Assembly (NCBI RefSeq): GCF_002906255.1 | Contig: NZ_POTC01000005.1 | Span: 49,841 to 113,840, forward strand | Direction of reading: 5' to 3' | DNA length: 64,000 nucleotides | Source of the DNA: Novacetimonas maltaceti | Lineage (GTDB): Bacteria > Pseudomonadota > Alphaproteobacteria > Acetobacterales > Acetobacteraceae | In this document: positions 1-64,000 of the stretch, one piece after another | Numbering within the stretch: position 1 is the first letter of the stretch | How the letters are laid out: each line of letters starts with the position of its first letter | Program-made: the position numbers and the translations under genes | Notes under the pieces: model-generated | Told to the model about the DNA's origin: nothing | Databases searched by the model: none | The model's input: the letters and a program-made list of their open reading frames with translations, nothing else

Positions 1-357
1 GGTGTTCATGTTGAACGCCAGTCCATAGGAATAGGCGGTATAGGCCTTGCGGTAGGAGACCGACAGCGATTGCAGCGGCACGCTGTCCCCCTTGATGACG
101 GCCTGCTGGTGGCCGGTCGTATCGACCACGGTGGCGGTGACGGAATATCCCTGCGCCGCGCAGGCCCGCACGGCCTCAGTCGCGAGTTGCCCTGCCATGG
201 CCCAGTCGAGCTTCTGCATGGTGACGATATGCCCTGCGGCATGGCCACCCCCAGCACGCCCGTCCGGGGATTGCGCAACGGCCGCATGCGCCACCGTGAC
301 GGCCATGAAGGCCCCAAGGACCACACCCCGCGCAATCCGCCCGCATGACTGTCCCAT
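1..357 (-). CDS. Secreted GlcG/HbpS-type heme-binding domain protein (partial, 3' end off window)
   Basis: The minus strand is open from an ATG at 357 to the left edge (119 codons seen). It begins with a signal peptide (basic MGQSCGRIARG, a hydrophobic run, then AHAAVAQ), so export is expected. The mature part resembles the GlcG/HbpS (DUF336) family: a start like 'MQKLDWAMAGQLATEAVRAC', then 'VTATVVDTTGHQQAVIKGD' and 'SYRKAYTAYSYG'. Family members bind heme or corrinoids or have unknown roles; no substrate can be read here. An in-frame ATG at 369 is an alternative start. The C-terminus lies outside the window, so completeness cannot be judged. Confidence 0.6.
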   Translation of the reverse strand, partial: MGQSCGRIARGVVLGAFMAVTVAHAAVAQSPDGRAGGGHAAGHIVTMQKLDWAMAGQLATEAVRACAAQGYSVTATVVDTTGHQQAVIKGDSVPLQSLSVSYRKAYTAYSYGLAFNMNT

Positions 358-609
358 CCGGCCATCCATCCCCTGCTGAACACCTGCCGCCATCATGTCG
401 GAGCGCACGTGCGTCCCACAACAGGAAAGACGGCCGCGCACATAATAGTGCACCGCCGTCCCCAAGCGCCCCCAGACGCAAAAAACGCCATGCCATACCA
501 TCCTTCCCCATGATCGGGGTGCGGATGGCACGGCATGGCGCATCGCAAAGGCGCCGTTCAACACCCGCCCCGCCCTCCTGCCGGATGGGCGGGGCAAGCC
601 TGCACCCCC

Positions 610-2799
610 TCAGGTCGCGCGGGCGCGCACCCACTCTGCCACGCCTTCGGGCGGCATCGGGCGGGCGAACAGGTAGCCCTGCATGACGTCACAGTTCAGG
701 TTCTTGAGCATGTCGCGCTGCTTCTCGGTTTCCACGCCTTCGGTCACGACCGTCATGCCAAGGCGCGAACCGATGCCGATGACCGCCGTCGTCACCGCCT
801 GGGCATTCGCATCATGGTCGAGGTTCATGATGAAGCTGCGGTCGATCTTGATCTCGCTCAGCGGCAGGCGCGTCAGGCGCGACAGCGAGGAATAGCCCGT
901 GCCGAAATCATCCATCGACAGGCCGATGCCAAGGTTGCGGATCGCCTGCAGGACGCTCATCGTCTCTTCATTTTCCTCCATCATGACGCTTTCGGTGATT
1001 TCCACCGTCAGGCGCTCCGCCGGGAGGCCATGGTCACGCAGCAGGCTGGACAGGTATTCCGGCAGCAGGCGGTCGCGGAAATGCCCGGCGGACAGGTTGA
1101 CCGCCATGGTCGGCACATGGATGCCTTCGCGGTCCCACATCGTCATCTGGCGCACGGCCTTTTCCAGCGACCATTTGCCGATCGCCTCGATCTGTCCGGT
1201 TTCCTCCGCCACCGCGATGAAGCGGGAGGGATAGATGTTGCCCAGCGTGGGATGGTTCCAGCGCGACAGCGCCTCCACCCCGTAGATCATGCCCGTGCTG
1301 GATTCCACCTGCGGCTGGTAATGCAGCGTCAGCAGGCCATCGGCGATGGATTCACGCAGCGCAAGGCCCAGCACAAGGCGGTCCTGCGCGGCCTTGTTGT
1401 CCTCGCTGGAGGCGACGCGGAACGTGCCCGGCCCCTGCTTCTTTGCGTTGCGCATCGCCTGTTCGGCGTAACTGAGCAGCGATTCCCCGTCCGGCCCGTG
1501 TTCCGGATACTGGCTGATGCCGATCCCCACGGTCCCGACGATCTGGTTGCCCGCGATCTCGATGGGTTCGCGCATGCAGTCCATGATCTTGCGCGCGAAA
1601 TCGGCCACCGTCTCTTCGGTGACATTGGGGACGATGATGATGAATTCGTTCGCGCCCGACCGGCTGAGGATATAGTTGCTGCGCGACAGCCGCTTGAGGC
1701 GTTCGGCCACGGCCTTGAGGAACCCGTCGCCATGCACATGGCCCAGCGCGTCGTTGATGTCGCGGAAACGGTCCACGTCGATCATGTACACCGCAAAGCG
1801 GCTTTCATTGGGGGACGTGATCATCGTCCTGAGCATCCGGTGGGCCACCGAACGGTTCAGGAAGCCGGTCACCGGGTCATAGTTCGACAGTTGCGAGATA
1901 TGCTGCCGGGCCTCGTGCTGTTCGATCACAAGGCCGCAGAACGGCACGCAGCCTTCGACGATCTTCTGCGGCCAGTTGCTCAGCTTGTGCTGGTTGCGCG
2001 AATACAGCGCAAAGATGCCAAGCGAGCGCCCCTTGCGGTTCTTGATCGCCAGCGCCCAGCATGAATGCAGCCCCAGCGACGCCCCAAGGGCAAGGTAGCT
2101 GTCCCACACGATGGTCGTGGCTTCCGCCGGGTCGGAATCCAGCGCATGCAGGTCGGCCTGCGTAAGGGTCAGCCGTTCCAGCGCCAGCGCGAAGCGCCGC
2201 GGCAGGCCGGGACCGGAGAGGATCTGCAGGCGGTTTTCCTCATCAAGGAGGATCAGCACCGCGATCGTGTTGGGAACGAATCCCTCGACCTCCTGGCAGA
2301 TCATGTCCGCCACGTCCTGGATCATGGTATCGCCCGACAGGGCATGGAAGACGCTGTTCTGCAGGTCGAGCAGCCGCTTGCGATGCCCTTCCTCCGTCAC
2401 GCCCTTCATGAACGCCATGTAGTAGCGCTTCTTTTCCGGCCCGATCAGCGCGGTCGAAATCGACAGTTCGCCGGAGATGTAATCCCCGGCCTTGCTTTCG
2501 AACGTGACCTCACGCGATGTGCCGACGATCTTGTTGATGCCCGTCTTGCGGTTGGCATCAATATAGCTGTCATGTTCCTGGCGGTAGATACTGGGCACGA
2601 GGCAGCTGACGTTCCTGCCCAGCACCTCTTCCTTGGAATAGCCCCAGAGATGTTCCGCTGCTGTATTGAAGAAGACGATGATGTTCTTGTCATCAATGAT
2701 AACGACACCATCCGAGGCCTGTTCCAGCAGGTCGAGGCCAATACCGGAATCCATCGGCAGCAGGGAAGAAGACACGGGTTTTGTATCGATCTCATTCAT
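610..2799 (-). CDS. PAS(heme)-GAF-GGDEF-EAL c-di-GMP phosphodiesterase, DosP/AxPDEA1-like
   Basis: 729 residues. An N-terminal PAS domain (about 22-140) closely resembles the oxygen-sensing heme PAS of E. coli DosP and Komagataeibacter AxPDEA1: 'AAEHLWGY', 'EEVLGRN', then His76 in 'QEHDSYI', which aligns with the proximal heme ligand of DosP. The distal position (DosP Met95, in GMSRE) is Thr94 here (GTSRE). A GAF-like segment follows (about 145-295). The GGDEF domain (about 300-465) has GANEF as its signature, so cyclase activity is doubtful. The C-terminal EAL domain keeps the catalytic set: EALSRW, NLS, EITES, DDFGTG, EIKID, EGVE and QGY. It probably hydrolyses c-di-GMP to pGpG under O2 or redox control and so affects cellulose synthesis and motility. 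It stands alone behind a long AT-rich upstream region. Confidence 0.9.
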   Translation of the reverse strand: MNEIDTKPVSSSLLPMDSGIGLDLLEQASDGVVIIDDKNIIVFFNTAAEHLWGYSKEEVLGRNVSCLVPSIYRQEHDSYIDANRKTGINKIVGTSREVTFESKAGDYISGELSISTALIGPEKKRYYMAFMKGVTEEGHRKRLLDLQNSVFHALSGDTMIQDVADMICQEVEGFVPNTIAVLILLDEENRLQILSGPGLPRRFALALERLTLTQADLHALDSDPAEATTIVWDSYLALGASLGLHSCWALAIKNRKGRSLGIFALYSRNQHKLSNWPQKIVEGCVPFCGLVIEQHEARQHISQLSNYDPVTGFLNRSVAHRMLRTMITSPNESRFAVYMIDVDRFRDINDALGHVHGDGFLKAVAERLKRLSRSNYILSRSGANEFIIIVPNVTEETVADFARKIMDCMREPIEIAGNQIVGTVGIGISQYPEHGPDGESLLSYAEQAMRNAKKQGPGTFRVASSEDNKAAQDRLVLGLALRESIADGLLTLHYQPQVESSTGMIYGVEALSRWNHPTLGNIYPSRFIAVAEETGQIEAIGKWSLEKAVRQMTMWDREGIHVPTMAVNLSAGHFRDRLLPEYLSSLLRDHGLPAERLTVEITESVMMEENEETMSVLQAIRNLGIGLSMDDFGTGYSSLSRLTRLPLSEIKIDRSFIMNLDHDANAQAVTTAVIGIGSRLGMTVVTEGVETEKQRDMLKNLNCDVMQGYLFARPMPPEGVAEWVRARAT

Positions 2800-3547
2800 G
2801 GGGTCATGGGTCCACAGTCATCAACAGATCAGGAAATAACGGCGTATCGGACATCAGGACCTGACAGGACACCCCCATACGGGAGGGGCCATGCAACGGG
2901 GGCAGGCCTGCTGGTTACCGAAACATTATTTCAGGGCGGTTCAGGGAATACCGCATCACCCCTGCCTTGGGACGGCGATATTCAGGATATTCATGCTATC
3001 TTGTTGTATACTACTTTCATACGTTTCTAAAAATGAAGTATACATGCAAATACAAGGCCATAGGATACCTGTCTTGTGTTTCACGATTTATTAATGAAAT
3101 TACGAGAGTGTTGCAAGGGTAAAGATACATATCTGATGCAATTAAATTGGCCCGCGGCCATTCCAGACCCGGCATGCCAACTGGGCCAGGCTTTCATTTT
3201 CCCCTATGATTTCAATGACATGCCAATATATTTAATCAAACATACCAGCCAGTGTCCTTCCTGTCCGGCTTCCCTGAAGATCACTTCAGTTTTTGTTTAA
3301 ATTGCGACTTCCTCGCCCTGTTTTGCACATATTTTGTACACTGCGGAACAGTTTGCGTCATGATTTCATGGATTGGTACCCGATACATAAGAATAATATC
3401 CTATATATTCATCAATATTTCCACTTTACCTGCTTCCGCTTGCAGGAATTAAATCCTACGCATGACAGGGATGCGCCATGCTCGAAACCTCATGCCCCGC
3501 CATGAAGCCCGTCATGGCGGAACAGCTGATTAAAAGTACGTAACCTT
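2800..3547. other. Long AT-rich intergenic region without a supported gene
   Basis: About 750 bp between the phosphodiesterase gene and the cytochrome b561 gene. From about 2980 to 3460 the composition is much richer in A+T than the flanking genes. Short open frames of 66-74 codons occur on the plus strand (for example 3076-3300 and 3252-3452), but they overlap each other in different frames, lack ribosome-binding sites and look like no known protein. It probably holds the promoter of the phosphodiesterase gene and perhaps decayed sequence. Confidence 0.5.
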
Positions 3548-4126
3548 TTACCCGGCCTGCCTGCGCGATGGCAGCATCCGCTGCAGTACCCCGTCATGGC
3601 AGATGACGGCATGGTATATGGCGGCCACCGCATGGAACGCCGCGACCACGATCAGGCCCCAGGCCAGCCAGTGATGGCACTGCCCGAAAATCCGCTGCAC
3701 GCCGACGCCCATGTCCGCAAAGGGCGAATTGATCGGCACGCCGAATGCCACGACCGGCCGCCCCCGTGACCAGCGGAGCATGTAGCCCAACGCGATTTCC
3801 GCGCCCAGCATGACATACAGGAGCCAGTGCACCAGTCGCGCCAGGTGGTCGAGGGGGGTGCGCACGGGAAAGCGGATGGCCCGTCCCCCCGTCACCGCCC
3901 AGACGATGCGCGTCAGGAAGGTCGCGGCCAGCAGCACCCCGACCGAGGTGTGCGTCATGATCATCGCCACCCGCACCTCGGTGCCACGCGGCATGAAGCC
4001 CCATGTTTCACCGAACGCGAACTGCACCAGCACCATCACCGCCGTCAGCCAGTGCAGCCACCGTGTCTCCACACTGTAGCGGACGGGAAGCGGCCCCCCG
4101 GCGGGGGACACAGGGGATACGGGCAT
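3548..4126 (-). CDS. Cytochrome b561 family membrane protein
   Basis: 192 residues with four hydrophobic helices (about 28-48, 57-80, 97-118 and 150-176). Histidines sit where b561 proteins hold two b hemes: RWLHWL in helix 1, MTHTS in helix 2, ARLVHWLLY in helix 3, and HHWLAWG...FHAVAAIYH in helix 4. Family members (CybB, YceJ) transfer electrons between the quinol pool and periplasmic acceptors. The gene ends the 4541-to-3548 run: it starts 8 bp after the stop of the small secreted protein gene at 4134, so the two may be cotranscribed. No electron-transfer partner gene is adjacent. Confidence 0.8.
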   Translation of the reverse strand: MPVSPVSPAGGPLPVRYSVETRWLHWLTAVMVLVQFAFGETWGFMPRGTEVRVAMIMTHTSVGVLLAATFLTRIVWAVTGGRAIRFPVRTPLDHLARLVHWLLYVMLGAEIALGYMLRWSRGRPVVAFGVPINSPFADMGVGVQRIFGQCHHWLAWGLIVVAAFHAVAAIYHAVICHDGVLQRMLPSRRQAG

Positions 4127-4133
4127 CCGGACC

Positions 4134-4541
4134 TCAGTTCATGCCGGGTGCCGCGGAGCTATCCACGCCGCCGACATTCATGTTGCTGAATGTGCCGCCA
4201 TCGGGCGATCCCATGCCGGGCACGGCCTCGCTGGAGCCACCGGGGATCGTGCTCTGCGACTGGATGCCGCCGCCATCACCATACCGGTCGGCTGGCATGA
4301 TGCCGTCCCCCGTGCCCATCCCGGCCTCGGACGAATTGTACTGCGATGCGCCGCCGGCCGTCGGGCCGTAATTGTCAAGGCGGCTGTCACCGCTGTACCC
4401 GCCCCCGTACTGGCTGCCGCCATAGGTCGCGCCACCTGCGGGCGGGCGCGCCTGCGCCATGTCCACGGCACCCGCCATTCCCGCAACCAGCAGGCCCGCC
4501 GCCAGCACGCGCCACCGTGGGGTCTTCTCATATCCGGCCAT
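4134..4541 (-). CDS. Small Gly/Ser-rich secreted protein, unknown function
   Basis: 135 residues from the ATG at 4541, chosen because a GGAGG motif lies about 6 nt upstream; an ATG two codons earlier directly abuts that motif, and one at 4574 is further off. An N-terminal signal peptide (basic YEKTPRWR, hydrophobic LAAGLLVAGMAGA, cleavage near AQA-RP) is followed by low-complexity sequence rich in Gly, Ser, Tyr and Asn (TYGGSQYGGGYSGDS, NSSEAGMGTGDG) with no recognisable domain. It is probably an exported or surface-exposed disordered protein. It lies just upstream of the cytochrome b561 gene. Confidence 0.6.
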   Translation of the reverse strand: MAGYEKTPRWRVLAAGLLVAGMAGAVDMAQARPPAGGATYGGSQYGGGYSGDSRLDNYGPTAGGASQYNSSEAGMGTGDGIMPADRYGDGGGIQSQSTIPGGSSEAVPGMGSPDGGTFSNMNVGGVDSSAAPGMN

Positions 4542-4979
4542 CGTCATCCTCCGCTCGTCATTCCTGCATGCCATCGCGTCACCTGCCCGGTTTGCGGGCC
4601 ATGCGCGACAGGTTCGTCCGTGTGGTACACACGATAGCGCCGTCAGGGGTTAATATCCAACAACTCCCCCATGCGGGGATGGCACATATGCGTGCCCCGC
4701 CGGGACATGCGGAAGAAAGGAAACGCCCCGCCCGACACCCCGTCCCTGCCGCCCCCAAAGCGTGGCGGCCCTGTAATTCCACGATTTGCATCCTCCGCCC
4801 GCCGCGATGCGAACGGCATGCGCTCCCCTCCCCGCCACCCACGCCCCGCAGCAGACGCGACCGAGCCATACCGTGGCCGGACGGCTGCCGCCGGGGCCGG
4901 TTGCACCGCCGGGACAGGAAGCGCACAGTCGGTCCCGCCGTCTTCATGGCTGGATATCGCACGCAAGCGGAGATTACCG

Positions 4980-5495
4980 ATGACCACCCTGTCCACCCTC
5001 CCCCTGACACAGATGAAGGTCGTGTCCGACCTGCTCGCCGCACCGGTGGGGACGGTCCTCCTCGCCTCGGAAATATCGCGTGACGAACCCAAGATCGTCA
5101 TCCGCAGCCGCCTCGTCTCCGCCGAAGGCACGAAGCCGGGACTGATCCTGATGACACCGGAAATGAAGGGATATTTCGCCCCGGACGAATTCTGCACCGA
5201 ATTCGTGCGCAGCGCGCTCGACGTGACCGAGGTGATGCCCGCCATCCTGACCAAGATCCTGCCCGGCTTCCGCTACAAGTTCGATGCGGTGGTGCGCGGT
5301 GACGTATGGCACCTGCAGGATGAAAAGGGTCAGGATTTCGCGGGCCTTGCCATCGGTTCGGATGAAGAGGAGAGCAAGGTGTTCGGCTATGCCCGGATTA
5401 CCGATGGCCGCATTGGCGACATCGTCCCGGCAAAGCGCCTTGCCTATCTGGGGCAACTCGACTTCGCTGCCGCGCCGGCGAAGGTCGCTGTGTAA
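4980..5495 (+). CDS. Conserved hypothetical protein (171 aa), function unknown
   Basis: The frame is open from 4671, but the likely start is the ATG at 4980: GGAG lies 7 nt upstream and protein-like composition begins there (TTLSTLPLTQMKVVSDLLAA). The earlier part of the frame is proline/arginine-rich, as expected of non-coding GC-rich DNA. No signal peptide or membrane segment is evident, so the product is probably cytoplasmic. It ends in ITDGRIGDIVPAKRLAYLGQLDF. The family is not recognised. The gene is followed at once by a double-hairpin repeat that may end its transcript, and the ferritin-like gene converges on it. Confidence 0.65.
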   Translation: MTTLSTLPLTQMKVVSDLLAAPVGTVLLASEISRDEPKIVIRSRLVSAEGTKPGLILMTPEMKGYFAPDEFCTEFVRSALDVTEVMPAILTKILPGFRYKFDAVVRGDVWHLQDEKGQDFAGLAIGSDEEESKVFGYARITDGRIGDIVPAKRLAYLGQLDFAAAPAKVAV

Positions 5496-5510
5496 TTACT
5501 GTTTAAAACA

Positions 5511-5590
5511 AAAGTTTCCGGTGCCGCCTTTTTTAAAAAAGGCGGCGTCTTTTGAAGCTTTTTGGAAAAAGCTTCACCAAAAAATTCTTC
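5511..5590 (+). repeat. Dispersed double-hairpin repeat, copy 1
   Basis: Outer complementary ends (AAAGTTTCCGGTG near 5511-5523 and CACCAAAAAATTCTT near 5575-5589) enclose two perfect hairpins: GCCGCC-TTTTTTAAAAAA-GGCGGC at 5523-5546 and GAAGCTTTTT-GG-AAAAAGCTTC at 5554-5575. The same architecture recurs at five other places in this window. It sits directly after a stop codon, so it could act as a bidirectional terminator. Confidence 0.85.
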
Positions 5591-5703
5591 AAGTTTTTCA
5601 AACAGTTATTCAGAAAGGCTTATGGTACCCCAACGAAAACGGCCCCGTCCCCGGCCTTTGATGGCAGGGGACGGGGCCGCGTCAGGCGCACATCGTCCGG
5701 GGG

Positions 5704-6705
5704 TCAGGAAATGGCCTGCTGCCCCTCCAGCCTGCGTGATTCAGGCGTGCGCGGCAGGAAAAAGCGCAGGAACCGCGCAAGGTTCGGCGCCAGTTTCGGG
5801 CGCAGCAGGCGTGGGTCATAGCCCGAGAAGCGGCGCTCGTTCTCATTGAGGCACAGGTCCAGGAAATCACGCAGCGGCATGTCGATGCTTGCCACTTCCT
5901 TGGTGCCGTTGACGGTGAAGTTGTTGTCCTGTTCGTGGACATTGCCGTCCGCATCCATCGTCTTCGCCATGCCGAGGCGTTCGTAGACCAGGAACACCCA
6001 CACCGCGAGGACACGGATCTCGAACCACGGGCGCTTCCACAGCGGCATCGTCGCGCGGTGCCACGCCAGCCAGTTGGCGAACAGCAGGATATGGCGGCAT
6101 TCCTCCTGCATCACCGGCTCGAACGTCTCCACCAGTTCCGCCGGGAAGAAGCCAGAACGCTTCGCCACCTCGAACAGGCCAAAGGCGAAGAAGCTGTCGA
6201 CGCATTCGGAAAAGCCGGTGACAAGGTAGGCCCACTCCACATCGCGCGGTTCGTGGTAGGTCGGCTCCGACGCCAGCGGGATGCCATAGGCCTCCACCAT
6301 CTTGGAGAGGACCTCCTTGTGGCGGTTTTCCTCCCACGCATTGCGCGACAGGGCGTCCTTCATGTCCGGGTCGTCAATCAGGCGGGCATAGGCGGCCATG
6401 CGCAGGCGGGCCTTGCCCTCGGTCTGGACCGCGATGTCCCAGATCGGCAGCGACGTCACCCGGCGCAGCGTGTCCGCATCCAGCTTGGGCCATTCGATGA
6501 CGGACGGCTTGTAGGGATTGAAGGTCTCGCGGAACATCTCCGCCACGGCGCGCTTGTGCTCTACCGAGCCGGGCTTCAGCGGCCCCGGCACCGGACTCGA
6601 CCAGTGACGCGCCGTGTAATCCGCCTTTGCCACGGCATCAGGTGTGGCCTTGCCGGGGTCCTGCGCCTCCGGCAGGTTGGTATAGATGTCTGAAAGTGCG
6701 TTCAT
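5704..6705 (-). CDS. Ferritin-like diiron-domain protein
   Basis: 333 residues. Two E-x-x-H motifs typical of ferritin-like diiron carboxylate proteins are visible: E126-N-R-H129 (AWEENRHKE) and E202-C-R-H205 (MQEECRHILLFANW), with further candidate ligands at E96 and E168. Hydrophobic stretches around 160-180 and 230-245 suggest a partly membrane-associated helical bundle. Members range from oxygenases and desaturases to oxidases; the substrate cannot be read. The start at 6705 opens MNALSDIYTNLPEA. It is monocistronic on the minus strand, with a strong stem-loop between it and clpP upstream. Confidence 0.7.
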   Translation of the reverse strand: MNALSDIYTNLPEAQDPGKATPDAVAKADYTARHWSSPVPGPLKPGSVEHKRAVAEMFRETFNPYKPSVIEWPKLDADTLRRVTSLPIWDIAVQTEGKARLRMAAYARLIDDPDMKDALSRNAWEENRHKEVLSKMVEAYGIPLASEPTYHEPRDVEWAYLVTGFSECVDSFFAFGLFEVAKRSGFFPAELVETFEPVMQEECRHILLFANWLAWHRATMPLWKRPWFEIRVLAVWVFLVYERLGMAKTMDADGNVHEQDNNFTVNGTKEVASIDMPLRDFLDLCLNENERRFSGYDPRLLRPKLAPNLARFLRFFLPRTPESRRLEGQQAIS

Positions 6706-6881
6706 GTGTCAGCTCGCTGATCGAAACGGTATCGCGGGAATTCACCGATCGGCTGGCACCAAAAAAAACAGTCCGCCGCCATCGCGGCACACGGAAATGG
6801 TCGTGCCGACCGGGCAATGAACTGTTCTTCGTTGCACAAGGACGCTGAATTCCTGGCGGACCCTGTTATGCGCCCCACTGG

Positions 6882-6917
6882 GGCGACGGCGGCAGTATGG
6901 GGGCTGCCGCCGTCGCC
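6882..6917 (-). terminator. 14-bp perfect stem-loop downstream of clpP
   Basis: GGCGACGGCGGCAG (6882-6895) pairs perfectly with CTGCCGCCGTCGCC (6904-6917) around an 8-nt loop, 15 bp past the clpP stop codon. There is no U-tract, so it may be a 3'-end stabiliser or a factor-dependent terminator rather than a classical intrinsic one. Confidence 0.6.
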
Positions 6918-6931
6918 GCCCTTGTCATGGA

Positions 6932-7606
6932 TCAATGAATGTCGGAGATATTCTCGATCACGCGTGTGACGAGGCCATACTCGATCGCCTCCGGCGCGGA
7001 CATCCAGTAGTTACGGTCCGTATCCTTGCAGATCTTCTCGTACGGCTGCCCGGTCTCGCGCGCGAACAGGCGGTTGAGGCGTTCGCGCATCTTGACGATC
7101 TCGCGCGCCTCGATGTCGATGTCGGTGGCGGGGCCACGCACGCCACCCATCGGCTGGTGCAGCAGGAAACGCGTGTTGGGCAGGCAGTAACGCCGTTCCT
7201 TATTGCCCGCGGCATAGATCAGCGCACCCGCCGACGCCACCCATCCGGTGCCGATCATGTTGACCGGGGCGACCGAATCGACAAAGCGGATCATGTCATG
7301 GATGGTGTCGCCACTTTCGACATGGCCGCCGGGCGAATTGACATACACGTCAATCGGCTTGTCCGACGCGCCGGCCAGCGCCAGCAGGCGGCCGGTGACA
7401 TCGCGGGCGATCTTGTCATTGATCGGCCCGAACACCAGCACCTTGCGCTGGTCGAACAGGCGGCTTTCCAGTTCGCTGATGGGCGAGGAGAGCGTGCGGT
7501 TGCGATCGGGTTCCTCGGTCTCCGGGCCTTGGGGTTCGGGGATGTCGGGATCGCGCGGATCCTCGTCATCCATGCGGACGCGATCTTTCGGCTGCATGCC
7601 GTTCAT
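6932..7606 (-). CDS. clpP: ATP-dependent Clp protease proteolytic subunit, ClpP paralogue
   Basis: 224 residues from the ATG at 7606, chosen for the AGGGAG motif about 7 nt upstream; the open frame reaches 7885 but that stretch is not protein-like. S14 peptidase features are present: 'YVNSPGGHVESGDTIHDMI', the nucleophile Ser125 in GWVASAGAL, His150 in RFLLHQPMGG, and an Asp in KDTDRNYWMSAPEA. Instead of the usual G-Q-A-A-S-M-G around the serine it has G-W-V-A-S-A-G. A ~37-residue acidic, proline-rich N-terminal extension precedes the fold. It is not linked to tig or clpX, so it is probably a second ClpP-type subunit (ClpP2) rather than the housekeeping one. Confidence 0.88.
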   Translation of the reverse strand: MNGMQPKDRVRMDDEDPRDPDIPEPQGPETEEPDRNRTLSSPISELESRLFDQRKVLVFGPINDKIARDVTGRLLALAGASDKPIDVYVNSPGGHVESGDTIHDMIRFVDSVAPVNMIGTGWVASAGALIYAAGNKERRYCLPNTRFLLHQPMGGVRGPATDIDIEAREIVKMRERLNRLFARETGQPYEKICKDTDRNYWMSAPEAIEYGLVTRVIENISDIH

Positions 7607-7785
7607 TGGGCTCTCCCTCTTTTCCGGGGCTGGCATAGTCATGCCCCTATCCTGCGCTGCCTTGGCCGTGGTGCCAAGCCCTGTCGAACGATCCGGGTCC
7701 CGCGACCTGGCGCGCCGCCCCTCGCTATGACGGGCGGGACAGGGTAGTAGGAAACATCGTGTGACATCTGTTTGACGGAGTGGAT

Positions 7786-8751
7786 ATGGGCAATCCTGCG
7801 CCCGCGCCAAGTTCCGATGCGTTCTTTTTCGTGCGTCGCGGCCATTCATGCCGCATCGCGGCGGGCAGTGGCGCGCGCCTGGCATGGGCCGTTGCCGCCA
7901 TGGCCCTGCTTGGCGGGTGCGGGTCGGGCCATCGCGATACGGTCGATACGCTGACGGACTGGTACCATAACCACCAGGGCGGCGTCATCGGGCAGCAGCG
8001 CCCGCCCCCGCCCGGCGCGCACGACCCGTATCCGCGTGTCGGGCTTGGCCCGCGGGAGGCCCCGGCCATGCCGTCACAGGACCTGCGCGACGACATCACC
8101 ACCGACCTGACCGAACAGCGCAGCCTGATCCACCGCGAGGACGCGACGATGGGGCCGATTCCCTCCGTCGCCGACGTGCCGCCGCCGCCCGTCGCCCCTG
8201 CCGGCGGCACGCAGTCGGCCTCCTTCGCCGCGGCAGCCTCCCCCGCGCCGGCCGGCACGTCGCGCCCCGCGCGGGAGGAGGACACCACGATCGCGATGCC
8301 GGAAGTCAGCACCACCCTGCCGGGCGACGCACAGATCCTGCCCACCACCCTGCCCGCGCTGGCAAAGGCCCCGCCAGAACCCGTGACCATCGCCGGGATC
8401 GGGACGATCGGGACGAACGAGGGCGTCAGCCGGCCCCTGCCGGACTACCAACTTGGCAACGACCAGGGGCGCGCCATCGGCTTTGAACCCGGTTCGGACC
8501 AGATGCGGCCCGGGCAGGCGCGCGCGCTGTCGGACATCGTGAACGGGCGTGGCGACGGGACCATCGTCATCAACGGCTATGGCGACGCCACCACGGCGAG
8601 CGCGCAGGGACAGGCGCAGGCCATGTCGCTGGCGATCCTGCGCACCCGCACGCTGGCGCACGCGCTTGTGGCGCAGGGCGTGCCGGAATCGGCGATCCGC
8701 CTGCATGCCGGGGCGTTCGGGACTGGTGCAAGAGTTGGCATCGTGCACTAA
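7786..8751 (+). CDS. Outer-membrane lipoprotein with C-terminal OmpA-like region
   Basis: 321 residues from the ATG at 7786, with GGAG 5 nt upstream; a GTG two codons earlier overlaps that motif. After about 45 residues comes a lipobox (ALLGGCGSG), so the protein should be lipidated on that Cys. A long proline/alanine-rich linker (about 60-220) leads to a C-terminal segment resembling OmpA/Pal peptidoglycan-binding folds: IGFEPGSDQMRPGQARALSDI, then INGYGDA and SLAILRTRTLAHALVAQGVPESAIRLHA. The usual NxxLSxxRA motif is degenerate, so peptidoglycan binding is unproven. The gene is divergent from clpP. Confidence 0.7.
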   Translation: MGNPAPAPSSDAFFFVRRGHSCRIAAGSGARLAWAVAAMALLGGCGSGHRDTVDTLTDWYHNHQGGVIGQQRPPPPGAHDPYPRVGLGPREAPAMPSQDLRDDITTDLTEQRSLIHREDATMGPIPSVADVPPPPVAPAGGTQSASFAAAASPAPAGTSRPAREEDTTIAMPEVSTTLPGDAQILPTTLPALAKAPPEPVTIAGIGTIGTNEGVSRPLPDYQLGNDQGRAIGFEPGSDQMRPGQARALSDIVNGRGDGTIVINGYGDATTASAQGQAQAMSLAILRTRTLAHALVAQGVPESAIRLHAGAFGTGARVGIVH

Positions 8752-8841
8752 TGTATCCGCCGGCCCGCCATCCTGGCGGCCGTGGCTTCAGATTCCCAAC
8801 CCGGCGCGATCCCAGATCCCGCCTGCCTGCAGAGCAGTCCC

Positions 8842-10074
8842 ATGACCGAAGAATTCCATCGCATCCGCCGTCTGCCGCCCTATGTTTTCGCCGAAGTGAA
8901 CAAGGCCAAGGCCAGCGCGCGAGCCCGCGGGGAAGACATCATCGATCTGGGAATGGGCAACCCCGACACGCCCACGCCCTCGCACATCGTGCAGAAACTG
9001 GTGGAAACCGTGGCGGATCCGCGCGCGCACCGCTATTCCGTCAGTCGTGGCATCCCCGGCCTGCGGCGCGCGCTGGCGGGCTATTACGAACGCCGCTTCA
9101 ATGTCGGCCTCGACCCGGAAACCGAAGTGATCGCGACCCTCGGCTCCAAGGAGGGGCTGGCGAACCTTGCCTCCGCCATCACCAGTCCGGGCGATACGAT
9201 CCTCGTGCCCAACCCGTCCTATCCGATCCACCAGTTCGGGTTCATCATCGCGGGGGCGTCCGTGCGGTCCATTCCCGCCACCCCGGACGAGGAAATGCTG
9301 CGCGCGCTGGAACGCGCCGTGCATCATTCGGTGCCGAAACCGACCGCGCTGATTGTCAATTTTCCGTCAAATCCGACCGCCTATGTCGCGGACCTCGATT
9401 TCTACCGCGAGCTTGTCGCCTTCGCCCGCAGGCATGAGATCTGGATCATGTCCGACCTTGCCTATGCCGAAATCTATTTCGGGGACCGCGTGCCGCCCTC
9501 CATCCTCGAGGTGCCGGGCGCGAAGGACATCGCGGTGGAGTTCACATCCCTGTCCAAGACCTATTCCATGGCGGGCTGGCGCATGGGCTTTGCCGCGGGC
9601 AACCCGCGCCTGATCGCCGCGCTGACGCGCATCAAGTCCTATCTGGACTATGGCGCGTTCACCCCGATCCAGGTTGCCGCCGTCGCGGCACTCAGCGGGC
9701 CGCAGGACTGTGTCGCGGAAATCCGCAACATCTATCGCGAACGCCGCGACGTGCTGATCCGCGGCCTGCATGCGGCCGGGTGGGACGTGCCCTCGCCCGA
9801 AGGCTCCATGTTCGCATGGGCCCCCATCCCCGAGAAGTTCCGTGAGATGGGCAGCGTCGCCTTCTCCAAGCTGCTTCTGAAGGAGGCGGGGGTCGCGGTC
9901 GCACCGGGCCTTGGCTTTGGCGAACATGGGGAGGGCTTCGTGCGCATCGGCCTTGTGGAAAACACCCAGCGCCTGCGTCAGGCGACGCGCGCGATCCGCC
10001 ATTTCATGTCGGCCCACAACGCGGCCGCGCCCGCGCCGCAGCGTGACCCCGCGGTCACGGATTCCGTTTCCTGA
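8842..10074 (+). CDS. PLP-dependent aminotransferase, AlaC/DapL-like
   Basis: 410 residues from the ATG at 8842 (MTEEFHRIRRLPPYVF); the start is not certain because the ribosome site is weak and a GTG at 8782 is in frame. This is a fold-type I class I/II aminotransferase: 'IIDLGMGNPDTPTP', substrate-binding 'NPSYPIHQFGF', 'VNFPSNPTAYV', 'MSDLAYAEIYF', and the PLP lysine in SLSKTYSMAGWRMGF. Close relatives in alphaproteobacteria are alanine (AlaC-type) or LL-diaminopimelate aminotransferases. Its place 29 bp upstream of homoserine dehydrogenase supports a role in amino-acid synthesis and probable cotranscription. Confidence 0.82.
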   Translation: MTEEFHRIRRLPPYVFAEVNKAKASARARGEDIIDLGMGNPDTPTPSHIVQKLVETVADPRAHRYSVSRGIPGLRRALAGYYERRFNVGLDPETEVIATLGSKEGLANLASAITSPGDTILVPNPSYPIHQFGFIIAGASVRSIPATPDEEMLRALERAVHHSVPKPTALIVNFPSNPTAYVADLDFYRELVAFARRHEIWIMSDLAYAEIYFGDRVPPSILEVPGAKDIAVEFTSLSKTYSMAGWRMGFAAGNPRLIAALTRIKSYLDYGAFTPIQVAAVAALSGPQDCVAEIRNIYRERRDVLIRGLHAAGWDVPSPEGSMFAWAPIPEKFREMGSVAFSKLLLKEAGVAVAPGLGFGEHGEGFVRIGLVENTQRLRQATRAIRHFMSAHNAAAPAPQRDPAVTDSVS

Positions 10075-10103
10075 ACGCTTCTCACTTCCCTTACGGAAAA
10101 AAC

Positions 10104-11438
10104 ATGACTGCTGCTTCTTCACCTGTTGAGCCCCCTCCCCTGCGCATCGGTATCGCAGGGCTGGGCACGGTTGGCGCCGGTGTCGTCAGGATGCTGCGTG
10201 AAAACGCCGCGCTGATCACGGCGCGCGCCGGGCGCCGCCTGGTCGTCACGGCGGTCAGCGCGCGCGACCGCACGCGCGATCGCGGCGTGGACCTGTCGGA
10301 TGTCGCATGGTGCGACGATGCCGCCGAACTCGCCGCGCATCCCGATGTCGACGTCGTGGTCGAACTGGTTGGCGGCGCGGAAGGCATCGCGCGCAAGATC
10401 GTCACCGGCGCGCTGGAAAACGGCCGGCCGGTCGTCACCGCGAACAAGGCGCTGATGGCGATCCATGGCGCGGAGCTTGCGACCCTGGCGCAGAAGGCCT
10501 GCGTGCCGCTGATGTTCGAGGCGGCGGTCGCCGGCGGCATCCCCGCCATCAAGACCGTGCGCGAGGCGCTGGCCGGGGACCGGATCCTCAAGGTCGGCGG
10601 CATCCTCAACGGCACCTGCAACTACATCCTGACCGCGATGCGCGAGACGGGGCGTGATTTTGCCGACATCCTCGCCGATGCGCAGAAACTCGGCTATGCC
10701 GAGGCCGATCCCTCCACCGACGTGGACGGGGTGGACGCGGCGCATAAACTTGCGATCCTTGCCGGCCTGGCGTTCGGGCGGCCGGTGGTCTTTGCCTCGG
10801 TCTATATCGAGGGGATCCGCCGCATCGGCGCGCTGGACCTGCATTTCGCGCGCGAACTGGGCTACCGCATCAAGCTGCTGGGCATCGCGCGCCAGCATGA
10901 AAATGGCATCGAGGCACGGGTGCATCCGTGCCTCGTGCCCAACACGACGCCCATCGCGCAGGTCGATGGCGTGTTCAACGCCGTCGTGGCCGAAGGCGCG
11001 TTCGTCGGGCGCCTGATGCTGGAGGGGCGTGGCGCGGGCGAAGGCCCGACCGCGACCGCCGTCACCGCCGACCTGATCGACATCGCGCGCGGCAACGCCA
11101 TCCCCGTATGGGGACGCAGCACGGATGGCCTGACGCAGGCCGTCGCCCTGCCGCGCGCGCAGTTTGCGGGCCGGTATTACCTGCGCCTGAACGTGGTGGA
11201 CCGTCCGGGCGTCCTGGCGGACATCACGGCGGTGCTGCGTGACAATGGCGTGTCGCTGCATACGATGCTGCAACACGCCCATGCGCGTGAGACGCTGCCC
11301 GATGACAGCCACAGCGTCCCGCTGGTGCTGATCACCCACCATACCAGCGAGGCCGCGATGCTGCATGCGCTCAGGCACATCGCGCACCTCAAGTCGGTGC
11401 TTGACGAACCGGCCATGATCCGGATCGAAGGGGACTGA
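10104..11438 (+). CDS. hom: Homoserine dehydrogenase
   Basis: 444 residues. It reduces aspartate semialdehyde to homoserine with NAD(P)H, the branch point to Thr, Met and Ile. Seen: the N-terminal Rossmann motif IGIAGLGTVGAGV, 'VVTANKALMAIHG', the catalytic-domain signature 'GGILNGTCNYILTAM' with 'GYAEADPSTDVDGVDAAHKL', and a C-terminal ACT domain (about 355-440, 'LRLNVVDRPGVLADITAVL') for feedback by threonine. It follows the aminotransferase by 29 bp and precedes recJ, so the three may form one transcript. Confidence 0.95.
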   Translation: MTAASSPVEPPPLRIGIAGLGTVGAGVVRMLRENAALITARAGRRLVVTAVSARDRTRDRGVDLSDVAWCDDAAELAAHPDVDVVVELVGGAEGIARKIVTGALENGRPVVTANKALMAIHGAELATLAQKACVPLMFEAAVAGGIPAIKTVREALAGDRILKVGGILNGTCNYILTAMRETGRDFADILADAQKLGYAEADPSTDVDGVDAAHKLAILAGLAFGRPVVFASVYIEGIRRIGALDLHFARELGYRIKLLGIARQHENGIEARVHPCLVPNTTPIAQVDGVFNAVVAEGAFVGRLMLEGRGAGEGPTATAVTADLIDIARGNAIPVWGRSTDGLTQAVALPRAQFAGRYYLRLNVVDRPGVLADITAVLRDNGVSLHTMLQHAHARETLPDDSHSVPLVLITHHTSEAAMLHALRHIAHLKSVLDEPAMIRIEGD

Positions 11439-11484
11439 TCCCCTTCCGCCATCCCCCGTTCCCCCTTCTGCCAAGGATTGCCAG

Positions 11485-11550
11485 ATGACCGATGCCCCCG
11501 CCGCCCGCAGCCCCCTGCCCCTGCATACCGCGACGGGGGCGCGGGCATGA
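11485..11550 (+). CDS. Possible 21-codon leader ORF coupled to recJ
   Basis: AAGGA precedes an ATG at 11485 by about 9 nt. The frame runs 21 codons (MTDAPAARSPLPLHTATGARA) and ends in a TGA that overlaps the recJ ATG as ATGA at 11547-11550. This is the geometry of translational coupling. It could be a true leader peptide, or the remnant of a gene once between hom and recJ (glpX occupies this place in many alphaproteobacteria, from memory). No conserved domain is possible at this size. Confidence 0.35.
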   Translation: MTDAPAARSPLPLHTATGARA

Positions 11551-13403
11551 ACGGCATGACGACGGACGGGATGCTGGCGGCGGACACGGTGGACGATACG
11601 GATGATGCCCTTGTGCTGGGCGTGCGCTCCAGCCTGACGGGGCGGCGGTGGCTGTGGCGCGATGCGTCGGCCACGCGCGATGCCGGGCTTACGGCGCGCA
11701 TGGGCATGGCGATCATGCAGCAGGCCGGCGTGCCCGAAGTGGTCGGACGCATGCTGGCGATGCGCGGGATCGCGCCCGACGCCGTGCAGGATTTCCTCAG
11801 CCCCACCCTGCGCGCGCTGATGCCCGACCCGGCCGGCATGATCGACATGGACAAAGCGGCGCAGCGACTGGCGCAGGCCATCAGGACATCGGAAACCGTC
11901 GGCATCTTTGGCGACTATGACGTGGATGGCGCCTGTTCGGCGGCGCTGCTGACGCATTTCCTGCGGCAGATGGGCTGTCGCGTCATCACCCATGTCCCTG
12001 ACCGCATGAGCGAGGGCTATGGACCCAATACCCCCGCGCTGGAGGCGATGATCGACAAGGGCGCGGGCCTGATCGTCTGCGTGGACTGCGGCACGGCGGC
12101 GGCGGACATCCTCTCCCCCCTCTCGGCACGGGCGGACATCATCGTGCTGGACCATCACAAGGTGCAGGGCGCGCTGCCGCGCATCACGGCGACGGTCAAC
12201 CCGAACCGGCTGGACTGCACCTCGCGCCTGCATGGGGCGTGCGCCGCCGCCGTGACCTTCATGGCGGTCGTCGCCACCACGAGCCTGCTGCGCCGCGAGG
12301 GATGGTTCGAGGCGCGGCCCGTCCCGCAACTGATGGACTATCTCGACCTCGTGGCGCTGGCGAGCGTGTGTGACGTCATGCCGCTGACGGGGCTGAACCG
12401 CGCCTTTGTCACGCAGGGCATGAAGGTCATGGGCCGTCGCCAGCGGATCGGCCTGAACGCGCTGCTCGACGTTGCGGGCGTCAGCGATGACCGGCTGACC
12501 TCCACCACCTGTGGCTTCGCCCTTGGCCCGCGCATCAATGCGGGCGGGCGGATCGCGGAATCGGGACTGGGGCTGGAACTGCTGCTGTGCGAGGACGAGG
12601 CCGAAGCCCGGCGCCTGGCGGAGCGCCTGGATGCGGTCAACCGCCGTCGCCAAACGGTGGAGGGCGATATCCTCGACATCGCGATGGAGATGGCCACCCG
12701 CCAGCGTGAGGAAGGCCATCCCGTCCTGCTGCTGTGCGGTCGTGACTGGCACCCCGGCGTGGTGGGCATCGTGGCGGGACGGGTGAAGGAAAGGTTCAAC
12801 CGCCCTGTCCTGGTCGGTGCGATGCTGGAGGACGGGACGGTCAAGGGATCGGCACGGTCCGTGCCGGGAATCGACCTTGGCACGGCCATCATCGCGGCGC
12901 GGCAGGCGGGCCTCCTGACATCGGGCGGGGGACACGCGATGGCGGCGGGGTTCGGCCTGAAGGCGGAAAACATTTCCGCGCTGCATGCGTTCCTTGATGA
13001 ACGGCTGGAGAAGGCGGCGGCATTGCCCGATGCGGTGGACCTGAGCATCGAAGGCGTCGTGGGCGTCCCTGCCGCGACGGTGGAACTGGCGAACGATATC
13101 GGGCGCCTGGCCCCGTTCGGGTCGGGCAATGACGAACCGCTGCTGGCGCTGCCGCGCGTGCGCATCGTGCGCGCCGACCGTATCGGGCGCGAAGGCAATA
13201 CGCTGAGGTTGCTGATCGAGGGGGAAGGCGGCGGCCCGCGCCTGAAGGCGCTGCTGTTCCGCGCCGGTGACAATCCCATGACGCCAGTGCTGGAGGATCG
13301 CAACGCCCCGCCGCTGCATCTGGCCGGATGGTTGCAGGCCCAGACATGGAACGGCCGCACGACCGCCAGTTTCTTCATCCGTGACGCGGCTTTTGCGAAT
13401 TAA
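11547..13403 (+). CDS. recJ: Single-stranded-DNA 5'-3' exonuclease RecJ
   Basis: 618 residues from the ATG at 11547. DHH-family motifs are clear: GIFGDYDVDGACSAALL (motif I), 'VCVDCGTAA', VLDHHK (motif III), 'LASVCDVMPLTGLNR', FALGPRINAGGRI, and the DHHA1 domain ending in SGGGHAMAAGFGL, followed by the C-terminal OB-like domain. RecJ degrades 5' ends of single strands in recombination and mismatch or base repair and needs Mn2+ or Mg2+. The start overlaps the stop of a short upstream ORF. The gene ends 70 bp before tRNA-Glu. Confidence 0.95.
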   Translation: MNGMTTDGMLAADTVDDTDDALVLGVRSSLTGRRWLWRDASATRDAGLTARMGMAIMQQAGVPEVVGRMLAMRGIAPDAVQDFLSPTLRALMPDPAGMIDMDKAAQRLAQAIRTSETVGIFGDYDVDGACSAALLTHFLRQMGCRVITHVPDRMSEGYGPNTPALEAMIDKGAGLIVCVDCGTAAADILSPLSARADIIVLDHHKVQGALPRITATVNPNRLDCTSRLHGACAAAVTFMAVVATTSLLRREGWFEARPVPQLMDYLDLVALASVCDVMPLTGLNRAFVTQGMKVMGRRQRIGLNALLDVAGVSDDRLTSTTCGFALGPRINAGGRIAESGLGLELLLCEDEAEARRLAERLDAVNRRRQTVEGDILDIAMEMATRQREEGHPVLLLCGRDWHPGVVGIVAGRVKERFNRPVLVGAMLEDGTVKGSARSVPGIDLGTAIIAARQAGLLTSGGGHAMAAGFGLKAENISALHAFLDERLEKAAALPDAVDLSIEGVVGVPAATVELANDIGRLAPFGSGNDEPLLALPRVRIVRADRIGREGNTLRLLIEGEGGGPRLKALLFRAGDNPMTPVLEDRNAPPLHLAGWLQAQTWNGRTTASFFIRDAAFAN

Positions 13404-13472
13404 TTTTCATATTCTGATTTCAGGGGGTTGACCGCCCCCCCATGTCAGGATATCTACCCGCTCACGCCTTTA

Positions 13473-13548
13473 GTCCCGTTCGTCTAGAGGCCTAGGACAC
13501 CGCCCTTTCACGGCGGCAACACGGGTTCGAATCCCGTACGGGACGCCA
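13473..13548 (+). tRNA. tRNA-Glu (UUC), integration site of the mobile element
   Basis: A cloverleaf is readable: acceptor GTCCCGT/ACGGGAC, anticodon stem CCGCC/GGCGG around CTTTCAC (anticodon TTC, Glu), T-arm CGGG-TTCGAAT-CCCG, discriminator G and an encoded CCA. The 3' 49 nt (from 13500) recur at 27558-27606, so this is the attachment gene of the ~14-kb element to its right. The copy at 13473 is complete and should be functional. Confidence 0.96.
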
Positions 13549-13708
13549 GCTACTTTACCGCAGTTTACTGCGGGTCTTGGCTGATTACAGGCACTTTCCT
13601 GATTTCCAATTAGTTGGACTTTGAGCCAATCCTGAGCCAAACGGGTTTCCGTCACTCAGGGATGGCTCAGTGATATCAGGGCTTTTCCAAAGCGAATCAC
13701 AAAAGACG
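13500..13708 (+). repeat. Left attachment-site direct repeat (attL), 209 bp
   Basis: Starts in the tRNA-Glu anticodon stem and continues past the CCA through the integrase upstream region into its first 13 codons. It matches 27558-27755 with an 11-bp deletion and a few substitutions. Within it, TGAGCCA occurs at 13622-13628 and 13633-13639 and inverted (TGGCTCA) at 13663-13669; these are candidate integrase arm-type sites. Confidence 0.88.
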
Positions 13709-14773
13709 AATATCGACCCCACTACGGGCAGAGCGCTGCCAAAAGGCGTCTGGTATCGTGGCCCCAGCCAGTACCAAGCCCGGAAGATGGTGGACGGCAA
13801 ACGTATCCGCAAAACATTCGCCTCAGCCGCTTTGGCTCGACGTTGGCTCAATGAAAAACGGGCCGAGATCGATCTGGGCCAGTTTCGTGATACCTCCGCC
13901 ATCGACCGCATCCCGATCCGTCAGTTGATCGAACGCTATCGGGATGAGTGCATGCTCCACAGGGAGAATGACCGCATCGGTCATATCCCTGCCCTCCTTG
14001 ATGATCCTGTAGCATCCTGCATGGCAGGCAAATGGAAACCTGCTGACGTACGTGGATTTCGTGACCGGATGATTGAGACGGGCTTTGCGAAAGGCACGGT
14101 CGTCAAGCGCCTCAACCTACTCGCGAGCATCATTCGCCACGCAGTGTCCGAGTGGGATATCCACATGGACAACAATGCCTCTGCCAAGATCGTCAAACGT
14201 CCGGAAGGCGCGGATAAAAAACGCAATCGCCGCCTGGTCGGGAAAGAATACGACCTGATCCTGGAAGCCATGTCCAAGACGGAATATCCCGATGATGTCC
14301 TGATTGTGCGCTTTGCAATCGAACAGGGCACACGTCGGGGAGAAGCCATGGCTCTGCGCTGGTGTGATGTTGACATGAAGCGCAACCTGCTCAGCCTGCA
14401 ACAAACGAAGAACATGCGAACCGCCAAGGTACAGGGGCCGGAAATCCGTCCCCTCATGCCCGGTGCAAAATCGATCCTGCTGGAAAAGCTGGCGATGCGG
14501 TCATCCGTTCCTGATCCTGAGGCGCATGTATTTTATGTGGGATCAGAAGACTCATTTTCCCTTCGGTTCGGACGGCAGATAAAAAAATTCGGAGTTCATG
14601 ACCTGACGTTCCATGACCTCCGCCATGAAGCGACATCCCGCCTCGCAAAACTGTTTCCCAACCCAATGGACCTCAAGCGGATCACGGGCCACCGCGACTT
14701 GAAATCATTGGATCGGTATTACCAGCCTGACCTTTCCGATCTGGCTGATCGAGCCGCAAAACAGACCCGCTGA
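13670..14773 (+). CDS. int: Tyrosine recombinase (site-specific integrase of the tRNA-Glu element)
   Basis: 367 residues from a GTG at 13670; an in-frame stop lies close upstream. The N-terminal arm- and core-binding region (about 20-180) includes 'WYRGPSQYQARKMVDGKR'. The catalytic domain shows the R-H-R-H-Y set: TRRGEAMALRW (Arg I), FHDLRHEATSR (His-x-x-Arg), ITGHRDLKSLDRYY (His and the nucleophilic Tyr). It lies immediately inside the tRNA boundary, as for many tRNA-targeting integrases, and should catalyse insertion and excision between the 49-nt tRNA-derived cores at 13500 and 27558. Confidence 0.93.
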   Translation: MISGLFQSESQKTNIDPTTGRALPKGVWYRGPSQYQARKMVDGKRIRKTFASAALARRWLNEKRAEIDLGQFRDTSAIDRIPIRQLIERYRDECMLHRENDRIGHIPALLDDPVASCMAGKWKPADVRGFRDRMIETGFAKGTVVKRLNLLASIIRHAVSEWDIHMDNNASAKIVKRPEGADKKRNRRLVGKEYDLILEAMSKTEYPDDVLIVRFAIEQGTRRGEAMALRWCDVDMKRNLLSLQQTKNMRTAKVQGPEIRPLMPGAKSILLEKLAMRSSVPDPEAHVFYVGSEDSFSLRFGRQIKKFGVHDLTFHDLRHEATSRLAKLFPNPMDLKRITGHRDLKSLDRYYQPDLSDLADRAAKQTR

Positions 14774-14805
14774 AAACGGATATGAAAGCTGTGCTTGCAT
14801 GGCTT

Positions 14806-16527
14806 TCATATTTCAATGTCCGAAATCCCGTTCTTTGGTTGCCTTGACCGTTTAGGCGACGGTTGTGGGGCTGGACTGGTAGATATTCGTTCCCCGTAAT
14901 CCGATTTTTGTGCCCCAGTGACGCCTTGCCGCTTCATTTCCCGTATAGCGGCAGATGGGTCTTTCAGCGCCATCTCCATAAGGCGGCTGTCGGGAACGTC
15001 ATGAAGCCTGTTTTGAAGCTGGCGAAGATCAGTCCTGAAAGCCTCATACGCCTGGACATTGGGATGCCGTTCCCATTCCCGATGCTTCCTACGTTCCTGC
15101 CTCTGTATGGCTTGCGCCACTTGCGTCATCGCCGCTGGCAGGCCTTCACGGATGACGGTAGCGGCATTCATATCATGAGCGTCAAAGCCCGACGCCTTCA
15201 GCGCTGCATCCAACTGCCGCCGGCGTAAAATCCGCCATGGGTTCAGGAAGCCCCACTCATCCGCCTTCCGGTATGCCGTGTATGCGCTGGTGATTTTAGA
15301 CTCGCATTCCGCTGCAATCTCGTCGATGGCCCTGATCTGTGGCGCTGGTGGCAGGACCGCCTGCCTTGATGCCAACAGTTCATCAATCATACGGCAGAAA
15401 TCCCTGTAAAATTTCTTCTGCTCGGCTAGTTGCTGGGTGCTCGCATCTGCCTGCGCCTTGGCACGCTCCGCCGTCGCAATTTCCGCACGCCGGAATTCCT
15501 CTGACTTGCCTTGCAGGTTCAGCGTCATGGTGGAGATGATCTGCTCACGGACCGGGTCAAGCCAATGCCCTTTTGATGATGGGGTAACCGGTGTGGTTTT
15601 TCTCTGCCTGCCAAGCGTTTCAGCCTGATTGCTTCCTGATGATGATCGCGTCACCTTCTCGGGCAGTTGTTTCCCGGAAGATGGGCCGGACACTTTGGGA
15701 GTGATGCCATCGGGCAACATACGCCATGCCAGTTCCGCTTTTTTCATTCCCAGTAGCCTGCACAGGGAACCCAGCATCCGGCCTTCACCGTCCGTCAGTA
15801 TGATAACGTCCGGTTTTCGTGTCCCCGGCCCGACGCGCCATCCCCGCTCCTCAATGGCGGTGCGAAAGGCTTTCCAACCATCTGACTGGGACCAGAGTGT
15901 CCGGACTTCCTGCCGGATCGCAGCCCTGTCTACACCGAGTCGTTTGCCGGTTTCCTTGGCCGTCGCGGTATAGGCATGTCCATCCAGACCGCCTTGGGCC
16001 AAACTAGTCAGACGGTCCCGGATCGTCGGGTCGGTAATGGCTTGCAGAACGGCCCGGTTGTGTCGTCCTTTCAGCAGGCGCAGGCCGTTCTTCACCTCGA
16101 AAATGCGTTCGATCTTTTCCTGTCGCGCGTAACTGTGCGACATGTCCATGACGCGGCCATTCTCCGGATTCACCATCTGCACCAGAAGATGAAAATGCTG
16201 ATTCCAGCTTTCCCCATCATGGCGGCTTTTCTGGTGGCGGACACACAGCTTCACGTCGTCACGTGAAAAGCCGAATTCGTCGCCAATCGTCGCAATGGCA
16301 TCCCGGACCTGCCGTGGGTCCAGTTTTTCCTGACTGGCAAGGATGAAGTGGGCCACCGCGTTCTTCCGGCCAAAATCACGGGCGTCATCGAACGCCATTC
16401 TTACATCCGCCCGTGATCCCCGGATCAGGTGGATGACTTCATTTTCATCGGGCTTGTCCAGAAGGTGGCAGACAATTTGGGTCATGCTGCGTGCGGTTGC
16501 CCGGATGCGCGTTGACTTGATGATCAT
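14806..16527 (-). CDS. Relaxase (MOBP/VirD2-like mobilization protein)
   Basis: 573 residues. The N-terminal nickase domain (about 1-200) has the metal-binding histidine motif in WNQHFHLLVQMVNPENGR and an upstream 'RHQKSRHDGESWN'; the nucleophilic Tyr cannot be assigned safely. The remainder (about 200-573) includes 'GERGWRVGPGTRKPDVIILTDGEG'-like sequence, charged regions likely to be coiled coil (320-450), and a basic tail. It would nick oriT and pilot single-stranded DNA into a transfer apparatus supplied in trans; no conjugation machinery is present. It begins 1 bp after the mobC stop codon, so the two are coupled. Confidence 0.85.
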   Translation of the reverse strand: MIIKSTRIRATARSMTQIVCHLLDKPDENEVIHLIRGSRADVRMAFDDARDFGRKNAVAHFILASQEKLDPRQVRDAIATIGDEFGFSRDDVKLCVRHQKSRHDGESWNQHFHLLVQMVNPENGRVMDMSHSYARQEKIERIFEVKNGLRLLKGRHNRAVLQAITDPTIRDRLTSLAQGGLDGHAYTATAKETGKRLGVDRAAIRQEVRTLWSQSDGWKAFRTAIEERGWRVGPGTRKPDVIILTDGEGRMLGSLCRLLGMKKAELAWRMLPDGITPKVSGPSSGKQLPEKVTRSSSGSNQAETLGRQRKTTPVTPSSKGHWLDPVREQIISTMTLNLQGKSEEFRRAEIATAERAKAQADASTQQLAEQKKFYRDFCRMIDELLASRQAVLPPAPQIRAIDEIAAECESKITSAYTAYRKADEWGFLNPWRILRRRQLDAALKASGFDAHDMNAATVIREGLPAAMTQVAQAIQRQERRKHREWERHPNVQAYEAFRTDLRQLQNRLHDVPDSRLMEMALKDPSAAIREMKRQGVTGAQKSDYGERISTSPAPQPSPKRSRQPKNGISDIEI

Positions 16528-16528
16528 G

Positions 16529-16852
16529 TCAACGGACTTTCCGGAGCACCTTTGTCACCCGGAGCGCCGTGGCCCTGAGTTCATCCGTGGCCTCCTGAAG
16601 CCCTGTTACCGCTACCCCTGCGTTCACCCGTCGGGCCAACTGGTTCAGGTTATTGCCAAGCGCTGCCAACTGGTTGCGGATATCCAGCATGTCGGCATGA
16701 AGATGGGGGCCACCATTCGCCATGGCGTCAAGGGCGACAGCACGGAACCAGCGGGACATGTTCCCACCGCTGGCGGCAGCAATCCGCTCATGCTCCTGTC
16801 GCGTCAGGCGGATATGGGCGTTATATGTTTTTCGGGTGCCAGTCACTGTCAT
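16529..16852 (-). CDS. mobC: MobC-like mobilization accessory protein
   Basis: 107 residues from the ATG at 16852, preceded by GGGGAG; the frame stays open to 16957 but that part is not protein-like. It has a ribbon-helix-helix-like N-terminus (YNAHIRLTRQEHERIAAASG) and the MobC-type C-terminal helix 'NQLAALGNNLNQLARRVNAG'. MobC proteins bind oriT and help the relaxase nick. The stop abuts the relaxase start, giving a two-gene mob operon read leftward; the region upstream (16853-17188) is the natural place for oriT. Confidence 0.82.
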   Translation of the reverse strand: MTVTGTRKTYNAHIRLTRQEHERIAAASGGNMSRWFRAVALDAMANGGPHLHADMLDIRNQLAALGNNLNQLARRVNAGVAVTGLQEATDELRATALRVTKVLRKVR

Positions 16853-16996
16853 CACTCCCCATGATGACAGCCCATCATACCACTTTCCGGTGCATGATTC
16901 CGAAAACGGGAAACAGGCATGGGATTGGGATAGAGCCAGGCATCGGAAATGGAGCACATTTCGCTGCGCTCCCTGTCCTCATTACCTGCCTGACAA

Positions 16997-17014
16997 GGGG
17001 GAGTGACCTCCCCC
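16997..17014. other. Inverted repeat in the probable oriT region
   Basis: GGGGGAG (16997-17003) pairs with CTCCCCC (17008-17014) around TGAC, inside the 370-bp gene-free region upstream of mobC. Such hairpins flank nick sites in mobilizable elements. The nick site itself was not recognised, so oriT is inferred from position only. Confidence 0.35.
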
Positions 17015-17188
17015 GTTGACCCCCTCCCGTGCCGGGCCAACATAATTTTATGCCATGTTTCCAGAGAGCGTAACCTGACGATCAGATGATTTGGCAGAAA
17101 ACGGATGGTCAGGTTGCGGGGGGATCAGTGTGATAGCGGACCCAGTGACAATTTGTTTTAGCTTGCCGTATCCCAAGCGGTCCTGATA

Positions 17189-17209
17189 CGTATTACTTTG
17201 TGTAATACG
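17189..17209 (+). promoter_or_regulatory. Palindromic operator in front of the AbrB/Doc module
   Basis: CGTATTAC (17189-17196) and GTAATACG (17202-17209) form a perfect 8-bp inverted repeat around TTTGT, ending just before the GGAG ribosome site of the antitoxin gene. The position fits autorepression by the SpoVT/AbrB-type antitoxin. Confidence 0.6.
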
Positions 17210-17220
17210 GAGTGAAGCCA

Positions 17221-17448
17221 GTGGAAACGGTCATTATTCGCAAACAGGGAAACTCTGTCGGTGTCACCCTGCCTGCCGAAACGCGTATCCGACTGGGTCT
17301 GGAGGTCGGGCAGGAACTGACACTTGTTGAAATGGCTGACGGCATCAAGCTGGTGAAGCGCAATCTCAAACTGGAACGCCAGATGCAGATGGCGCGTGAA
17401 ACGTTGCGTGAGCAGGCTGATGTCCTTCAGGAACTGGCCAAGCGGTAA
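17221..17448 (+). CDS. AbrB/MazE-type antitoxin
   Basis: 75 residues from the GTG at 17221, where GGAGTGAA lies 8 nt upstream; a GTG at 17212 overlaps that motif. An N-terminal SpoVT/AbrB swapped-hairpin DNA-binding domain is visible (TVIIRKQGNSVGVTLPAET, then LGLEVGQELTLVEMADGIKL), followed by a helical C-terminal tail that would bind the toxin. It overlaps the first base of the doc gene, a standard antitoxin-toxin arrangement. It probably represses its own promoter through the palindrome at 17189-17209. Confidence 0.85.
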   Translation: METVIIRKQGNSVGVTLPAETRIRLGLEVGQELTLVEMADGIKLVKRNLKLERQMQMARETLREQADVLQELAKR

Positions 17449-17843
17449 TGTCGGATACGCCCGAATTTCTGGAGCCTGATGTGGTGCTGTTTATGCACGA
17501 TCAGGCCCTGAAGGAATACGGCGGAACCCATGGAATTAAAAGTGAAGACCTGCTGCACAGTGCGTTAGCCCGTCCAGAAAACCGCTGGCATTATGCGGAA
17601 TCCGATCCGCCGGACATCGCGACTTTAGCGGCCGCATATGCTTATGGCATTGCCCGTAATCATCCCTTCAATGACGCTAATACGCAAACAGCCTGAAGCT
17701 GCTGCATCCTTTTCCTTCGGCTGAATGGAACGCGTGTGCAGGTTAGCGCCCCGGAAGCCGTCGAAACCATGGTTGCCCTTGCATCTGGCGCAATGGAGGA
17801 AGACGCGTTCTCAGTCTGGCTTAGGCAGCACTTTCAAGACTAA
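17448..17843 (+). pseudogene. doc: Doc/Fic-family toxin interrupted by an in-frame TGA
   Basis: Reads as a Doc-type kinase toxin (phosphorylates EF-Tu in the P1 family): 'FLEPDVVLFMHDQALKEYGG', 'ALARPENRWHYAE', 'AAAYAYGIARNHPFNDAN'. After HPFNDAN the family motif K-R-T is replaced by T-Q-T and the next-but-one codon is TGA (17694-17696). Downstream, the same frame continues exactly like Doc (LFLRLNG, VQVSAPEAVETMVALASGAMEEDAFSVWL) to a TAA at 17841-17843, giving 131 codons, the normal family length. A nonsense change plus lost active-site residues make the toxin very probably inactive, leaving the antitoxin without a target. Confidence 0.85.
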
Positions 17844-17881
17844 AAAATTCACATGATTTCGCTACCGGACCAGATTTCCCC

Positions 17882-19729
17882 ATGAGCATAACACCCCGCA
17901 CGACCTCCCTGTCCTCCATGATCTGGCAGGTAGCTGATCTTCTACGCGGGGATTTCAGACCCGCAGAATATGGGCGCGTCATTCTGCCTTTCACCGTCCT
18001 CCGCCGCCTCGACGCCGTGTTGATCCCCACTCGGGACAAAGTGCTCAAGGAAAAGGCGAAGTGGGAAAGCAAAGGCATCGATCCGATGCCGTTCATGGAA
18101 AAAGCCGCCGGTTTGAAATTCGTGAACACGTCTGACTTTACCCTGAAAGACGTGCTGGGCGACCCGGACAACCTGACCCAGAACCTTTCTGCCTACATCA
18201 ATGCCTTTTCGCCTGCCGCGCGCGACATCTTCGATCATTTCCGCTTCACCGAGCAGACAGACCGCCTGGCAAAGGCCAATCTGCTCTATCTGGTTCTGGA
18301 AAAATTCGTAAGCTTCGACCTCAGCGACAAGGCTGTCGATAACCACCAGATGGGGCAGGTGTTCGAGGAACTGATCCGCAAGTTCTCTGAAGCCTCCAAT
18401 GAAACGGCGGGGGAGCACTTCACCCCGCGCGAAGTCATCAAGCTGATGGTGAACCTGATTTTTGCCGAGGATGACGACCTGCTGACCCCCGGCAACCCGG
18501 CCGTGCGCACCATCTATGACCCGACGGCTGGCACCGGCGGCATGCTCTCGGTTGCGGAAGAATTCCTGCTGGATCATAACCCGGATGCACGCCTGACCAT
18601 GTTCGGACAGGAACTGAACCCGGAATCCTATGCCATCTGCAAGGCCGACATGCTGATCCGCAATCAGGATGTCAGCAATATCCGCCTTGGCAATACGCTT
18701 TCTGATGACGAACTGGCGGATTACAAATTCGACTACATGCTTTCCAATCCGCCTTTCGGCGTGGAATGGAAGAAGGTTGAGAAAGCCGTTCGGGCCGAGC
18801 ATGAAAAGCTGCGTTATGATGGCCGCTTCGGTCCCGGCCTGCCCCGTATCTCGGACGGTTCCATGCTGTTCCTGCTCCATCTCGTGCATAAGATGCGTCC
18901 TGCAAAGGATGGCGGCGCGCGCTTTGGTATTGTCCTGAACGGCTCGCCCCTGTTCACCGGCGCTGCTGGCTCCGGTGAATCTGAAATTCGGCGTTTCGTG
19001 CTGGAAGAAGATCTGGTGGAAGCCATCATCGCGCTGCCGACCGACATGTTCTTCAACACCGGCATCGCCACCTATGTCTGGGTGCTGACCAACCGCAAGC
19101 CGAAGAACCGCAAGGGCAAGGTGCAGTTGATCGACGCATCTTCCTTCTGGCAGAAAATGCGCAAAAGCCTTGGCTCCAAGCGCAAGGAAATGGGGGAGGA
19201 TGACATTACGCTTGTCACCCGCCTGTTCCGCAATGCGCAGGACGCACAACTTGCCACCATCACCACCGCCGATGGCACGCAGACGCGCGAAGTCGTGGCC
19301 AAGGGTGCGGAACCGCCCGCCCCCCCCGAAGGCGGTAAGGTCAGGCTCGCCCCGCTGAGCCGTATCTTCCGCAATGAAGATTTTGGCTATCAGACCATCA
19401 CGGTGGAGCGCCCGCAGCGTGATGAGGATGGCAATATCGTCCTCGGCCAGCGCGGCAAGACGAAGGGCAAGCCCATGCCCGACAGCAGCCTGCGCGATAC
19501 GGAAAACGTGCCGCTGAATGAGGACATTCACGCCTACTTCAAGCGCGAAGTCCTGCCCCATACCCCGGATGCGTGGATTGACGAGGACAAGACAAAGATC
19601 GGCTACGAAATTCCGTTTAACCGGTATTTCTATGTGTTTGAGCCGCCGCGTCCGCTTGCGGAGATTAATGCCGATCTGAAAGAGGTGACCGCGAAAATAA
19701 TGATGATGCTTGGGGAGCTTTCGGCATGA
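17882..19729 (+). CDS. hsdM: Type I restriction-modification DNA methyltransferase subunit
   Basis: 615 residues. An N-terminal HsdM helical domain (about 8-160) precedes an adenine-N6 methyltransferase: SAM-binding DPTAGTGGMLSVAEEF and catalytic NPPFGVEWKK, with 'SDGSMLFLLHLVHKM' beyond. A C-terminal region of about 150 residues rich in charged stretches ends in MMMLGELSA. It methylates the host recognition sequence and with HsdS forms the protective enzyme. First gene of a tightly packed operon hsdM-hsdS-GIY-YIG-hsdR in which each junction overlaps by 4 bp (ATGA). Confidence 0.96.
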   Translation: MSITPRTTSLSSMIWQVADLLRGDFRPAEYGRVILPFTVLRRLDAVLIPTRDKVLKEKAKWESKGIDPMPFMEKAAGLKFVNTSDFTLKDVLGDPDNLTQNLSAYINAFSPAARDIFDHFRFTEQTDRLAKANLLYLVLEKFVSFDLSDKAVDNHQMGQVFEELIRKFSEASNETAGEHFTPREVIKLMVNLIFAEDDDLLTPGNPAVRTIYDPTAGTGGMLSVAEEFLLDHNPDARLTMFGQELNPESYAICKADMLIRNQDVSNIRLGNTLSDDELADYKFDYMLSNPPFGVEWKKVEKAVRAEHEKLRYDGRFGPGLPRISDGSMLFLLHLVHKMRPAKDGGARFGIVLNGSPLFTGAAGSGESEIRRFVLEEDLVEAIIALPTDMFFNTGIATYVWVLTNRKPKNRKGKVQLIDASSFWQKMRKSLGSKRKEMGEDDITLVTRLFRNAQDAQLATITTADGTQTREVVAKGAEPPAPPEGGKVRLAPLSRIFRNEDFGYQTITVERPQRDEDGNIVLGQRGKTKGKPMPDSSLRDTENVPLNEDIHAYFKREVLPHTPDAWIDEDKTKIGYEIPFNRYFYVFEPPRPLAEINADLKEVTAKIMMMLGELSA

Positions 19730-21078
19730 GTTTTCCGAAGTATCCAGCTTATAAGGAGAGTGGGCTTAAGTGGGTTGGAGAGATCCCCACAGGCTGGAAT
19801 TTATCTCAATTGTCTTTTGTATTTGAAAATATTTCTAGCGGGACAACTCCATCTGCCAATAATGATGAATATTATCGTGGGAATATCCCATGGGTAACAA
19901 CAGGAGAATTGCGAGAAGCGGAAATATTCTCTACGGAAAAAAATATTTCTTCAGGAGCGTTAAATGTTTTTTCAGCATTGAAAATCTATCCGCCAGGCAC
20001 CCTTTTAGTTGCAATGTACGGAGCAACAACGGGACGTTTGGGATGGTTGGGAGTAGATGCAACTACAAATCAAGCGTGTTGTGCCTTGGCATATCCCAAA
20101 AATGTTCATTTTAAATTTATATTTTATAGTCTCTTAAACGCGAAAGAAGCTTTGCTTCTACTTTCTTCTGGTGGTGGCCAGCCAAATATCAATCAAGAGA
20201 AAATTAGAAGTTTTCGTATTCCCATTCCCCCACTCCCCGAACAGCAGGCAATAGCCAGCTTTTTGGACCGTGAGTGCGGGAAGATTGACGCCTTGATTGC
20301 CGAACAGGAACGACTGATTGCCCTGCTTGCGGAAAAGCGGCAGGCCGTCATCTCCCACGCCGTCACAAAAGGCCTGAACCCCAACGCCCCCATGAAGGAC
20401 TCAGGTATCCCGTGGATCGGGATGGTGCCGGAAGGGTGGGAAATGATGCGCGTTAAGAATATTCTATTAACAATCGAGCAAGGTTGGAGCCCACAATGCG
20501 AGAACTATCCTCGATCTTCTGATTCCGAATGGGCAGTTTTGAAAGTAGGCTGTGTTAATACGGGTATATTTGATCCATCCGAAAACAAGGTTTTGCCAGA
20601 AACGCTGGATGGCAATGAAAATCTCCAAGTGCGTGCTGGCGATGTCTTGGTTTCGCGAGCAAATACACGTGATCTTGTCGGTCGGTCTGCTGTCGCTGAA
20701 CGCAATTATTCGCGTCTTATGATTTGCGATAAAATATTCAGATTGCGAACAAGGCCGGAATTCTGCCTTCCGGAATATCTAAGTTTTTTTTTGCAATCGT
20801 CCGCTGGTCGTCATGTCATTGAAATTGCTGCTTCTGGAGCCAGTCAATCAATGGTTAATATTGGACAAGGAACTATTTTAGAAATGCTTTTTCCTGTTCC
20901 ACCAGTAGAAATCCAACGTCATATTTTAAAAAATCTAAATTGTAATGACGAAGCAGAATCCATTGGAAATGCCAATCAATTCATTAATTTAGCATATGAA
21001 CGCCGCGCCGCACTCATCTCTGCCGCCGTCACCGGAAAGATTGACGTTCGTAACCAGAACAAGGCCAACGCAGCATGA
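19726..21078 (+). CDS. hsdS: Type I restriction specificity subunit
   Basis: 450 residues with two target-recognition domains in the usual repeat: 'ESGLKWVGEIPTGW' opens TRD1 (about 10-165) and 'DSGIPWIGMVPEGW' opens TRD2 (about 225-400); the conserved helical spacers are 'PLPEQQAIASFLDRECGKIDALIAEQ' (about 168-215) and the shorter C-terminal 'ERRAALISAAVTGKIDVR'. Both TRDs are strikingly AT-rich while the spacers have host-like GC, as expected if TRDs are exchanged between strains. The recognition sequence cannot be predicted. It overlaps hsdM and the next gene by 4 bp. Confidence 0.95.
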   Translation: MSFPKYPAYKESGLKWVGEIPTGWNLSQLSFVFENISSGTTPSANNDEYYRGNIPWVTTGELREAEIFSTEKNISSGALNVFSALKIYPPGTLLVAMYGATTGRLGWLGVDATTNQACCALAYPKNVHFKFIFYSLLNAKEALLLLSSGGGQPNINQEKIRSFRIPIPPLPEQQAIASFLDRECGKIDALIAEQERLIALLAEKRQAVISHAVTKGLNPNAPMKDSGIPWIGMVPEGWEMMRVKNILLTIEQGWSPQCENYPRSSDSEWAVLKVGCVNTGIFDPSENKVLPETLDGNENLQVRAGDVLVSRANTRDLVGRSAVAERNYSRLMICDKIFRLRTRPEFCLPEYLSFFLQSSAGRHVIEIAASGASQSMVNIGQGTILEMLFPVPPVEIQRHILKNLNCNDEAESIGNANQFINLAYERRAALISAAVTGKIDVRNQNKANAA

Positions 21079-22022
21079 TCGACACAAAAGGCCGCTCTCT
21101 GGAACTTTTCTATATCGACGGTCATCCAGACGGTATGGTGACCGCCGAACTGTTCAACTGGACGGGACATGTGTTCGTCACGCCGCGCACGCGTCTGACC
21201 GAGGCACTGCGACGGCAGGAAGCCGGTTATGCAGGTGTATACTTGCTGCTGGGTGAAAAGGACGGGCAGGATTTCGCCTATATCGGGGAAGCCGAGGACC
21301 TCAGCACACGGCTGAAGCAACATGCGGCGGCAACAGACAAGGACTGGTGGGAAACGGCCGTGCTGGTCTCCGCCAGCGCAAACCGGCTCAACAAGGCACA
21401 TGTGAAATATCTGGAAGCGCGGCTGGTCACGATGGCGCGGGAGATCGGGCATACCCCGCTGCATAACGGCAACTCGCCCTCCCTGCCGGGACTGACGGAA
21501 GCCGACATTGCCAAGATGGAAGCCTTCCTTGCCAACCTGATGGTGGTCCTGCCCGCCATCCGGGTGGATATGTTCATCCAGCGCAGTCGCCCGGCGGGGT
21601 CATCGCGACCGGTTCCCGCTTTTGAAGCGCCGGAAGCAGGAACGAACCCTACCACAACGGAGACAGCCCGCTTTTTCCTGCACAAACCACGCATTGACCT
21701 GACGGCAAAAGCCATCTTTCAGGACGGTGAATTTGTTGTCGAGGCAGGGTCCCAGGCCAGGACTGAATGGCACGGGGAAGGCACCTATAAACCGCTGCAT
21801 GAGGAACTGGTACGCTCCGGCATTCTGCAGATGGCTGGCGAACATCGGGTGTTCACCAAGGATTATGCATTCAGAAGCCCAAGTGCGGCGGCTGCCGTCG
21901 TGTTTGGCCATGCCGTTAGTGGGCCTGCTGCATGGAAGCTGGAAGATAACCCGGACATCACATTCCGCGACTGGCAGGCCCAACAGTTGGCGGCCATTCC
22001 TGACGAGGAGGCCGACTCATGA
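21075..22022 (+). CDS. GIY-YIG nuclease-domain protein inside the hsd operon
   Basis: 315 residues. A GIY-YIG core occupies about 50-150: YAGVYLLLGEKDG (GVY) and FAYIGEAEDLSTRLKQHAA (YIG with the following Arg), and a later conserved Glu region 'VKYLEARLV'. The C-terminal third contains 'GEFVVEAGSQARTEWHGEG...YKPLHEELVRSGIL', resembling the DUF4357 module often found with GIY-YIG proteins of restriction loci. It overlaps hsdS and hsdR by 4 bp each, so it is translated as part of the system. Its role is unknown; an accessory nuclease acting on restricted or modified DNA is a reasonable guess. Confidence 0.82.
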   Translation: MIDTKGRSLELFYIDGHPDGMVTAELFNWTGHVFVTPRTRLTEALRRQEAGYAGVYLLLGEKDGQDFAYIGEAEDLSTRLKQHAAATDKDWWETAVLVSASANRLNKAHVKYLEARLVTMAREIGHTPLHNGNSPSLPGLTEADIAKMEAFLANLMVVLPAIRVDMFIQRSRPAGSSRPVPAFEAPEAGTNPTTTETARFFLHKPRIDLTAKAIFQDGEFVVEAGSQARTEWHGEGTYKPLHEELVRSGILQMAGEHRVFTKDYAFRSPSAAAAVVFGHAVSGPAAWKLEDNPDITFRDWQAQQLAAIPDEEADS

Positions 22023-25000
22023 CCGACCTCCACAAGGAACACCATCTGGAATCGGAAATCTGCGACTATCTCGGCCGCTCCGGCTGGCTGTATGAGGAAG
22101 GGTCTGCCAGCCGCTACGACGTCGGCCTGTCCCTGTTCCCCGAAGACCTGCTGGCATGGGTGCGTGAGTGCGAACCGGATGCATGGGAAACACTGGAAAA
22201 GACGCATGGCGCAGCAGCAGGGACCGTGCTGTGCCAGCGTGTGCGCGATGCCCTGAACACGCGCGGCGCGCTGGTTGTCCTGCGTGACGGACTGGACATT
22301 ATCGGGCTGACAAAAACGCTGAAGATCTGCCAGTTCCGCCCGGCGCTGACGATGAATCCGCATTTGCAACATCGCTACAACGCCAATCGCCTGCGCGTAG
22401 TGCGCCAGGTGCGCTATTCAGCCAGCAACGGCAACGAACTGGATCTGGTGCTGTTTCTGAACGGCGTGCCCGTGGCAACGGCGGAACTGAAGTCAAACTA
22501 TACCCAGTCGGTTCAGGATGCGGTGGAGCAGTACTGCACCGACCGTCTGCCCAAGCCACCCGGCAAACCGGCAGAACCATTGCTCTCGGTCCCCGGTGGG
22601 GCAGTGGTGCATTTTGCCATCAGCAACAGCGACGTGATGATGTGCACGCATCTGGAGGGCGCGCACAGCCGTTTTCTGCCGTTCAATCAGGGGAATGATG
22701 GCGGGGCAGGCAATCCCAGCACCACGGCCTATCTGTGGCGCGAAGTCTGGCAGCCGGACTCATGGCTGGATATTCTGGGCCGCTACATCATCCCGGTGAA
22801 GAAAAAGGGGAAGATCACGGGCTGGATCTTTCCCCGCTATCACCAGCTGGCCGCCACACGGCTTCTGGTTGCCACCATTGTGGCGGAAGGTCCGGGCCAG
22901 CGTTACCTGATCCAGCATTCCGCAGGTTCGGGCAAGACGAACTCCATCGCCTGGACGGCGCATTTCCTGTCTGATCTGCATGACCAGCATAATCACAAGA
23001 TGTTCGATACCGTGGTTGTGGTGTCGGACCGGACGGTACTGGACCGGCAGCTTTCGGAAACAATCGAGAGTTTTGAGCGCACGCGCGGCGTGGTGGCCTC
23101 CATTTCCGGCAATAGTGGCAGCAAAAGCCAGGAACTTGCAGAAGCCCTGCATGCGGGCAAGAAAATCATTATCTGCACGATCCAGACCTTTCCCTTCGCG
23201 CTCGAAGAAATCCGCCAGCTTGCGGCGACCGAGGGCAAGCATTTCGCCGTAATCGCGGATGAAGCTCATTCTTCCCAGACTGGCGCATCAGCCAGCAAAC
23301 TGAAGGCGGCCCTTTCAGCGGGAGAACTGGCAGAACTTGCCGATGGCGGGGAGGTCAGCACAGAAGACCTGCTGGCAGCGGAAATGGCACAGCGGCCTGC
23401 TGCGGATATGGGTATTTCCTTTATCGCCTTTACCGCCACGCCAAAGGCCAAGACCCTGGAACTGTTCGGGCGTCTGCCGCACCCCGACCAGCCCAAGGGT
23501 GAGAACAACAAGCCCGAAGCATTCCACATCTATTCCATGCGCCAGGCGATTGAGGAGGGCTTCATCCTTGATGTCTTGCAGAATTATGTATCATGGAAAC
23601 AGGCCTTTCGCCTGAGCCAGAACGGTCAGGTTCTGGATGAGACGGAAGTCGAGGCTTCGGAAGCCAAGAAGGTGCTGATGAAGTGGGTGCGGCTGCACCC
23701 GACCAATATCGCCGCGCGTGTTCAGATCGTGGTGGAGCATTTCCGCCAGAATGTGCAGCCGCTCCTTGGCGGCAAGGCACGGGCCATGGTGGTAACCGCC
23801 AGCCGCAAGGAAGCAGTGCGCTGGAAGCTGGCGATGGATCGCTACGTTAAGGAAAGGCATTATCCGTTCGGGTTGCTGGCTGCGTTCTCGGGTGAGGTCG
23901 ATGACCCGGAAAGTGGCCCGGAGCCATTTACGGAAAGCAACATCAATCCTGCCCTGAAGGGGCGCGACCTGCGGGAGGTTTTTGCCGAAGACCCATGGCG
24001 GATTCTGATCGTGGCCAACAAATTCCAGACCGGGTTCGATCAGCCGTTGCTGTGCGGTATGTATGTGGACCGTAAGTTGGGTGGCATTCAGGCGGTCCAG
24101 ACGCTCTCGCGGCTGAACCGTTGCTATCCCGGCAAGGACATGACCTTCGTTGTGGATTTCGAGAACGACCCCGAAGATATCCTCAAGGCATTCCAGCAAT
24201 ATTACACCAGGGCCGAACTGGCTGACCTCAGTGATCCGAACTGCGTGGTAAACCTGCGCCACAAACTGGATGATGCCGGGTTATACGATCAGCCGGAAGT
24301 TGATCGCGTGGCCCATGTCCTGACACATCCGAAAGCAACGCAGCAGCAGCTTGATGCGGCTATCGTGCCGGTCAACTCGCGCGTGCTGGGCCGGTATCGC
24401 GAAGCCCGGAAAATCTTTCAGGACGAACCGGAAGGTTCGCATGAACGGCAGGAGGCAAAGGAACGGATTGATGGCCTGATCCAGTTCCGGAGCGATCTGG
24501 CATCCTATATGCGGATGTACGAGTTCTTCAGCCAGATGCTGAATTACGGCAATCCGGATTATGAAAAGCTATATCTTTTTGCAAAAATGCTCTGGCCACT
24601 GCTGAAATTCGACCGTGAGCGCGAGACGGTCGATACAACCACCCTGCGCCTGACGCATCATCGTATGAAGGATCTTGGCAAGCAGAAGCTTGGGCTCAAG
24701 AACGAAGCCGGAGAGGGGCTGGAACCAATAAAAGAGGCCGGTTCAGGGCTACCGCAGGACAAGGCGAAGGTTCAACTTTCTCGTATTATCGAAGCCATCA
24801 ATGATCTGTTCGAAGGTGATCTGACGGACGGAGACAAGGTGGCATTTGTTACGGGACTGGAAACCAAACTGGCAGAATCGGAAAAATTGCGCGAACAGGC
24901 TCAGGCCAATACCAAGGATCAGTTCGCCAATTCACCTGATCTCCAGGAAGAAGGGATGAATGCGACCATCGAGTTGATGGACGCACATGAGAAGATGGGC

Positions 25001-25090
25001 AAACAGATGCTCAATGATAATGCCCTACTGCGCACAGTTATTGCCGCCATCGTAAAACAGGGGGGGTTATGGGAGGGATTGCAGGGATAG
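22019..25090 (+). CDS. hsdR: Type I restriction endonuclease/translocase subunit
   Basis: 1023 residues. The N-terminal PD-(D/E)xK nuclease shows ELDLVLFLNGVPVATAELK (about 140-158). The superfamily 2 motor follows: Walker A QHSAGSGKTNSIAW, DEAH in 'VIADEAHSSQTGAS', motif III FTATPKAKTLELF, and helicase motifs in 'VANKFQTGFDQPLL' and 'LSRLNRCYPGKD'. The C-terminal helical region (about 780-1023) should contact HsdM. Length is in the normal range. All key motifs are intact, so the R-M system is probably active. It ends 50 bp before the convergent reverse transcriptase gene. Confidence 0.96.
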   Translation: MTDLHKEHHLESEICDYLGRSGWLYEEGSASRYDVGLSLFPEDLLAWVRECEPDAWETLEKTHGAAAGTVLCQRVRDALNTRGALVVLRDGLDIIGLTKTLKICQFRPALTMNPHLQHRYNANRLRVVRQVRYSASNGNELDLVLFLNGVPVATAELKSNYTQSVQDAVEQYCTDRLPKPPGKPAEPLLSVPGGAVVHFAISNSDVMMCTHLEGAHSRFLPFNQGNDGGAGNPSTTAYLWREVWQPDSWLDILGRYIIPVKKKGKITGWIFPRYHQLAATRLLVATIVAEGPGQRYLIQHSAGSGKTNSIAWTAHFLSDLHDQHNHKMFDTVVVVSDRTVLDRQLSETIESFERTRGVVASISGNSGSKSQELAEALHAGKKIIICTIQTFPFALEEIRQLAATEGKHFAVIADEAHSSQTGASASKLKAALSAGELAELADGGEVSTEDLLAAEMAQRPAADMGISFIAFTATPKAKTLELFGRLPHPDQPKGENNKPEAFHIYSMRQAIEEGFILDVLQNYVSWKQAFRLSQNGQVLDETEVEASEAKKVLMKWVRLHPTNIAARVQIVVEHFRQNVQPLLGGKARAMVVTASRKEAVRWKLAMDRYVKERHYPFGLLAAFSGEVDDPESGPEPFTESNINPALKGRDLREVFAEDPWRILIVANKFQTGFDQPLLCGMYVDRKLGGIQAVQTLSRLNRCYPGKDMTFVVDFENDPEDILKAFQQYYTRAELADLSDPNCVVNLRHKLDDAGLYDQPEVDRVAHVLTHPKATQQQLDAAIVPVNSRVLGRYREARKIFQDEPEGSHERQEAKERIDGLIQFRSDLASYMRMYEFFSQMLNYGNPDYEKLYLFAKMLWPLLKFDRERETVDTTTLRLTHHRMKDLGKQKLGLKNEAGEGLEPIKEAGSGLPQDKAKVQLSRIIEAINDLFEGDLTDGDKVAFVTGLETKLAESEKLREQAQANTKDQFANSPDLQEEGMNATIELMDAHEKMGKQMLNDNALLRTVIAAIVKQGGLWEGLQG

Positions 25091-25140
25091 CCAGACTGGA
25101 ATGATTTCTATCCCTTTTTCCTTTATTATTTAATTAAATA

Positions 25141-26346
25141 TTAAGGAAGCATAAGGAACTTACGATATTGATTTGAAATATTTTGAACGGAATCGCGTCC
25201 AAAAATTGTTCCATAAAGAACATTGGCACATTTTTGTACTGCTTGATCCAATTGATTTTTTAAATCCTTACTGTTTGAAGCATAATCATATGCAGATAAA
25301 TATCCATTTTTCATAAAATTTATTCTTCTCAATACATACCCAATATCTTTATTTTGTGATATTAACCATGAAATGTCATGATATTCTGAAATGGATTTCT
25401 TTATCTCCCTTATTTGCTCAGGAGACACATAAAAATAACATTCCCCATTCTCCTGCCTAGCCAATGCCATACCAAGAAAATCTACTGGTTGTGATGGAGA
25501 ATATATATGACTCTTTTCTTCACTCAATTCATGACCAATAATTTTTAATTCTTCTTCAACTTTTTTCCGTGCTTCTATACATTGAGATTCGGTGTCAGTG
25601 AAAATAAGTAGGTCATCCGCATAGCGCACCATTGAGTATTGCGCTCCAACAACTCTATCAAAATCTTTTAAAACAAAATTGCTTAGTATGGGAGATAACG
25701 GCATCCCTTGTCGAAGGCCTCTCCCTCTCTGAATGCCATTCTGAATAGTGGCTTTTCGGATTTTTTCACTACTTTCAGCGACTTCGCACTGGATTGCACC
25801 CAAAACCAAGGGTGTCAACGATCTTAATTTAAATTGACGCGAAAATTTTTCAGCTAATTCTTTACGATTAATGCGGTCAAAAAATTTAGCTATATCTGCT
25901 TTAAAAACCCACGGCTTTTTCTCACGAAGCGCACAGGCAGCTTTTTGCGCCCCTCTAACGCCACGGTTCTGATTTTCTGTGTTTCTTATAAAGCCATAAC
26001 TGACAGGATTAATAAGTCCCAATTTTTCCGCCTGCTCCTCGATTTTATTGACGAGGGCACGCTGCACTATCCGATCAGATAACGTAGGAATACAGATTAA
26101 TCTCAATTTTGTAGGATCAGTTTTGGGTATTGCTACCCCCCGCAACAGACTAAATTTATATCCGTCACGAATATTACTTTGAATTTCACGCAGACGATTC
26201 ATACGTTCATTTTTGAAAGTAGTAGCAGATACCCCATCAACCCCAGGAGTAGTCTTCGCCCCTCTTTTTCTCCAAATTTGCTTCCACGCGAATTCAAGTC
26301 TGGAGAGAGATGCCAATTCTTGGCGAGCTGACTGACTCAAAATCAC
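25141..26346 (-). CDS. Reverse transcriptase (group II-like/defence-associated class), free-standing
   Basis: 401 residues starting at a GTG at 26346 (a stop codon lies three codons upstream; TTG at 26340 is an alternative). RT motifs: RT0/1 'TTPGVDGVSATTF' (32-44), RT2 'LRLICIPTLSDRIVQRAL', RT3 'FKADIAKFFDRI' with Asp151, RT4 'GRGLRQGMPLSPILSNFVL' (209-226), RT5 'YSMVRYADDLLIF' with YADD 242-245, and RT7 'VDFLGMALA'. A short thumb-like tail follows; no HNH endonuclease and no retron-type signature is visible. The DNA is much richer in A+T than its surroundings. A structured, repeated region lies directly upstream, as in DRT-type antiphage RT systems; a defence role is inferred. Confidence 0.88.
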   Translation of the reverse strand: MILSQSARQELASLSRLEFAWKQIWRKRGAKTTPGVDGVSATTFKNERMNRLREIQSNIRDGYKFSLLRGVAIPKTDPTKLRLICIPTLSDRIVQRALVNKIEEQAEKLGLINPVSYGFIRNTENQNRGVRGAQKAACALREKKPWVFKADIAKFFDRINRKELAEKFSRQFKLRSLTPLVLGAIQCEVAESSEKIRKATIQNGIQRGRGLRQGMPLSPILSNFVLKDFDRVVGAQYSMVRYADDLLIFTDTESQCIEARKKVEEELKIIGHELSEEKSHIYSPSQPVDFLGMALARQENGECYFYVSPEQIREIKKSISEYHDISWLISQNKDIGYVLRRINFMKNGYLSAYDYASNSKDLKNQLDQAVQKCANVLYGTIFGRDSVQNISNQYRKFLMLP

Positions 26347-26370
26347 TTCCCATCAAAAGGAAAGGGCACT

Positions 26371-26406
26371 GCCTCGCTTGCTTCATATAGCCCCAGCAAG
26401 CGAGGC
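26371..26406 (-). other. Perfect 12-bp stem-loop just upstream of the RT start
   Basis: On the plus strand GCCTCGCTTGCT (26371-26382) and AGCAAGCGAGGC (26395-26406) are exact complements around a 12-nt loop; the stem ends 25 bp before the RT start codon. In the direction of RT transcription it would close the 3' end of the candidate ncRNA. Confidence 0.8.
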
Positions 26407-26411
26407 GACTG

Positions 26412-26519
26412 CTGCCAGATGGTTTTCGACCATCATTGACCACGGACGCCTTGCCATCAGACTGGCGAGACGGATCGGCTTTGCCGTTTCTGGCGCTTCC
26501 ACATCCGCTAACCTCGGCA
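26412..26519 (-). repeat. 108-bp direct repeat upstream of RT, proximal copy
   Basis: Identical to 26766-26873 except for one base (A at 26442 versus T at 26796 on the plus strand). The spacing of the copies is exactly 354 bp. The module folds into three consecutive short hairpins. Confidence 0.9.
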
Positions 26520-26602
26520 TCCTTCCCGGTAACAGAATTCCAGCTAAGTTCGGCTGTCATCCCACCACTCGTGGTTGGCGCAAGACCATTCGCCCCCAAT
26601 GT

Positions 26603-26631
26603 AATATACCCCAAGAAGGCGGCAAGTACAA
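26603..26631 (-). promoter_or_regulatory. Possible sigma-70 promoter for the RT-linked ncRNA
   Basis: On the minus strand TTGTAC (26631-26626) and TATATT (26608-26603) are separated by 17 nt. The -10 matches the consensus at 5 of 6 positions, the -35 at 3 of 6. It points at the structured region and the RT gene. Confidence 0.4.
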
Positions 26632-26765
26632 GCCCAAATCGACGATGCCTACCAGACACCCTATGGGTTCCCCGCGCCCTGATCCTGTGCCCGTGCATAT
26701 GCTTACCAGCTCCTTTTTGACCGACTGTTAAATCGGAGGGCTTCAGGAGCTTGCGATTAACCCGT

Positions 26766-26873
26766 CTGCCAGATGGTTTTCGACCATCATTGACCTCGGA
26801 CGCCTTGCCATCAGACTGGCGAGACGGATCGGCTTTGCCGTTTCTGGCGCTTCCACATCCGCTAACCTCGGCA
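26766..26873 (-). repeat. 108-bp direct repeat upstream of RT, distal copy
   Basis: Second copy of the three-hairpin module, 107/108 identical to 26412-26519. The 246 bp between the copies contain the candidate promoter and are not repeated. From here to the HTH gene (26874-27030) no gene is seen; the sequence becomes AT-rich near 26945-27040. Confidence 0.9.
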
Positions 26874-27030
26874 ATCTTCAAACTAAGCCATCGCCACATA
26901 CGACGGAATCAGACCAAGAGGTCCATAGCCGACTAAACGTCAGTGCCACAGTTAGATCAAAAACAAAAGAAAAAACTGGAAATTGTGTATGCTGCCTTGG
27001 TTAATCACATAACCTTAGACGCATGGCATG

Positions 27031-27366
27031 CTAAGAAAAAATAAACCTAATCAGCATTGCGAATAGCGTCATGCCGCCAAGCAGCACCAATGTAGCCAAC
27101 ATACCGACGCCGCGACGTCTGGGCCGTGGCGCACGCTTCCGTGCAGGTTGTGGGGCAGACTGAATACCAGCTTTCTGATCCAGCCAGGCATCGAGATCAG
27201 TGATTCGGAACCTTACGTCGCGGGTCCCATATGTGACAGACCGGGGCCCTCGGCCCATCCATTTCAAATTCCGCAACCGACCCGGACTGATGCCCAGATA
27301 TTCTGCCGCCTGCACGTATGTCAGGACAGCGGGCCTCATACCTTCAGGAAGTTCGGACGCCATCAC
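27031..27366 (-). CDS. AlpA/excisionase-like HTH protein with C-terminal membrane segment
   Basis: 111 residues. The N-terminal winged-helix of the excisionase/HTH_17 type covers about 14-64: 'YVQAAEYLGISPGRLRNLKW', then 'GPRSVTYGTRDVRFRITDLDAWLD'. A basic linker (ARKRAPRPRRR) leads to one hydrophobic helix at the C-terminus (about 88-111, MLATLVLLGGMTLFAMLIRFIF). Proteins of this HTH type act as excisionases or integrase regulators; the place beside the right attachment site supports that. A membrane tail on such a protein is unusual. The start follows the ATG-ATG pair at 27366/27363. Confidence 0.72.
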   Translation of the reverse strand: MMASELPEGMRPAVLTYVQAAEYLGISPGRLRNLKWMGRGPRSVTYGTRDVRFRITDLDAWLDQKAGIQSAPQPARKRAPRPRRRGVGMLATLVLLGGMTLFAMLIRFIFS

Positions 27367-27429
27367 TCTGCTACAAAATTATCAATGAAATTTCTGGGCG
27401 AGGCAGCCCAAAATGTCAATGTTTCGGCC

Positions 27430-27455
27430 TGAGCCATTGAGCCAATTTTGAGCCA
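27430..27455 (+). repeat. Triple TGAGCCA direct repeat near the right end of the element
   Basis: TGAGCCA occurs at 27430-27436, 27438-27444 and 27449-27455, in the gene-free stretch 27367-27557 between the HTH gene and attR. The same heptamer flanks the left end (13622, 13633, and inverted at 13663). This distribution is typical of arm-type integrase or excisionase binding sites. Confidence 0.65.
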
Positions 27456-27557
27456 AATGGAGGGAGATACCCCGTGACAAGCAGTGACGCCCGGTTATAT
27501 AAAAGTGGCGGAAGTCAGGTATTTTTGCAAAATTCAAGGTAAGTCATAGCATTCCTT

Positions 27558-27755
27558 CCGCCCTTTCACGGCGGCAACACGGGTTCGAATCCCGTACGGG
27601 ACGCCAGCTACTTTACCGCAGTTTACTGCGGGTCTTGGCTGATTACAGGCACTTTCTTGATTTCCAATCAGTTGGACTTTGAGCCGAACGGGTTTCCGTC
27701 ACTCAGGGATGGCTCAGTGATATCAGGGCTTTTCCAAAGCGAATCACAAAAGACG
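27558..27755 (+). repeat. Right attachment-site direct repeat (attR) running into a dead integrase
   Basis: 198 bp matching 13500-13708. The first 49 bp (27558-27606) are the 3' end of tRNA-Glu including CCA; the rest repeats the integrase leader and its first codons (ISGLFQSESQKT) and then diverges at 27756. One 11-bp TGAGCCA unit is missing compared with the left copy. The part from 27718 on is a relic of a second, truncated integrase gene. Confidence 0.88.
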
Positions 27756-28435
27756 GCCATCACGTCCGCCACGCGGCCATGCGGTCGTACTTACCCGGTC
27801 CTGAAGTTCAGATCTGCGACGGTGGGCCATAAGCCTCTTTTTCCACGGATATTGATGACAGGGAACAATCCGTCATTCATGGCCTGATGTTCCATCAGCT
27901 GCCCATGCTCCGGTTTCGCGATCTGCACCACGGGAAATAACCTTTTCAGGCATGCGGCGACAGCGCGGGAACATCCCTTTGGCGCGCACCCCGACCTTCA
28001 GGCTGAACTCATACAGACCCAGCGATGCGAGATCCTGCATGACCTCGGCAAGGAAATCCTGCGCGGGGACAACATGCGCTGGGCCGAACGTGTCCTGAGG
28101 AAAAAATCAAGATGATCCGGGGGATCTGAGACCAAAGGTACGCGCCCCGGCCGGACAGGCCCACCTGAGGGGATGATTGCGTAGGGCCGTAACGGGAAGC
28201 AGGAAAATCCACCATAAGGACCTGCCAGTTCATTATGAAATAGATGAAAATCAGGGAATTACACAGGAAGTGGCATCTTCTTTATTATAACTGATGATCT
28301 TTCATGCGCATCACTACAGGGAAATACAGCGTCAGGCTCTTATCCCCGGATAAATTCATCGCGAACAAAATAAATATTGCACATGATTTTTAATGTGCAT
28401 ATTGATGCTGAAGTATATTGCGGTAATGGTGAGAT
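27756..28435. other. Gene-poor relic region beyond the element
   Basis: About 680 bp without a complete gene. After the integrase stub, the plus strand from 27888 to 28115 is open without a start and ends HPFGAHPDLQAELIQ...EILRGDNMRWAERVL, which looks protein-like and may be the tail of a lost gene; its family is not recognised. From about 28240 the sequence is AT-rich and should contain the promoter of the gene at 28436. Confidence 0.45.
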
Positions 28436-29413
28436 ATGAAAAAGAACCTGTTTTTTATTTTAGTCATGGTGCCAATAGTATTTATAGCCCTGAAATCATT
28501 TTCCCCCAAGGATGACAGCACCGGCAGCAGCAGCAGCGGGGGTGGTAGAACAGAAACCCATGCCACCCATTGGGTTTATGATGAATCCGTTGACAAGATA
28601 CGGGATGAAACCACTTATTCCGCAAAAATAGACTCCCCGGATATAATAAACCTTGAAATACCCCTTGAAGGTGGGTCCGTATCCAGCCTTGTCCTCAAAA
28701 GGACATCAAAAGACCCGCGTACGAAAATCTACCTGAACGTAACGCCCGGCCAGTTCCCCGCTTCCCTCTGCCTGGAAGGGTTTGAAAGCCAGGATGAACA
28801 TGTAACGGTGAAATTCGACAATAAACCGGCGATTGACGTGCCTTACTGCTCGGACGGCACAACCAGCGCCACCCAGGCCATCCTGAAAGATGATGATGGT
28901 TCGATATTGAACAGCATCATGGAGTCCCACACCATGTATGCGGCCATTGATATGTTCCAGCAGAAAGAACACCAGGTCTCATTCGATATCAGCGGCCTGA
29001 AGTGGGCCAATACCGCAAACGGTGGCAATGCGGGTGCGGGCAGTGTCCTCGAACGCCTCATTGACATCGAAACCGGCCGGAAAGCGGATGTCCAGAAATC
29101 CATAGATTCTGACCAATTAAATAGCAGCAACAACTATTTTCATGGATTCCGCGTCAAATCATACAGCACTGACTGGAACGACGATGGCACCATGAAGTGG
29201 GGGGAAATCGTCATCAGCAGGGACGGCAATCCCCTTGATAAGATATTGCGGGATATGGGAAGCTACTGTCAGGTTGCCCCGAATGGATGGACCCGGACCC
29301 GGGACAGTTATTCCGAGGATATCCATATCGGGAAAGCAAACGGCAGGAAATGCAACGTCATGTATGAGACCAGAGACAGCAATGACTGGGACATATTCTA
29401 TTACAAGCCCTGA
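28436..29413 (+). CDS. Membrane-anchored periplasmic protein, unknown function, probably acquired
   Basis: 325 residues. One N-terminal hydrophobic segment (about 4-21) acts as signal or anchor, then a Ser/Gly linker (TGSSSSGGGR). The next part, WVYDESVDKIRDETTYSAKI with 'IPLEGGSVSSLVLKR', 'VTPGQFPASL' and 'HVTVKFDNKPA', resembles a widespread uncharacterised family with a W-x-Y...D-x-(M/I) opening and a beta-sandwich-like domain; this is a memory-based match. The second half (about 150-325) has no recognised features and contains two C-terminal Cys that could pair. Codon use is more AT-rich than the chromosomal genes. A strong terminator follows. Confidence 0.6.
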   Translation: MKKNLFFILVMVPIVFIALKSFSPKDDSTGSSSSGGGRTETHATHWVYDESVDKIRDETTYSAKIDSPDIINLEIPLEGGSVSSLVLKRTSKDPRTKIYLNVTPGQFPASLCLEGFESQDEHVTVKFDNKPAIDVPYCSDGTTSATQAILKDDDGSILNSIMESHTMYAAIDMFQQKEHQVSFDISGLKWANTANGGNAGAGSVLERLIDIETGRKADVQKSIDSDQLNSSNNYFHGFRVKSYSTDWNDDGTMKWGEIVISRDGNPLDKILRDMGSYCQVAPNGWTRTRDSYSEDIHIGKANGRKCNVMYETRDSNDWDIFYYKP

Positions 29414-29542
29414 CATGACTGACTGACGTTTCATGCCCGCCGCCCGGCAGGGAGGCGAGGCCAGCGTATCTGCAGACGTGCCATCGCATGCACGCGGCCC
29501 ATGTATCGGGCGGCTGCGGTATCAGGCAGATGCGACGATAAT

Positions 29543-29578
29543 GGGGCGGGGTCGGTTTCATCGACCCCGCCCCTTTTT
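29543..29578 (+). terminator. Intrinsic terminator downstream of the 28436 gene
   Basis: GGGGCGGGGTCG (29543-29554) pairs with CGACCCCGCCCC (29562-29573) and is followed by TTTTT (29574-29578). Confidence 0.9.
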
Positions 29579-29618
29579 CGGGTAATGACAGGATCATTTC
29601 CGATACAGGAGGAACAGG

Positions 29619-29909
29619 ATGGCATTCTGGATATTGGGGGAACCCGTGACCAGCTTCCGTAACGACATGCGCCCCGCCCAGCGCAAGGCGGCCGTCGCCG
29701 CCCCCGCCCTTGCAGCCATACGGGAACGCGCAACCCGGCTTCAGGAGGCGCTTGAAACCCTTGCGCAGGATATCGACGCCCTCCCCGCGACGCCGATCAG
29801 CGAAGATGCCGCGCAGGAAATCCGCAATGCCGCCGCCACGGTGGAGGAAGCGCACCACACCCTGCTAGGCGGCATGAATTACCCCTCCGTGCGGCGGAAA
29901 CAGACATAA
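29619..29909 (+). CDS. Small helical hypothetical protein (96 aa)
   Basis: A very good ribosome site (AGGAGGAACAGG) precedes the ATG at 29619. The product is almost entirely alpha-helical by eye (APALAAIRERATRLQEALETLAQDIDAL, then DAAQEIRNAAATVEEAHHTLL) with heptad-like spacing, so a coiled-coil or helical hairpin is likely. No signal peptide or membrane segment. Function unknown. It converges on the rhodanese gene. Confidence 0.65.
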   Translation: MAFWILGEPVTSFRNDMRPAQRKAAVAAPALAAIRERATRLQEALETLAQDIDALPATPISEDAAQEIRNAAATVEEAHHTLLGGMNYPSVRRKQT

Positions 29910-29973
29910 CCCGCAGCGGCCACCCCTTTTCTGGGAAAAGCCAGCGCCGGCCCACTTTCCTTTACCCGGCAGT

Positions 29974-30870
29974 CTATTTCGCAGTGCCCGCCTGTCCCGC
30001 ACGGTAGGGCGCTGCCGCCTTGGGCAGTCCGTCCTCGATCGGCAGGTCCGGGTTGCGGGACCATTCGTTCCACGACCCCATATAGATCCGCAGCCGCGTA
30101 AACCCGGCCGACGCCAGCGCGACATAGGTATTGGCCGCGCGTGCGCCCTTGAAACAGTAGATGATGATGTCATCATCGGGGAACAGGCCACGCGATGCGG
30201 CCAGCGCCCGGATTTCCTCCACACTGCGAAAGGCGGCGTGGTTGTCCGTGACCTGCATGAAATCGTACCATTCAATCCACACGGCACCGGGAATACGTCC
30301 CTTGCGCGGCGCGAAGTCAACGCCATAGGGCGACGAACTGTCCCCCAGCCATTCCACCCTGTCACGGTTGTCGAGCAGCCTGACCGTGGCGGAGCCAAGG
30401 GCCGCGCGTACGTCCGCATAGGTGGCCATCAGCCCGGCATTGATCGACAGCGGGAACTGCGTGCGCACCGGCGTCGTGACCTCGGTCGTGAACGCGCCGC
30501 CCTCCCTGCGCCACGCGCTCAGCCCGCCATCAAGGATGCCGACACGGGGATAGCCAAGGTAGCTCAGGATCCAGTATCCCCGGCATGACGCGCCATAGCG
30601 CGTATGCAGCGCGTCTTCGTAGATGATGGCGGTCTTTTTGCCATCAAGGCCGTAATCGGCGAACAGGCTGGCAAAGGTGTCCCGCAGCGTCTTCAGCCCG
30701 TCTTCGGTGGTTTCGGCCAGATAGGTGAAGATGTCGGGCATGTTGACCGCGCCGGGAATATGACCGGCCTCGTAATCCTTCCTGTCGCGCACGTCGATCA
30801 GGATGGCGTCGCCACCTGCCGCCAGCTTGCGAACATCATCGGGGGAATAAAGGACAGGTGTCGACATCAT
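29974..30870 (-). CDS. sseA: Two-domain sulfurtransferase (rhodanese)
   Basis: 298 residues from the ATG at 30870 (MMSTPVLYSPDDVRKL); ATG at 30867 and 30882 are close alternatives. An N-terminal rhodanese domain (about 1-140) contains 'ILIDVRDRKDYEAGHIPGAVNMP' and ends near 'GYPRVGILDGGLSAW'. The C-terminal domain has 'RLLDNRDRVEWLGD', 'RKGRIPGAVWIEW' and the active loop YCFKGARAAN with the catalytic Cys. It transfers sulfane sulfur from thiosulfate or 3-mercaptopyruvate to acceptors. It could work with the sulfide oxidation genes at 44.7-47.0 kb, but is not linked to them. Confidence 0.85.
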   Translation of the reverse strand: MMSTPVLYSPDDVRKLAAGGDAILIDVRDRKDYEAGHIPGAVNMPDIFTYLAETTEDGLKTLRDTFASLFADYGLDGKKTAIIYEDALHTRYGASCRGYWILSYLGYPRVGILDGGLSAWRREGGAFTTEVTTPVRTQFPLSINAGLMATYADVRAALGSATVRLLDNRDRVEWLGDSSSPYGVDFAPRKGRIPGAVWIEWYDFMQVTDNHAAFRSVEEIRALAASRGLFPDDDIIIYCFKGARAANTYVALASAGFTRLRIYMGSWNEWSRNPDLPIEDGLPKAAAPYRAGQAGTAK

Positions 30871-31108
30871 CGTTTTCCACATGGTTGAACGCTGATGACC
30901 AGCACTATCAGCAATGGCTGCGGCGATGGAGACAACGCGGCACGATGCCGCCATGATGGGAACGGGATGCTCCCGCCCCGCCCTGACGGAAGCCGCACGG
31001 TACAGCATTGCGTGAGATCAGGCCTTTTGTCGGGTGGCTGCATGATGGTCCATGTATGCCTGTGCCTGTCATCACACCTGTCCCACCACGCCAAGTAAGG
31101 ATGCAAAG

Positions 31109-32509
31109 ATGCGGACCGCCGGAAAACAACGCCTCCTCGCCACGACCCTTGCCACGACCATGGCCACATCCCTTGTCGCCGGATGGGGGGCAGGTGCGCA
31201 CGCGCGCCCTGTGCTGATGGAACATGCCAGCGTCATTGACGGCACCGGGGCGGCGGCGCAGGCCGACACCTCCCTCCTGATCGACAATGGGCGGATCATG
31301 GCCGTCAGCCCCCATATCGACGCCCCCCGCCATGCACGGCGCCTCGACATGACGGGCCGCACGGTCCTGCCCGCGCTGATTTCGGACCACAGCCATGTGG
31401 GGCAGGTGTCGGGAACCACCAATGGCGCGCAGAACTATACCCGCGCCAATATCCTTGCGGCCCTGCGCCAGTATGAACGCTATGGCGTGCTGACGGTCAC
31501 GGCGCTGGGGCTGAACCGCTCGCCGCTGTTCGATGACCTGCGCCGCGAACAGCATGCCGGGCGCAATCCCGGCGCGGACCTGTTTGGCGTGGACCAGGGA
31601 ATTGGCGCACCCGATGGCGTGCCACCGCAAAACCGCTTCCACCTTGCCGCTGACGAGGTCTTCCGCCCCATTACCCCCGATGAGGCCCGCGCCGCCGTCA
31701 ACCGCATGGCGGACGAGGGCACGGACCTGATCAAGCTGTGGGTGGACGACTTCCGCAATGGCGTGCCGGGGGCGAAGCCGCTGCCCAAGATGTCACCCGA
31801 CATCTATCGCGCCGCCATCACGCAGGCCCACCTGCGCGGAAAGCGGGTGGCCGCACACATCCATGACCTGTCCGACGCCCGCGCGCTGGTGCGAGCCGGG
31901 GTGGACATCCTGGCCCATGGCGTGCGTGACCTGCCCGTGGATACCACCCTGATCGAGGATATGGAGCAGCGCGGCACATGGTACATCGCGACCCTCGACC
32001 TTGACGAAGCCAACTACATCTTTGCCGAACACCCCGAATGGCTGGAGGACCCGTTCCTCTCCGCCGGCCTCGACCCCGCGCTGCGGGCGCAGTTCGCGGA
32101 CCCGAAATGGCGCGCGCAGGTGCTGGCCGCGCCACTGACGGCGGCCTCGCACGCCGCGCTGGCGATGAACATGCGCAACCTGCTGACGCTGTACCGTGCG
32201 GGCATCCATGTCGGCTTCGGCACGGATTCGGGGGCGATGCCCACCCGCATCCCCGGATTTGCCGAACATCGTGAACTGTACCTGTCGGTCGCGGCAGGGC
32301 TGACGCCGCTGCAGGCGATCACGCTGGCGACGGGCAATGCCGCAGCCCTGCTGCACCTGCCCGACCGGGGCACGATCGCGCCCGGACAGCGGGCCGACCT
32401 GCTGGTGGTACAGGGCCGTCCCGACCACGACATCGGGGACATCAACCACATCGCGCAGGTCTGGCAGCGCGGGGTCATGACCGACGGCCCGCTGGGCCAT
32501 GGCGGGTAA
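31109..32509 (+). CDS. Exported amidohydrolase-family metal hydrolase
   Basis: 466 residues from the ATG at 31109, with TAAGGA upstream. A signal peptide (QRLLATTLATTMATSLVAGWGAGAHA) sends it to the periplasm. The amidohydrolase fold is clear: 'TLLIDNGRI'-like beta-strand, metal-binding H-S-H in LISDHSHVGQVSG, the Lys region 'TDLIKLWVDDFRNG', His in 'KRVAAHIHDLSDARALV' and 'DILAHGVRDL', and the metal Asp in VGFGTDSGAMP, ending with 'GTIAPGQRADLLVVQG'. The substrate cannot be told; prolidase- or imidazolonepropionase-like enzymes share this pattern. It is divergent from the rhodanese gene. Confidence 0.82.
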   Translation: MRTAGKQRLLATTLATTMATSLVAGWGAGAHARPVLMEHASVIDGTGAAAQADTSLLIDNGRIMAVSPHIDAPRHARRLDMTGRTVLPALISDHSHVGQVSGTTNGAQNYTRANILAALRQYERYGVLTVTALGLNRSPLFDDLRREQHAGRNPGADLFGVDQGIGAPDGVPPQNRFHLAADEVFRPITPDEARAAVNRMADEGTDLIKLWVDDFRNGVPGAKPLPKMSPDIYRAAITQAHLRGKRVAAHIHDLSDARALVRAGVDILAHGVRDLPVDTTLIEDMEQRGTWYIATLDLDEANYIFAEHPEWLEDPFLSAGLDPALRAQFADPKWRAQVLAAPLTAASHAALAMNMRNLLTLYRAGIHVGFGTDSGAMPTRIPGFAEHRELYLSVAAGLTPLQAITLATGNAAALLHLPDRGTIAPGQRADLLVVQGRPDHDIGDINHIAQVWQRGVMTDGPLGHGG

Positions 32510-32619
32510 AGGCATGGCATGCAACCGCAATCCCCCGTACGCATTGGTTGCATGCGCTTTTGTCTGAAAGAGAATGGCCCCGAATATGGCAGACGGGACA
32601 TGAAAAGGAGACATCCGCA

Positions 32620-32964
32620 ATGGAACCATGGACCTCGTTCACCGAATTCGGGAAATCCGGCACGATCTACCAGTTCAAGCGCCCGCCGCAGGACCTGCCG
32701 GACCAGCCTGCAATCTTCCTGCTGACCACCGTCATGGGATCGGTCGCCAGGGGCGGGTCGTGGGAATTCCTCAGCCCCCGGATCGGGCGTGTCCACTCCC
32801 TGTCGCGCGACTGGGACAGCGTGATCACGCCTGCACGCGCCCGGAAGGAGGAAAGCGACGACGTGCTGGTCTGCTTCGTCTCCGACGGCTCACTGGACGA
32901 GGCGTTCGACGACCTGTGCAAGGGCGGCGCGCAGCCCCTGGGAAAAGACGATACGTCTGCCTGA
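32620..32964 (+). CDS. Small hypothetical protein (114 aa)
   Basis: AAAAGGAGACATCCGCA gives a strong ribosome site for the ATG at 32620; the frame reaches back to 32548 without such a site. The sequence (MEPWTSFTEFGKSGTIYQFKR, 'GGSWEFLSPRIGRVHSLSRDWDS', 'DDVLVCFVSDGSLDEAFDDL') is soluble and acidic at the C-terminus, with no signal peptide. No family recognised. A double-hairpin repeat follows 16 bp after the stop. Confidence 0.6.
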   Translation: MEPWTSFTEFGKSGTIYQFKRPPQDLPDQPAIFLLTTVMGSVARGGSWEFLSPRIGRVHSLSRDWDSVITPARARKEESDDVLVCFVSDGSLDEAFDDLCKGGAQPLGKDDTSA

Positions 32965-32979
32965 CAGGTAAATGGAATC

Positions 32980-33057
32980 AAAGTTTTTGGGTGCCGCCTT
33001 TTTTCAAAAAGGCGGCGTTCTTTGAAGCTTTTTGGAAAAAGCTTCACCAAAAACTTT
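32980..33057 (+). repeat. Dispersed double-hairpin repeat, copy 2
   Basis: The most complete copy: outer AAAGTTTTTGGGTG and CACCAAAAACTTT pair, enclosing GCCGCCTTTTTT-C-AAAAAGGCGGC and GAAGCTTTTTGGAAAAAGCTTC. It lies between two convergent genes and ends 7 bp before the sugar-porter stop codon. Confidence 0.88.
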
Positions 33058-33063
33058 CTTTCG

Positions 33064-34431
33064 TTATTTCATCTGGCTGAACGTGCCGTCTTTCAGCGAC
33101 GTCTCGATTTCCTCCAGCGAACGTCCGCGCGTCTCCGGCACGTAGCGCAGCACGAACACGAACGCCGCGAGATTCAGCGCGGCGAACATCCAGAACGTGC
33201 CCGCCGCCCCCAGCGCCTGCACCAGCGACAGCGTCGTCAGCGACACCACAAGGTCCGCCACCCAGTGCGTCGCGGCCACAAGGCTCATCCCCTTGCTGCG
33301 GCATGACAGGGGATAGACCTCCGCCCCCACCAGCCAGACCGCGACCGACAGGCTGCCGACATTGAAGATGGCATAGGACACGACCGCCGCCGCCGTGATC
33401 CATGTATTGATCCCCTGCGTCGCGCCAATGGCAAACATCGTGCCCAGCACCAGCAGCGACACCACCGCGCCGGGGATCAGGCGCAAAAGCAGCGTCCGCC
33501 GCCCCCAGGCATCGACGGCCCAGCTGCCGAACGTGGTGGAGGCCAGCATCGCGACCCCGATGGCGATCGAGGTCAGCAGCGCCGAACTCTTGCCAAACCC
33601 CACCCCGGCAAAGATCGTCGGCGCGTAATACAGCACCGCATTGACGCCCGTGATCTGGCAGAACAGGGCCACGCCGACCGACGCGACCAGCGCGGGGCGG
33701 ACCCATGGCTGCAACAGGGCGGACCATGGCGCCTGCTCGTCATGCATGGCGATGATGGAATCCAGTTCGGTCCGCGCCACGGCAGGGTCACGACGCAGGC
33801 GCTGCAGCACCTCGAACGCCCCTTCGAGGTTACCTTTCATCGCCAGCCAGCGCGGGCTGCGCGGCAGCAGCGACATGCCCACATACAGGATCACCGCAGG
33901 AATGACGCCCAGCCCGAACATCAGCCGCCATGACCGGTCCTGCAGGAAATAGCCCACGATGAAGGAAATCAGGATGCCCGCCACCACCGCCATCTGGAAC
34001 AGGACGACCATCTGCCCGCGTTTTTCACGCGGGGCGATTTCGGCAATATAGACCGGCACGATCTGCGAACACATCCCCACCGCCAGGCCAAGGATGAAGC
34101 GCGCGAACACCAGCAGCGAAATGCCCGGCGAAAACGACGCCACCAGCGTGCCGAATATGAACACGAGGGCGGCGAACATGATCATGTACCGCCGCCCCAG
34201 CCGGTCCGACAGCGGGGCCGCGATCAGGCACCCGCCCAGCGCACCCGCCACGATGGCCGACGTCACGACCTGCTGCCCCAGCGTGTCGAGCGTGAAATCA
34301 GGGGTGATCTGCAGCAGGGCGGCGGAGATGATGCCCGTATCATACCCGAACAGAAGCCCCCCCGTCGCCGCCACGGCCGCAATCAGGCCGACAATGGGGG
34401 GAGTGGAAGCCGTGTTGGTGTCTTGCGCCAT
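33064..34431 (-). CDS. MFS sugar porter (sugar:H+ symporter family)
   Basis: 455 residues from the ATG at 34431 (MAQDTNTASTPPIVGLIAAV); the open frame continues upstream but is not protein-like. Twelve transmembrane helices are expected. Sugar-porter signatures are present: GGLLFGYDTGIISAALL in TM1, 'DRLGRRYMIM', 'RFILGLAVGMCSQIVPVYIAEIAP', 'PRSPRWLAMKG' after TM6, 'QITGVNAVLYYAPTIF' in TM7, and 'VPETRGRSLEEIE' at the end. Relatives include XylE, GalP and AraE. The xylulokinase gene 1.3 kb away on the same strand suggests a pentose or pentitol, but this is inference. Confidence 0.9.
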   Translation of the reverse strand: MAQDTNTASTPPIVGLIAAVAATGGLLFGYDTGIISAALLQITPDFTLDTLGQQVVTSAIVAGALGGCLIAAPLSDRLGRRYMIMFAALVFIFGTLVASFSPGISLLVFARFILGLAVGMCSQIVPVYIAEIAPREKRGQMVVLFQMAVVAGILISFIVGYFLQDRSWRLMFGLGVIPAVILYVGMSLLPRSPRWLAMKGNLEGAFEVLQRLRRDPAVARTELDSIIAMHDEQAPWSALLQPWVRPALVASVGVALFCQITGVNAVLYYAPTIFAGVGFGKSSALLTSIAIGVAMLASTTFGSWAVDAWGRRTLLLRLIPGAVVSLLVLGTMFAIGATQGINTWITAAAVVSYAIFNVGSLSVAVWLVGAEVYPLSCRSKGMSLVAATHWVADLVVSLTTLSLVQALGAAGTFWMFAALNLAAFVFVLRYVPETRGRSLEEIETSLKDGTFSQMK

Positions 34432-34501
34432 TATTCTTGTTCTTTCATGACAGCGTAAGCAGCGTATGCGCGGACCGGTCAGCCCATGTGGCGGGTGGCC
34501 T

Positions 34502-35659
34502 TTACTGCAGGGATATCCGGACCAGCAGCCACGGGCGCTGCTCCATGTCGTGACCATCGTGGAAGACCGGCAGGCGCACCCACTGCCCCACCGTCAGCCA
34601 CAGCGTATTGCCCACCAGCGCCATGCTGTCGGGCGCGATCAGGCGCGGGTCATGCGCCACCATCGACAGGTGGCCATCCGGGTCACGCCGGATGACGGCA
34701 TGATGTTCGATATCGGTCAGGTACAGCGCATTGTCCGGCGCGGTCGCCATGCCATCGACCACGGCGGTCTCGCCCTCGTCACGGATGGCCTTTTCAAGCT
34801 GCGCGGGTTTTGTCGCGGGATTGGACAGCAACGCCGTCGGCGCGCTGTACAGGCGGCGGCTCGACAAAGGCTGCCAGTACAGGCGCGAGGAATCGGCGCT
34901 CAGCGTAACACCATCGATGCCCCCCTGCCCCATCACGGGTTTGGTGGCGCTGTACTGCAGCATCTGCCCGTCAAGCTCCATGCCGAAGCCCGGATCCGCA
35001 CGGGTGGAGGGCGCATTTTCCAGCACGCGCCGCGCCTTGCCGGTGGCAAGGTCGATCACGATGATCGCGGGATGGTCGGCGGTGGAGGTATCGCTGACAT
35101 AGGCCGTGCCCTTCGCCCCGTGCGTCATGTCCACGCGCACATCATTGACATGGCTGTCACTGCGCGTGGCCCCCGTCCCGGCGCCCAGCGCGATGGTGGC
35201 GACGACCTGCCCGGCCTGCGGGTCAATACCGATCAATGCAGGCTGCGGCGGGGTCGTCTCCCCCGCGACCGCGCCCTCGTCCACGACCCACAGGCGGCCC
35301 GTCGCATCCACCGTCATGCCCAGCGGCGAGATGAAGCGCGCCTGCGTCGCCGCATCGGGGAAGGGCTGGGGCCTGCCATCCTTCAGCACCGCAAGGCGCG
35401 GCCCCTTATGGTCGGCGGCGCTGCGCGGGAAGGCAAGGATGATGCGCCCGTCCGGCAGGGCGGCGATGCCCGACGCCTGCATGTCGGCAAAGCGCGCGGC
35501 GACAGTGATGTTGCGCGACGGGATCGACCCGAGGTCCACGCTGTCATGGCTGTCGCGCGCATGGGCCTGCAGCGGGAGGGACATCACCCCGGCAAGCCCC
35601 ATGACCTGCAGCAGGCGGGAGGGGCGTGAGGCAAACAGGGAGGAGGTCATACCCGGCAT
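34502..35659 (-). CDS. Exported major-royal-jelly/Yellow-family (SMP-30-like beta-propeller) protein
   Basis: 385 residues from the ATG at 35659; TTG at 35686 and ATG at 35650 are alternatives. A signal peptide (SRLLQVMGLAGVMSLPLQAHA) precedes a beta-propeller sequence with MRJP/Yellow features: 'FISPLGMTVDATGRLWVVDEG', 'LIGIDPQAGQVVATIAL', 'SHVNDVRVDMTHGAKGTAYVSDT', 'AIIVIDLATGKARRVLEN', 'GIDGVTLSADSSRLYWQPLSSRRLY'. Bacterial members are periplasmic and uncharacterised; a lactonase-like role is often suggested. It lies between the sugar porter and xylulokinase on the same strand, so a role in oxidised-sugar metabolism is possible. Confidence 0.75.
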   Translation of the reverse strand: MPGMTSSLFASRPSRLLQVMGLAGVMSLPLQAHARDSHDSVDLGSIPSRNITVAARFADMQASGIAALPDGRIILAFPRSAADHKGPRLAVLKDGRPQPFPDAATQARFISPLGMTVDATGRLWVVDEGAVAGETTPPQPALIGIDPQAGQVVATIALGAGTGATRSDSHVNDVRVDMTHGAKGTAYVSDTSTADHPAIIVIDLATGKARRVLENAPSTRADPGFGMELDGQMLQYSATKPVMGQGGIDGVTLSADSSRLYWQPLSSRRLYSAPTALLSNPATKPAQLEKAIRDEGETAVVDGMATAPDNALYLTDIEHHAVIRRDPDGHLSMVAHDPRLIAPDSMALVGNTLWLTVGQWVRLPVFHDGHDMEQRPWLLVRISLQ

Positions 35660-35750
35660 TCCATTCTTTCTCTGACTGGGACTCAATGTTCAGACGCTAC
35701 CGCATGGCACGCCATCGCGCACGGGTCATCCCCCCGCGCGCGGATAAGGT

Positions 35751-37223
35751 TCACGAGCGCGCACCGGCCCGCATGGCATCCCGCACCCCGCCATAAAGCG
35801 CGCGATACCGCGCCAGCGGCACGTCATAGGCCCCCGACAGCGCGGGATCGGGATGCACGGTTTCCACCCGCTGCGGCGGCAGGCAGACGCTGCCCACGCT
35901 TTCCCCCGTCACCGCCAGTCGGGCAAGGCGCGCGGCGCCGAACGCCCCGCCCTGTTCCCCATGCGCCAGGCGGTGCAGCGACACCCCCGTGACCGTGGCG
36001 ATGATGGAAATCCACAGCCTGCTGCGCGACCCGCCGCCGATCACGTCGGCCTGCGCCAGTGGCGAATGCGCGTCCGCCAGCACGTCCACGACATCGCGGA
36101 AGGAAAAGGCGACACCTTCGAGCACCGCCTGCGTCATGTCCGCGCGCGTCGTGCCCGACGACAGGCCCGCGAACACGCCCCGGATGTCGCCATCATTGTG
36201 CGGCGTGCGCTCCCCCGACAGGTAGGGCAGGAAGATTACCGGCGACGGCCGCGTCACCCGTTCGGGCAGTTCGGCCAGCAGGTCGGCCTCCGCCACACCG
36301 GTGGTGCGCGCCCACCATGCCAGCGACGACGCCGCCGACAGGGTCACGCCCATCTGGTGCCACATGTCGGGCACGGCATGGCAGAAGGCATGGATGCCCC
36401 CCTGCGGATGCGGGCGGAAACGGTCCGTCGTCACCCACACCACCCCCGACGTGCCCAGCGACACGAACGCCGACCCCGCGCCCACCGCGCCCAGCCCGAC
36501 GGCACCGGCGGCATTGTCCCCCGCCCCACCGGCCAGGATGGGGGCATCCTTCATCCCCCACCGCCGCGCAAGGGCGGGATGCACCCGCCCGGCCCGCGCC
36601 GTGCCTTCCACCAGCGCGGGCATCGCGTCACGCGCAAGGCCCGTCGCCTCCAGCGCCGCATCCGACCAGCACCGCCGCCCCACATCCAGCCACAGCGTGC
36701 CCGACGCATCGGACATGTCCTCGATCATCTCCCCGCACAGGCGATAGCGCAGCCATGCCTTGGGCAGCAGGACATGCCGGGTCGCGGCAAAGATTTCGGG
36801 TTCGTGATGCGCCACCCACAACAGCTTTGGCGCGGTAAAACCGGGCATGGCCACGTTGCCGCAGACCTGCCGGCTGTCGGGGAAGCGGCGTTCGAATTCG
36901 CGGCTTTCGGCGGCGGCGCGCACGTCATTCCACAGGATGCACGGACGCAGCACCTGCCCCGCATCGCCCAGCAGGACCGCGCCGTGCTGCTGCCCCGACA
37001 GGCCGATGCCGCGCACGTCCGCCATCTCCCGCGGGTGGGCCGCCGCAAGCGCGTCCAGCGCCGAAAGCGTCGCCGTCCACCAGTCCCCGGGGTCCTGTTC
37101 GTTCCAGCCATCGCGTGGGGAACTGATGGTCAGCGCGCGCGAACACGCCCCCACCACATCCTGACTGCCATTCACCAGCACGGCCTTGACGGCCGACGTG
37201 CCCAGATCGATTCCGACAAACAT
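35751..37223 (-). CDS. xylB: Xylulokinase
   Basis: 490 residues, the normal length. FGGY-family kinase: N-terminal phosphate loop 'FVGIDLGTSAVKAVLV', 'GIGLSGQQHGAVLL' (substrate region of xylulokinases), 'LWNDVRAAAE', 'SDASGTLWLDVGRRCWSD', 'GAGDNAAGAVGLG', 'LGTSGVVWV', and the C-terminal ATP-binding 'DVIGGGSRSRLW'. It phosphorylates D-xylulose to xylulose 5-phosphate for the pentose phosphate pathway. No xylose isomerase is in the window; acetic acid bacteria commonly make xylulose by oxidation of pentitols. A 280-bp gene-free stretch upstream (37224-37506) contains a repeat copy. Confidence 0.9.
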   Translation of the reverse strand: MFVGIDLGTSAVKAVLVNGSQDVVGACSRALTISSPRDGWNEQDPGDWWTATLSALDALAAAHPREMADVRGIGLSGQQHGAVLLGDAGQVLRPCILWNDVRAAAESREFERRFPDSRQVCGNVAMPGFTAPKLLWVAHHEPEIFAATRHVLLPKAWLRYRLCGEMIEDMSDASGTLWLDVGRRCWSDAALEATGLARDAMPALVEGTARAGRVHPALARRWGMKDAPILAGGAGDNAAGAVGLGAVGAGSAFVSLGTSGVVWVTTDRFRPHPQGGIHAFCHAVPDMWHQMGVTLSAASSLAWWARTTGVAEADLLAELPERVTRPSPVIFLPYLSGERTPHNDGDIRGVFAGLSSGTTRADMTQAVLEGVAFSFRDVVDVLADAHSPLAQADVIGGGSRSRLWISIIATVTGVSLHRLAHGEQGGAFGAARLARLAVTGESVGSVCLPPQRVETVHPDPALSGAYDVPLARYRALYGGVRDAMRAGARS

Positions 37224-37384
37224 TTATTATTATCCCGTACCGCCGGATGCAGCCCCGTGGCGCTGTACCGTGCGGCCTGTCTTGCTTTGCCGTTCTGCGT
37301 TGTCATAACTGAAAACACACAGGGTCCGGCTTGGCAAGCACGCGCGGCACACCTTCCGGTTATCGCACGCGGATTCAGGCATCC

Positions 37385-37452
37385 GTTTCGAAAAGGCTTC
37401 TGAAAAGACAGAATGCCGCCTTTGTAAAAAAGGCGGCACCCGAAAAGCTTCA
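37385..37452 (-). repeat. Dispersed double-hairpin repeat, copy 3 (partial, inverted)
   Basis: On the minus strand it reads GAAGCTTTTCGGGTGCCGCC-TTTTTTACAAA-GGCGGCATTCTG and then a decayed second half (CAGAAGCCTTTTCGAAA). The GCCGCC hairpin is intact, the GAAGCTT hairpin is lost. It lies downstream of the aco operon, followed by a further imperfect stem-loop at about 37463-37497. Confidence 0.7.
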
Positions 37453-37506
37453 TTCGACCGTCACGTGACGGGGATGGAGGCCCCGTTCCCGTCACATGCC
37501 GCGTGG

Positions 37507-38643
37507 TCAGTGGTCATGCTGCGTGAGGAACGTCTCCACGATGCCGTTCACGTCGGAGGCACATTCAAGCTGCGGCATGTGCCCGATTCCGCTGAAGACG
37601 TGCCGCGCGATGGATGCGGACAGTCCGTCGGCCTGCGTGACGGGCAGGATCTCGTCCTCCTCCCCCCACAGGATGGTGGCCTGGCATGGCGCGGCATCCA
37701 GCACCGGGCGCAGGTCGTCGCCCTGCTTCCCATCGGGGAAGCACGCCGCCGCCACCGTCTGCAACGCCGCCTGCGCGCCATCAAGGCGCTTGTAGCGCAG
37801 GACGTCATCGGTCATGCGCCGCCCGATCAGCGACTTGTCATGCACGAGGAATTTCAGCACGTCCTGCAACGCCCGCGTGCGGTCCGCCTCGATAAAGCCG
37901 TTGATGAAGGCCATGTTGACCTGCGGACCCAGTCCGGCAGGCGCGAGCAGGCACAAAGACGCCACGCGCTGCGGCGCGGCCTGCGCCAGCGTCAGCGCGA
38001 TCCCCCCGCCCAGCGAATGGCCCATCACATGCACCTTCGGCAGGTCGAAATGTTCCAGCAGTTGCACTGTTACGTCGGCAAAGTAGGACAGCGTGCCCGG
38101 CCCGACATCCTTGGACGACCCGCCATGACCGGGCAGGTCGAACGCGATGACCCGCCGCCCATGCGCCAGCGCCGCATGGTTGAGCATCCAGTTCTTGAGA
38201 TCCCCCCCAAAACCATGGATCAGCACCAGCGGCGTCGCATCCCCCATGCCAAGGTCATGCACGCGCAGCGTATGCGTACCAACCGTTACAAGGGTTGGCT
38301 CCACCGCCGTCTCCTCGCCCTTGGCGGAGGCGTTGCTTTCGGCGAATTCCGCTTGGAACCGGGTGATGAATTCGTCGATTTCCGCATCCGGCACCGACGC
38401 ATCCGCCACCACCCCGATCAGCGCGCCCACCGGCAGCGTCTCCCCATTGGGGGCGACCTGCCTGCGCAGGATGCCCGACGCCGGGCTTTCAAAGGCGTTG
38501 GTGATCTTGGAGGTTTCGATATCAACCAGTTCGTCGCCCGCCTTCACCGGCCTGCCGGGGGCGATCATCCAGCCGGCGACCTTCCCCTCCGTCATGGCAA
38601 GGCCGAATTTGGGCATGGTGATGGGTGTGATCTCACTTGCCAT
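37507..38643 (-). CDS. acoC: Acetoin dehydrogenase E2-type protein: lipoyl domain fused to alpha/beta hydrolase
   Basis: 378 residues. The N-terminal lipoyl domain (about 5-80) carries the lipoylation lysine in VDIETSKITNAFESPASG. The C-terminal alpha/beta-hydrolase fold (about 125-375) has the oxyanion segment LVLIHGFGGDLKNW, nucleophile elbow MGHSLGGGIAL, Asp in 'ILWGEEDEILP' and His in FSGIGHMPQLE. This lipoyl-hydrolase fusion is characteristic of AcoC, the dihydrolipoamide acetyltransferase of the acetoin-cleaving complex. There is no canonical peripheral-subunit-binding domain. It starts 1 bp after acoB ends. Confidence 0.9.
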   Translation of the reverse strand: MASEITPITMPKFGLAMTEGKVAGWMIAPGRPVKAGDELVDIETSKITNAFESPASGILRRQVAPNGETLPVGALIGVVADASVPDAEIDEFITRFQAEFAESNASAKGEETAVEPTLVTVGTHTLRVHDLGMGDATPLVLIHGFGGDLKNWMLNHAALAHGRRVIAFDLPGHGGSSKDVGPGTLSYFADVTVQLLEHFDLPKVHVMGHSLGGGIALTLAQAAPQRVASLCLLAPAGLGPQVNMAFINGFIEADRTRALQDVLKFLVHDKSLIGRRMTDDVLRYKRLDGAQAALQTVAAACFPDGKQGDDLRPVLDAAPCQATILWGEEDEILPVTQADGLSASIARHVFSGIGHMPQLECASDVNGIVETFLTQHDH

Positions 38644-38644
38644 G

Positions 38645-39673
38645 TCAGGCTTTCTCCGTAACGCGTACGTTCATGACCGATGTGACGGCGGCCTCGATCT
38701 TCTCCACGCTGGGAAGGTAGAGGTTCTCCAGCACCGTCGCGAAAGGCACCGGGGTATGGGGCGGCACGACGCGGCGGATCGGCGCGCGCAGGGCGTCGAA
38801 CGCCTCCTCCGCCACCAGGGCCGCGACATCGGTCGCCATGTTGCAGCGCGGGCTCGATTCATCGACAATCACAAGTCGGCCAGTATCGGCCACGCATTCC
38901 AGGATCGTGTCGCGATCCAGCGGCGAGGTCGTGCGCGGGTCGATGACGGTGCAGCTGATGCCCTTGCGCTCAAGGCTGTCCGCCGCCTGGTTGGCCAGGC
39001 CCACCATGCGGCCAAAGGCCACGATCGTGACATCCCCGCCTTCGCGCGTCAGGTTCGCCTCCCCGAACGGGATGGTATAGGCCTCGTCCGGGACGTCTTC
39101 CTCGTCATCGTACATGACCTTGTTTTCAAGGAAGATGACCGGGTCGTCATCGCGGATCGCCTCGATCAGCAGGCCCTTCGCCTCATAGGGGGAGGACGGG
39201 ACGACCACCTTCAGGCCGGGGATGTGGGTGAACAGCGGATACAGCGCCTGGCTGTGCTGTGCCGCCGCGTTGAAGCCCGCGCCATACATCGCGCGGATCA
39301 CCAGCGGCGTGCGCGCCTTGCCGCCGAACATGTAGCGGAACTTGGCCGCCTGGTTCATGATCTGGTCAAGGCAGCAGCCCACGAAATCCACGAACATCAG
39401 TTCGGCCACCGGGCGCAGGCCCGTCACCGCCGCCCCCGCCGCAGCCCCGATATAGGAGGCCTCGGTAATCGGGGTGTCGAGGACGCGGTCCTCGCCGAAT
39501 TCCTCAAGGATGCCCTTGGTCACGCCCAGCACGCCACCCCATGCGTCCTTGATCCCGGCGGAGCCGCCACGGCCACCGGCCACGTCCTCGCCCATCAGGA
39601 TGACGCGCGGGTCGCGGCGCATTTCCAGGCGGATGGCCTCGTTGATGGCCTGTCGAAAGCTTTTCTTGCTCAT
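38645..39673 (-). CDS. acoB: Acetoin dehydrogenase E1 beta subunit
   Basis: 342 residues. Transketolase-like pyrimidine-binding and C-terminal domains: 'FRQAINEAIRLEMRRDPRVILMGEDVAGGRGG', 'LDTPITEASYIGAAAGAAVTGLRPVAELMFVDF', 'KFRYMFGGKARTPLVIRAMYG', and the C-terminal 'VDESSPRCNMATDVAALVAEEAFDALRAPI'. It pairs with AcoA to decarboxylate acetoin through thiamine diphosphate. It lies 81 bp downstream of acoA and directly upstream of acoC on the same strand. Confidence 0.92.
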   Translation of the reverse strand: MSKKSFRQAINEAIRLEMRRDPRVILMGEDVAGGRGGSAGIKDAWGGVLGVTKGILEEFGEDRVLDTPITEASYIGAAAGAAVTGLRPVAELMFVDFVGCCLDQIMNQAAKFRYMFGGKARTPLVIRAMYGAGFNAAAQHSQALYPLFTHIPGLKVVVPSSPYEAKGLLIEAIRDDDPVIFLENKVMYDDEEDVPDEAYTIPFGEANLTREGGDVTIVAFGRMVGLANQAADSLERKGISCTVIDPRTTSPLDRDTILECVADTGRLVIVDESSPRCNMATDVAALVAEEAFDALRAPIRRVVPPHTPVPFATVLENLYLPSVEKIEAAVTSVMNVRVTEKA

Positions 39674-39754
39674 TCTTCATTCTTTCGGACAAAGGTTGCG
39701 GATCGCGCGTGGCGGGCGGCGTGTGCCCGCCCGCGCGGCCTGCACGCAACCGGT

Positions 39755-40720
39755 TCAGTACCGCACATACACATCCGCCAGCAGGTCCGGGTCCTGCGGC
39801 AGGGGATCGGCCTTGGCCTGCATGACCGCGCTCTCGATCTCGTCCGCGACGGCGGCGTCGATCTCGTCCAGCGTCGTGTCCTCCAGCAGGGCGGCCTGCG
39901 TCACGCGCTCGCGGAACAGCTTGAGGCAGTCATGGTCGCGCCGGGCCTCCGCCACCTCGCCCGCGGCGCGGTAGGTCATGGCGTCGCCCTCGAAATGCCC
40001 GTACCAGCGCTGCAGGTGGACATGCAGCATCGCAGGCCCGTTGCCCGCGCGCGCATGGGCGATCACCTCGGCCGAGGCCTGGTGCACGGCGAAGAAGTCC
40101 GACCCGTCACATTCGACATAGGGCATGCCGAACGCCGCCGCGCGCGCCTTCTGCGTGCCTGCGCAGGCATAGGACGCGGCCGTGGCCTCGCCGTATCCAT
40201 TGTCCTCCACCACGAAGACGGCGGGCAGGTTCCATACGGAGGCAAGGTTGAGGCTTTCGAGGGTCGAACCCTCGTTCGAGGCCCCGTCGCCATAGAATGC
40301 GACCGCCACGGCGCCGTTGCGTAGCGTTTTGTGCGATAATGCCGCACCACAGATCAGCGGCGGCCCACCACCGACGATGCCGTTCGCGCCCAGCATGCCG
40401 CAGGCCAGGTCAGCGATGTGCATCGACCCGCCCTTGCCCCGGCATACGCCGGTGCTGCGGCCATAGATTTCGGCCATCATGCCCGCGACGCCCACACCTT
40501 TGGCGATGCAGTGGCCGTGGCCACGATGGGTGCTGGCGATCGTGTCGTTATCCGTCAGGTTGGCGCACACGCCAACGCCCGAGGCTTCTTCCCCGCAATA
40601 CAGGTGGACGAAACCGGGGATTTCGCCGGTTGCGAATTCGACATGCAGGCGTTCCTCGAACATGCGGATGGTGCGCATCGCACGATAGGAACGCAGCAGC
40701 GTTTCACGCGCTATTTGCAT
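39755..40720 (-). CDS. acoA: Acetoin dehydrogenase E1 alpha subunit (TPP-dependent)
   Basis: 321 residues from the ATG at 40720, preceded by CAGGGAAA; an ATG at 40744 is in frame without such a site. The dehydrogenase E1 fold is clear: 'RTIRMFEERLHVEFATGEIPGFVHLYCGEEA', 'STHRGHGHCIAKGV', 'GRSTGVCRGKGGSMHI', and the thiamine diphosphate motif GDGASNEGSTLESLNLASVWNLPAVFVVEDN. It cleaves acetoin to acetaldehyde and acetyl-lipoate with AcoB and AcoC. First gene of acoABC; no lpd (E3) gene follows. The regulator gene diverges from it. Confidence 0.92.
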   Translation of the reverse strand: MQIARETLLRSYRAMRTIRMFEERLHVEFATGEIPGFVHLYCGEEASGVGVCANLTDNDTIASTHRGHGHCIAKGVGVAGMMAEIYGRSTGVCRGKGGSMHIADLACGMLGANGIVGGGPPLICGAALSHKTLRNGAVAVAFYGDGASNEGSTLESLNLASVWNLPAVFVVEDNGYGEATAASYACAGTQKARAAAFGMPYVECDGSDFFAVHQASAEVIAHARAGNGPAMLHVHLQRWYGHFEGDAMTYRAAGEVAEARRDHDCLKLFRERVTQAALLEDTTLDEIDAAVADEIESAVMQAKADPLPQDPDLLADVYVRY

Positions 40721-40909
40721 GGATATTTTCCCTGTTCCAGCCATGGGTTCGTTATGGCGTTCGTTCTTCGCCCGGCGCGCCACACATACGAGGGTGGACA
40801 CTTCGCACCGCACTGGCGCGACCGGGCGCATCCGCAGCACAGCGCCACCGCCCTGCCTGAAACAAGCATGGCCGCGCCGCTTTCACGCCCATGTGACGCC
40901 CGATGTCCG

Positions 40910-40932
40910 AAGTGTCGCGAAACGCGACACTT
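40910..40932. promoter_or_regulatory. Perfect 10-bp palindrome between acoA and the AcoR-like gene
   Basis: AAGTGTCGCG (40910-40919) and CGCGACACTT (40923-40932) are exact complements around AAA. It is central in the 295-bp divergent intergenic region 40721-41015 and is a good candidate binding site of the Fis-type HTH regulator encoded next to it. Looser GGACAC-half-site relatives occur at about 40796 and 40963. No -24/-12 sigma-54 promoter was seen on either strand. Confidence 0.65.
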
Positions 40933-41015
40933 CGCGACGGGTTATGCCGACATCATCCATGGCGGACACTCCGCACGGCATATTTTCGTACCAACCGTTA
41001 CACGACAGGCGACGC

Positions 41016-41969
41016 ATGCCCCCATTTCCCCGTCCCGTGTCCCACGAAACGTCCCCGCCACAGGTGGCATTGGGGCTGGAGGCGTCATGGCACCGGTGCG
41101 GCCATGACCATGGCCTTGACCCCGTTGCCCCATGGATGCCGCAGGTCCTGTGCGATGCCGAACTGCGCCAGTGCTGCCAGCGGGCCGGGGCGCTGCCGCG
41201 CCAGGCGGAGGGCGCGATGGCACAGTTGCATGCGATCCTTGCCCCGCTGGGGTATGCGACGCTGCTGGCGGATGCGCAGGGCGTGGTGCTGGCCCACCGG
41301 GTCGATCCCGCCATCCGGCGCGGGTCACGCCGGTGGTGCCTGTGGCCCGGCGCGGTATGGGATGAACCGCGCGAAGGCACGAACGGCATCGGCACCTGCC
41401 TGGCCGAAGGGCGCCCCGTGAGCGTCCATGCCGCACAGCACTGGCGCGTCGCCCTGCGCGGACTGTCATGTATCGCAACGCCGGTCCATGACGCGCTGGG
41501 CCGCGTGGCGGGCGTGATCAACGCCAGTTCGTTCCATCCCACGCAGGACGGGCGCGAAACCGCGCTGATCGGGGCGGTCGTGACCCAGGCGGCGCGCCAG
41601 ATCGAACGCATGGCCTTCATGGACCGCTATCGCGGGCATGCGATCATGCTGCTTGGCGAAGGGTATTACGGGTCGGTCCCCATGATCGCGCTGGATGCGG
41701 ACCGGGTGGTGGTCGGCGCGACCCATGCCGCGCGCGTGCATATGGGAATGGCCCCGGCGCAGGACATCAATTTCTGCCTCCTTGCCGACGCCCCCACGGC
41801 CACGGCCGAAGGCGGCGACCTGCGCCATGCGCAGAAAATGGCGATCCGCTCCGCCCTGGCGAGCGCGCGCGGCAAGGTGGCGGTGGCGGCACGGATGCTG
41901 GGCATCAGCCGTTCCACCCTGCATCGCAAGATGCGGATGCTCACGCCCTCCGACACGCAGGCCTGCTGA
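41016..41969 (+). CDS. AcoR-like GAF/Fis-HTH regulator lacking the AAA+ domain
   Basis: 317 residues from the ATG at 41016 (MPPFPRPVSHETSPPQ); the frame is open back to 40719, but the earlier part overlaps the acoA promoter region and looks non-coding. A GAF domain (about 65-215) has the AcoR-family run 'VWDEPREGTNGIGTCLAEGRPVSV' (acoR usually GTNAIGT). The C-terminus is a Fis-type HTH (KMAIRSALASARGKVAVAARMLGISRSTLHRKMRML). The ~240-residue sigma-54 AAA+ domain with GAFTGA, normally between them, is absent and replaced by about 60 residues. It probably senses acetoin and controls acoABC by a sigma-54-independent route. Confidence 0.78.
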   Translation: MPPFPRPVSHETSPPQVALGLEASWHRCGHDHGLDPVAPWMPQVLCDAELRQCCQRAGALPRQAEGAMAQLHAILAPLGYATLLADAQGVVLAHRVDPAIRRGSRRWCLWPGAVWDEPREGTNGIGTCLAEGRPVSVHAAQHWRVALRGLSCIATPVHDALGRVAGVINASSFHPTQDGRETALIGAVVTQAARQIERMAFMDRYRGHAIMLLGEGYYGSVPMIALDADRVVVGATHAARVHMGMAPAQDINFCLLADAPTATAEGGDLRHAQKMAIRSALASARGKVAVAARMLGISRSTLHRKMRMLTPSDTQAC

Positions 41970-41974
41970 ATCCG

Positions 41975-42053
41975 AAAGTTTCCGGATGTCCCCCTTTTTT
42001 TTAAAAGACGGCGTTTCTTGAAGCTTTTTGAAAAAGCTTCACCAAAAACTTTT
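41975..42053 (+). repeat. Dispersed double-hairpin repeat, copy 4
   Basis: AAAGTTTCCGGATG opens and CACCAAAAACTTTT closes it. The second hairpin (GAAGCTTTTTGAAAAAGCTTC, 42019-42039) is intact; the first is degenerate (CCCCCTTTTTTTTAAAAGACGGCG). It starts 6 bp after the stop of the AcoR-like gene. Confidence 0.82.
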
Positions 42054-42181
42054 CTCTGGAAATCTTTTTTCCAGCCCTGTCCCCCACATGTCAGGACCGC
42101 CATGCAGGTGCGCCCTGTGCACAGCCCCCTGTCGCAGGGCGTAACAAACCCCTATGACGCAGGGACAGGGAGGGATACGGA

Positions 42182-42433
42182 ATGAAATTTCAGATCCGGC
42201 TTGCGACGCTACTGGCCGCAACGGGGCTGCTGTCGGCCTGCGCAAACGGGGCAGGTCCGTACAACATGGGGCTCAGCGGGCCTGACGGGCCGCCCATCGC
42301 GGACAATGACTGGAACCAGACCCAGACGGGCATGGGGGGATATTACGGCCCCTATAACGATGGCTTCGCGCCCGAAGGGCTTGATGGCGGGCCACCCAAC
42401 TACCTTGCCGACGAATACATGCCCCTGCCATAA
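42182..42433 (+). CDS. Small lipoprotein (83 aa)
   Basis: AGGGAGGGATACGGA supplies a strong ribosome site for ATG 42182. The N-terminus is a lipoprotein signal (MKFQIRLATLLAATGLLSAC-ANG), with lipidation expected at Cys20. The remaining ~63 residues are rich in Gly, Pro, Asn, Asp and Tyr (GMGGYYGPYNDG) and probably disordered. Function unknown; it recalls the Gly-rich secreted protein at 4134-4541. It converges on mntR. Confidence 0.75.
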   Translation: MKFQIRLATLLAATGLLSACANGAGPYNMGLSGPDGPPIADNDWNQTQTGMGGYYGPYNDGFAPEGLDGGPPNYLADEYMPLP

Positions 42434-42466
42434 GGCTGCTGTGCGCAGGGGGCCTTTATCGTCTGG

Positions 42467-42949
42467 TCATTTGCGGCTGTCCGGGGCCGCGCGGGTGCCC
42501 ATGAACTCCGCAACGCCCGCACGGATGGCACGCTCGAACGCGGCAAGCGTCTCCTCGCCCACGTAATGCTCCATGCCTTCGGCATCAATGCTGGCGTTCT
42601 TCTCGCTGATGCCCAGCGCGCGCAGGAACGTCTCCACGATATGGTGGCGGGCCTGGCTGTCGGCGGCCATCTTCTCCCCCGCCTCCGTCAGGAAGATGCC
42701 GCGGTAGGGACGGCGCGTGACAAGGCCGTCCGCCTCCAACCGGCACAGCATCTTGGCCACCGTCGGCTGCGAGACCCCCAGGCGCTGCGCGATATCGACC
42801 TGCCGCGCTTCCTGCCCGTCATGCAGCAGGTCCGCGATCAGTTCGACATAATCCTCCACCAGCGCGGTCTTGCGTGACTGGCGCGCCTGCTCGAACCCTG
42901 CCGACTGGGTCCGGGGATCAGGCATGGAGCCAGGTTTTCTGCGCCTCAT
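42467..42949 (-). CDS. mntR: Manganese-responsive DtxR-family regulator MntR
   Basis: 160 residues from the ATG at 42949, with CAGGAG 6 nt upstream. The N-terminal winged helix (about 30-95) reads '[48 protein letters not shown]', followed by '[16 protein letters not shown]' and a dimerisation/metal-binding region with '[29 protein letters not shown]'. The metal ligands by family are Glu/His residues of these helices. It represses Mn uptake genes when Mn2+ is high. No mntH is next to it. Confidence 0.85.
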
Positions 42950-43067
42950 GGTGTCTCCTGAAGGTCGGAACTGGCGGGATATGGATGGGAAAAGCCCCTG
43001 CTCCCCTGCCTTATACGGGAAGTTTCCGCCTTCTCAATCCCCTGCCCCACGCCACGTGCGGCGGCGT

Positions 43068-43949
43068 TCACGCGTTGAAGACGATTGTCTTGCGCCCGTC
43101 GGGAATGACGCGACATTCGGTGAAATACCGCACCGCACGCGCCAGCACGCGCCGTTCGATGTCGCGGCCCTTGCGCACCAGGTCGTCGGGACTGTCGGCA
43201 TGGGAAATGCGCTCGACATCCTGTTCGATGATCGGGCCTTCATCAAGGTCGCCGGTCACGAAATGCGCCGTCGCCCCGATCAGCTTCACCCCACGGGCGA
43301 AAGCCTGGTGATACGGCCGCGCGCCCTTGAACCCCGGCAGGAAGGAGTGATGGATATTGATGCACCGCCCCACAAGCCGCGCCACCAGCGAATCCGACAG
43401 TACCTGCATGTAACGCGCCAGCACCACCAGTTCCGCATCCGTGGCGGAGACGATATCCCGGATACGCGCCTCCTGCACCGGGCGGGTGGCGGCCGTGACC
43501 GGCAGGTAATGGAAGGGGATTTCCCCGAAATCGATGCCCGCATAGGTTTCGCGCGGGTGATTGGCGATGATCGCGACCGGGTCGATCGCCAGTTCGCCGA
43601 TGCGCCAGCGATACAGCAGGTCCACAAGGCAGTGGTCAAAGCGCGAGACCATCAGCACCGTGCGCGTGGGACGGGCGCGGGCGCGCAGGGTCCAGTCCAT
43701 GTCGAATTCGCGCGCCATCGCCGCCACCGCGTCACGCAGCGCCCCCTCCGCCACGCCCGCGTCCGCCCCGTCGCGCACGGGCATGCGAAAGACCACCCGC
43801 ATGAAGAAGGAGCGGCTTTCCCACGCATCGAACTGCTGCGCCTCGGTAATGTCGCAGCCCGCGCCGAACAGCGTCGAACTGATGGCCGCGACGATGCCGG
43901 GACGGTTCATGCAGCGCAGCGTCAGGATATGGACGGACATGTCGACCAT
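43068..43949 (-). CDS. purU: Formyltetrahydrofolate deformylase
   Basis: 293 residues from the ATG at 43949, with GGAGGAAGG upstream. The N-terminal ACT domain (about 1-90, '[26 protein letters not shown]') is followed by a formyl-transferase fold: '[17 protein letters not shown]', '[11 protein letters not shown]', the catalytic [19 protein letters not shown], and [18 protein letters not shown]. It hydrolyses 10-formyl-THF to formate and THF, supplying formate for purine synthesis and balancing one-carbon pools. The peroxiredoxin gene ends 15 bp upstream, so the two are probably cotranscribed. Confidence 0.93.
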
Positions 43950-43964
43950 GCGCGCACCTTCCTC

Positions 43965-44630
43965 CTACTTCGGGGGGGACTGGTCGGGCGTGGCGGGATA
44001 GAACCAGCATCCCTGCGCATCCCGCACCCCGTCCTGCGTCAGGGGCACGGGGGTCAGCACGTCATCGCCCGGCCGCCATCCCTCCGGCGTCATGACCTCG
44101 CCGTTGTCGGAACGCTGCAACGCGGCCAGCAGGCGCAGCAGTTCATCCACGGAACGCCCGACCGACATCGGGTACCATATGATGGCCCGCACGAGTCCCG
44201 TGGGGTCGATGAAATAGGTCGCGCGCACCGTAGCACTGTCATGCGCATCGGCCGCCAGCATGCCATAGGCATGGCCGACCGCCATGGACGGGTCTTCCAC
44301 CACGGGGAAGGGAATCTCCACCCCGAAGCGGGTGCGAATCGCCTCCAGCCATGCAAGGTGGGAATACAGGCTGTCCACCGAGAGGCCGAGCAACGCGCAG
44401 TCCATGGCCTCGAAGCGGGAATATTCACGCGCCAGCGCCAGGAACTCGCTGGTGCAGACCGGCGTGAAATCCGCGGGATGGGAGAAGAAAAGCAGCCATC
44501 TGCCGCGAAAATCACTCAGCCGCACCTCACCTTGGGAGGTACGGGCGTGAAAGTCCGGGGCCGTGTCGCCGATACGCAACGGATGCGGCGCCGTGGCGTT
44601 GGGAATGGGAGAGGTCATGCCATTATTCAT
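43965..44630 (-). CDS. Peroxiredoxin (Prx6/AhpC-TSA type)
   Basis: 221 residues from the ATG at 44630 with AAGGGG about 6 nt upstream; an ATG six codons earlier lacks a site. The peroxidatic Cys59 sits in SHPADFTPVCTSE. Further Prx6-like segments: 'LGLSVDSLYSHLAWLEAI', 'FPVVEDPSMAVGHAYGM', 'ATYFIDPTGLVRAIIWYPMSVGRSVDELLRLL', and a C-terminal extension (WRPGDDVLTPVP...GCWFYPATP) with another Cys at about 208. It reduces H2O2, organic hydroperoxides or possibly persulfides. It diverges from the sulfide-oxidation pair across a short regulated-looking region. Confidence 0.88.
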   Translation of the reverse strand: MNNGMTSPIPNATAPHPLRIGDTAPDFHARTSQGEVRLSDFRGRWLLFFSHPADFTPVCTSEFLALAREYSRFEAMDCALLGLSVDSLYSHLAWLEAIRTRFGVEIPFPVVEDPSMAVGHAYGMLAADAHDSATVRATYFIDPTGLVRAIIWYPMSVGRSVDELLRLLAALQRSDNGEVMTPEGWRPGDDVLTPVPLTQDGVRDAQGCWFYPATPDQSPPK

Positions 44631-44681
44631 TGTCTGCCCCTTTTGCATCTGCCGTGCCTTGACGCAAGATGCACGACAACA

Positions 44682-44696
44682 TACATTTATTATGTA
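44682..44696. promoter_or_regulatory. AT-rich inverted repeat between the peroxiredoxin and persulfide dioxygenase genes
   Basis: TACAT-TTATT-ATGTA (44682-44696) lies 29 bp before the dioxygenase ATG in a divergent, AT-rich 94-bp region. AT-rich palindromes at this place are typical of BigR/SqrR-type persulfide-responsive repressors; no such regulator gene is in the window. Confidence 0.4.
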
Positions 44697-44724
44697 ATTT
44701 ATAAACTATCATGAAGACAACGCC

Positions 44725-45648
44725 ATGTCAGATTTAGCCCTCGCCGCTGCCGACCAACAGGTCATTTCGGCCTTGAGGTCTAATAAAGTGCCGTTGGTAA
44801 AGACTTTTTTCGATAACACGACTTTTACCGCGACACATGTCGTCCACGACCCTGCCACGCGGGAGGCCGCGGTTGTCGACAGTGTGATGGAATACGACCC
44901 GGCCGCCGGGCGCACCGCCCATCACCACGCGCAGGAAGTGGTGGATTACATCCGCGCCAGCGACCTGAAGCTGCAGTGGCTGCTTGAAACCCATGTCCAT
45001 GCCGATCACCTGTCGGCGGCGCCATGGATACAGGAACAGCTGGGCGGGAAACTTGCCATCGGGGCGGACATCGTCCGGGTGCAGGACATCTTCGGCAAGC
45101 TGTTCAATGCCGGGACGCGTTTCGCACGCAACGGGTCGCAGTTCGATCACCTGTTCCATGATGGGGAGACGTTCATGCTTGGCTCCATTCCCGCCATTGC
45201 GCTGCATGTGCCGGGGCACACCCCCGCCGACATGGCGTATGTGATCGGGGATGCCGCCTTTATCGGCGATACGCTGTTCATGCCCGATTATGGCACGGCG
45301 CGCGCGGATTTTCCCGGCGGGGATGCGCGGATGCTGTACCGGTCCATCCGCCGCCTGCTGTCGCTGCCCGAACAGACGCGGCTGTTCCTGTGCCATGACT
45401 ACAAGGCGCCGGGACGCGACAGCTTCGCATGGGAAACGACGGTGGGCGCGGAACGCGCGCACAATGTCCATGTTCATGAAGGCGTGGGCGAGGACGAATT
45501 CGTCGCCATGCGGACCGGGCGCGACGCGACGCTGTCGATGCCCAACCTGCTGATGCCTTCCGTGCAGGTGAACATGCGCGGCGGCCACCTGCCGGAAGCG
45601 GAGGAGAACGGCACGCGTTATATCAAGATCCCGATTGACCGCGTGTGA
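44725..45648 (+). CDS. ETHE1-like metallo-beta-lactamase-fold persulfide dioxygenase
   Basis: 307 residues. The MBL metal motif is THVHADHLSAA (H-x-H-x-D-H), with further ligands in 'LHVPGHTPADMAYVIG' and 'FLCHDY', and Asp in 'FIGDTLFMPDYGTARADFPGGDARMLY'. The D-Y-G-T-A-R-x-D-F-P-G-G-D segment is characteristic of persulfide dioxygenases/Blh, which oxidise glutathione persulfide to sulfite. It is 75 bp upstream of sqr on the same strand, forming a sulfide-detoxification pair. Confidence 0.87.
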   Translation: MSDLALAAADQQVISALRSNKVPLVKTFFDNTTFTATHVVHDPATREAAVVDSVMEYDPAAGRTAHHHAQEVVDYIRASDLKLQWLLETHVHADHLSAAPWIQEQLGGKLAIGADIVRVQDIFGKLFNAGTRFARNGSQFDHLFHDGETFMLGSIPAIALHVPGHTPADMAYVIGDAAFIGDTLFMPDYGTARADFPGGDARMLYRSIRRLLSLPEQTRLFLCHDYKAPGRDSFAWETTVGAERAHNVHVHEGVGEDEFVAMRTGRDATLSMPNLLMPSVQVNMRGGHLPEAEENGTRYIKIPIDRV

Positions 45649-45722
45649 TCGTCCCCCCATTCCTGCCGTGCCATCCCATCACGACACGGCACCTTTGATC
45701 GTTACCGAGGAGATATCCAGAC

Positions 45723-47012
45723 ATGAACGATACCCCAGCCCCCTCCGCCCCCGCACTGAGCAGCAGCGCGCGGGGGCTGACCTATGACATCGCCATCATC
45801 GGCGGCGGGGCCGCGGGTCTGTCCACCGCCGCCAGCATCCTCAAGCGCAAGCCGGGCATCACCGTCGCCATCGTGGAACCTTCGGGCTCGCACTACTACC
45901 AGCCGGGCTGGACGCTGGTGGGTGGCGGCGTGTTCAAGCAGTCGCAGACACGGCGTGCGGAAAAGAAGCTGATCCCCGCAGGTGCTGACTGGATCCAGGC
46001 CGCCGCCACCGGGTTCGATCCCGACGGGCGCATCGTCCACCTGTCGAACGGGTCGTCGGTGCGGTACAGCATCCTGATCGTCGCCACCGGCATCATGCTG
46101 GACTGGGACGCGATCGAGGGCCTGCCCGAAGCACTGGGCCGCAATGGCGTGACCTCCAACTACCGCTATGACCTTGCCCCCTATACGTGGCAGATGGTCC
46201 AGACGCTGGGGCGTGGCAACGCGGTCTTCACGCAGCCGCCCATGCCCATCAAGTGCGCGGGCGCGCCGCAGAAGGCGATGTACCTGGCGTGCGACGCATG
46301 GCGCCGCCGCGGGATTTCGGACAACATCAACGTCTCCTTCCATACCGCGACGCCAGGCCTGTTCGGGGTGAAGGACTATGTCCCCGCGCTGATGGAATAT
46401 ATCGAGCGCTATCACATCGACCTGCAGCTGAAATCCAACCTTGTCGCGGTCGATGGCGCGCGTCAGGTCGCGACCTTCTCCAACGTCGGCGCGGATGGCG
46501 CCACGACGAAGAGCGAGGTGGAATTCGCCATGCTGCACGTCGTCCCGCCGCAGCGCGCGCCCGACGTCATCCGCAACAGCCCGCTGGCCGGGGCGGACGG
46601 GTTTGTCGCGGTGGACCCCGCGACCCTGCGCCACGTCAAGTATGACGATGTCTTCGCACTGGGCGATGTGGCCGGTACGTCGAACGCCAAGACGGCCGCC
46701 GCCGTGCGCAAGCAGGCGCCGATCGTCGCGGTCAATGCGCTCGCCGCGCTGGAGGGGCGGCCGATGGTCGCGGATTACGATGGCTATGGCGCATGCCCGC
46801 TGACGGTGGAACGCGGGAAGATCGTGCTGGCGGAGTTCGCCTATGGCGGCAAGCTGGAGCCGACCCTGCCGAAATGGCTGCTCGACGGCCGCCGCCCGAC
46901 GCATCTGGCGTGGCTGCTGAAGGAATATGTCATGCCGCTGCTGTACTGGGACGGGATGCTCAAGGGGCGCGAACTGATGGTCGAACCCCGCCCGCTGTGC
47001 GGCAAGAGCTGA
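45723..47012 (+). CDS. sqr: Sulfide:quinone oxidoreductase
   Basis: 429 residues; GAGGAGATATCC gives a good ribosome site. FAD-binding Rossmann motif IAIIGGGAAGLSTAASIL, then 'YYQPGWTLVGGGVFK' (SQR family), a Cys pair region PIKCAGAPQKAMYLACDAW, and near the end 'VFALGDVAGTSNAKTAAAVRKQAPIV' and 'GYGACPLT' with the third Cys. It oxidises sulfide to persulfide/polysulfide and passes electrons to the quinone pool at the inner face of the membrane. It partners with the upstream persulfide dioxygenase. A perfect stem-loop at 47047-47075 probably ends the transcript. Confidence 0.92.
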   Translation: MNDTPAPSAPALSSSARGLTYDIAIIGGGAAGLSTAASILKRKPGITVAIVEPSGSHYYQPGWTLVGGGVFKQSQTRRAEKKLIPAGADWIQAAATGFDPDGRIVHLSNGSSVRYSILIVATGIMLDWDAIEGLPEALGRNGVTSNYRYDLAPYTWQMVQTLGRGNAVFTQPPMPIKCAGAPQKAMYLACDAWRRRGISDNINVSFHTATPGLFGVKDYVPALMEYIERYHIDLQLKSNLVAVDGARQVATFSNVGADGATTKSEVEFAMLHVVPPQRAPDVIRNSPLAGADGFVAVDPATLRHVKYDDVFALGDVAGTSNAKTAAAVRKQAPIVAVNALAALEGRPMVADYDGYGACPLTVERGKIVLAEFAYGGKLEPTLPKWLLDGRRPTHLAWLLKEYVMPLLYWDGMLKGRELMVEPRPLCGKS

Positions 47013-47046
47013 ACCGCTGCCTGACATGAAGGCGTAAATGTTTCCG

Positions 47047-47075
47047 GGCGCCCCCTTTGCCAGAAAGGGGGCGCC
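47047..47075 (+). terminator. Stem-loop downstream of sqr
   Basis: GGCGCCCCCTTT (47047-47058) pairs exactly with AAAGGGGGCGCC (47064-47075) around GCCAG. Its flanks (TTTCC.../...GGGAAA) resemble the left half of the double-hairpin repeat, a full copy of which follows 22 bp later. Confidence 0.75.
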
Positions 47076-47097
47076 GGGAAAAATCATCCGGAGAATA

Positions 47098-47174
47098 AAA
47101 GTTTTTGGGTGCCGCCTTTTTTCGAAAAGGTGACGTCTTTCGAAGCTTTTTGAAAAAAGCTTCACCAAAAACTT
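47098..47174 (+). repeat. Dispersed double-hairpin repeat, copy 5
   Basis: AAAGTTTTTGGGTG ... CACCAAAAACTT with both internal hairpins present, the first imperfect (GCCGCCTTTTTTCGAAAAGGTGACG) and the second GAAGCTTTTTGAAAAAAGCTTC. Directly downstream of the sqr stem-loop. Confidence 0.85.
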
Positions 47175-47236
47175 CCTTACGGTATCCCCGCCAGAAGAGT
47201 GCATCGCACGCGAAAGCGGCGTATGAAGCGGCGGTG

Positions 47237-47818
47237 ATGAAGAAAGCTTCCCCCTCCCCTTCCCATCATGTCGGCAGTTCGCGTCCGCTGCGCCTGTCCG
47301 ATGATGTCGTCAGCCACGCGGTCTATGGCGGGCCGGGCAAATGCTACCGCTATGAACTGACACGAACGTGGGACCCCGCGCGCCCGACGGTGATGTGGCT
47401 GATGATGAACCCGTCCGTCGCGACGGAAGACGGCGATGACCGCACGGTCGCCAAGTGCCAGCGTTATGCCCGCGCCTGGGGCTATGGGGCGATTTTCGTC
47501 GGCAATACCTTCGCCTACCGCTGCACCGACCAGACGCGCCTGATGGAGGTCGCGGATCCGGTCGGGCCGGAAAATGACCGTTACCTGCGCGACATGGCGC
47601 AACGGGCCGACCTTGTGGTCGCGGCCTATGGCTGCCCGCGCTATCCCGCGCTGCGCGCGCGTGGCACGGACGTGGTGCGCATGCTGCAGGAGGCCGGGAT
47701 CACGGTGAACGTCCTGCGCCTGAGCAGCCGCGCCCGGCGTCCCGAACACCCGCTTTACCTGCCGGCGGACCTGCGCCCGACACCGTTGCCGCCGATCGAT
47801 ACGCTGTCGGGCGACTGA
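47237..47818 (+). CDS. DUF1643 family protein
   Basis: 193 residues from the ATG at 47237; the frame extends back through the repeat, which is not coding. DUF1643 features: 'YRYELTRTWDPARPTVMWLMMNPSVATEDGDDRTVAKCQRYARAWGYG', 'VGNTFAYRCTDQTRLMEVADPVGPEND', and 'ADLVVAAYGCPRYPALRARG'. The family is common in phages and bacteria and its function is unknown. The last 64 bp overlap the 3' end of dinB on the other strand. Confidence 0.75.
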   Translation: MKKASPSPSHHVGSSRPLRLSDDVVSHAVYGGPGKCYRYELTRTWDPARPTVMWLMMNPSVATEDGDDRTVAKCQRYARAWGYGAIFVGNTFAYRCTDQTRLMEVADPVGPENDRYLRDMAQRADLVVAAYGCPRYPALRARGTDVVRMLQEAGITVNVLRLSSRARRPEHPLYLPADLRPTPLPPIDTLSGD

Positions 47819-48942
47819 ACCTCCAGCGCGAGGGCAAGCTGTCGCGTCAGCGCCTGCGCGCGCGGCAGCAGCGTGGACAGCGTGACGCCCAGCAGGCGGA
47901 CGCCACGTTCGGGCGGGAAGCACCCGCGCAGCAGGCCCTGCGCATGGACCAGCAGTTCCCCCGCCGAGGAGACAGGCTGCATCAGGGTGCAGGCGCGCAC
48001 GATCTGGCGGAAATCATTGTATTTGACCTTCAGCGTCACGGTGCGGCCGGTGATGTCGCGCCGTTCGCATCCATGCCACACGCGCGCGCACATGTCGGAT
48101 ACCGGCGCAAGCATGTCAGGCCATTCATACAGGTCACGCTCGAACGTACGTTCGGTCCCCAGCGACTTGCGCGGGCGGTCCGGCTCCACCGGACGGTGGT
48201 CCACCCCCCGCGCCACCCCATGATAGAAGGCGGCGACCTTGCCGAAATGCCGCGTCAGTTCCGGCAGCGTACGCGCACGCAGGTCACGCCCGGTATGGAT
48301 GCCCAGCGCGTGCATCCGCGCCGCCGTGGCCGGGCCGATGCCATGGAACCGCTCCACCGGCAGGTCAGCCACGAATGCCGCCCCCTGGCGTGGGGGAATG
48401 ACAAACAGGCCATCAGGCTTGCGATGGTCGGACGCCAGCTTGGCGAGGAATTTGTTGTAGGACACCCCGGCAGAGGCGCACAGGCCGGTTTCGGCACGGA
48501 TGACGGCGCGGAGTTCACGCGCGATTTCAGTGGCCGACCCGCGTGGCAGCAGGGGACGGGTCACGTCCAGATACGCCTCATCCAGCGAAAGCGGCTGTAT
48601 CAGCGGGGTATAGCGGGCAAGGATTTCATGGATCCGGGCCGAGACCGCCCGATAGACATCAAAGCGCGGCGGCACGAAGACCAGTTCGGGACATTTGCGG
48701 CGCGCGGTAACGGATGGCATGGCCGAACGGACGCCAAAGCGCCGGGCCTCGTAACTTGCGGCGGCCACGACGCCACGCTGCCTGTCGCCGCCCACCGCGA
48801 CGGGGCGGCCCCGCAGGGCGGGATTGTCGCGCTGCTCCACCGAGGCATAGAACGCATCCATGTCAACATGGATGATCCGCCGCACGTCCGGCTCCTGCGC
48901 CGCCTGTGCCGCCGGATGTCCCGCGACGGCGGTCCCCGTCAT
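47755..48942 (-). CDS. dinB: DNA polymerase IV (Y-family translesion polymerase)
   Basis: 395 residues from the ATG at 48942 (MTGTAVAGHPAAQAAQ). Y-family motifs: IIHVDMDAFYASVEQRDNP (catalytic Asp pair), 'ASYEARRFGVRSAMP', 'PLSLDEAYLDVTRPL' with the second catalytic acidic residues, the helix-hairpin-helix 'PVERFHGIGPATAARMHALGIHTG', and the little-finger domain ending about 370. It performs error-prone bypass synthesis. The C-terminal 20 residues overlap the DUF1643 gene; a beta-clamp motif was not confidently seen in the tail. Confidence 0.92.
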   Translation of the reverse strand: MTGTAVAGHPAAQAAQEPDVRRIIHVDMDAFYASVEQRDNPALRGRPVAVGGDRQRGVVAAASYEARRFGVRSAMPSVTARRKCPELVFVPPRFDVYRAVSARIHEILARYTPLIQPLSLDEAYLDVTRPLLPRGSATEIARELRAVIRAETGLCASAGVSYNKFLAKLASDHRKPDGLFVIPPRQGAAFVADLPVERFHGIGPATAARMHALGIHTGRDLRARTLPELTRHFGKVAAFYHGVARGVDHRPVEPDRPRKSLGTERTFERDLYEWPDMLAPVSDMCARVWHGCERRDITGRTVTLKVKYNDFRQIVRACTLMQPVSSAGELLVHAQGLLRGCFPPERGVRLLGVTLSTLLPRAQALTRQLALALEVQSPDSVSIGGNGVGRRSAGR

Positions 48943-49021
48943 GGGCACATCCCGGCGGGACACGCGACAGCATGACGCACCGCGGCCCGAAAGGACCGCG
49001 GCCACGCCACATGACTGGCAA

Positions 49022-49141
49022 TCAGCCGTTGCACTTCTTTTTCTTGACGAAGAAGAAGATCAGGCCGGCGATCGCGCCAAGTGCCAGAATCCCCTTCAGG
49101 CAGGGGGACTTGGACGGGCACTTTGTCGTACATTCGGACAT
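49022..49141 (-). CDS. 39-residue Cys-containing single-pass membrane miniprotein
   Basis: Minus-strand ATG at 49141 with AAGGAAAA about 7 nt upstream, stop at 49022. The product reads MSECTTKCPSKSPCLK, then one transmembrane helix (GILALGAIAGLIFFFV), then KKKKCNG. The N-terminal segment has three Cys and the C-terminal tail is basic, so an N-out/C-in orientation is likely. No family recognised, but the composition and ribosome site look real. It sits between dinB and yfdX with no close operon partner. Confidence 0.6.
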   Translation of the reverse strand: MSECTTKCPSKSPCLKGILALGAIAGLIFFFVKKKKCNG

Positions 49142-49414
49142 GGATGGTTTTCCTTGGTTGTGTCGTCTTCGCTCCCATACGGAACGAAACACCCCACCCT
49201 AGCGCACGCAGCGCCATAAGGCATCCCGGATTTGACGCTCCAGCCCCCCACCTGCGGTGCGCAGGGTGGATCGGGACAGGCATGACGGCGGAAATCGGCC
49301 ACCCACATTCCATGACATGCGATGAAAGAGGAGCCGGGATGCACGCGCACCCCTTATTGTTGCGAAGGTTTGCGGGTAATCATGTCATCCAAATATTTTC
49401 AGAGGGTCATGGAA

Positions 49415-50110
49415 ATGAAGAAAATCGGACTTCTGTCTGCCTCGCTGCTGATGCTGGGCGCGGCCACGGGTGTTGCTTCCGCCACGCCGTCGAACACGCG
49501 CGCCGTCAACCGCGACTTCACCAAGCTGTCGATCGACGGCAGCCGTGCATTCGACGACATCACGATGGCCCGCACCGCGCTGGCCAATGGCGACGCTGCC
49601 GGCACGGCCAAGCTGCTGACCGATGCCAACAACGCCTTCACCCGCGCCAAGACCGACAACCGCGTCTTCATGAAGGCCGAATCCCAGCTGTCGAAGCCCA
49701 AGAAGGCCCCGGCCGGCGCGCCCGCCCCCACCACGGCGCCAAGCACGCAGCCTGTCGCATGGCTGCCGGTTGATGGCGAATATATCGTGACCGAGGACCT
49801 GGAGCCGACCTCCGCCAAGGGCACGGCCGTCGCCGCCGCCAACGCCAGCCTGAACAAGGGCAAGCCCGCGCAGGCCAGCCAGAACCTGCAGGTTGCCGCG
49901 GTTGACGTGGACTTCGTCCTTGCCATCGCGCCGCTGCAGGCCAGCGCCGATGACGTGTACCGCGCCACCAACCTGCTGGCGGGCAAGGACACCAAGGGTG
50001 CGGACGCCGCGCTGGCCGATGCCCAGAACTCGATTCGCTTCGTGTCCGAGGACATGGTCGAAACCCCTGACGCCCCTGCCGCCGGCAGCAAGGCCGCCAA
50101 GGGCAAGTAA
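49415..50110 (+). CDS. yfdX: YfdX family exported protein
   Basis: 231 residues from the ATG at 49415, 8 nt after AGAGGG; an ATG at 49409 is also possible. A signal peptide (MKKIGLLSASLLMLGAATGVASA) precedes the YfdX domain: 'NRDFTKLSIDGSRAFDDITMARTALANGDAAGTAKLLTDANNAFTRAKTD' and a second related half 'AVAAANASLNKGKPAQASQNLQVAAVDVDFVLAIAPLQAS'. In enterobacteria YfdX is linked to acid or multidrug stress and is periplasmic; the function here is not known. A GC-rich stem-loop follows. Confidence 0.85.
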   Translation: MKKIGLLSASLLMLGAATGVASATPSNTRAVNRDFTKLSIDGSRAFDDITMARTALANGDAAGTAKLLTDANNAFTRAKTDNRVFMKAESQLSKPKKAPAGAPAPTTAPSTQPVAWLPVDGEYIVTEDLEPTSAKGTAVAAANASLNKGKPAQASQNLQVAAVDVDFVLAIAPLQASADDVYRATNLLAGKDTKGADAALADAQNSIRFVSEDMVETPDAPAAGSKAAKGK

Positions 50111-50122
50111 GACCCCGCTACC

Positions 50123-50160
50123 GGCGGCCCGGCGCACCTGACACGGTGGGACGGGCCGCC
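50123..50160 (+). terminator. GC-rich stem-loop after yfdX
   Basis: GGCGGCCCG (50123-50131) pairs with CGGGCCGCC (50152-50160), 12 bp after the yfdX stop. No U-tract follows, so termination strength is uncertain. Confidence 0.5.
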
Positions 50161-50216
50161 ACTTGCGCTTGCGGGGCCGCAATTTTCCCGCCCCGCAACC
50201 GCGCGCAGGACTGTCA

Positions 50217-50849
50217 ATGTTTCGATTCGCCCTGATGGCGGGAATGGCCGGGATCATGACCGGCGTGCTCCCCCTATGTCCCTCCGGCGCATGGGCGGGC
50301 GAAATCCGCATCTGCTTCGACCGTCGCGTCGCGGAATCGGATCCCGCGCCCAACATGCCACGTTTCGATTCGATTACGGTCCCGTCGGGCACGGTCTTCA
50401 ATTACGCCGGGCATGCCTTCGGCCCTGCGGACGACCCGCTTGACCGCGCGCATGCCGCCCCCTTCGGCGATGGCTGGCGCGGCCTGCCCCCGGGGGAGGA
50501 ACAGCGCAGGCGCGCGCTGCAGATGGAGGATATCGGCGGCGACAGCGGCTATCACCGCCCACAGGCCGCCGTCATGATAAGCGCCACCACCACCCTGACC
50601 CGCGCCCGTCCCTGCGCCAATGTCGCTGCACAGGCCGTTTTGTCAGAGGACTGGACCTGGACGGCGGACCATATCCCGGCCGATCCCCATGTCTATTACC
50701 AGGCCTATGGCGTGGTGCATGGCAGCAGGTTCGACCCGACATTCGATACCGACCCCGACGCGTTCCAGTGGGTTGCCGCCCATGGGGGGCTGAACGGCAT
50801 CGTCATTTCCGACATCGAACAGTCCGTCACCCTCCATTCGGACGACTGA
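50217..50849 (+). CDS. Exported hypothetical protein (210 aa)
   Basis: ATG at 50217 with CAGGA upstream. A signal peptide (RFALMAGMAGIMTGVLPLCPSGAWA) precedes a mature part beginning GEIRICFDRRVAESDPAPNMPRFDS; later segments are 'GTVFNYAGHAFGPADDP', 'ISATTTLTRARPCANVAAQAVLSEDWTW' and 'HVYYQAYGVVHGSRFDP'. Two Cys in the mature part could form a disulfide. No family recognised. It lies 106 bp after yfdX on the same strand. Confidence 0.6.
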   Translation: MFRFALMAGMAGIMTGVLPLCPSGAWAGEIRICFDRRVAESDPAPNMPRFDSITVPSGTVFNYAGHAFGPADDPLDRAHAAPFGDGWRGLPPGEEQRRRALQMEDIGGDSGYHRPQAAVMISATTTLTRARPCANVAAQAVLSEDWTWTADHIPADPHVYYQAYGVVHGSRFDPTFDTDPDAFQWVAAHGGLNGIVISDIEQSVTLHSDD

Positions 50850-50969
50850 TCGCGCCCGGCAATCAGGATGGCGACAAACCGTTATTCTTCTGGCACATTC
50901 CATGAACCGCCCTGCCGCCTCCGGCACGGCATTCCCGTATTCGCCAGGACGTAGCGCAGGGAGACCTGA

Positions 50970-51206
50970 ATGGCGCTGTACCAGTCTTCACAATTCATAA
51001 CGGCATGGACCGATGCCGAATTCGACCGGCTGCATCACCCGCGTACGCCCGCGCCACATTCGGGCATCTATCGCTGTGTGGGATGTGGCTTTGAAATCGC
51101 GGCAAGCGAGGGACAGCTGCTGCCCCCCATCCATGCCCATCCCCATCGGCTGGGCACGCAGGAAGTCTGGCAGATGATCGTCTATGCCGACCATCGCCTG
51201 AAATGA
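50970..51206 (+). CDS. Small protein with half zinc-ribbon (78 aa)
   Basis: CAGGGAGACCTGA precedes ATG 50970. The core IYRCVGCGFEIAASEGQLLPP resembles short zinc-ribbon proteins, but only one C-x-x-C is present; the second metal pair is replaced by a His-rich segment (HAHPHRLG), which might complete a C2H2-type site. Soluble, no signal peptide. Function unknown. Confidence 0.65.
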   Translation: MALYQSSQFITAWTDAEFDRLHHPRTPAPHSGIYRCVGCGFEIAASEGQLLPPIHAHPHRLGTQEVWQMIVYADHRLK

Positions 51207-51249
51207 CCTGTCCCGGCATCCCCATACAGGGACATGCCGGGACCCGCCA

Positions 51250-51693
51250 TCACCACATGCCCATGCCCATGCCGGGGCCCCAGCCGCCGCCCCAGCCCCA
51301 CATGCCCCAGTTCCACGAGGCATCTTCATACATGTCCGCGGTCATCTGCTGCTGATCCGCCAGGTTCTGCGCCTGCACATAGGACTGGTACCGGCCATAG
51401 GCGGCCTGGTTGCCAACATACAGGCAGTTGCAGACCTTGGGGTCGGAATAGATATACAGGACATGGTCGCCAAACGGCTTCTGCAGGAAACGGTTGGGCG
51501 GCAGTTTCTGCAGCATTTCCAGGCGCTGCGGCGTATTTGCCGGACGCGCGACAAACCCTGCGGCGGCGAGGCTGTTTTCACGATCGGCAATCTGGTCGCG
51601 CACGCTTTCACACCCCGAAAGCGACAGGCAGGCCACAGCCATGAATGCCGGGACCGCCGACAGAGTCCAATTCGTCCTGATCTTGGTTTTCAT
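51250..51693 (-). CDS. Lipoprotein with Met/Gly/Trp-rich tail (147 aa)
   Basis: ATG at 51693 lies 7 nt after AAGGGG; ATG at 51699 is too close to that motif. A lipoprotein signal (TLSAVPAFMAVACLSLSGC-ES) gives lipidation at a Cys near residue 28. The middle has 'RFLQKPFGDHVLYIYSDPKVCNCLYVGNQAAYGRYQSYVQAQ', then a low-complexity C-terminus of Met, Gly and Trp (WNWGMWGWGGGWGPGMGMGMW). The C-x-C and Met-rich tail hint at metal contact, without proof. Function unknown. Confidence 0.7.
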   Translation of the reverse strand: MKTKIRTNWTLSAVPAFMAVACLSLSGCESVRDQIADRENSLAAAGFVARPANTPQRLEMLQKLPPNRFLQKPFGDHVLYIYSDPKVCNCLYVGNQAAYGRYQSYVQAQNLADQQQMTADMYEDASWNWGMWGWGGGWGPGMGMGMW

Positions 51694-51899
51694 CCACATA
51701 CCCCTTGTTCCATCCTGTTCATATTCCCGATCCGAAACGCTGGCAAAGGCGAACAGGATGCCATGCAGGACATGGCGCATGGTTCATCGGATGAAAATAT
51801 CACGTTCCCGCTGCGTCATGACATATCCCGGAGCGTCGATACATTATTTTTCATCGACTTTGATCTATCTCATGTCGGCGTGGGAAAGCCCATGCGAGG

Positions 51900-51977
51900 T
51901 TGAAAGGGCGATGGGGGCATCGCATATCGAATCATCACTTTCAACTTGCGGGGCCAGCCTATGGCCCCGCATTTTTT
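51900..51977 (+). ncRNA. Candidate small RNA with intrinsic terminator
   Basis: TTGAAAG (51900-51906) pairs with CTTTCAA (51938-51944) and encloses GCGATG-GGGG-CATCGC (51908-51923). A perfect terminator follows: TGCGGGGCCA-GCCTA-TGGCCCCGCA (51947-51971) and TTTTTTT (51972-51977). No plus-strand gene ends nearby: the last plus-strand stop is at 51206, 740 bp upstream, and the gene between is on the other strand. A terminated non-coding transcript is the simplest reading; its 5' end is not known. Confidence 0.5.
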
Positions 51978-52023
51978 TATGACCCCGTCATTCGTCCATG
52001 GCCCACACGCGCGGACACGAAAA

Positions 52024-52051
52024 ACCCGCCATGAGGAACCTCATGACGGGT
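52024..52051 (-). terminator. Intrinsic terminator of the ctrA-like gene
   Basis: On the minus strand ACCCGTCATGAG-GTTC-CTCATGGCGGGT forms a stem with one mismatch, followed by TTTTT. It lies 62 bp past the stop codon of the regulator gene. Confidence 0.75.
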
Positions 52052-52113
52052 CATTCCCGATACCGCATGACAACACGGGGGCGGTGCTGTCATGCCGGCA
52101 ATGGCAGCCGGGA

Positions 52114-52887
52114 TCAGGCCACGGAACCACCACCGACACCGTGCGATGCCGCGCGTGCCGCAACATGGGGGGCGATGTCGCCCTTGCCGGCGGCAGGCAT
52201 GGGAATCGCGGCGACCGCATCGTCCTTGAGCATGTATCCCTGCCCCCAGACGGTCGTGATCAGGTTTTCCCCACCTGCCTTCTGCAGTTTCTTGCGCAGC
52301 TTGCAGACGAAGACATCGATGATCTTCATCTCCGGCTCGTCCATGCCGCCATACAGGTGGTTGAGGAACGCATCCTTGGTCAGGACCATGCCCTTGCGCA
52401 GCAGCAGCAGCTCCAGGATCATGTATTCCTTGCCCGTCAGGTGAACGGACCGTCCGTTGACCGACACGTCGCGGCTGTCGAGGGAAAGCCGCAGCGCGCC
52501 TGCCTGCAATGTCGGCTCGCTATACCCCTTGGAGCGGCGGATGACCGCCTGCATGCGCGCCGTCAGCTCCATCGGGTCATAGGGACGGGTCACATAATCA
52601 TCCGCCCCGATCGAAAAGGCCTTCACCTTCGCCTGTGCACTGCCCTGCGCGGACAGGATCAGGACCGGGGTGGCAATCCGCGCCGCGCGGCAGCGCCTGA
52701 CGACATCGTGACCTTCCATGTCCGGCAGGCCAAGTTCCACAACCGCAATGTCGTAATCATACAGTTTCAGCATCGCAATCGCGTCATGACCCGAAACCGC
52801 ATGATCGACCATGAACCCAACCGCCTGAAACTGGCTGACTTCTTTTCCCATCATGGCCCTGTCCGGTTCAACCAGCAAAACACGCAT
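52114..52887 (-). CDS. ctrA: CtrA-family response regulator with Glu at the phospho-acceptor position
   Basis: 257 residues from the ATG at 52887. The OmpR-type DNA-binding domain (about 125-230) is nearly that of Caulobacter CtrA: 'SVHLTGKEYMILELLLLRKGMVLTK', 'FLNHLYGGMDEPEMKIIDVFVCKLRKKL', 'VWGQGYML'. The receiver domain keeps the CtrA frame, but the acceptor Asp51 is Glu (LYDYDIAVVELGLPDM), the acidic pocket reads E7-P8-D9 rather than E-D-D, and the usual Lys of DDYMTKP is Arg (DDYVTRP). Phosphotransfer is therefore unlikely. The C-terminal 25 residues are Ala/Gly-rich. Monocistronic, with a terminator and an AT-rich leader. Confidence 0.85.
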   Translation of the reverse strand: MRVLLVEPDRAMMGKEVSQFQAVGFMVDHAVSGHDAIAMLKLYDYDIAVVELGLPDMEGHDVVRRCRAARIATPVLILSAQGSAQAKVKAFSIGADDYVTRPYDPMELTARMQAVIRRSKGYSEPTLQAGALRLSLDSRDVSVNGRSVHLTGKEYMILELLLLRKGMVLTKDAFLNHLYGGMDEPEMKIIDVFVCKLRKKLQKAGGENLITTVWGQGYMLKDDAVAAIPMPAAGKGDIAPHVAARAASHGVGGGSVA

Positions 52888-53346
52888 ATCGACCACCAAT
52901 ATTTTCGTTAATATGTGTTACTACCTATAAGTGTATTTTTTTCATGAAACAATCTTTAGGTTGTGAATAAGCAGTGACACACTCATTCAATAGGGGAATA
53001 TAATCCTATATGTTCCCGCATGAGTCCATAGTTACGGCTAGATTATGAAGTAAATCAGGAATTTATTTATATATCGCGTAAATTCCGGCCACATGTCCGT
53101 GCCTTAGAAATGACACGTTCCACGTGTTTCCTCCTGCGACAATGCCGCAGTCGCGCGCCGGGCGCGGCCATTTCCGACCCGCCCCCGTTACGATCCATAA
53201 TTGTGGAAAATGGCATGTAACCGCGGGTTACAGGGCCGTTTCCATGGCTCCCACGCCACGGCCCCTGCGCCCCGCCGGGCGCATCAGGCAGGCCCGCCAC
53301 CATGCACGGCCGGACCGGATGGGGCGCGACAGGCACCCCGTCATCA
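52888..53346. other. AT-rich ctrA upstream region and gene-free spacer
   Basis: The first ~190 bp are strongly AT-rich and should hold the ctrA promoter; a TTAA-N6-TTAC stretch just upstream of the start faintly recalls the CtrA box (TTAA-N7-TTAA). Further right is a 7-bp inverted repeat TGTAACC-GCG-GGTTACA (53216-53232) of unknown use. No gene supported on either strand. Confidence 0.4.
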
Positions 53347-54141
53347 CTATGTCGTGATGTCTACCGCGTGGTTCACCGGCCCTGCCCCATGGCCATAGCC
53401 CGGCGCGGCCATGATCGCGCGATGGAGGTAGGCCCGCGCCCGGCCAATGGCCGCCGACAGGGTCATCCCCTGCCCCAGGCCCGCCGCGATCGCGCTGGCC
53501 AGCGTGCATCCGGTGCCATGGGTATGGACCGTCCTGATGCGCGTGGAGGTAAAACTTTCCACCGTTCCATCCGAATCCACGAACACATCCACCAGTTCAT
53601 CCCCCGGCAGGTGCCCGCCCTTCAGCAGGACCGCCCGCGCGCCCATGTCACGCAGGTCCAGCGCCGCCTGCCGCATGTCGCCATGGACGCGCACGGGCCG
53701 CCCCAGCAGGACCTCCGCTTCGGGCAGGTTCGGGGTCAGCAGCGTCGCCAGTGGCAGCAGCCGGGATTTCAGCGCGGCCACCGCCGCCTGCTGCAGCAGC
53801 GAGGCCCCGCCCTTCGCCACCATCACCGGGTCCAGCACATAGGGCACGTCGGGACGGGTGGCGATCATGTCCGCAACGGCCCCTATGACCTCGCGCCGGT
53901 CGAGCATCCCGCTCTTGAAGGCATCGACACCGATATCCTCCACCACGCAGCGCATCTGCGCGGTGACGAAATCCGGCGGGACGGGAAACACGTCATGCAC
54001 GCCGCGCGTATCCTGCGCGGTCAGGGCAGTGATGGCCGTCATCGCGAAACCACCCAGCGCGGTGATCGCCTTGATGTCCGCCTGTATGCCCGCGCCGCCG
54101 CCACTGTCGCTGCCGGCAATGACAAGGATACGCCCGCGCAT
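53347..54141 (-). CDS. thiD: Hydroxymethylpyrimidine/phosphomethylpyrimidine kinase
   Basis: 264 residues from the ATG at 54141, 2 bp after the glmM stop codon, so translation is coupled. Ribokinase-like fold: 'LVIAGSDSGGGAGIQADIKAITALGGFAMTAITALTAQ', 'MLDRREVIGAVADMI', 'VLDPVMVAKGGASLL', 'LLTPNLPEAEVLLG', 'AVLLKGGHLPGD' and the anion-hole/catalytic 'TVHTHGTGCTLASAIAAGL'. It makes HMP pyrophosphate for thiamine synthesis. Last gene of the leftward block. Confidence 0.93.
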   Translation of the reverse strand: MRGRILVIAGSDSGGGAGIQADIKAITALGGFAMTAITALTAQDTRGVHDVFPVPPDFVTAQMRCVVEDIGVDAFKSGMLDRREVIGAVADMIATRPDVPYVLDPVMVAKGGASLLQQAAVAALKSRLLPLATLLTPNLPEAEVLLGRPVRVHGDMRQAALDLRDMGARAVLLKGGHLPGDELVDVFVDSDGTVESFTSTRIRTVHTHGTGCTLASAIAAGLGQGMTLSAAIGRARAYLHRAIMAAPGYGHGAGPVNHAVDITT

Positions 54142-54143
54142 CG

Positions 54144-55502
54144 TCAGGCCATCATCTGCACGGCGGTGATGGCGGCACACATGTCATCGACCACCTCACG
54201 GACAAGCTGTTCGTCCTGTGCCTCCACCATCACGCGGATCAGGGGTTCGGTCCCGCTTTCACGCAGCACCAGGCGCCCGCGCGTTCCCAGTCGCGCCTCC
54301 GCCGCGCGCCGGGCTTCGGCAATGGCGGGGTCCAGCAGCGGGCTGCGCCCGGCAAAACGCACATTGCGCAGCAGTTGCGGATAGGGCGTGAACATGCGGC
54401 AGACCTCGCTTGCCGGCCGTCCCTCCTCCACCAGAACGGCCAGCACCTGCAGGGCGGCGACAAGGCCATCCCCCGTGGTGGCGAAGTCCGACAGCAGCAT
54501 GTGCCCCGACTGTTCCCCGCCAAGGTTCGCGCCAAGCTCACGCATCTTTTCAACGACGTAACGGTCCCCCACGGCGGTACGGACCAGTTCCAGCCCCTGT
54601 TCGGACAGGAAGCGTTCCAGCCCCATGTTGGACATCACGGTGGCGACGATCTGCCGCCCCGCAAGGCGCCCCTGCCGGATCCATGACCGCGCGATCAGGG
54701 CAAGGATCTGGTCCCCATCGACCAGGCGCCCCTTCTCGTCCGCGATCAGCACCCGGTCCGCATCCCCGTCCAGTGCGATGCCGATATCGGCACGGTGCCG
54801 CGTGACCGCGCTGCACAGCGCCTCCGGCCGGGTGGAGCCACAGCCCTCGTTGATGTTGATGCCATCGGGGTCACAGCCGATACGGATGACCTCCGCCCCA
54901 AGTTCCCACAGGGCGGTGGGGGCAACGCGATAAGCCGCGCCATTGGCGCAGTCGATGACGATGCGCAGCCCATCAAGGCGCAGCCCGCGCGGGAAGGATG
55001 ACTTCGCGCTTTCGATATACCGTCCCGCCGCGTCATTGAGGCGCGAGGCCCGGCCGATCTGGTCCGGGGCGGCAAGGCGGCCACTGAGGTCGGAGCGCAT
55101 GGTCTCCTCGATCTCGGCCTCGACCTCGTCGGACAGCTTGAACCCGTCGGGGCCGAACAGCTTGATGCCATTGTCGCCATACGGGTTGTGCGAGGCGGAG
55201 ATCATGACCCCGAGGTCCGCGCGCAGCGAGCGCGTCAGCATGGCGATGGCGGGTGTCGGCATGGGACCGACCAGCGTGACATCCATCCCCGCCGACAGGA
55301 AGCCCGAGACCAGCGCGCATTCGATCATGTAACCCGACAGCCGCGTATCCTTGCCCAGCAGCACGCTGTGGCGGTGCGTCCCCTGAATGAAACGCAGGCC
55401 GGAGGCCTGACCCAGTTTCTGCGCGATTTCAACCGTCATCGGGTCCTGGTTGGCGGTGCCCCGAATCCCATCGGTCCCGAACAGTCGTCTTGTCTTCGTC
55501 AT
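54144..55502 (-). CDS. glmM: Phosphoglucosamine mutase
   Basis: 452 residues. '[14 protein letters not shown]' opens it; the phospho-serine loop is [19 protein letters not shown]; the metal loop is [10 protein letters not shown]; the sugar-binding loop '[10 protein letters not shown]' and the phosphate-binding '[16 protein letters not shown]' complete the four domains. It converts glucosamine 6-phosphate to 1-phosphate for peptidoglycan and LPS. folP ends 42 bp upstream; thiD follows closely. Confidence 0.96.
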
Positions 55503-55544
55503 GCCTGCGCCATCCCCGGGCTGCTTGAACTGGTGTGCATGGAC

Positions 55545-56600
55545 CTACCTTACCTGCCGCGTGCAATCCAGTCCCTGCCATATCTTCAGGCCCTGCATCA
55601 TGACACCGACATCGTGAACCCGCAGGATCGTGTTCGAAAACACCAGTCCGGGCAGGCTGGCGGCCATGCTGCCCGGATCACGCAGCGCGGCGTCGGCAAT
55701 ACCGGTCACCTGCCCCACGAACCGCTTGCGCGAGACGCCAAGCACCACCCGGCATCCCAGATTGGCCAGTAACGGCAACCGGGCGAGGAGTTCCATGTTC
55801 TGCGTCGCCGTCTTGGCAAAGCCGATCCCCGGATCGACCATGATGCGATCGCGCGCGACCCCCGCCGCCACGGCGCATTCCACCCGGTCGCGCAGTTCGC
55901 GCACGACATCCACCGCAACATCGGCATAGGTCGCATGGTCGTTCATCGTCCCCGGCGTGCCACGCATATGCATCAGCATGACCGGGCACCCCGCGCGCGC
56001 CACCACATCCGCCGCCGCCGGGTCGTGCGCCAGGGCGGAGACATCGTTGATCGCATCCGCCCCCGCCGCCAGCGCGCGTTCCATGACCAGTGCATGACGC
56101 GTATCGACGGAAATCACGGCGTCGCGCGTCCGCGCGTCAGTGCGCAGGGCGGCAATGACCGGGCCGACCCGCTCCCACTCCTGCGCCGGGGTGACGCGGG
56201 CCGCACCCGGCCGCGTGCTTTCACCGCCGACATCAATCACCGTCGCCCCCTGCGCCAGCATGTCCGCCGCCGTGGCAAGGGCGCGATCCGCCGCCAGATG
56301 CCGCCCGCCATCGCTGAAACTGTCGGGGGTGGCGTTGACGATCCCCATCACCCGCGCCCCATCCGGCAGGCCCGCGGCACAAGGTGGCGCACAGACCCGC
56401 GCCAGTACGTCTTCCCATCCCGGCGGGATCGCCCCCACGGGCACAAGCCCCGTGTCACGATACCCCCGCCACAACCGCGCCAGCGAAAAGGCCACCGGGC
56501 CGCCACACAGCCAGCGCGCCACGCCAAGGCGCACCGCATCCACCGCTGCCTGCCCCGACAGCAGCCCCAGAGGTTCGAGAAGCCTGTCGTCGTCCGTCAT
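55545..56600 (-). CDS. folP: Dihydropteroate synthase
   Basis: 351 residues, somewhat longer than usual because of an N-terminal ~90-residue extension ('LLEPLGLLSGQAAVDAVRLGVARWLCGGPVAFSLARLW'). The TIM-barrel motifs are complete: 'VMGIVNATPDSFSDGGRH', 'VIDVGGESTRPGA', 'VISVDTRHALVMERAL', 'INDVSALAHD', 'MLMHMRGTPGTM', 'DPGIGFAKT', 'GVSRKRFVGQVTG'. It joins pABA to the pterin pyrophosphate; the sulfonamide target. It lies downstream of ftsH, after the ftsH terminator. Confidence 0.94.
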   Translation of the reverse strand: MTDDDRLLEPLGLLSGQAAVDAVRLGVARWLCGGPVAFSLARLWRGYRDTGLVPVGAIPPGWEDVLARVCAPPCAAGLPDGARVMGIVNATPDSFSDGGRHLAADRALATAADMLAQGATVIDVGGESTRPGAARVTPAQEWERVGPVIAALRTDARTRDAVISVDTRHALVMERALAAGADAINDVSALAHDPAAADVVARAGCPVMLMHMRGTPGTMNDHATYADVAVDVVRELRDRVECAVAAGVARDRIMVDPGIGFAKTATQNMELLARLPLLANLGCRVVLGVSRKRFVGQVTGIADAALRDPGSMAASLPGLVFSNTILRVHDVGVMMQGLKIWQGLDCTRQVR

Positions 56601-56704
56601 CTATCGTCTCGTATAACCACAAAGAAACCGGTTGAAGTCGTCATGTAATGGAAAACGATAACAGTATGTTGCCGGGGGCGTTTTTTCAGGCACCCCAAAT
56701 AAAG

Positions 56705-56739
56705 AATGGCGGAAGAACGCCTATGGTTCTTCCGCCATT
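56705..56739 (-). terminator. Terminator downstream of ftsH
   Basis: AATGGCGGAAGAAC (56705-56718) and GTTCTTCCGCCATT (56726-56739) are exact complements around 7 nt. On the minus strand the stem is followed by CTTTATTT, a weak U-tract. It separates ftsH from folP. Confidence 0.8.
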
Positions 56740-56769
56740 TCCCTTGGTCATGAAACCGCGCCAGAGGCG

Positions 56770-58713
56770 TCAGCCCGGCTGGGGCGCGGTCCCGATATCC
56801 GGCCCGGCCGCAGGCCCCGGCAGCGACCCCGTGGGGGCCGACGGCGGTACCGACGGGCGGCGGTTTTCAGGCATCGGGTCATCCACCACGACACGGGTAA
56901 TCTTCTCGCCCCGCAGCACCTGACGGATTTCCTCGCCCGTCAGGGTTTCATATTCCAGCAATGCCTCGCCCAGACGGTGCAGCTGGTCGATATGTTCCAG
57001 CAGCAGCGTCCGTGCCTTGAGGTAGGCCGCATCGATCAGGCTGCGCACCTCGTTGTCGATCTCACGCGCGGTTTCTTCCGACACGTTCTTGTTCTGCGTG
57101 ACACTGTGGCCAAGGAAGACTTCCTGCCCGTTGCCGCCATAGGCCACCATGCCGAGCTTCTCGCTCATGCCCCATTCGGTGACCATGCGGCGCGCAACAT
57201 CGGTCGCCATCTTGATATCGCCCGACGCCCCGGTGGAGACGTTGTCCGGGCCAAAGATGATTTCCTCCGCCGCGCGGCCACCCATCGCCAGCGTCAGCTT
57301 GCCAAGGCACCACGAACGGCTTTCGGAGTAACGGTCCTTCTCCGGCAGGCTCATGACCATGCCCAGCGCACGGCCACGCGGGATGATCGTCGCCTTGTGC
57401 ACCGGGTCCGACCCGGGCGTGAGGATGCCGACCAGCGCATGCCCGCCTTCGTGATAGGCGGTCATCTTCTTCTCGTCATCGGTCATGACCAGCGAACGGC
57501 GCTCTGCACCCATCATGACCTTGTCCTTGGCGTTCTCGAACTCCAGCATCGCGACCGTGCGCTTGCCAAGGCGCGCCGCCATCAGCGCCGCCTCGTTCAC
57601 GAGGTTGGCGAGGTCCGCGCCGGAGAAGCCCGGCGTGCCGCGCGCGATCACCTTGGGATCGACATCGGACGCCAGCGGAACCTTGCGCATGTGCACGCGC
57701 AGGATCTTTTCACGCCCCGCCACGTCGGGGTTCGGCACCACGACCTGCCGGTCGAAGCGGCCGGGACGCAGCAGCGCGGGGTCAAGGACGTCAGGGCGGT
57801 TGGTCGCGGCAATCAGGATCACGCCCTCATTGCTGTCGAAGCCGTCCATCTCCACGAGCATCTGGTTGAGCGTCTGCTCGCGCTCGTCATTGCCGCCGCC
57901 AAGGCCCGCGCCACGATGGCGGCCCACGGCGTCGATTTCGTCGATGAAGATGATGCACGGCGCGGCCTTCTTGCCCTGCTCGAACATGTCGCGCACACGC
58001 GATGCGCCGACACCGACGAACATTTCAACAAAGTCCGAGCCGGAGATGGTGAAGAACGGGACGTTCGCCTCCCCCGCGATGGCACGGGCCAGCAGCGTCT
58101 TGCCGGTGCCGGGCGGGCCGACAAGCAGCACGCCCTTGGGGATCTTGCCGCCCAGACGGGTGAACTTCTGCGGATCGCGCAGGAAGTCCACGATTTCCTG
58201 CAGTTCGCCCTTGGCCTCATCAATGCCGGCGACATCGTCAAACGTGACGCGCCCCTGCTTTTCCGTCAGCATCCGCGCCCGCGACTTGCCAAAGCCCATC
58301 GCGCGTCCGCTGCCGGACTGCATCTGGCGCATGATGAAGATCCATGCCCCCACCATCAGCAGCAGCGGTGCGTAATTGATCAGGTAGCGCAGGAACGGAT
58401 TGGTGTCGCTGTCGATCGGCTTTGCCACGACTTCGACGCCCTTTTCCGTCAGGCGCGAGATCAATGTCGGATCCTGCGGCGCATAGGTATCGAACGACGT
58501 CCCATCGGTCAGGGTGCCGGTAATCGTGTGGTCCTGCACCACGACAGACCGCACATGCCCGGTGTTCACGTCACCGATGAAGTCCGAATACGCCAACTGC
58601 TGCGATGCGTGCTGCGCGCTTCCCGGTTGGAAAACGTTGAACAGCAGCAGCAGCAGCACGATGATGATTACCCACAGGGCCAGGTTCCGGCCGAAATTAT
58701 TCATCTTGCCCAC
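56770..58713 (-). CDS. ftsH: ATP-dependent zinc metalloprotease FtsH
   Basis: 647 residues. Two transmembrane helices (about 9-26 and 103-121) flank a periplasmic domain. AAA+ module: Walker [19 protein letters not shown], Walker [19 protein letters not shown] '[24 protein letters not shown]'. The protease domain has the zinc motif [12 protein letters not shown] and the third ligand in '[19 protein letters not shown]'. A Pro-rich tail ends it. It degrades membrane and regulatory proteins. tilS is 129 bp upstream. Confidence 0.97.
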
Positions 58714-58842
58714 TGTTCCATGTGCTGACGCCCTCGTGGACCCACCGTGGCAGGCCGACTGACAGACACCAAGTTCCTGTTTACGTCTTTCTTACATAGG
58801 ACGATCAAGGCATATTCACACCCCCCATGACAGACCTTTCTG

Positions 58843-60183
58843 TCAAACGGGATGATGAATCTGCCCTGACGGCCCGAATCTGGCAAGCGCCGTCGCAGGT
58901 GACGGGGGGACGAAGGCGAAACGCCAGCCCTGCTCCATGCCGGGGGCGAACACCCCCATGTGCGGTACCGCCACCACCCGCCCGTCCCGATGCAGCGCGG
59001 GCAGCGTGCGCAGCACCCGCGCGGGCACGCCCGCCCGTCCCCGTTCGCGCGGCCACCATGCGGCAACCGGCCCGGCCGCACCGACGCGCAGCCCCGGCGG
59101 AAGTTGCATCCCCCCTGCCCCGCACAGCACGAAACGCCCGTCCCAGCACGCGCCCGCGCAGGCGGGGACAGGCCCCTGCATCGCCGCTTCCTCCCGCGCC
59201 AGAATCCATCCGTCCCCATGCGCCAGAAGGCACGCCCCCCCCAGCGTGGCCTGGCGCGGGGCTGCGCACAGGGCGGCGATACCGCCGGGGGATGGGGGAT
59301 ATTCATGGCCGGAGACGGTGCGCACCAGCGCGGAGAGCACCCGTGCGGGCGGCAGTCCATGCGGCAGCGCCACCCATCCCCCCGCATCGAACCGGGCATG
59401 GGCCGCAAGCCATTGCGCGTCATGCGCATCGCGCGCCATGCGCTGCCCCCCCGCCATGTCGGCGGCATCACGGCACGCATCGCGCAACGGCGCATCACCC
59501 GACAGCGCGGAGCGCGCCCGCGCGCGTTCGGTGCGCAGGTCGGCATTGGACGGGTCCTCCACCCAGGCCAGACCCGCATGGCGCATGGTGGCGTAAAGGT
59601 CGGCCTTCCCCACCCCAAGCAATGGCCGGACAAACCGCACATCCGTGCCCGCAACCGCCCGCGCCATCGCGGCCAGCCCGTCCGGGCCACTTCCGGCGCG
59701 CTGGCGCATCAGCACGGTCTCCGCCTGGTCGTCCCCATGATGGCCCAGCAGCAGGTCGAGGCTGCCCAGTTCGCGGCAGGCCCCCGTCAGGGCGTGGTAG
59801 CGCATGCGCCGCGCACGCTCTGCCATGCGCGGCCCACGCGACAGTCCCTCCAGCCGCAGCAGGCGCGCGGGAATGTCGAGGGCCTCAAGACGACGGAGCG
59901 TCAGCGCCGCCTCCTGCGCCGATTCCGCGCGCAACCCATGGTCCACGACCAACCCGACCACCGCGCGCCGCCACCGACGCGCCAGCAGCGCCAGCGCAAG
60001 GCTGTCGGCCCCGCCGGAGACCGCAATCGCGACCGGCACTGCATCCGGTCCGTCCGGCAGCCATGGCCCAAGCGCCTGCATGCAGCGGGCGAATTCGGCA
60101 TCACCAATCACCCGGCCGCCATCTGCCGCCTTCATGCGTATGGTGGCCTCATCCAGTCTGTCCATGGACATTGCGAAAATCAT
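58843..60183 (-). CDS. tilS: tRNA(Ile)-lysidine synthetase
   Basis: 446 residues. The N-type ATP pyrophosphatase P-loop is VAIAVSGGADSLALALLARRW; 'LVVDHGLRAESAQEA', 'RARRMRYHAL', 'LLLGHHGDDQAETVLMR' and 'RFVRPLLGVGKADLYATMRHAGLAWVEDPSN' follow. It changes C34 of tRNA-Ile(CAU) to lysidine and is essential. The C-terminal domains are Ala/Gly-rich and poorly conserved. The start at 60183 is tentative; ATG at 60171 and 60165 are in frame. Confidence 0.93.
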   Translation of the reverse strand: MIFAMSMDRLDEATIRMKAADGGRVIGDAEFARCMQALGPWLPDGPDAVPVAIAVSGGADSLALALLARRWRRAVVGLVVDHGLRAESAQEAALTLRRLEALDIPARLLRLEGLSRGPRMAERARRMRYHALTGACRELGSLDLLLGHHGDDQAETVLMRQRAGSGPDGLAAMARAVAGTDVRFVRPLLGVGKADLYATMRHAGLAWVEDPSNADLRTERARARSALSGDAPLRDACRDAADMAGGQRMARDAHDAQWLAAHARFDAGGWVALPHGLPPARVLSALVRTVSGHEYPPSPGGIAALCAAPRQATLGGACLLAHGDGWILAREEAAMQGPVPACAGACWDGRFVLCGAGGMQLPPGLRVGAAGPVAAWWPRERGRAGVPARVLRTLPALHRDGRVVAVPHMGVFAPGMEQGWRFAFVPPSPATALARFGPSGQIHHPV

Positions 60184-60189
60184 TCAGCA

Positions 60190-60269
60190 GTTTCCGGTGA
60201 AGCTTTTTCCCAAAAAAACTTCAACAGAACGCCGCCTTTTTGGAAAAAGGCGGCGCCCAGAAACTTTTA
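60190..60269 (-). repeat. Dispersed double-hairpin repeat, copy 6 (inverted)
   Basis: On the minus strand: AAAAGTTTCTGGGCGCCGCC-TTTTTCCAAAAA-GGCGGCGTTCTG, then a degenerate second hairpin (GAAGTTTTTTTGGGAAAAAGCTTC) and CACCGGAAACTG. It lies between cpoB and tilS, directly after the cpoB stop in the sense of transcription. Confidence 0.85.
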
Positions 60270-60302
60270 TCTGTCATCAAACCGTTGTTTTGCGGCTTCT
60301 GC

Positions 60303-61061
60303 TCAACCGCTGCACTTCGCCTTCTTGCGATAGACCCCTTCCGCACTGCGGATGCGGGCTTCGGGTTCGGGGAATTCGTTCGACAGCTTGTCCAGCGCCT
60401 GACAGGCCGAAGCCTTGTCCCCCAGCGCCACCAGCGTTGCCGCAACCCCCAGAAGCGCACTTGGCGCGCGGGCGCCATGGGGGGAGCGGTTATAGGTATC
60501 GTAATAGGCCAGCGCCGACTGGCGGTACTGCTTCTGCCCCGCCAGCGACTGCGCCAGCAGGTACTGCGCGTCGATCTGGCGCGGGCTCTTGGGGCCGGAC
60601 AGGACCTGCTGCGCGTCCGCCTGCGCGGTCGTGTAATCCTGCCGCAGCAGCGCCGCATTCCCGTCCTTGAGGATATCGGCCGCGGTGCGCTTTGCCGGTG
60701 CTGCATCGTCGGCGGATGCCAGCGGCGGCGCCACCGTGGCCGCTGCCGGGGCGGATGTGCCGCCGGCGGTGCCGCCATGGCCGTTCTGCATCGCGAAATT
60801 CATGTCCGCGATCTGCTTGCTCAGCGCGGCGTTCTGCTGCTGCACCTGGTTGTTCAGCTGGTCGATCTGCCCGCGCATGTCGCGCGTCTGCTCCTCCAGC
60901 GTGTTCACGCGGTCCAGCAGTTGCAGCACGAGGTTGGCATTGTCATCGTTACGCGCCATCGCCGGGCCATGCAGGGCCACAAGCCCCAACGCCATCCCGA
61001 GAAGCCCCGTTCGCAGCGGCCGCCGCCCCGCGTGGACAAAGCTGGACACAACAGACCGCAT
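60303..61061 (-). CDS. cpoB: Tol-Pal associated periplasmic TPR protein CpoB (YbgF)
   Basis: 252 residues from the ATG at 61061, with AGGGGGA upstream. A signal peptide (PLRTGLLGMALGLVALHGPAMA) is followed by a coiled coil (about 38-85, LVLQLLDRVNTLEEQTRDMRGQIDQLNNQVQQQ), an Ala/Pro linker, and a C-terminal TPR region (about 135-250) with 'AQYLLAQSLAGQKQYRQSALAYYDTYNRSPHGARAPSALLGVAATLVALGDKASACQALDKL'. CpoB couples Tol-Pal with peptidoglycan synthesis during division. Its place after pal supports the assignment. Confidence 0.9.
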   Translation of the reverse strand: MRSVVSSFVHAGRRPLRTGLLGMALGLVALHGPAMARNDDNANLVLQLLDRVNTLEEQTRDMRGQIDQLNNQVQQQNAALSKQIADMNFAMQNGHGGTAGGTSAPAAATVAPPLASADDAAPAKRTAADILKDGNAALLRQDYTTAQADAQQVLSGPKSPRQIDAQYLLAQSLAGQKQYRQSALAYYDTYNRSPHGARAPSALLGVAATLVALGDKASACQALDKLSNEFPEPEARIRSAEGVYRKKAKCSG

Positions 61062-61142
61062 GGATGGGATCCCCCTTCTTGAGAGCTTGCATCTTGCCGG
61101 CACGCAGGGGCACCGGATGGAACAGGCATATACCTAAAACAA

Positions 61143-61172
61143 AACCGGCCGGGTGATAAGCACCCGACCGGT
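61143..61172 (-). terminator. Intrinsic terminator downstream of pal
   Basis: On the minus strand AACCGGTCGGGTG-CTTAT-CACCCGGCCGGTT forms a 13-bp stem with one mismatch, followed by TTGTTTT. Confidence 0.85.
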
Positions 61173-61212
61173 TCCGTTAAAACCTCCATTCCCCATGACG
61201 GGAAAGGAAACC

Positions 61213-61686
61213 TTACTGCACCGCGGAAATCGCGTTGCGGTTCTGCGACCAGGAAGCCTCGTCATCGCCAGGGGCGGTCGGGCGGTCCTTGCCGTAGGAG
61301 ATGGTCGTGATGCGCGAAGCCGCGACACCCTTGGCCACCAGGTAGTCATGGGCGGCGTTCGCACGACGCTGACCCAGCGCAAGGTTGTATTCCTCGGTCC
61401 CGCGATCGTCGCAGTTGCCGGCGATCTGGATGTTGACCTGCGGATACTTCGCCAGCCACGCGGCCTGACGGTCCAGCGTCGCCTTCGCATCGGCGGACAG
61501 GGTGTTCTGGTTCAGTTCGAAGAACACGCGGTCACCAGCGTTGGCAACCAGGTCGGCTTCGCTGCCCGGGACGGGGCCGGTCTGCTGCTGGGTTGCGGCG
61601 CCGGTGTTGGCGGCCTTGTTCGTGTGGTCGGAGCAGGCGGCAAGGAAGAGAGCCATGCCAGCGGCGCCAAGAAGCTTCAGTCTCAT
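61213..61686 (-). CDS. pal: Peptidoglycan-associated lipoprotein Pal
   Basis: 157 residues from the ATG at 61686, with CAGGA upstream. The lipobox is ALFLAAC-SDH (Cys18 or thereabouts). The OmpA-like domain (about 50-155) has 'RVFFELNQNTLSADAKATLDRQAAWLAKYPQVNIQIAGNCDDRGTEEYNLALGQRRANAAHDYL', with the NLALGQRRA helix that binds diaminopimelate, and ends SQNRNAISAVQ. It anchors the outer membrane to peptidoglycan and binds TolB. It follows tolB by 256 bp. Confidence 0.95.
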   Translation of the reverse strand: MRLKLLGAAGMALFLAACSDHTNKAANTGAATQQQTGPVPGSEADLVANAGDRVFFELNQNTLSADAKATLDRQAAWLAKYPQVNIQIAGNCDDRGTEEYNLALGQRRANAAHDYLVAKGVAASRITTISYGKDRPTAPGDDEASWSQNRNAISAVQ

Positions 61687-61942
61687 TACTTTTGATCCTG
61701 GATTGGTTTCTGTGATCGTCGAAACCACTTGTTAAATTTCCGGGTACAAATTCTGCTGGTCCCGAGTCTCGTTTTGCCCTGCCAACAAACGTAAACAGAG
61801 ACCCGCGAACGCTGGAGACCTGCGGGGTTAATACTTCATCGGACCCACGATCGTCAAGTTGAAGCCGACACATATCGGACCTTCACCAGACGAAACGCTG
61901 CACGATATTGTACCCGTCGACTGTTGTAAAAATGTCTCCTCT

Positions 61943-63313
61943 TTACTGGTTCAGGGGCGACCATGTCGGGTCGGACGACATGCCGACCGGCAGGATACGC
62001 TCGTGGAAGCCGGTGATGTCGATGCTGCTGATGCCGGAGCTGAACCCTGCACCACCCGCATGGGCGGCACTCTGGCGGCAGAAGGCAAGGACCCGGCCAT
62101 TGGGGCAGAAAGTCGGGCTTTCCACTGTAAAGCCCTGCGTCAGGATACGTTCCCCCGTCCCGTCGGGCGCCATGACGCCAAGGGAGAAGGAACCATTGGC
62201 GATACGCGAAAACGCGATCAGGTCGCCGCGCGGTGACCACACGGGGGACCCGTAATGTCCGTGGCCATAGGAAATACGTTTCGCCTCCCCGCCCCCGGCC
62301 GGCATCACGTAAAGCTGCGGGGAGCCGCCACGGTCGGAGTTGAAGACGATCTGCGAACCGTCGGGGCTGTAGCACGGGCTGGTGTCGATCGCGCCCGACG
62401 CCGTGATCTGGCGGCGCGACATGCTCGACAGGTCCACCGTGTACAGGTCGGACCCGCTGCCGCGCGTCACCGACAGGATGACCGAATCACCACGCGGGCT
62501 GAAACGCGGGGCGAACGACATGCCCGAGAATTCGCCCAGCATCCGCTGCTGCCCCGTATTGAGGTTGAACAGGTAAACGCGCGGGCGGTTGTTGATATAC
62601 GACATGAAGGCGAGTTCGCTGTTCGCCGGGTTGAAGCGCGGGGTGATCGTGTCCCACTGCCCGCTGGTCAGGTAACGGCTGTCGGCGCCGTCCTGGTCCA
62701 TGATCGCAAGGCGGCGCGTCTGGTGCGAACGCGGCCCCGACATCGCGACATAGGCGATGCGGGAATTGAAATACCCCTTCTCCCCCAGCAGGCGCGTATA
62801 GATCACGTCGGAAATCACATGCGCGATCCGCCGCCAGTCCTGGCTGGACGCGGTATAGGCGGTGCCCTGGATCTGGCTGCCGGTGGTCACGTCCCACAGG
62901 CGGAATTCCACACGCACGGAGGATCCGCGGTCTTCCGCCCTGCCGGTCACCAGCGCGCGCGCGCCCATCGTCTTGTACGTCGCGAAATCGGGACGCCCCG
63001 CCGGCATGGAGGCCGAAATGGGACGGAACAGGCCGCAATTGCCAAGGTCGGCGGAAATGACATCGGTAATCTGCTGTCCCGTGCCACTGCCCAGTGACGG
63101 GATGACAATGGGAATCGGCGCGGTGCGGGCCTGGTCCACGGTAATTTCCGCATCCGGCGCCGATTGCGCGTGGGCAGCGCCCGAAGGGGTGAACAGCGGC
63201 GTCGCAAGCAGCCCCCCCGCGATCCCCGCCCCCATCACGCCGCGGCGACCGAACACAGCGGCCAGGCGATCGGCATCCGCATCGGGGATAAGTGGCTTTA
63301 CACTTGGACTCAT
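61943..63313 (-). CDS. tolB: Tol-Pal system beta-propeller protein TolB
   Basis: 456 residues. The N-terminus contains a twin-arginine-like signal ([22 protein letters not shown], cleavage near AHAQ), preceded by ~20 residues. The N-terminal domain (about 55-185, '[33 protein letters not shown]') leads to a six-bladed propeller with repeats such as '[29 protein letters not shown]' and '[26 protein letters not shown]'. TolB bridges Pal and TolA. It starts 29 bp after the tolA stop; the 61729-61942 gap before pal holds no gene. Confidence 0.95.
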
Positions 63314-63342
63314 CTCAATCGTCTCCTCGGTCTCGTCCCGTT

Positions 63343-64000
63343 TTACGGACGAAATACGAATTTCAGCTGTCGGGTCTGGCCCAGCAGGTTCTTGGGAATC
63401 GGCAGCTTGGCGCAGGTCGGGCTCAGCACCGCATCACGCGCACGCTCGGCCAGGGCGCGATAGGACGGGTCGCTGTCCATGCGGGCCTGCGTCTGCGGTG
63501 CGAACTCCACGATGCGGGCCGTGCCCGTGGCATCCACCGTGACCACAAGGTGCGCCACGAACTGCGCATAATTACGCGCCGCCGTATCTTCGGAATAACA
63601 GCGCCGCACGGCGTTGCCGATCCCCTTCTGGTCGGCAGCGCTCATGGACTGGGTAATATCTCCGTCAGGCGTCCCGCCCCCGTTCGGGGCGCCACCCTGC
63701 GCGGGGTTGGCGCGGGCCTTGGGCGGATGGGTCTGTTTCTGGTCCGCGCGGAAGGAATCCAGCGTCGCCAGCAGCGAATGCGTATCCGGCACGGCCTTCT
63801 TCGTCTCGTTGGGCTGCGTGATGTGGGAGAATTCCTGCACCTTCGGCGGGGCGTTCTCCTCCGGCTGCGGCGACGGCGGCACCGGCGCGCTTGCGGGCGC
63901 GGGCACCGACTGCGGCTGCGGCGGGACCTTCAGCGCATCAGGCGACGGCTCCTCCGCCTTGGGGGGCGTGGGCGTGTCCGGCGTGGGGGCCGGGGCCTCC
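63343..64000 (-). CDS. tolA: TolA (C-terminal part; 5' end off window)
   Basis: The minus-strand frame is open from the right edge to a stop at 63343. The visible part starts in a Pro/Ala/Glu-rich linker ([41 protein letters not shown]) and ends with a TolA/TonB-like C-terminal domain: '[62 protein letters not shown]' and '[13 protein letters not shown]'. It spans the periplasm to contact TolB/Pal. The transmembrane N-terminus is not in the window. Confidence 0.88.

Follow-up and report, generated by a model that had tools for sequence, protein, structure and literature searches.

Long repeat pairs upstream of a rare reverse transcriptase family may template a never-ending gene

Within the open-licence literature searched, and in the portions of it available, only DRT2 has been shown to make a gene that the genome itself lacks. 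As described in the accessible text of PMC11100668, DRT2 makes a 3-nt jump at ACA, its 120-bp unit amounts to 40 sense codons, its frame is antisense, and a promoter forms across the repeat junctions. DRT10, according to the available sections of PMC12632851, follows an A-B-A' arrangement in which A measures 2-4 nt; its ncRNA is 137 nt long, the repeat of Eco3DRT10 is 9 nt, and a SLATT protein is required. The locus considered here combines a lone reverse transcriptase (RT) with an upstream A-B-A' element built on far longer repeats, an architecture for which no description was found in the literature searched (open-licence PMC papers only).

The locus lies in a 64,000-nt stretch of Novacetimonas maltaceti (GCF_002906255.1, NZ_POTC01000005.1, positions 49,841 to 113,840), hereafter the window, to which all coordinates refer. 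The RT is encoded on the minus strand by an ORF of 401 aa (26346-25141), with RVT_1 as its sole Pfam domain at E <= 0.01; the Pfam scan of the window RT gave no match to GIIM or HNH, and no maturase or nuclease domain was found. The conserved RT start is more likely the TTG at 26340 than the GTG. In the RT sense, the order is A, spacer B, A', hairpin and RT, with the following features:

26766 to 26879, minus strand: copy A, the upstream direct repeat
26526 to 26765, minus strand: spacer B, 240 nt, free of stops in the sense frame it shares with A and A'
26412 to 26525, minus strand: copy A', the downstream direct repeat
26371 to 26406, minus strand: hairpin SL2, directly 3' of A', with a perfect 12-bp stem and a 12-nt loop, GGGGCTATATGA
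26526 to 26879, minus strand: unit A-B, 354 nt or 118 codons, with one sense frame free of stops around the join (endless ORF)
26294 to 26899, minus strand: 201-aa ORF, the chromosomal form of the endless frame, running through A-B-A' into the RT start
26582 to 26638, minus strand: hydrophobic 19-residue stretch in the endless frame, FGLVLAAFLGYITLGANGL, mean Kyte-Doolittle value 1.66, a putative membrane helix
26696 to 26714, minus strand: candidate translation start in B, AGGAGCT (26714-26708) plus ATG (26698-26696), before the hydrophobic stretch
26603 to 26631, minus strand: candidate promoter P2, TTGTAC-N17-TATATT, downstream of the candidate start (shuffle p 0.04)
26932 to 26960, minus strand: weak promoter-like site TTGATC-N17-TTTAGT, upstream of A (p 0.63)
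25141 to 26340, minus strand: RT, 399 aa from TTG 26340 (401 aa from GTG 26346), with YADD; predicted fold nearest the group II intron and G2L4 RTs

The two copies measure 114 nt each at a spacing of 354 nt and differ only at positions 5, 6 and 84, giving 107 of 108 identical positions from 7 to 114, as the first-pass annotation had reported for a duplicated module. Its account of a 401-aa RT with an intact YADD and no maturase endonuclease likewise holds, as do the perfect 12-bp stem-loop before the RT (24 nt from the GTG, 30 nt from the TTG; longest-stem shuffle p 0.002) and the hairpin-rich character of the module, the minimum free energy (MFE) fold of A' plus hairpin yielding several hairpins. 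The promoter-like pair TTGTAC-N17-TATATT that it placed ahead of the module is present and mildly unusual (mononucleotide shuffle p 0.04), but it stands between the copies, not upstream of both. Its proposal of an RT-ncRNA system with a duplicated template is borne out as to the free-standing RT and a structured, duplicated upstream element that recurs in relatives, and is revised in that A-B appears to be the unit and A' a terminal repeat. The spacing by a multiple of three (3 x 118), the open unit frame and a concatemer-encoded protein were absent from that annotation. The 684 bases ahead of the RT have a single matching site in the genome, a protein search with the window A-B-A' ORF found no homologue except itself, and the element is present in one of four genomes of the genus, the window's own.

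On these features and their recurrence in relatives, A-B-A' is likely an RNA template from which the RT would produce head-to-tail (A-B)n cDNA, a never-ending gene whose predicted product, repetitive and usually hydrophobic, probably arrests cells infected by phage; we put the probability of this reading at roughly 55%. A concatemer-encoded protein, following a logic like that of DRT2, is suggested by a unit length that is a multiple of three together with an endless open sense frame in seven of eight paired loci.

A protein search with the RT returned 2327 relatives at E <= 1e-3 (120 listed). The window RT scored 173 bits against the general PADLOC RT model, 129 against UG17 and 188 against NCBIfam group_II_RT_mat (cutoff 300); it lay far below the cutoffs of the Drt2 model NF041746 (48.4 bits, with six relatives at 41.6-54.0, against 390) and of the retron St85 model (75 bits against 235). 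Family-level models thus do not claim the RT, and the general model was also the top one in nine relatives. Family RTs gave 115-152 bits on the UG17 profile, and each of the 10 proteins scanned scored higher on the general RT model PDLC01136; these UG17 scores are not specific, since their range overlaps that of GIIM-bearing maturases (143-177 bits in four of seven, the other three falling short of E 1e-40). A UG17 outgroup sought in 150 genomes yielded matches at only 140-179 bits, none certain as UG17. The predicted structure (mean pLDDT 90.6) is nearest to the GsI-IIC and G2L4 RTs, and the locus gave no Rfam match at gathering score.

In a tree of 71 RTs, 28 family members formed one group with support of 100/98, recovered in 99% of 200 bootstrap trees and separate from 42 other RTs that included GIIM-bearing group II RTs and the RTs of loci with repeats of the type seen in diversity-generating retroelements (DGRs); the remaining row, gL107, is a long-branched sister of the clade. 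GIIM was found in seven of nine rows scanned for it, and the tree holds neither G2L4 nor any confirmed UG17 row. The window RT does not fall inside the group II maturases tested, in agreement with the first-pass annotation. The family is rare: members occurred in 3 of 395 genomes of the order and 3 of 397 of the family, each count including the window's own genome, in 1 of 398 of a phylum draw at E 1e-60 (the window's own), and at a looser setting in 7 of 385 of the class, again including the window's own, four of them weak (~160 bits).

Upstream sequence was available for 12 distinct family loci: WIN (the window's own), L003, L006/7, L008/9/23, L012, L014, L018, L020, L021, L022, L025 and L109, of which WIN, L003, L006, L008, L012, L014, L020 and L109 have an unbroken RT. 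Rows from the same place were dropped (L017/L026/L084, equal to L012; L019/L034/L085, L014; L027/L086, L013; L075, L018; L103, L003 by position; L104, L109; L107, L112; L024, L025), as were L001/L010/L011/L123, which are the window itself, and the family members L002/L004, L005 and L013, cut off too close to the RT start for the upstream region. The count also leaves out the plasmid twin CP119240.

A repeat pair lies directly upstream of the RT in 8 of these 12 loci, and divergent relatives show the order A-B-A'-hairpin-RT again, built on repeats of quite different sequence. The repeats measure 114-150 nt and are 96.8-100% identical between the copies of one locus; the units are 354 nt long in WIN, 375 in L003, 399 in L008/L009/L023, 453 in L012, 381 in L014, 378 in L020, 387 in L021 and 452 in L018. 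In seven of the eight paired loci the A-to-A' distance is a multiple of three (354-453 nt) and one RT-sense frame runs without a stop round the joined unit. The exception, with its 452-nt unit, is L018, whose RT is broken in many places; L021 has an RT with a frame break and an intact unit. The joint chance of the seven loci is about 5e-20 under a dinucleotide shuffle with 1/3 per locus for spacing and independence assumed. L014, which is GC-rich, has an unsurprising open sense frame (P 0.44 for this locus alone), and two of its antisense frames are open too.

The window element showed no match to the DNA of L002-L009 and L012-L016 beyond a 20-nt chance match in L014 (E 0.31), and the endless peptide of WIN gave pairwise alignment scores of 22-50 with the others. 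L012 and L018 are alike, as are L020 and L021, whose peptides are most alike in the endless frame (185 versus 22-125). L012 and L018 differ by four substitutions in A, two of which are shared by A', and a G/C difference between the copies at position 54 is kept in both loci, suggesting that A and A' partly evolve together. The pair is absent from L006 and L109, where the RT is unbroken, and from L022 and L025, which hold RT fragments. A single A-like element is found in two of the eight unbroken-RT loci, L006 (L006/L007) and L109; recombination between A and A' could leave just that, or alternatively the pair could be dispensable. Outside the clade, the long-branched sister RT of L107/L112 has a pair with a 346-nt unit, which is not a multiple of three and contains stops.

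Controls comprised 57 other RT loci (including the family fragment L025 and a few near-copies, with at most four pairs listed each) and 16 more (at most three each), scanned in the same way; each scan followed the RT strand and took in 3500 nt ahead of the match and 2500 or 3500 nt beyond it. Repeat pairs occur in many of these loci, and most pairs listed carry N>A mismatches of the DGR kind; among the pairs listed, none combined a position close upstream of the RT with a sense frame open round the circle. Elsewhere, open units were present as a 57-nt tandem repeat 3' of the RT (L054) and an 84-nt one 2.6 kb upstream (L096). L015 and L016 were considered as extra cases and rejected for their DGR-type mismatches.

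Each of the 10 loci inspected has a hairpin of 7-12 bp (longest stem) separating the A-like element from the RT. For L008 the MFE fold gives a hairpin other than the longest stem, and the longest stem is significant in two of eight loci (WIN 0.002, L014 0.038). Pairing is kept despite base changes between L012 and L018 and between L020 and L021.

The predicted product is hydrophobic in most loci. The best 19-residue Kyte-Doolittle means, with residue-shuffle p values, are 1.66 (0.003) for WIN, 2.22 (0.03) for L003, 2.17 (0.10) for L008, 1.39 (0.24) for L012, 1.81 (0.04) for L014, 2.68 (0.02) for L020 and 2.05 (0.01) for L021, so that six of the seven units contain a 19-mer with a mean of at least 1.6; from these values a membrane role is likely in most loci and doubtful in L012. 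In five of seven loci none of the other five frames is as hydrophobic as the endless one; in L012 and L021 another frame scores above it. Substitutions in B between L012 and L018 are even over codon positions (27/23/27), giving no sign of coding constraint in that pair, and L020 versus L021 gives a high dS and a dN/dS of about 0.55. With the L020 ORF as query, 10 proteins were found, itself included. In P0125-P0127 the A peptide is repeated, with a 128-codon unit. The metagenome proteins P0130 and P0131 read B-A-B, an order that suggestively fits joined units; they may be assembly loops, since their contigs are only 3529 and 523 bp long and the first has an odd end.

The alternative that survives best, itself rather unlikely, is an ordinary gene accompanied by an ncRNA: B plus A' would encode a small membrane protein, starting in B and stopping just after A', as the effector, and A would be a second copy of the ncRNA body, with no concatemer formed. 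Consistent with such a gene, start codons with purine-rich upstream sequence occur in B before the hydrophobic stretch, stops lie 0-115 nt after A', and proteins of this kind are annotated by gene callers in Acinetobacter (P0122, with its start in A, and P0124, with its start in B). A start in B, however, leaves A and early B untranslated, yet the multiple-of-three spacing and an open early B are found in seven of seven loci; even with the start in B granted, these two extra properties have a joint chance of about 1.5e-7, under a null for which the start codons were picked by the analyst and the start of L012 is weak. L014 rules out a start in A at ATG, GTG or TTG: its frame has none of these codons before B+80 and meets a stop no more than 3 nt from the start of A. 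L020 has stops immediately beyond the ends of A and A'. From these layouts, the frame leading from A into B looks useless unless another unit precedes A. The other loci have an in-frame start codon in or just before A, with no obvious ribosome site; because gene callers use such a start in P0122, the objection to an ordinary gene is strongest in L014, and chromosomal translation of A is possible in the Acinetobacter case.

The position of P2 also speaks against an ordinary gene, as this promoter-like site follows the candidate start in four loci (shuffle p 0.04 in WIN, 0 of 300 in L003, 0.07 in L020, 0.04 in L021); being downstream of the start in B, it would reach that start only when units are joined head to tail. 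L008, L012 and L014 show no convincing site, P2 being weak or absent. Promoter-like sites 20-43 nt upstream of A were seen in L008, L012, L014, L018, L020 and L021, with p 0.03-0.05 in L014, L020 and L021 and no significance in the window, L003, L008, L012 and L018; they are consistent with a transcript beginning near A. Masking of the start region in B by RNA pairing was considered and found unsupported, with mean pairing of 0.56-0.82 against 0.61-0.70 overall.

An endless gene might also be reached through a circle, an improbable route in our estimate, in which the terminal repeats of one linear A-B-A' cDNA recombine or anneal to give an endlessly transcribed 354-bp circle. Near identity over 114-150 nt far exceeds the reported need for realignment (2-4 nt in DRT10, 3 nt in DRT2, in the available text of PMC12632851 and PMC11100668) and suits recombination, and the partial co-evolution of the copies in L012 and L018 fits it as well. 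The route would nevertheless require host recombination on very short DNA.

Slightly less probable still is a system resembling DRT10 or DRT9, with a single ncRNA of A' plus SL2 templating a short repeat or homopolymer and the second A being incidental. It agrees with L006 and L109, where one A-like element behind a strong promoter-like site accompanies an unbroken RT, and with an ncRNA size comparable to the 137 nt given for DRT10 in the available part of PMC12632851. It is opposed by the recurrence of pairs with different sequences and a conserved frame, by the lack of SLATT in the neighbours scanned, and by UG17 scores that overlap those of maturases.

A degenerate group II intron, or a chance duplication beside a cargo RT, is highly improbable: the predicted RT fold is nearest to group II and G2L4 RTs, but the intron was rejected for want of GIIM and of an Rfam match at gathering score and for the separate clade, and the recurrent architecture weighs against chance too. 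A DGR with template and variable repeats (TR and VR), suggested by two similar repeats near an RT, has a negligible probability and was rejected on the mismatch pattern and the tree, as 3 of 13 ungapped A/A' mismatches are N>A (WIN, L003, L008, L012, L014, L021; gapped L020 omitted) against most of those listed in control DGR-type loci, whose RTs fall outside the family clade. An LTR-like element was set aside, the RT lying outside the repeat pair in eight of eight paired loci.

Under the favoured reading of a templated concatemer, a single transcript from upstream of A would carry A-B-A'-SL2. The RT would bind A' plus SL2, start in or near A', and copy B and then A, after which the cDNA end, the complement of A, would anneal again to A' to begin a further round, a step that DRT10 and telomerase accomplish with few nucleotides. 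Second-strand synthesis would then give duplex concatemers, in which P2 in one B could drive the next unit's frame along with its hydrophobic segment, which P2 cannot reach in the single chromosomal unit. The stopless product would act at the membrane and halt the cell.

The genomic setting is a mobile one, as the first pass had stated in placing the RT in a mobile element beside type I restriction-modification (R-M). The RT locus lies near one end of a 14-kb island bounded by a 128-nt repeat (98.4%) of a tRNA-Glu 3' end plus flank, at 13500-13627 and 27558-27685, between which lie genes for an integrase, a relaxase, HsdM, HsdS and HsdR. The type I R-M genes are on the far side of the RT from the A/A' repeats, with the integrase and relaxase beyond. 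Relatives occur on plasmids and IMG/VR viral contigs; L003 lies among metabolic genes, on the analyst's reading of its ORFs. No SLATT (Pfam) was found in the window neighbours or in the nine proteins near relatives that were scanned.

Should this reading be right, a second RT clade would share the frame logic of DRT2 with another template architecture, making endless-gene synthesis a recurring immune strategy and tying it to membrane effectors, in a compact system carried on islands, plasmids and viral contigs whose long repeats may drive template switching. More tentatively, at a little under even odds, the family could represent a new class of RT immune system, in which the enzyme relies on long terminal repeats, rather than on microhomology of a few bases, to put together on an RNA template an endless gene coding for a multi-pass membrane protein. 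After DRT2 it would be another case of de novo gene synthesis, one that either arose independently or has diverged deeply, and its RTs would form a group II-like clade beyond the named DRT families. The features also provide a sequence rule for scanning RTs for hidden genes: an upstream repeat pair, spacing by a multiple of three and an open circular frame.

Compared with known systems, the family shares with DGRs two similar repeats of about 110 nt near an RT, and differs in that the mismatches are not adenine-specific, the repeats stand in one frame with an open spacer, and the RT belongs to another clade. We know of no A-B-A' element in G2L4-type RTs. The likeness to G2L4 and other domesticated group II intron-like RTs, as far as the accessible text of PMC12337344 goes, lies in a free-standing enzyme and the predicted RT fold, whereas the present clade is separate from the GIIM-bearing group II RTs tested. 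With DRT10 (UG17), as available in PMC12632851, it shares the A-B-A' template logic; there, A is 2-4 nt, a SLATT protein is needed and the product is a short DNA repeat, not a gene, whereas here the repeats are 114-150 nt at a spacing of 354-453 nt and the neighbours scanned contain no SLATT. With DRT2, as far as the available portions of PMC11100668 extend, it shares a structured element upstream of a lone RT, head-to-tail cDNA (here predicted from sequence), a unit that is a multiple of three with an endless ORF (here potential, in seven of eight paired loci) and a promoter that serves the whole ORF only once units are joined. The differences from DRT2 are an RT at 42-54 bits on the Drt2 model against the cutoff of 390, a unit of 354-453 nt against 120 bp, repeats of 114-150 nt against ACA motifs, an RT-sense frame where neo is antisense to its ncRNA, and a predicted product that is often hydrophobic where Neo is a predicted alpha-solenoid. 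By anatomy, then, the present family appears as a mixture of DRT2 and DRT10, to be filed under neither.

The RT system lies in a 14-kb integrative island bounded by a tRNA-Glu repeat pair. This 128-nt direct repeat (98.4% identity), comprising the 3' end of tRNA-Glu and its flank, occurs at 13500-13627 and 27558-27685 of the window. The island carries:

13670-14773, integrase
14806-16527, relaxase
17882-25090, type I R-M
27031-27366, HTH_17 gene, the sole gene after the RT system

Direct repeats A and A' and their spacer B were compared between two loci carrying relatives of the RT:

L012, copies at 4353-4497 and 4806-4950
L018, copies at 3372-3516 and 3824-3968

Between these loci A is nearly constant, with 4 of 145 sites changed, whereas B has 77 differences over about 308 sites, many of them near the hydrophobic stretch, making rapid diversification of the product a possibility. 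Position 54 distinguishes A from A' (G versus C) in L012 and L018 alike and, unlike two other changes that are common to both copies, is a difference kept within a homogenised repeat.

Proteins P0130 and P0131, from metagenome contigs of 3529 and 523 bp, exhibit the order B-A-B, as would be expected from joined A-B units; they may be either captured concatemers or products of an assembly loop.

The long-branched sister RT (L112, the same place as L107), of 432 aa with YIDD, also has a repeat pair immediately upstream, of 128 nt (96.9%):

486-959, reverse strand, repeat-pair region, with the RT behind

Its 346-nt unit contains stop codons, and a unit formed by joining would encode a different protein, ended by a stop.

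A Gluconacetobacter entanii copy of the RT (L002 and L004, positions 1-250), 97% identical, has its 5' end cut off and its frame interrupted; by inspection, a transposase-like reading frame abuts the cut end. L109 (G943), around 3279-4517, combines a family RT with YVDD, one A-like element and a strong promoter-like site (TTGACA-N17-TATGTT); it represents either a derivative produced by deletion or a simpler version of the system.

In the Acinetobacter loci L020 and L021, the peptide encoded by A and A' has closely placed cysteines (CSHCC...CAC, CYCC), a pattern that may resemble a small zinc-binding motif.
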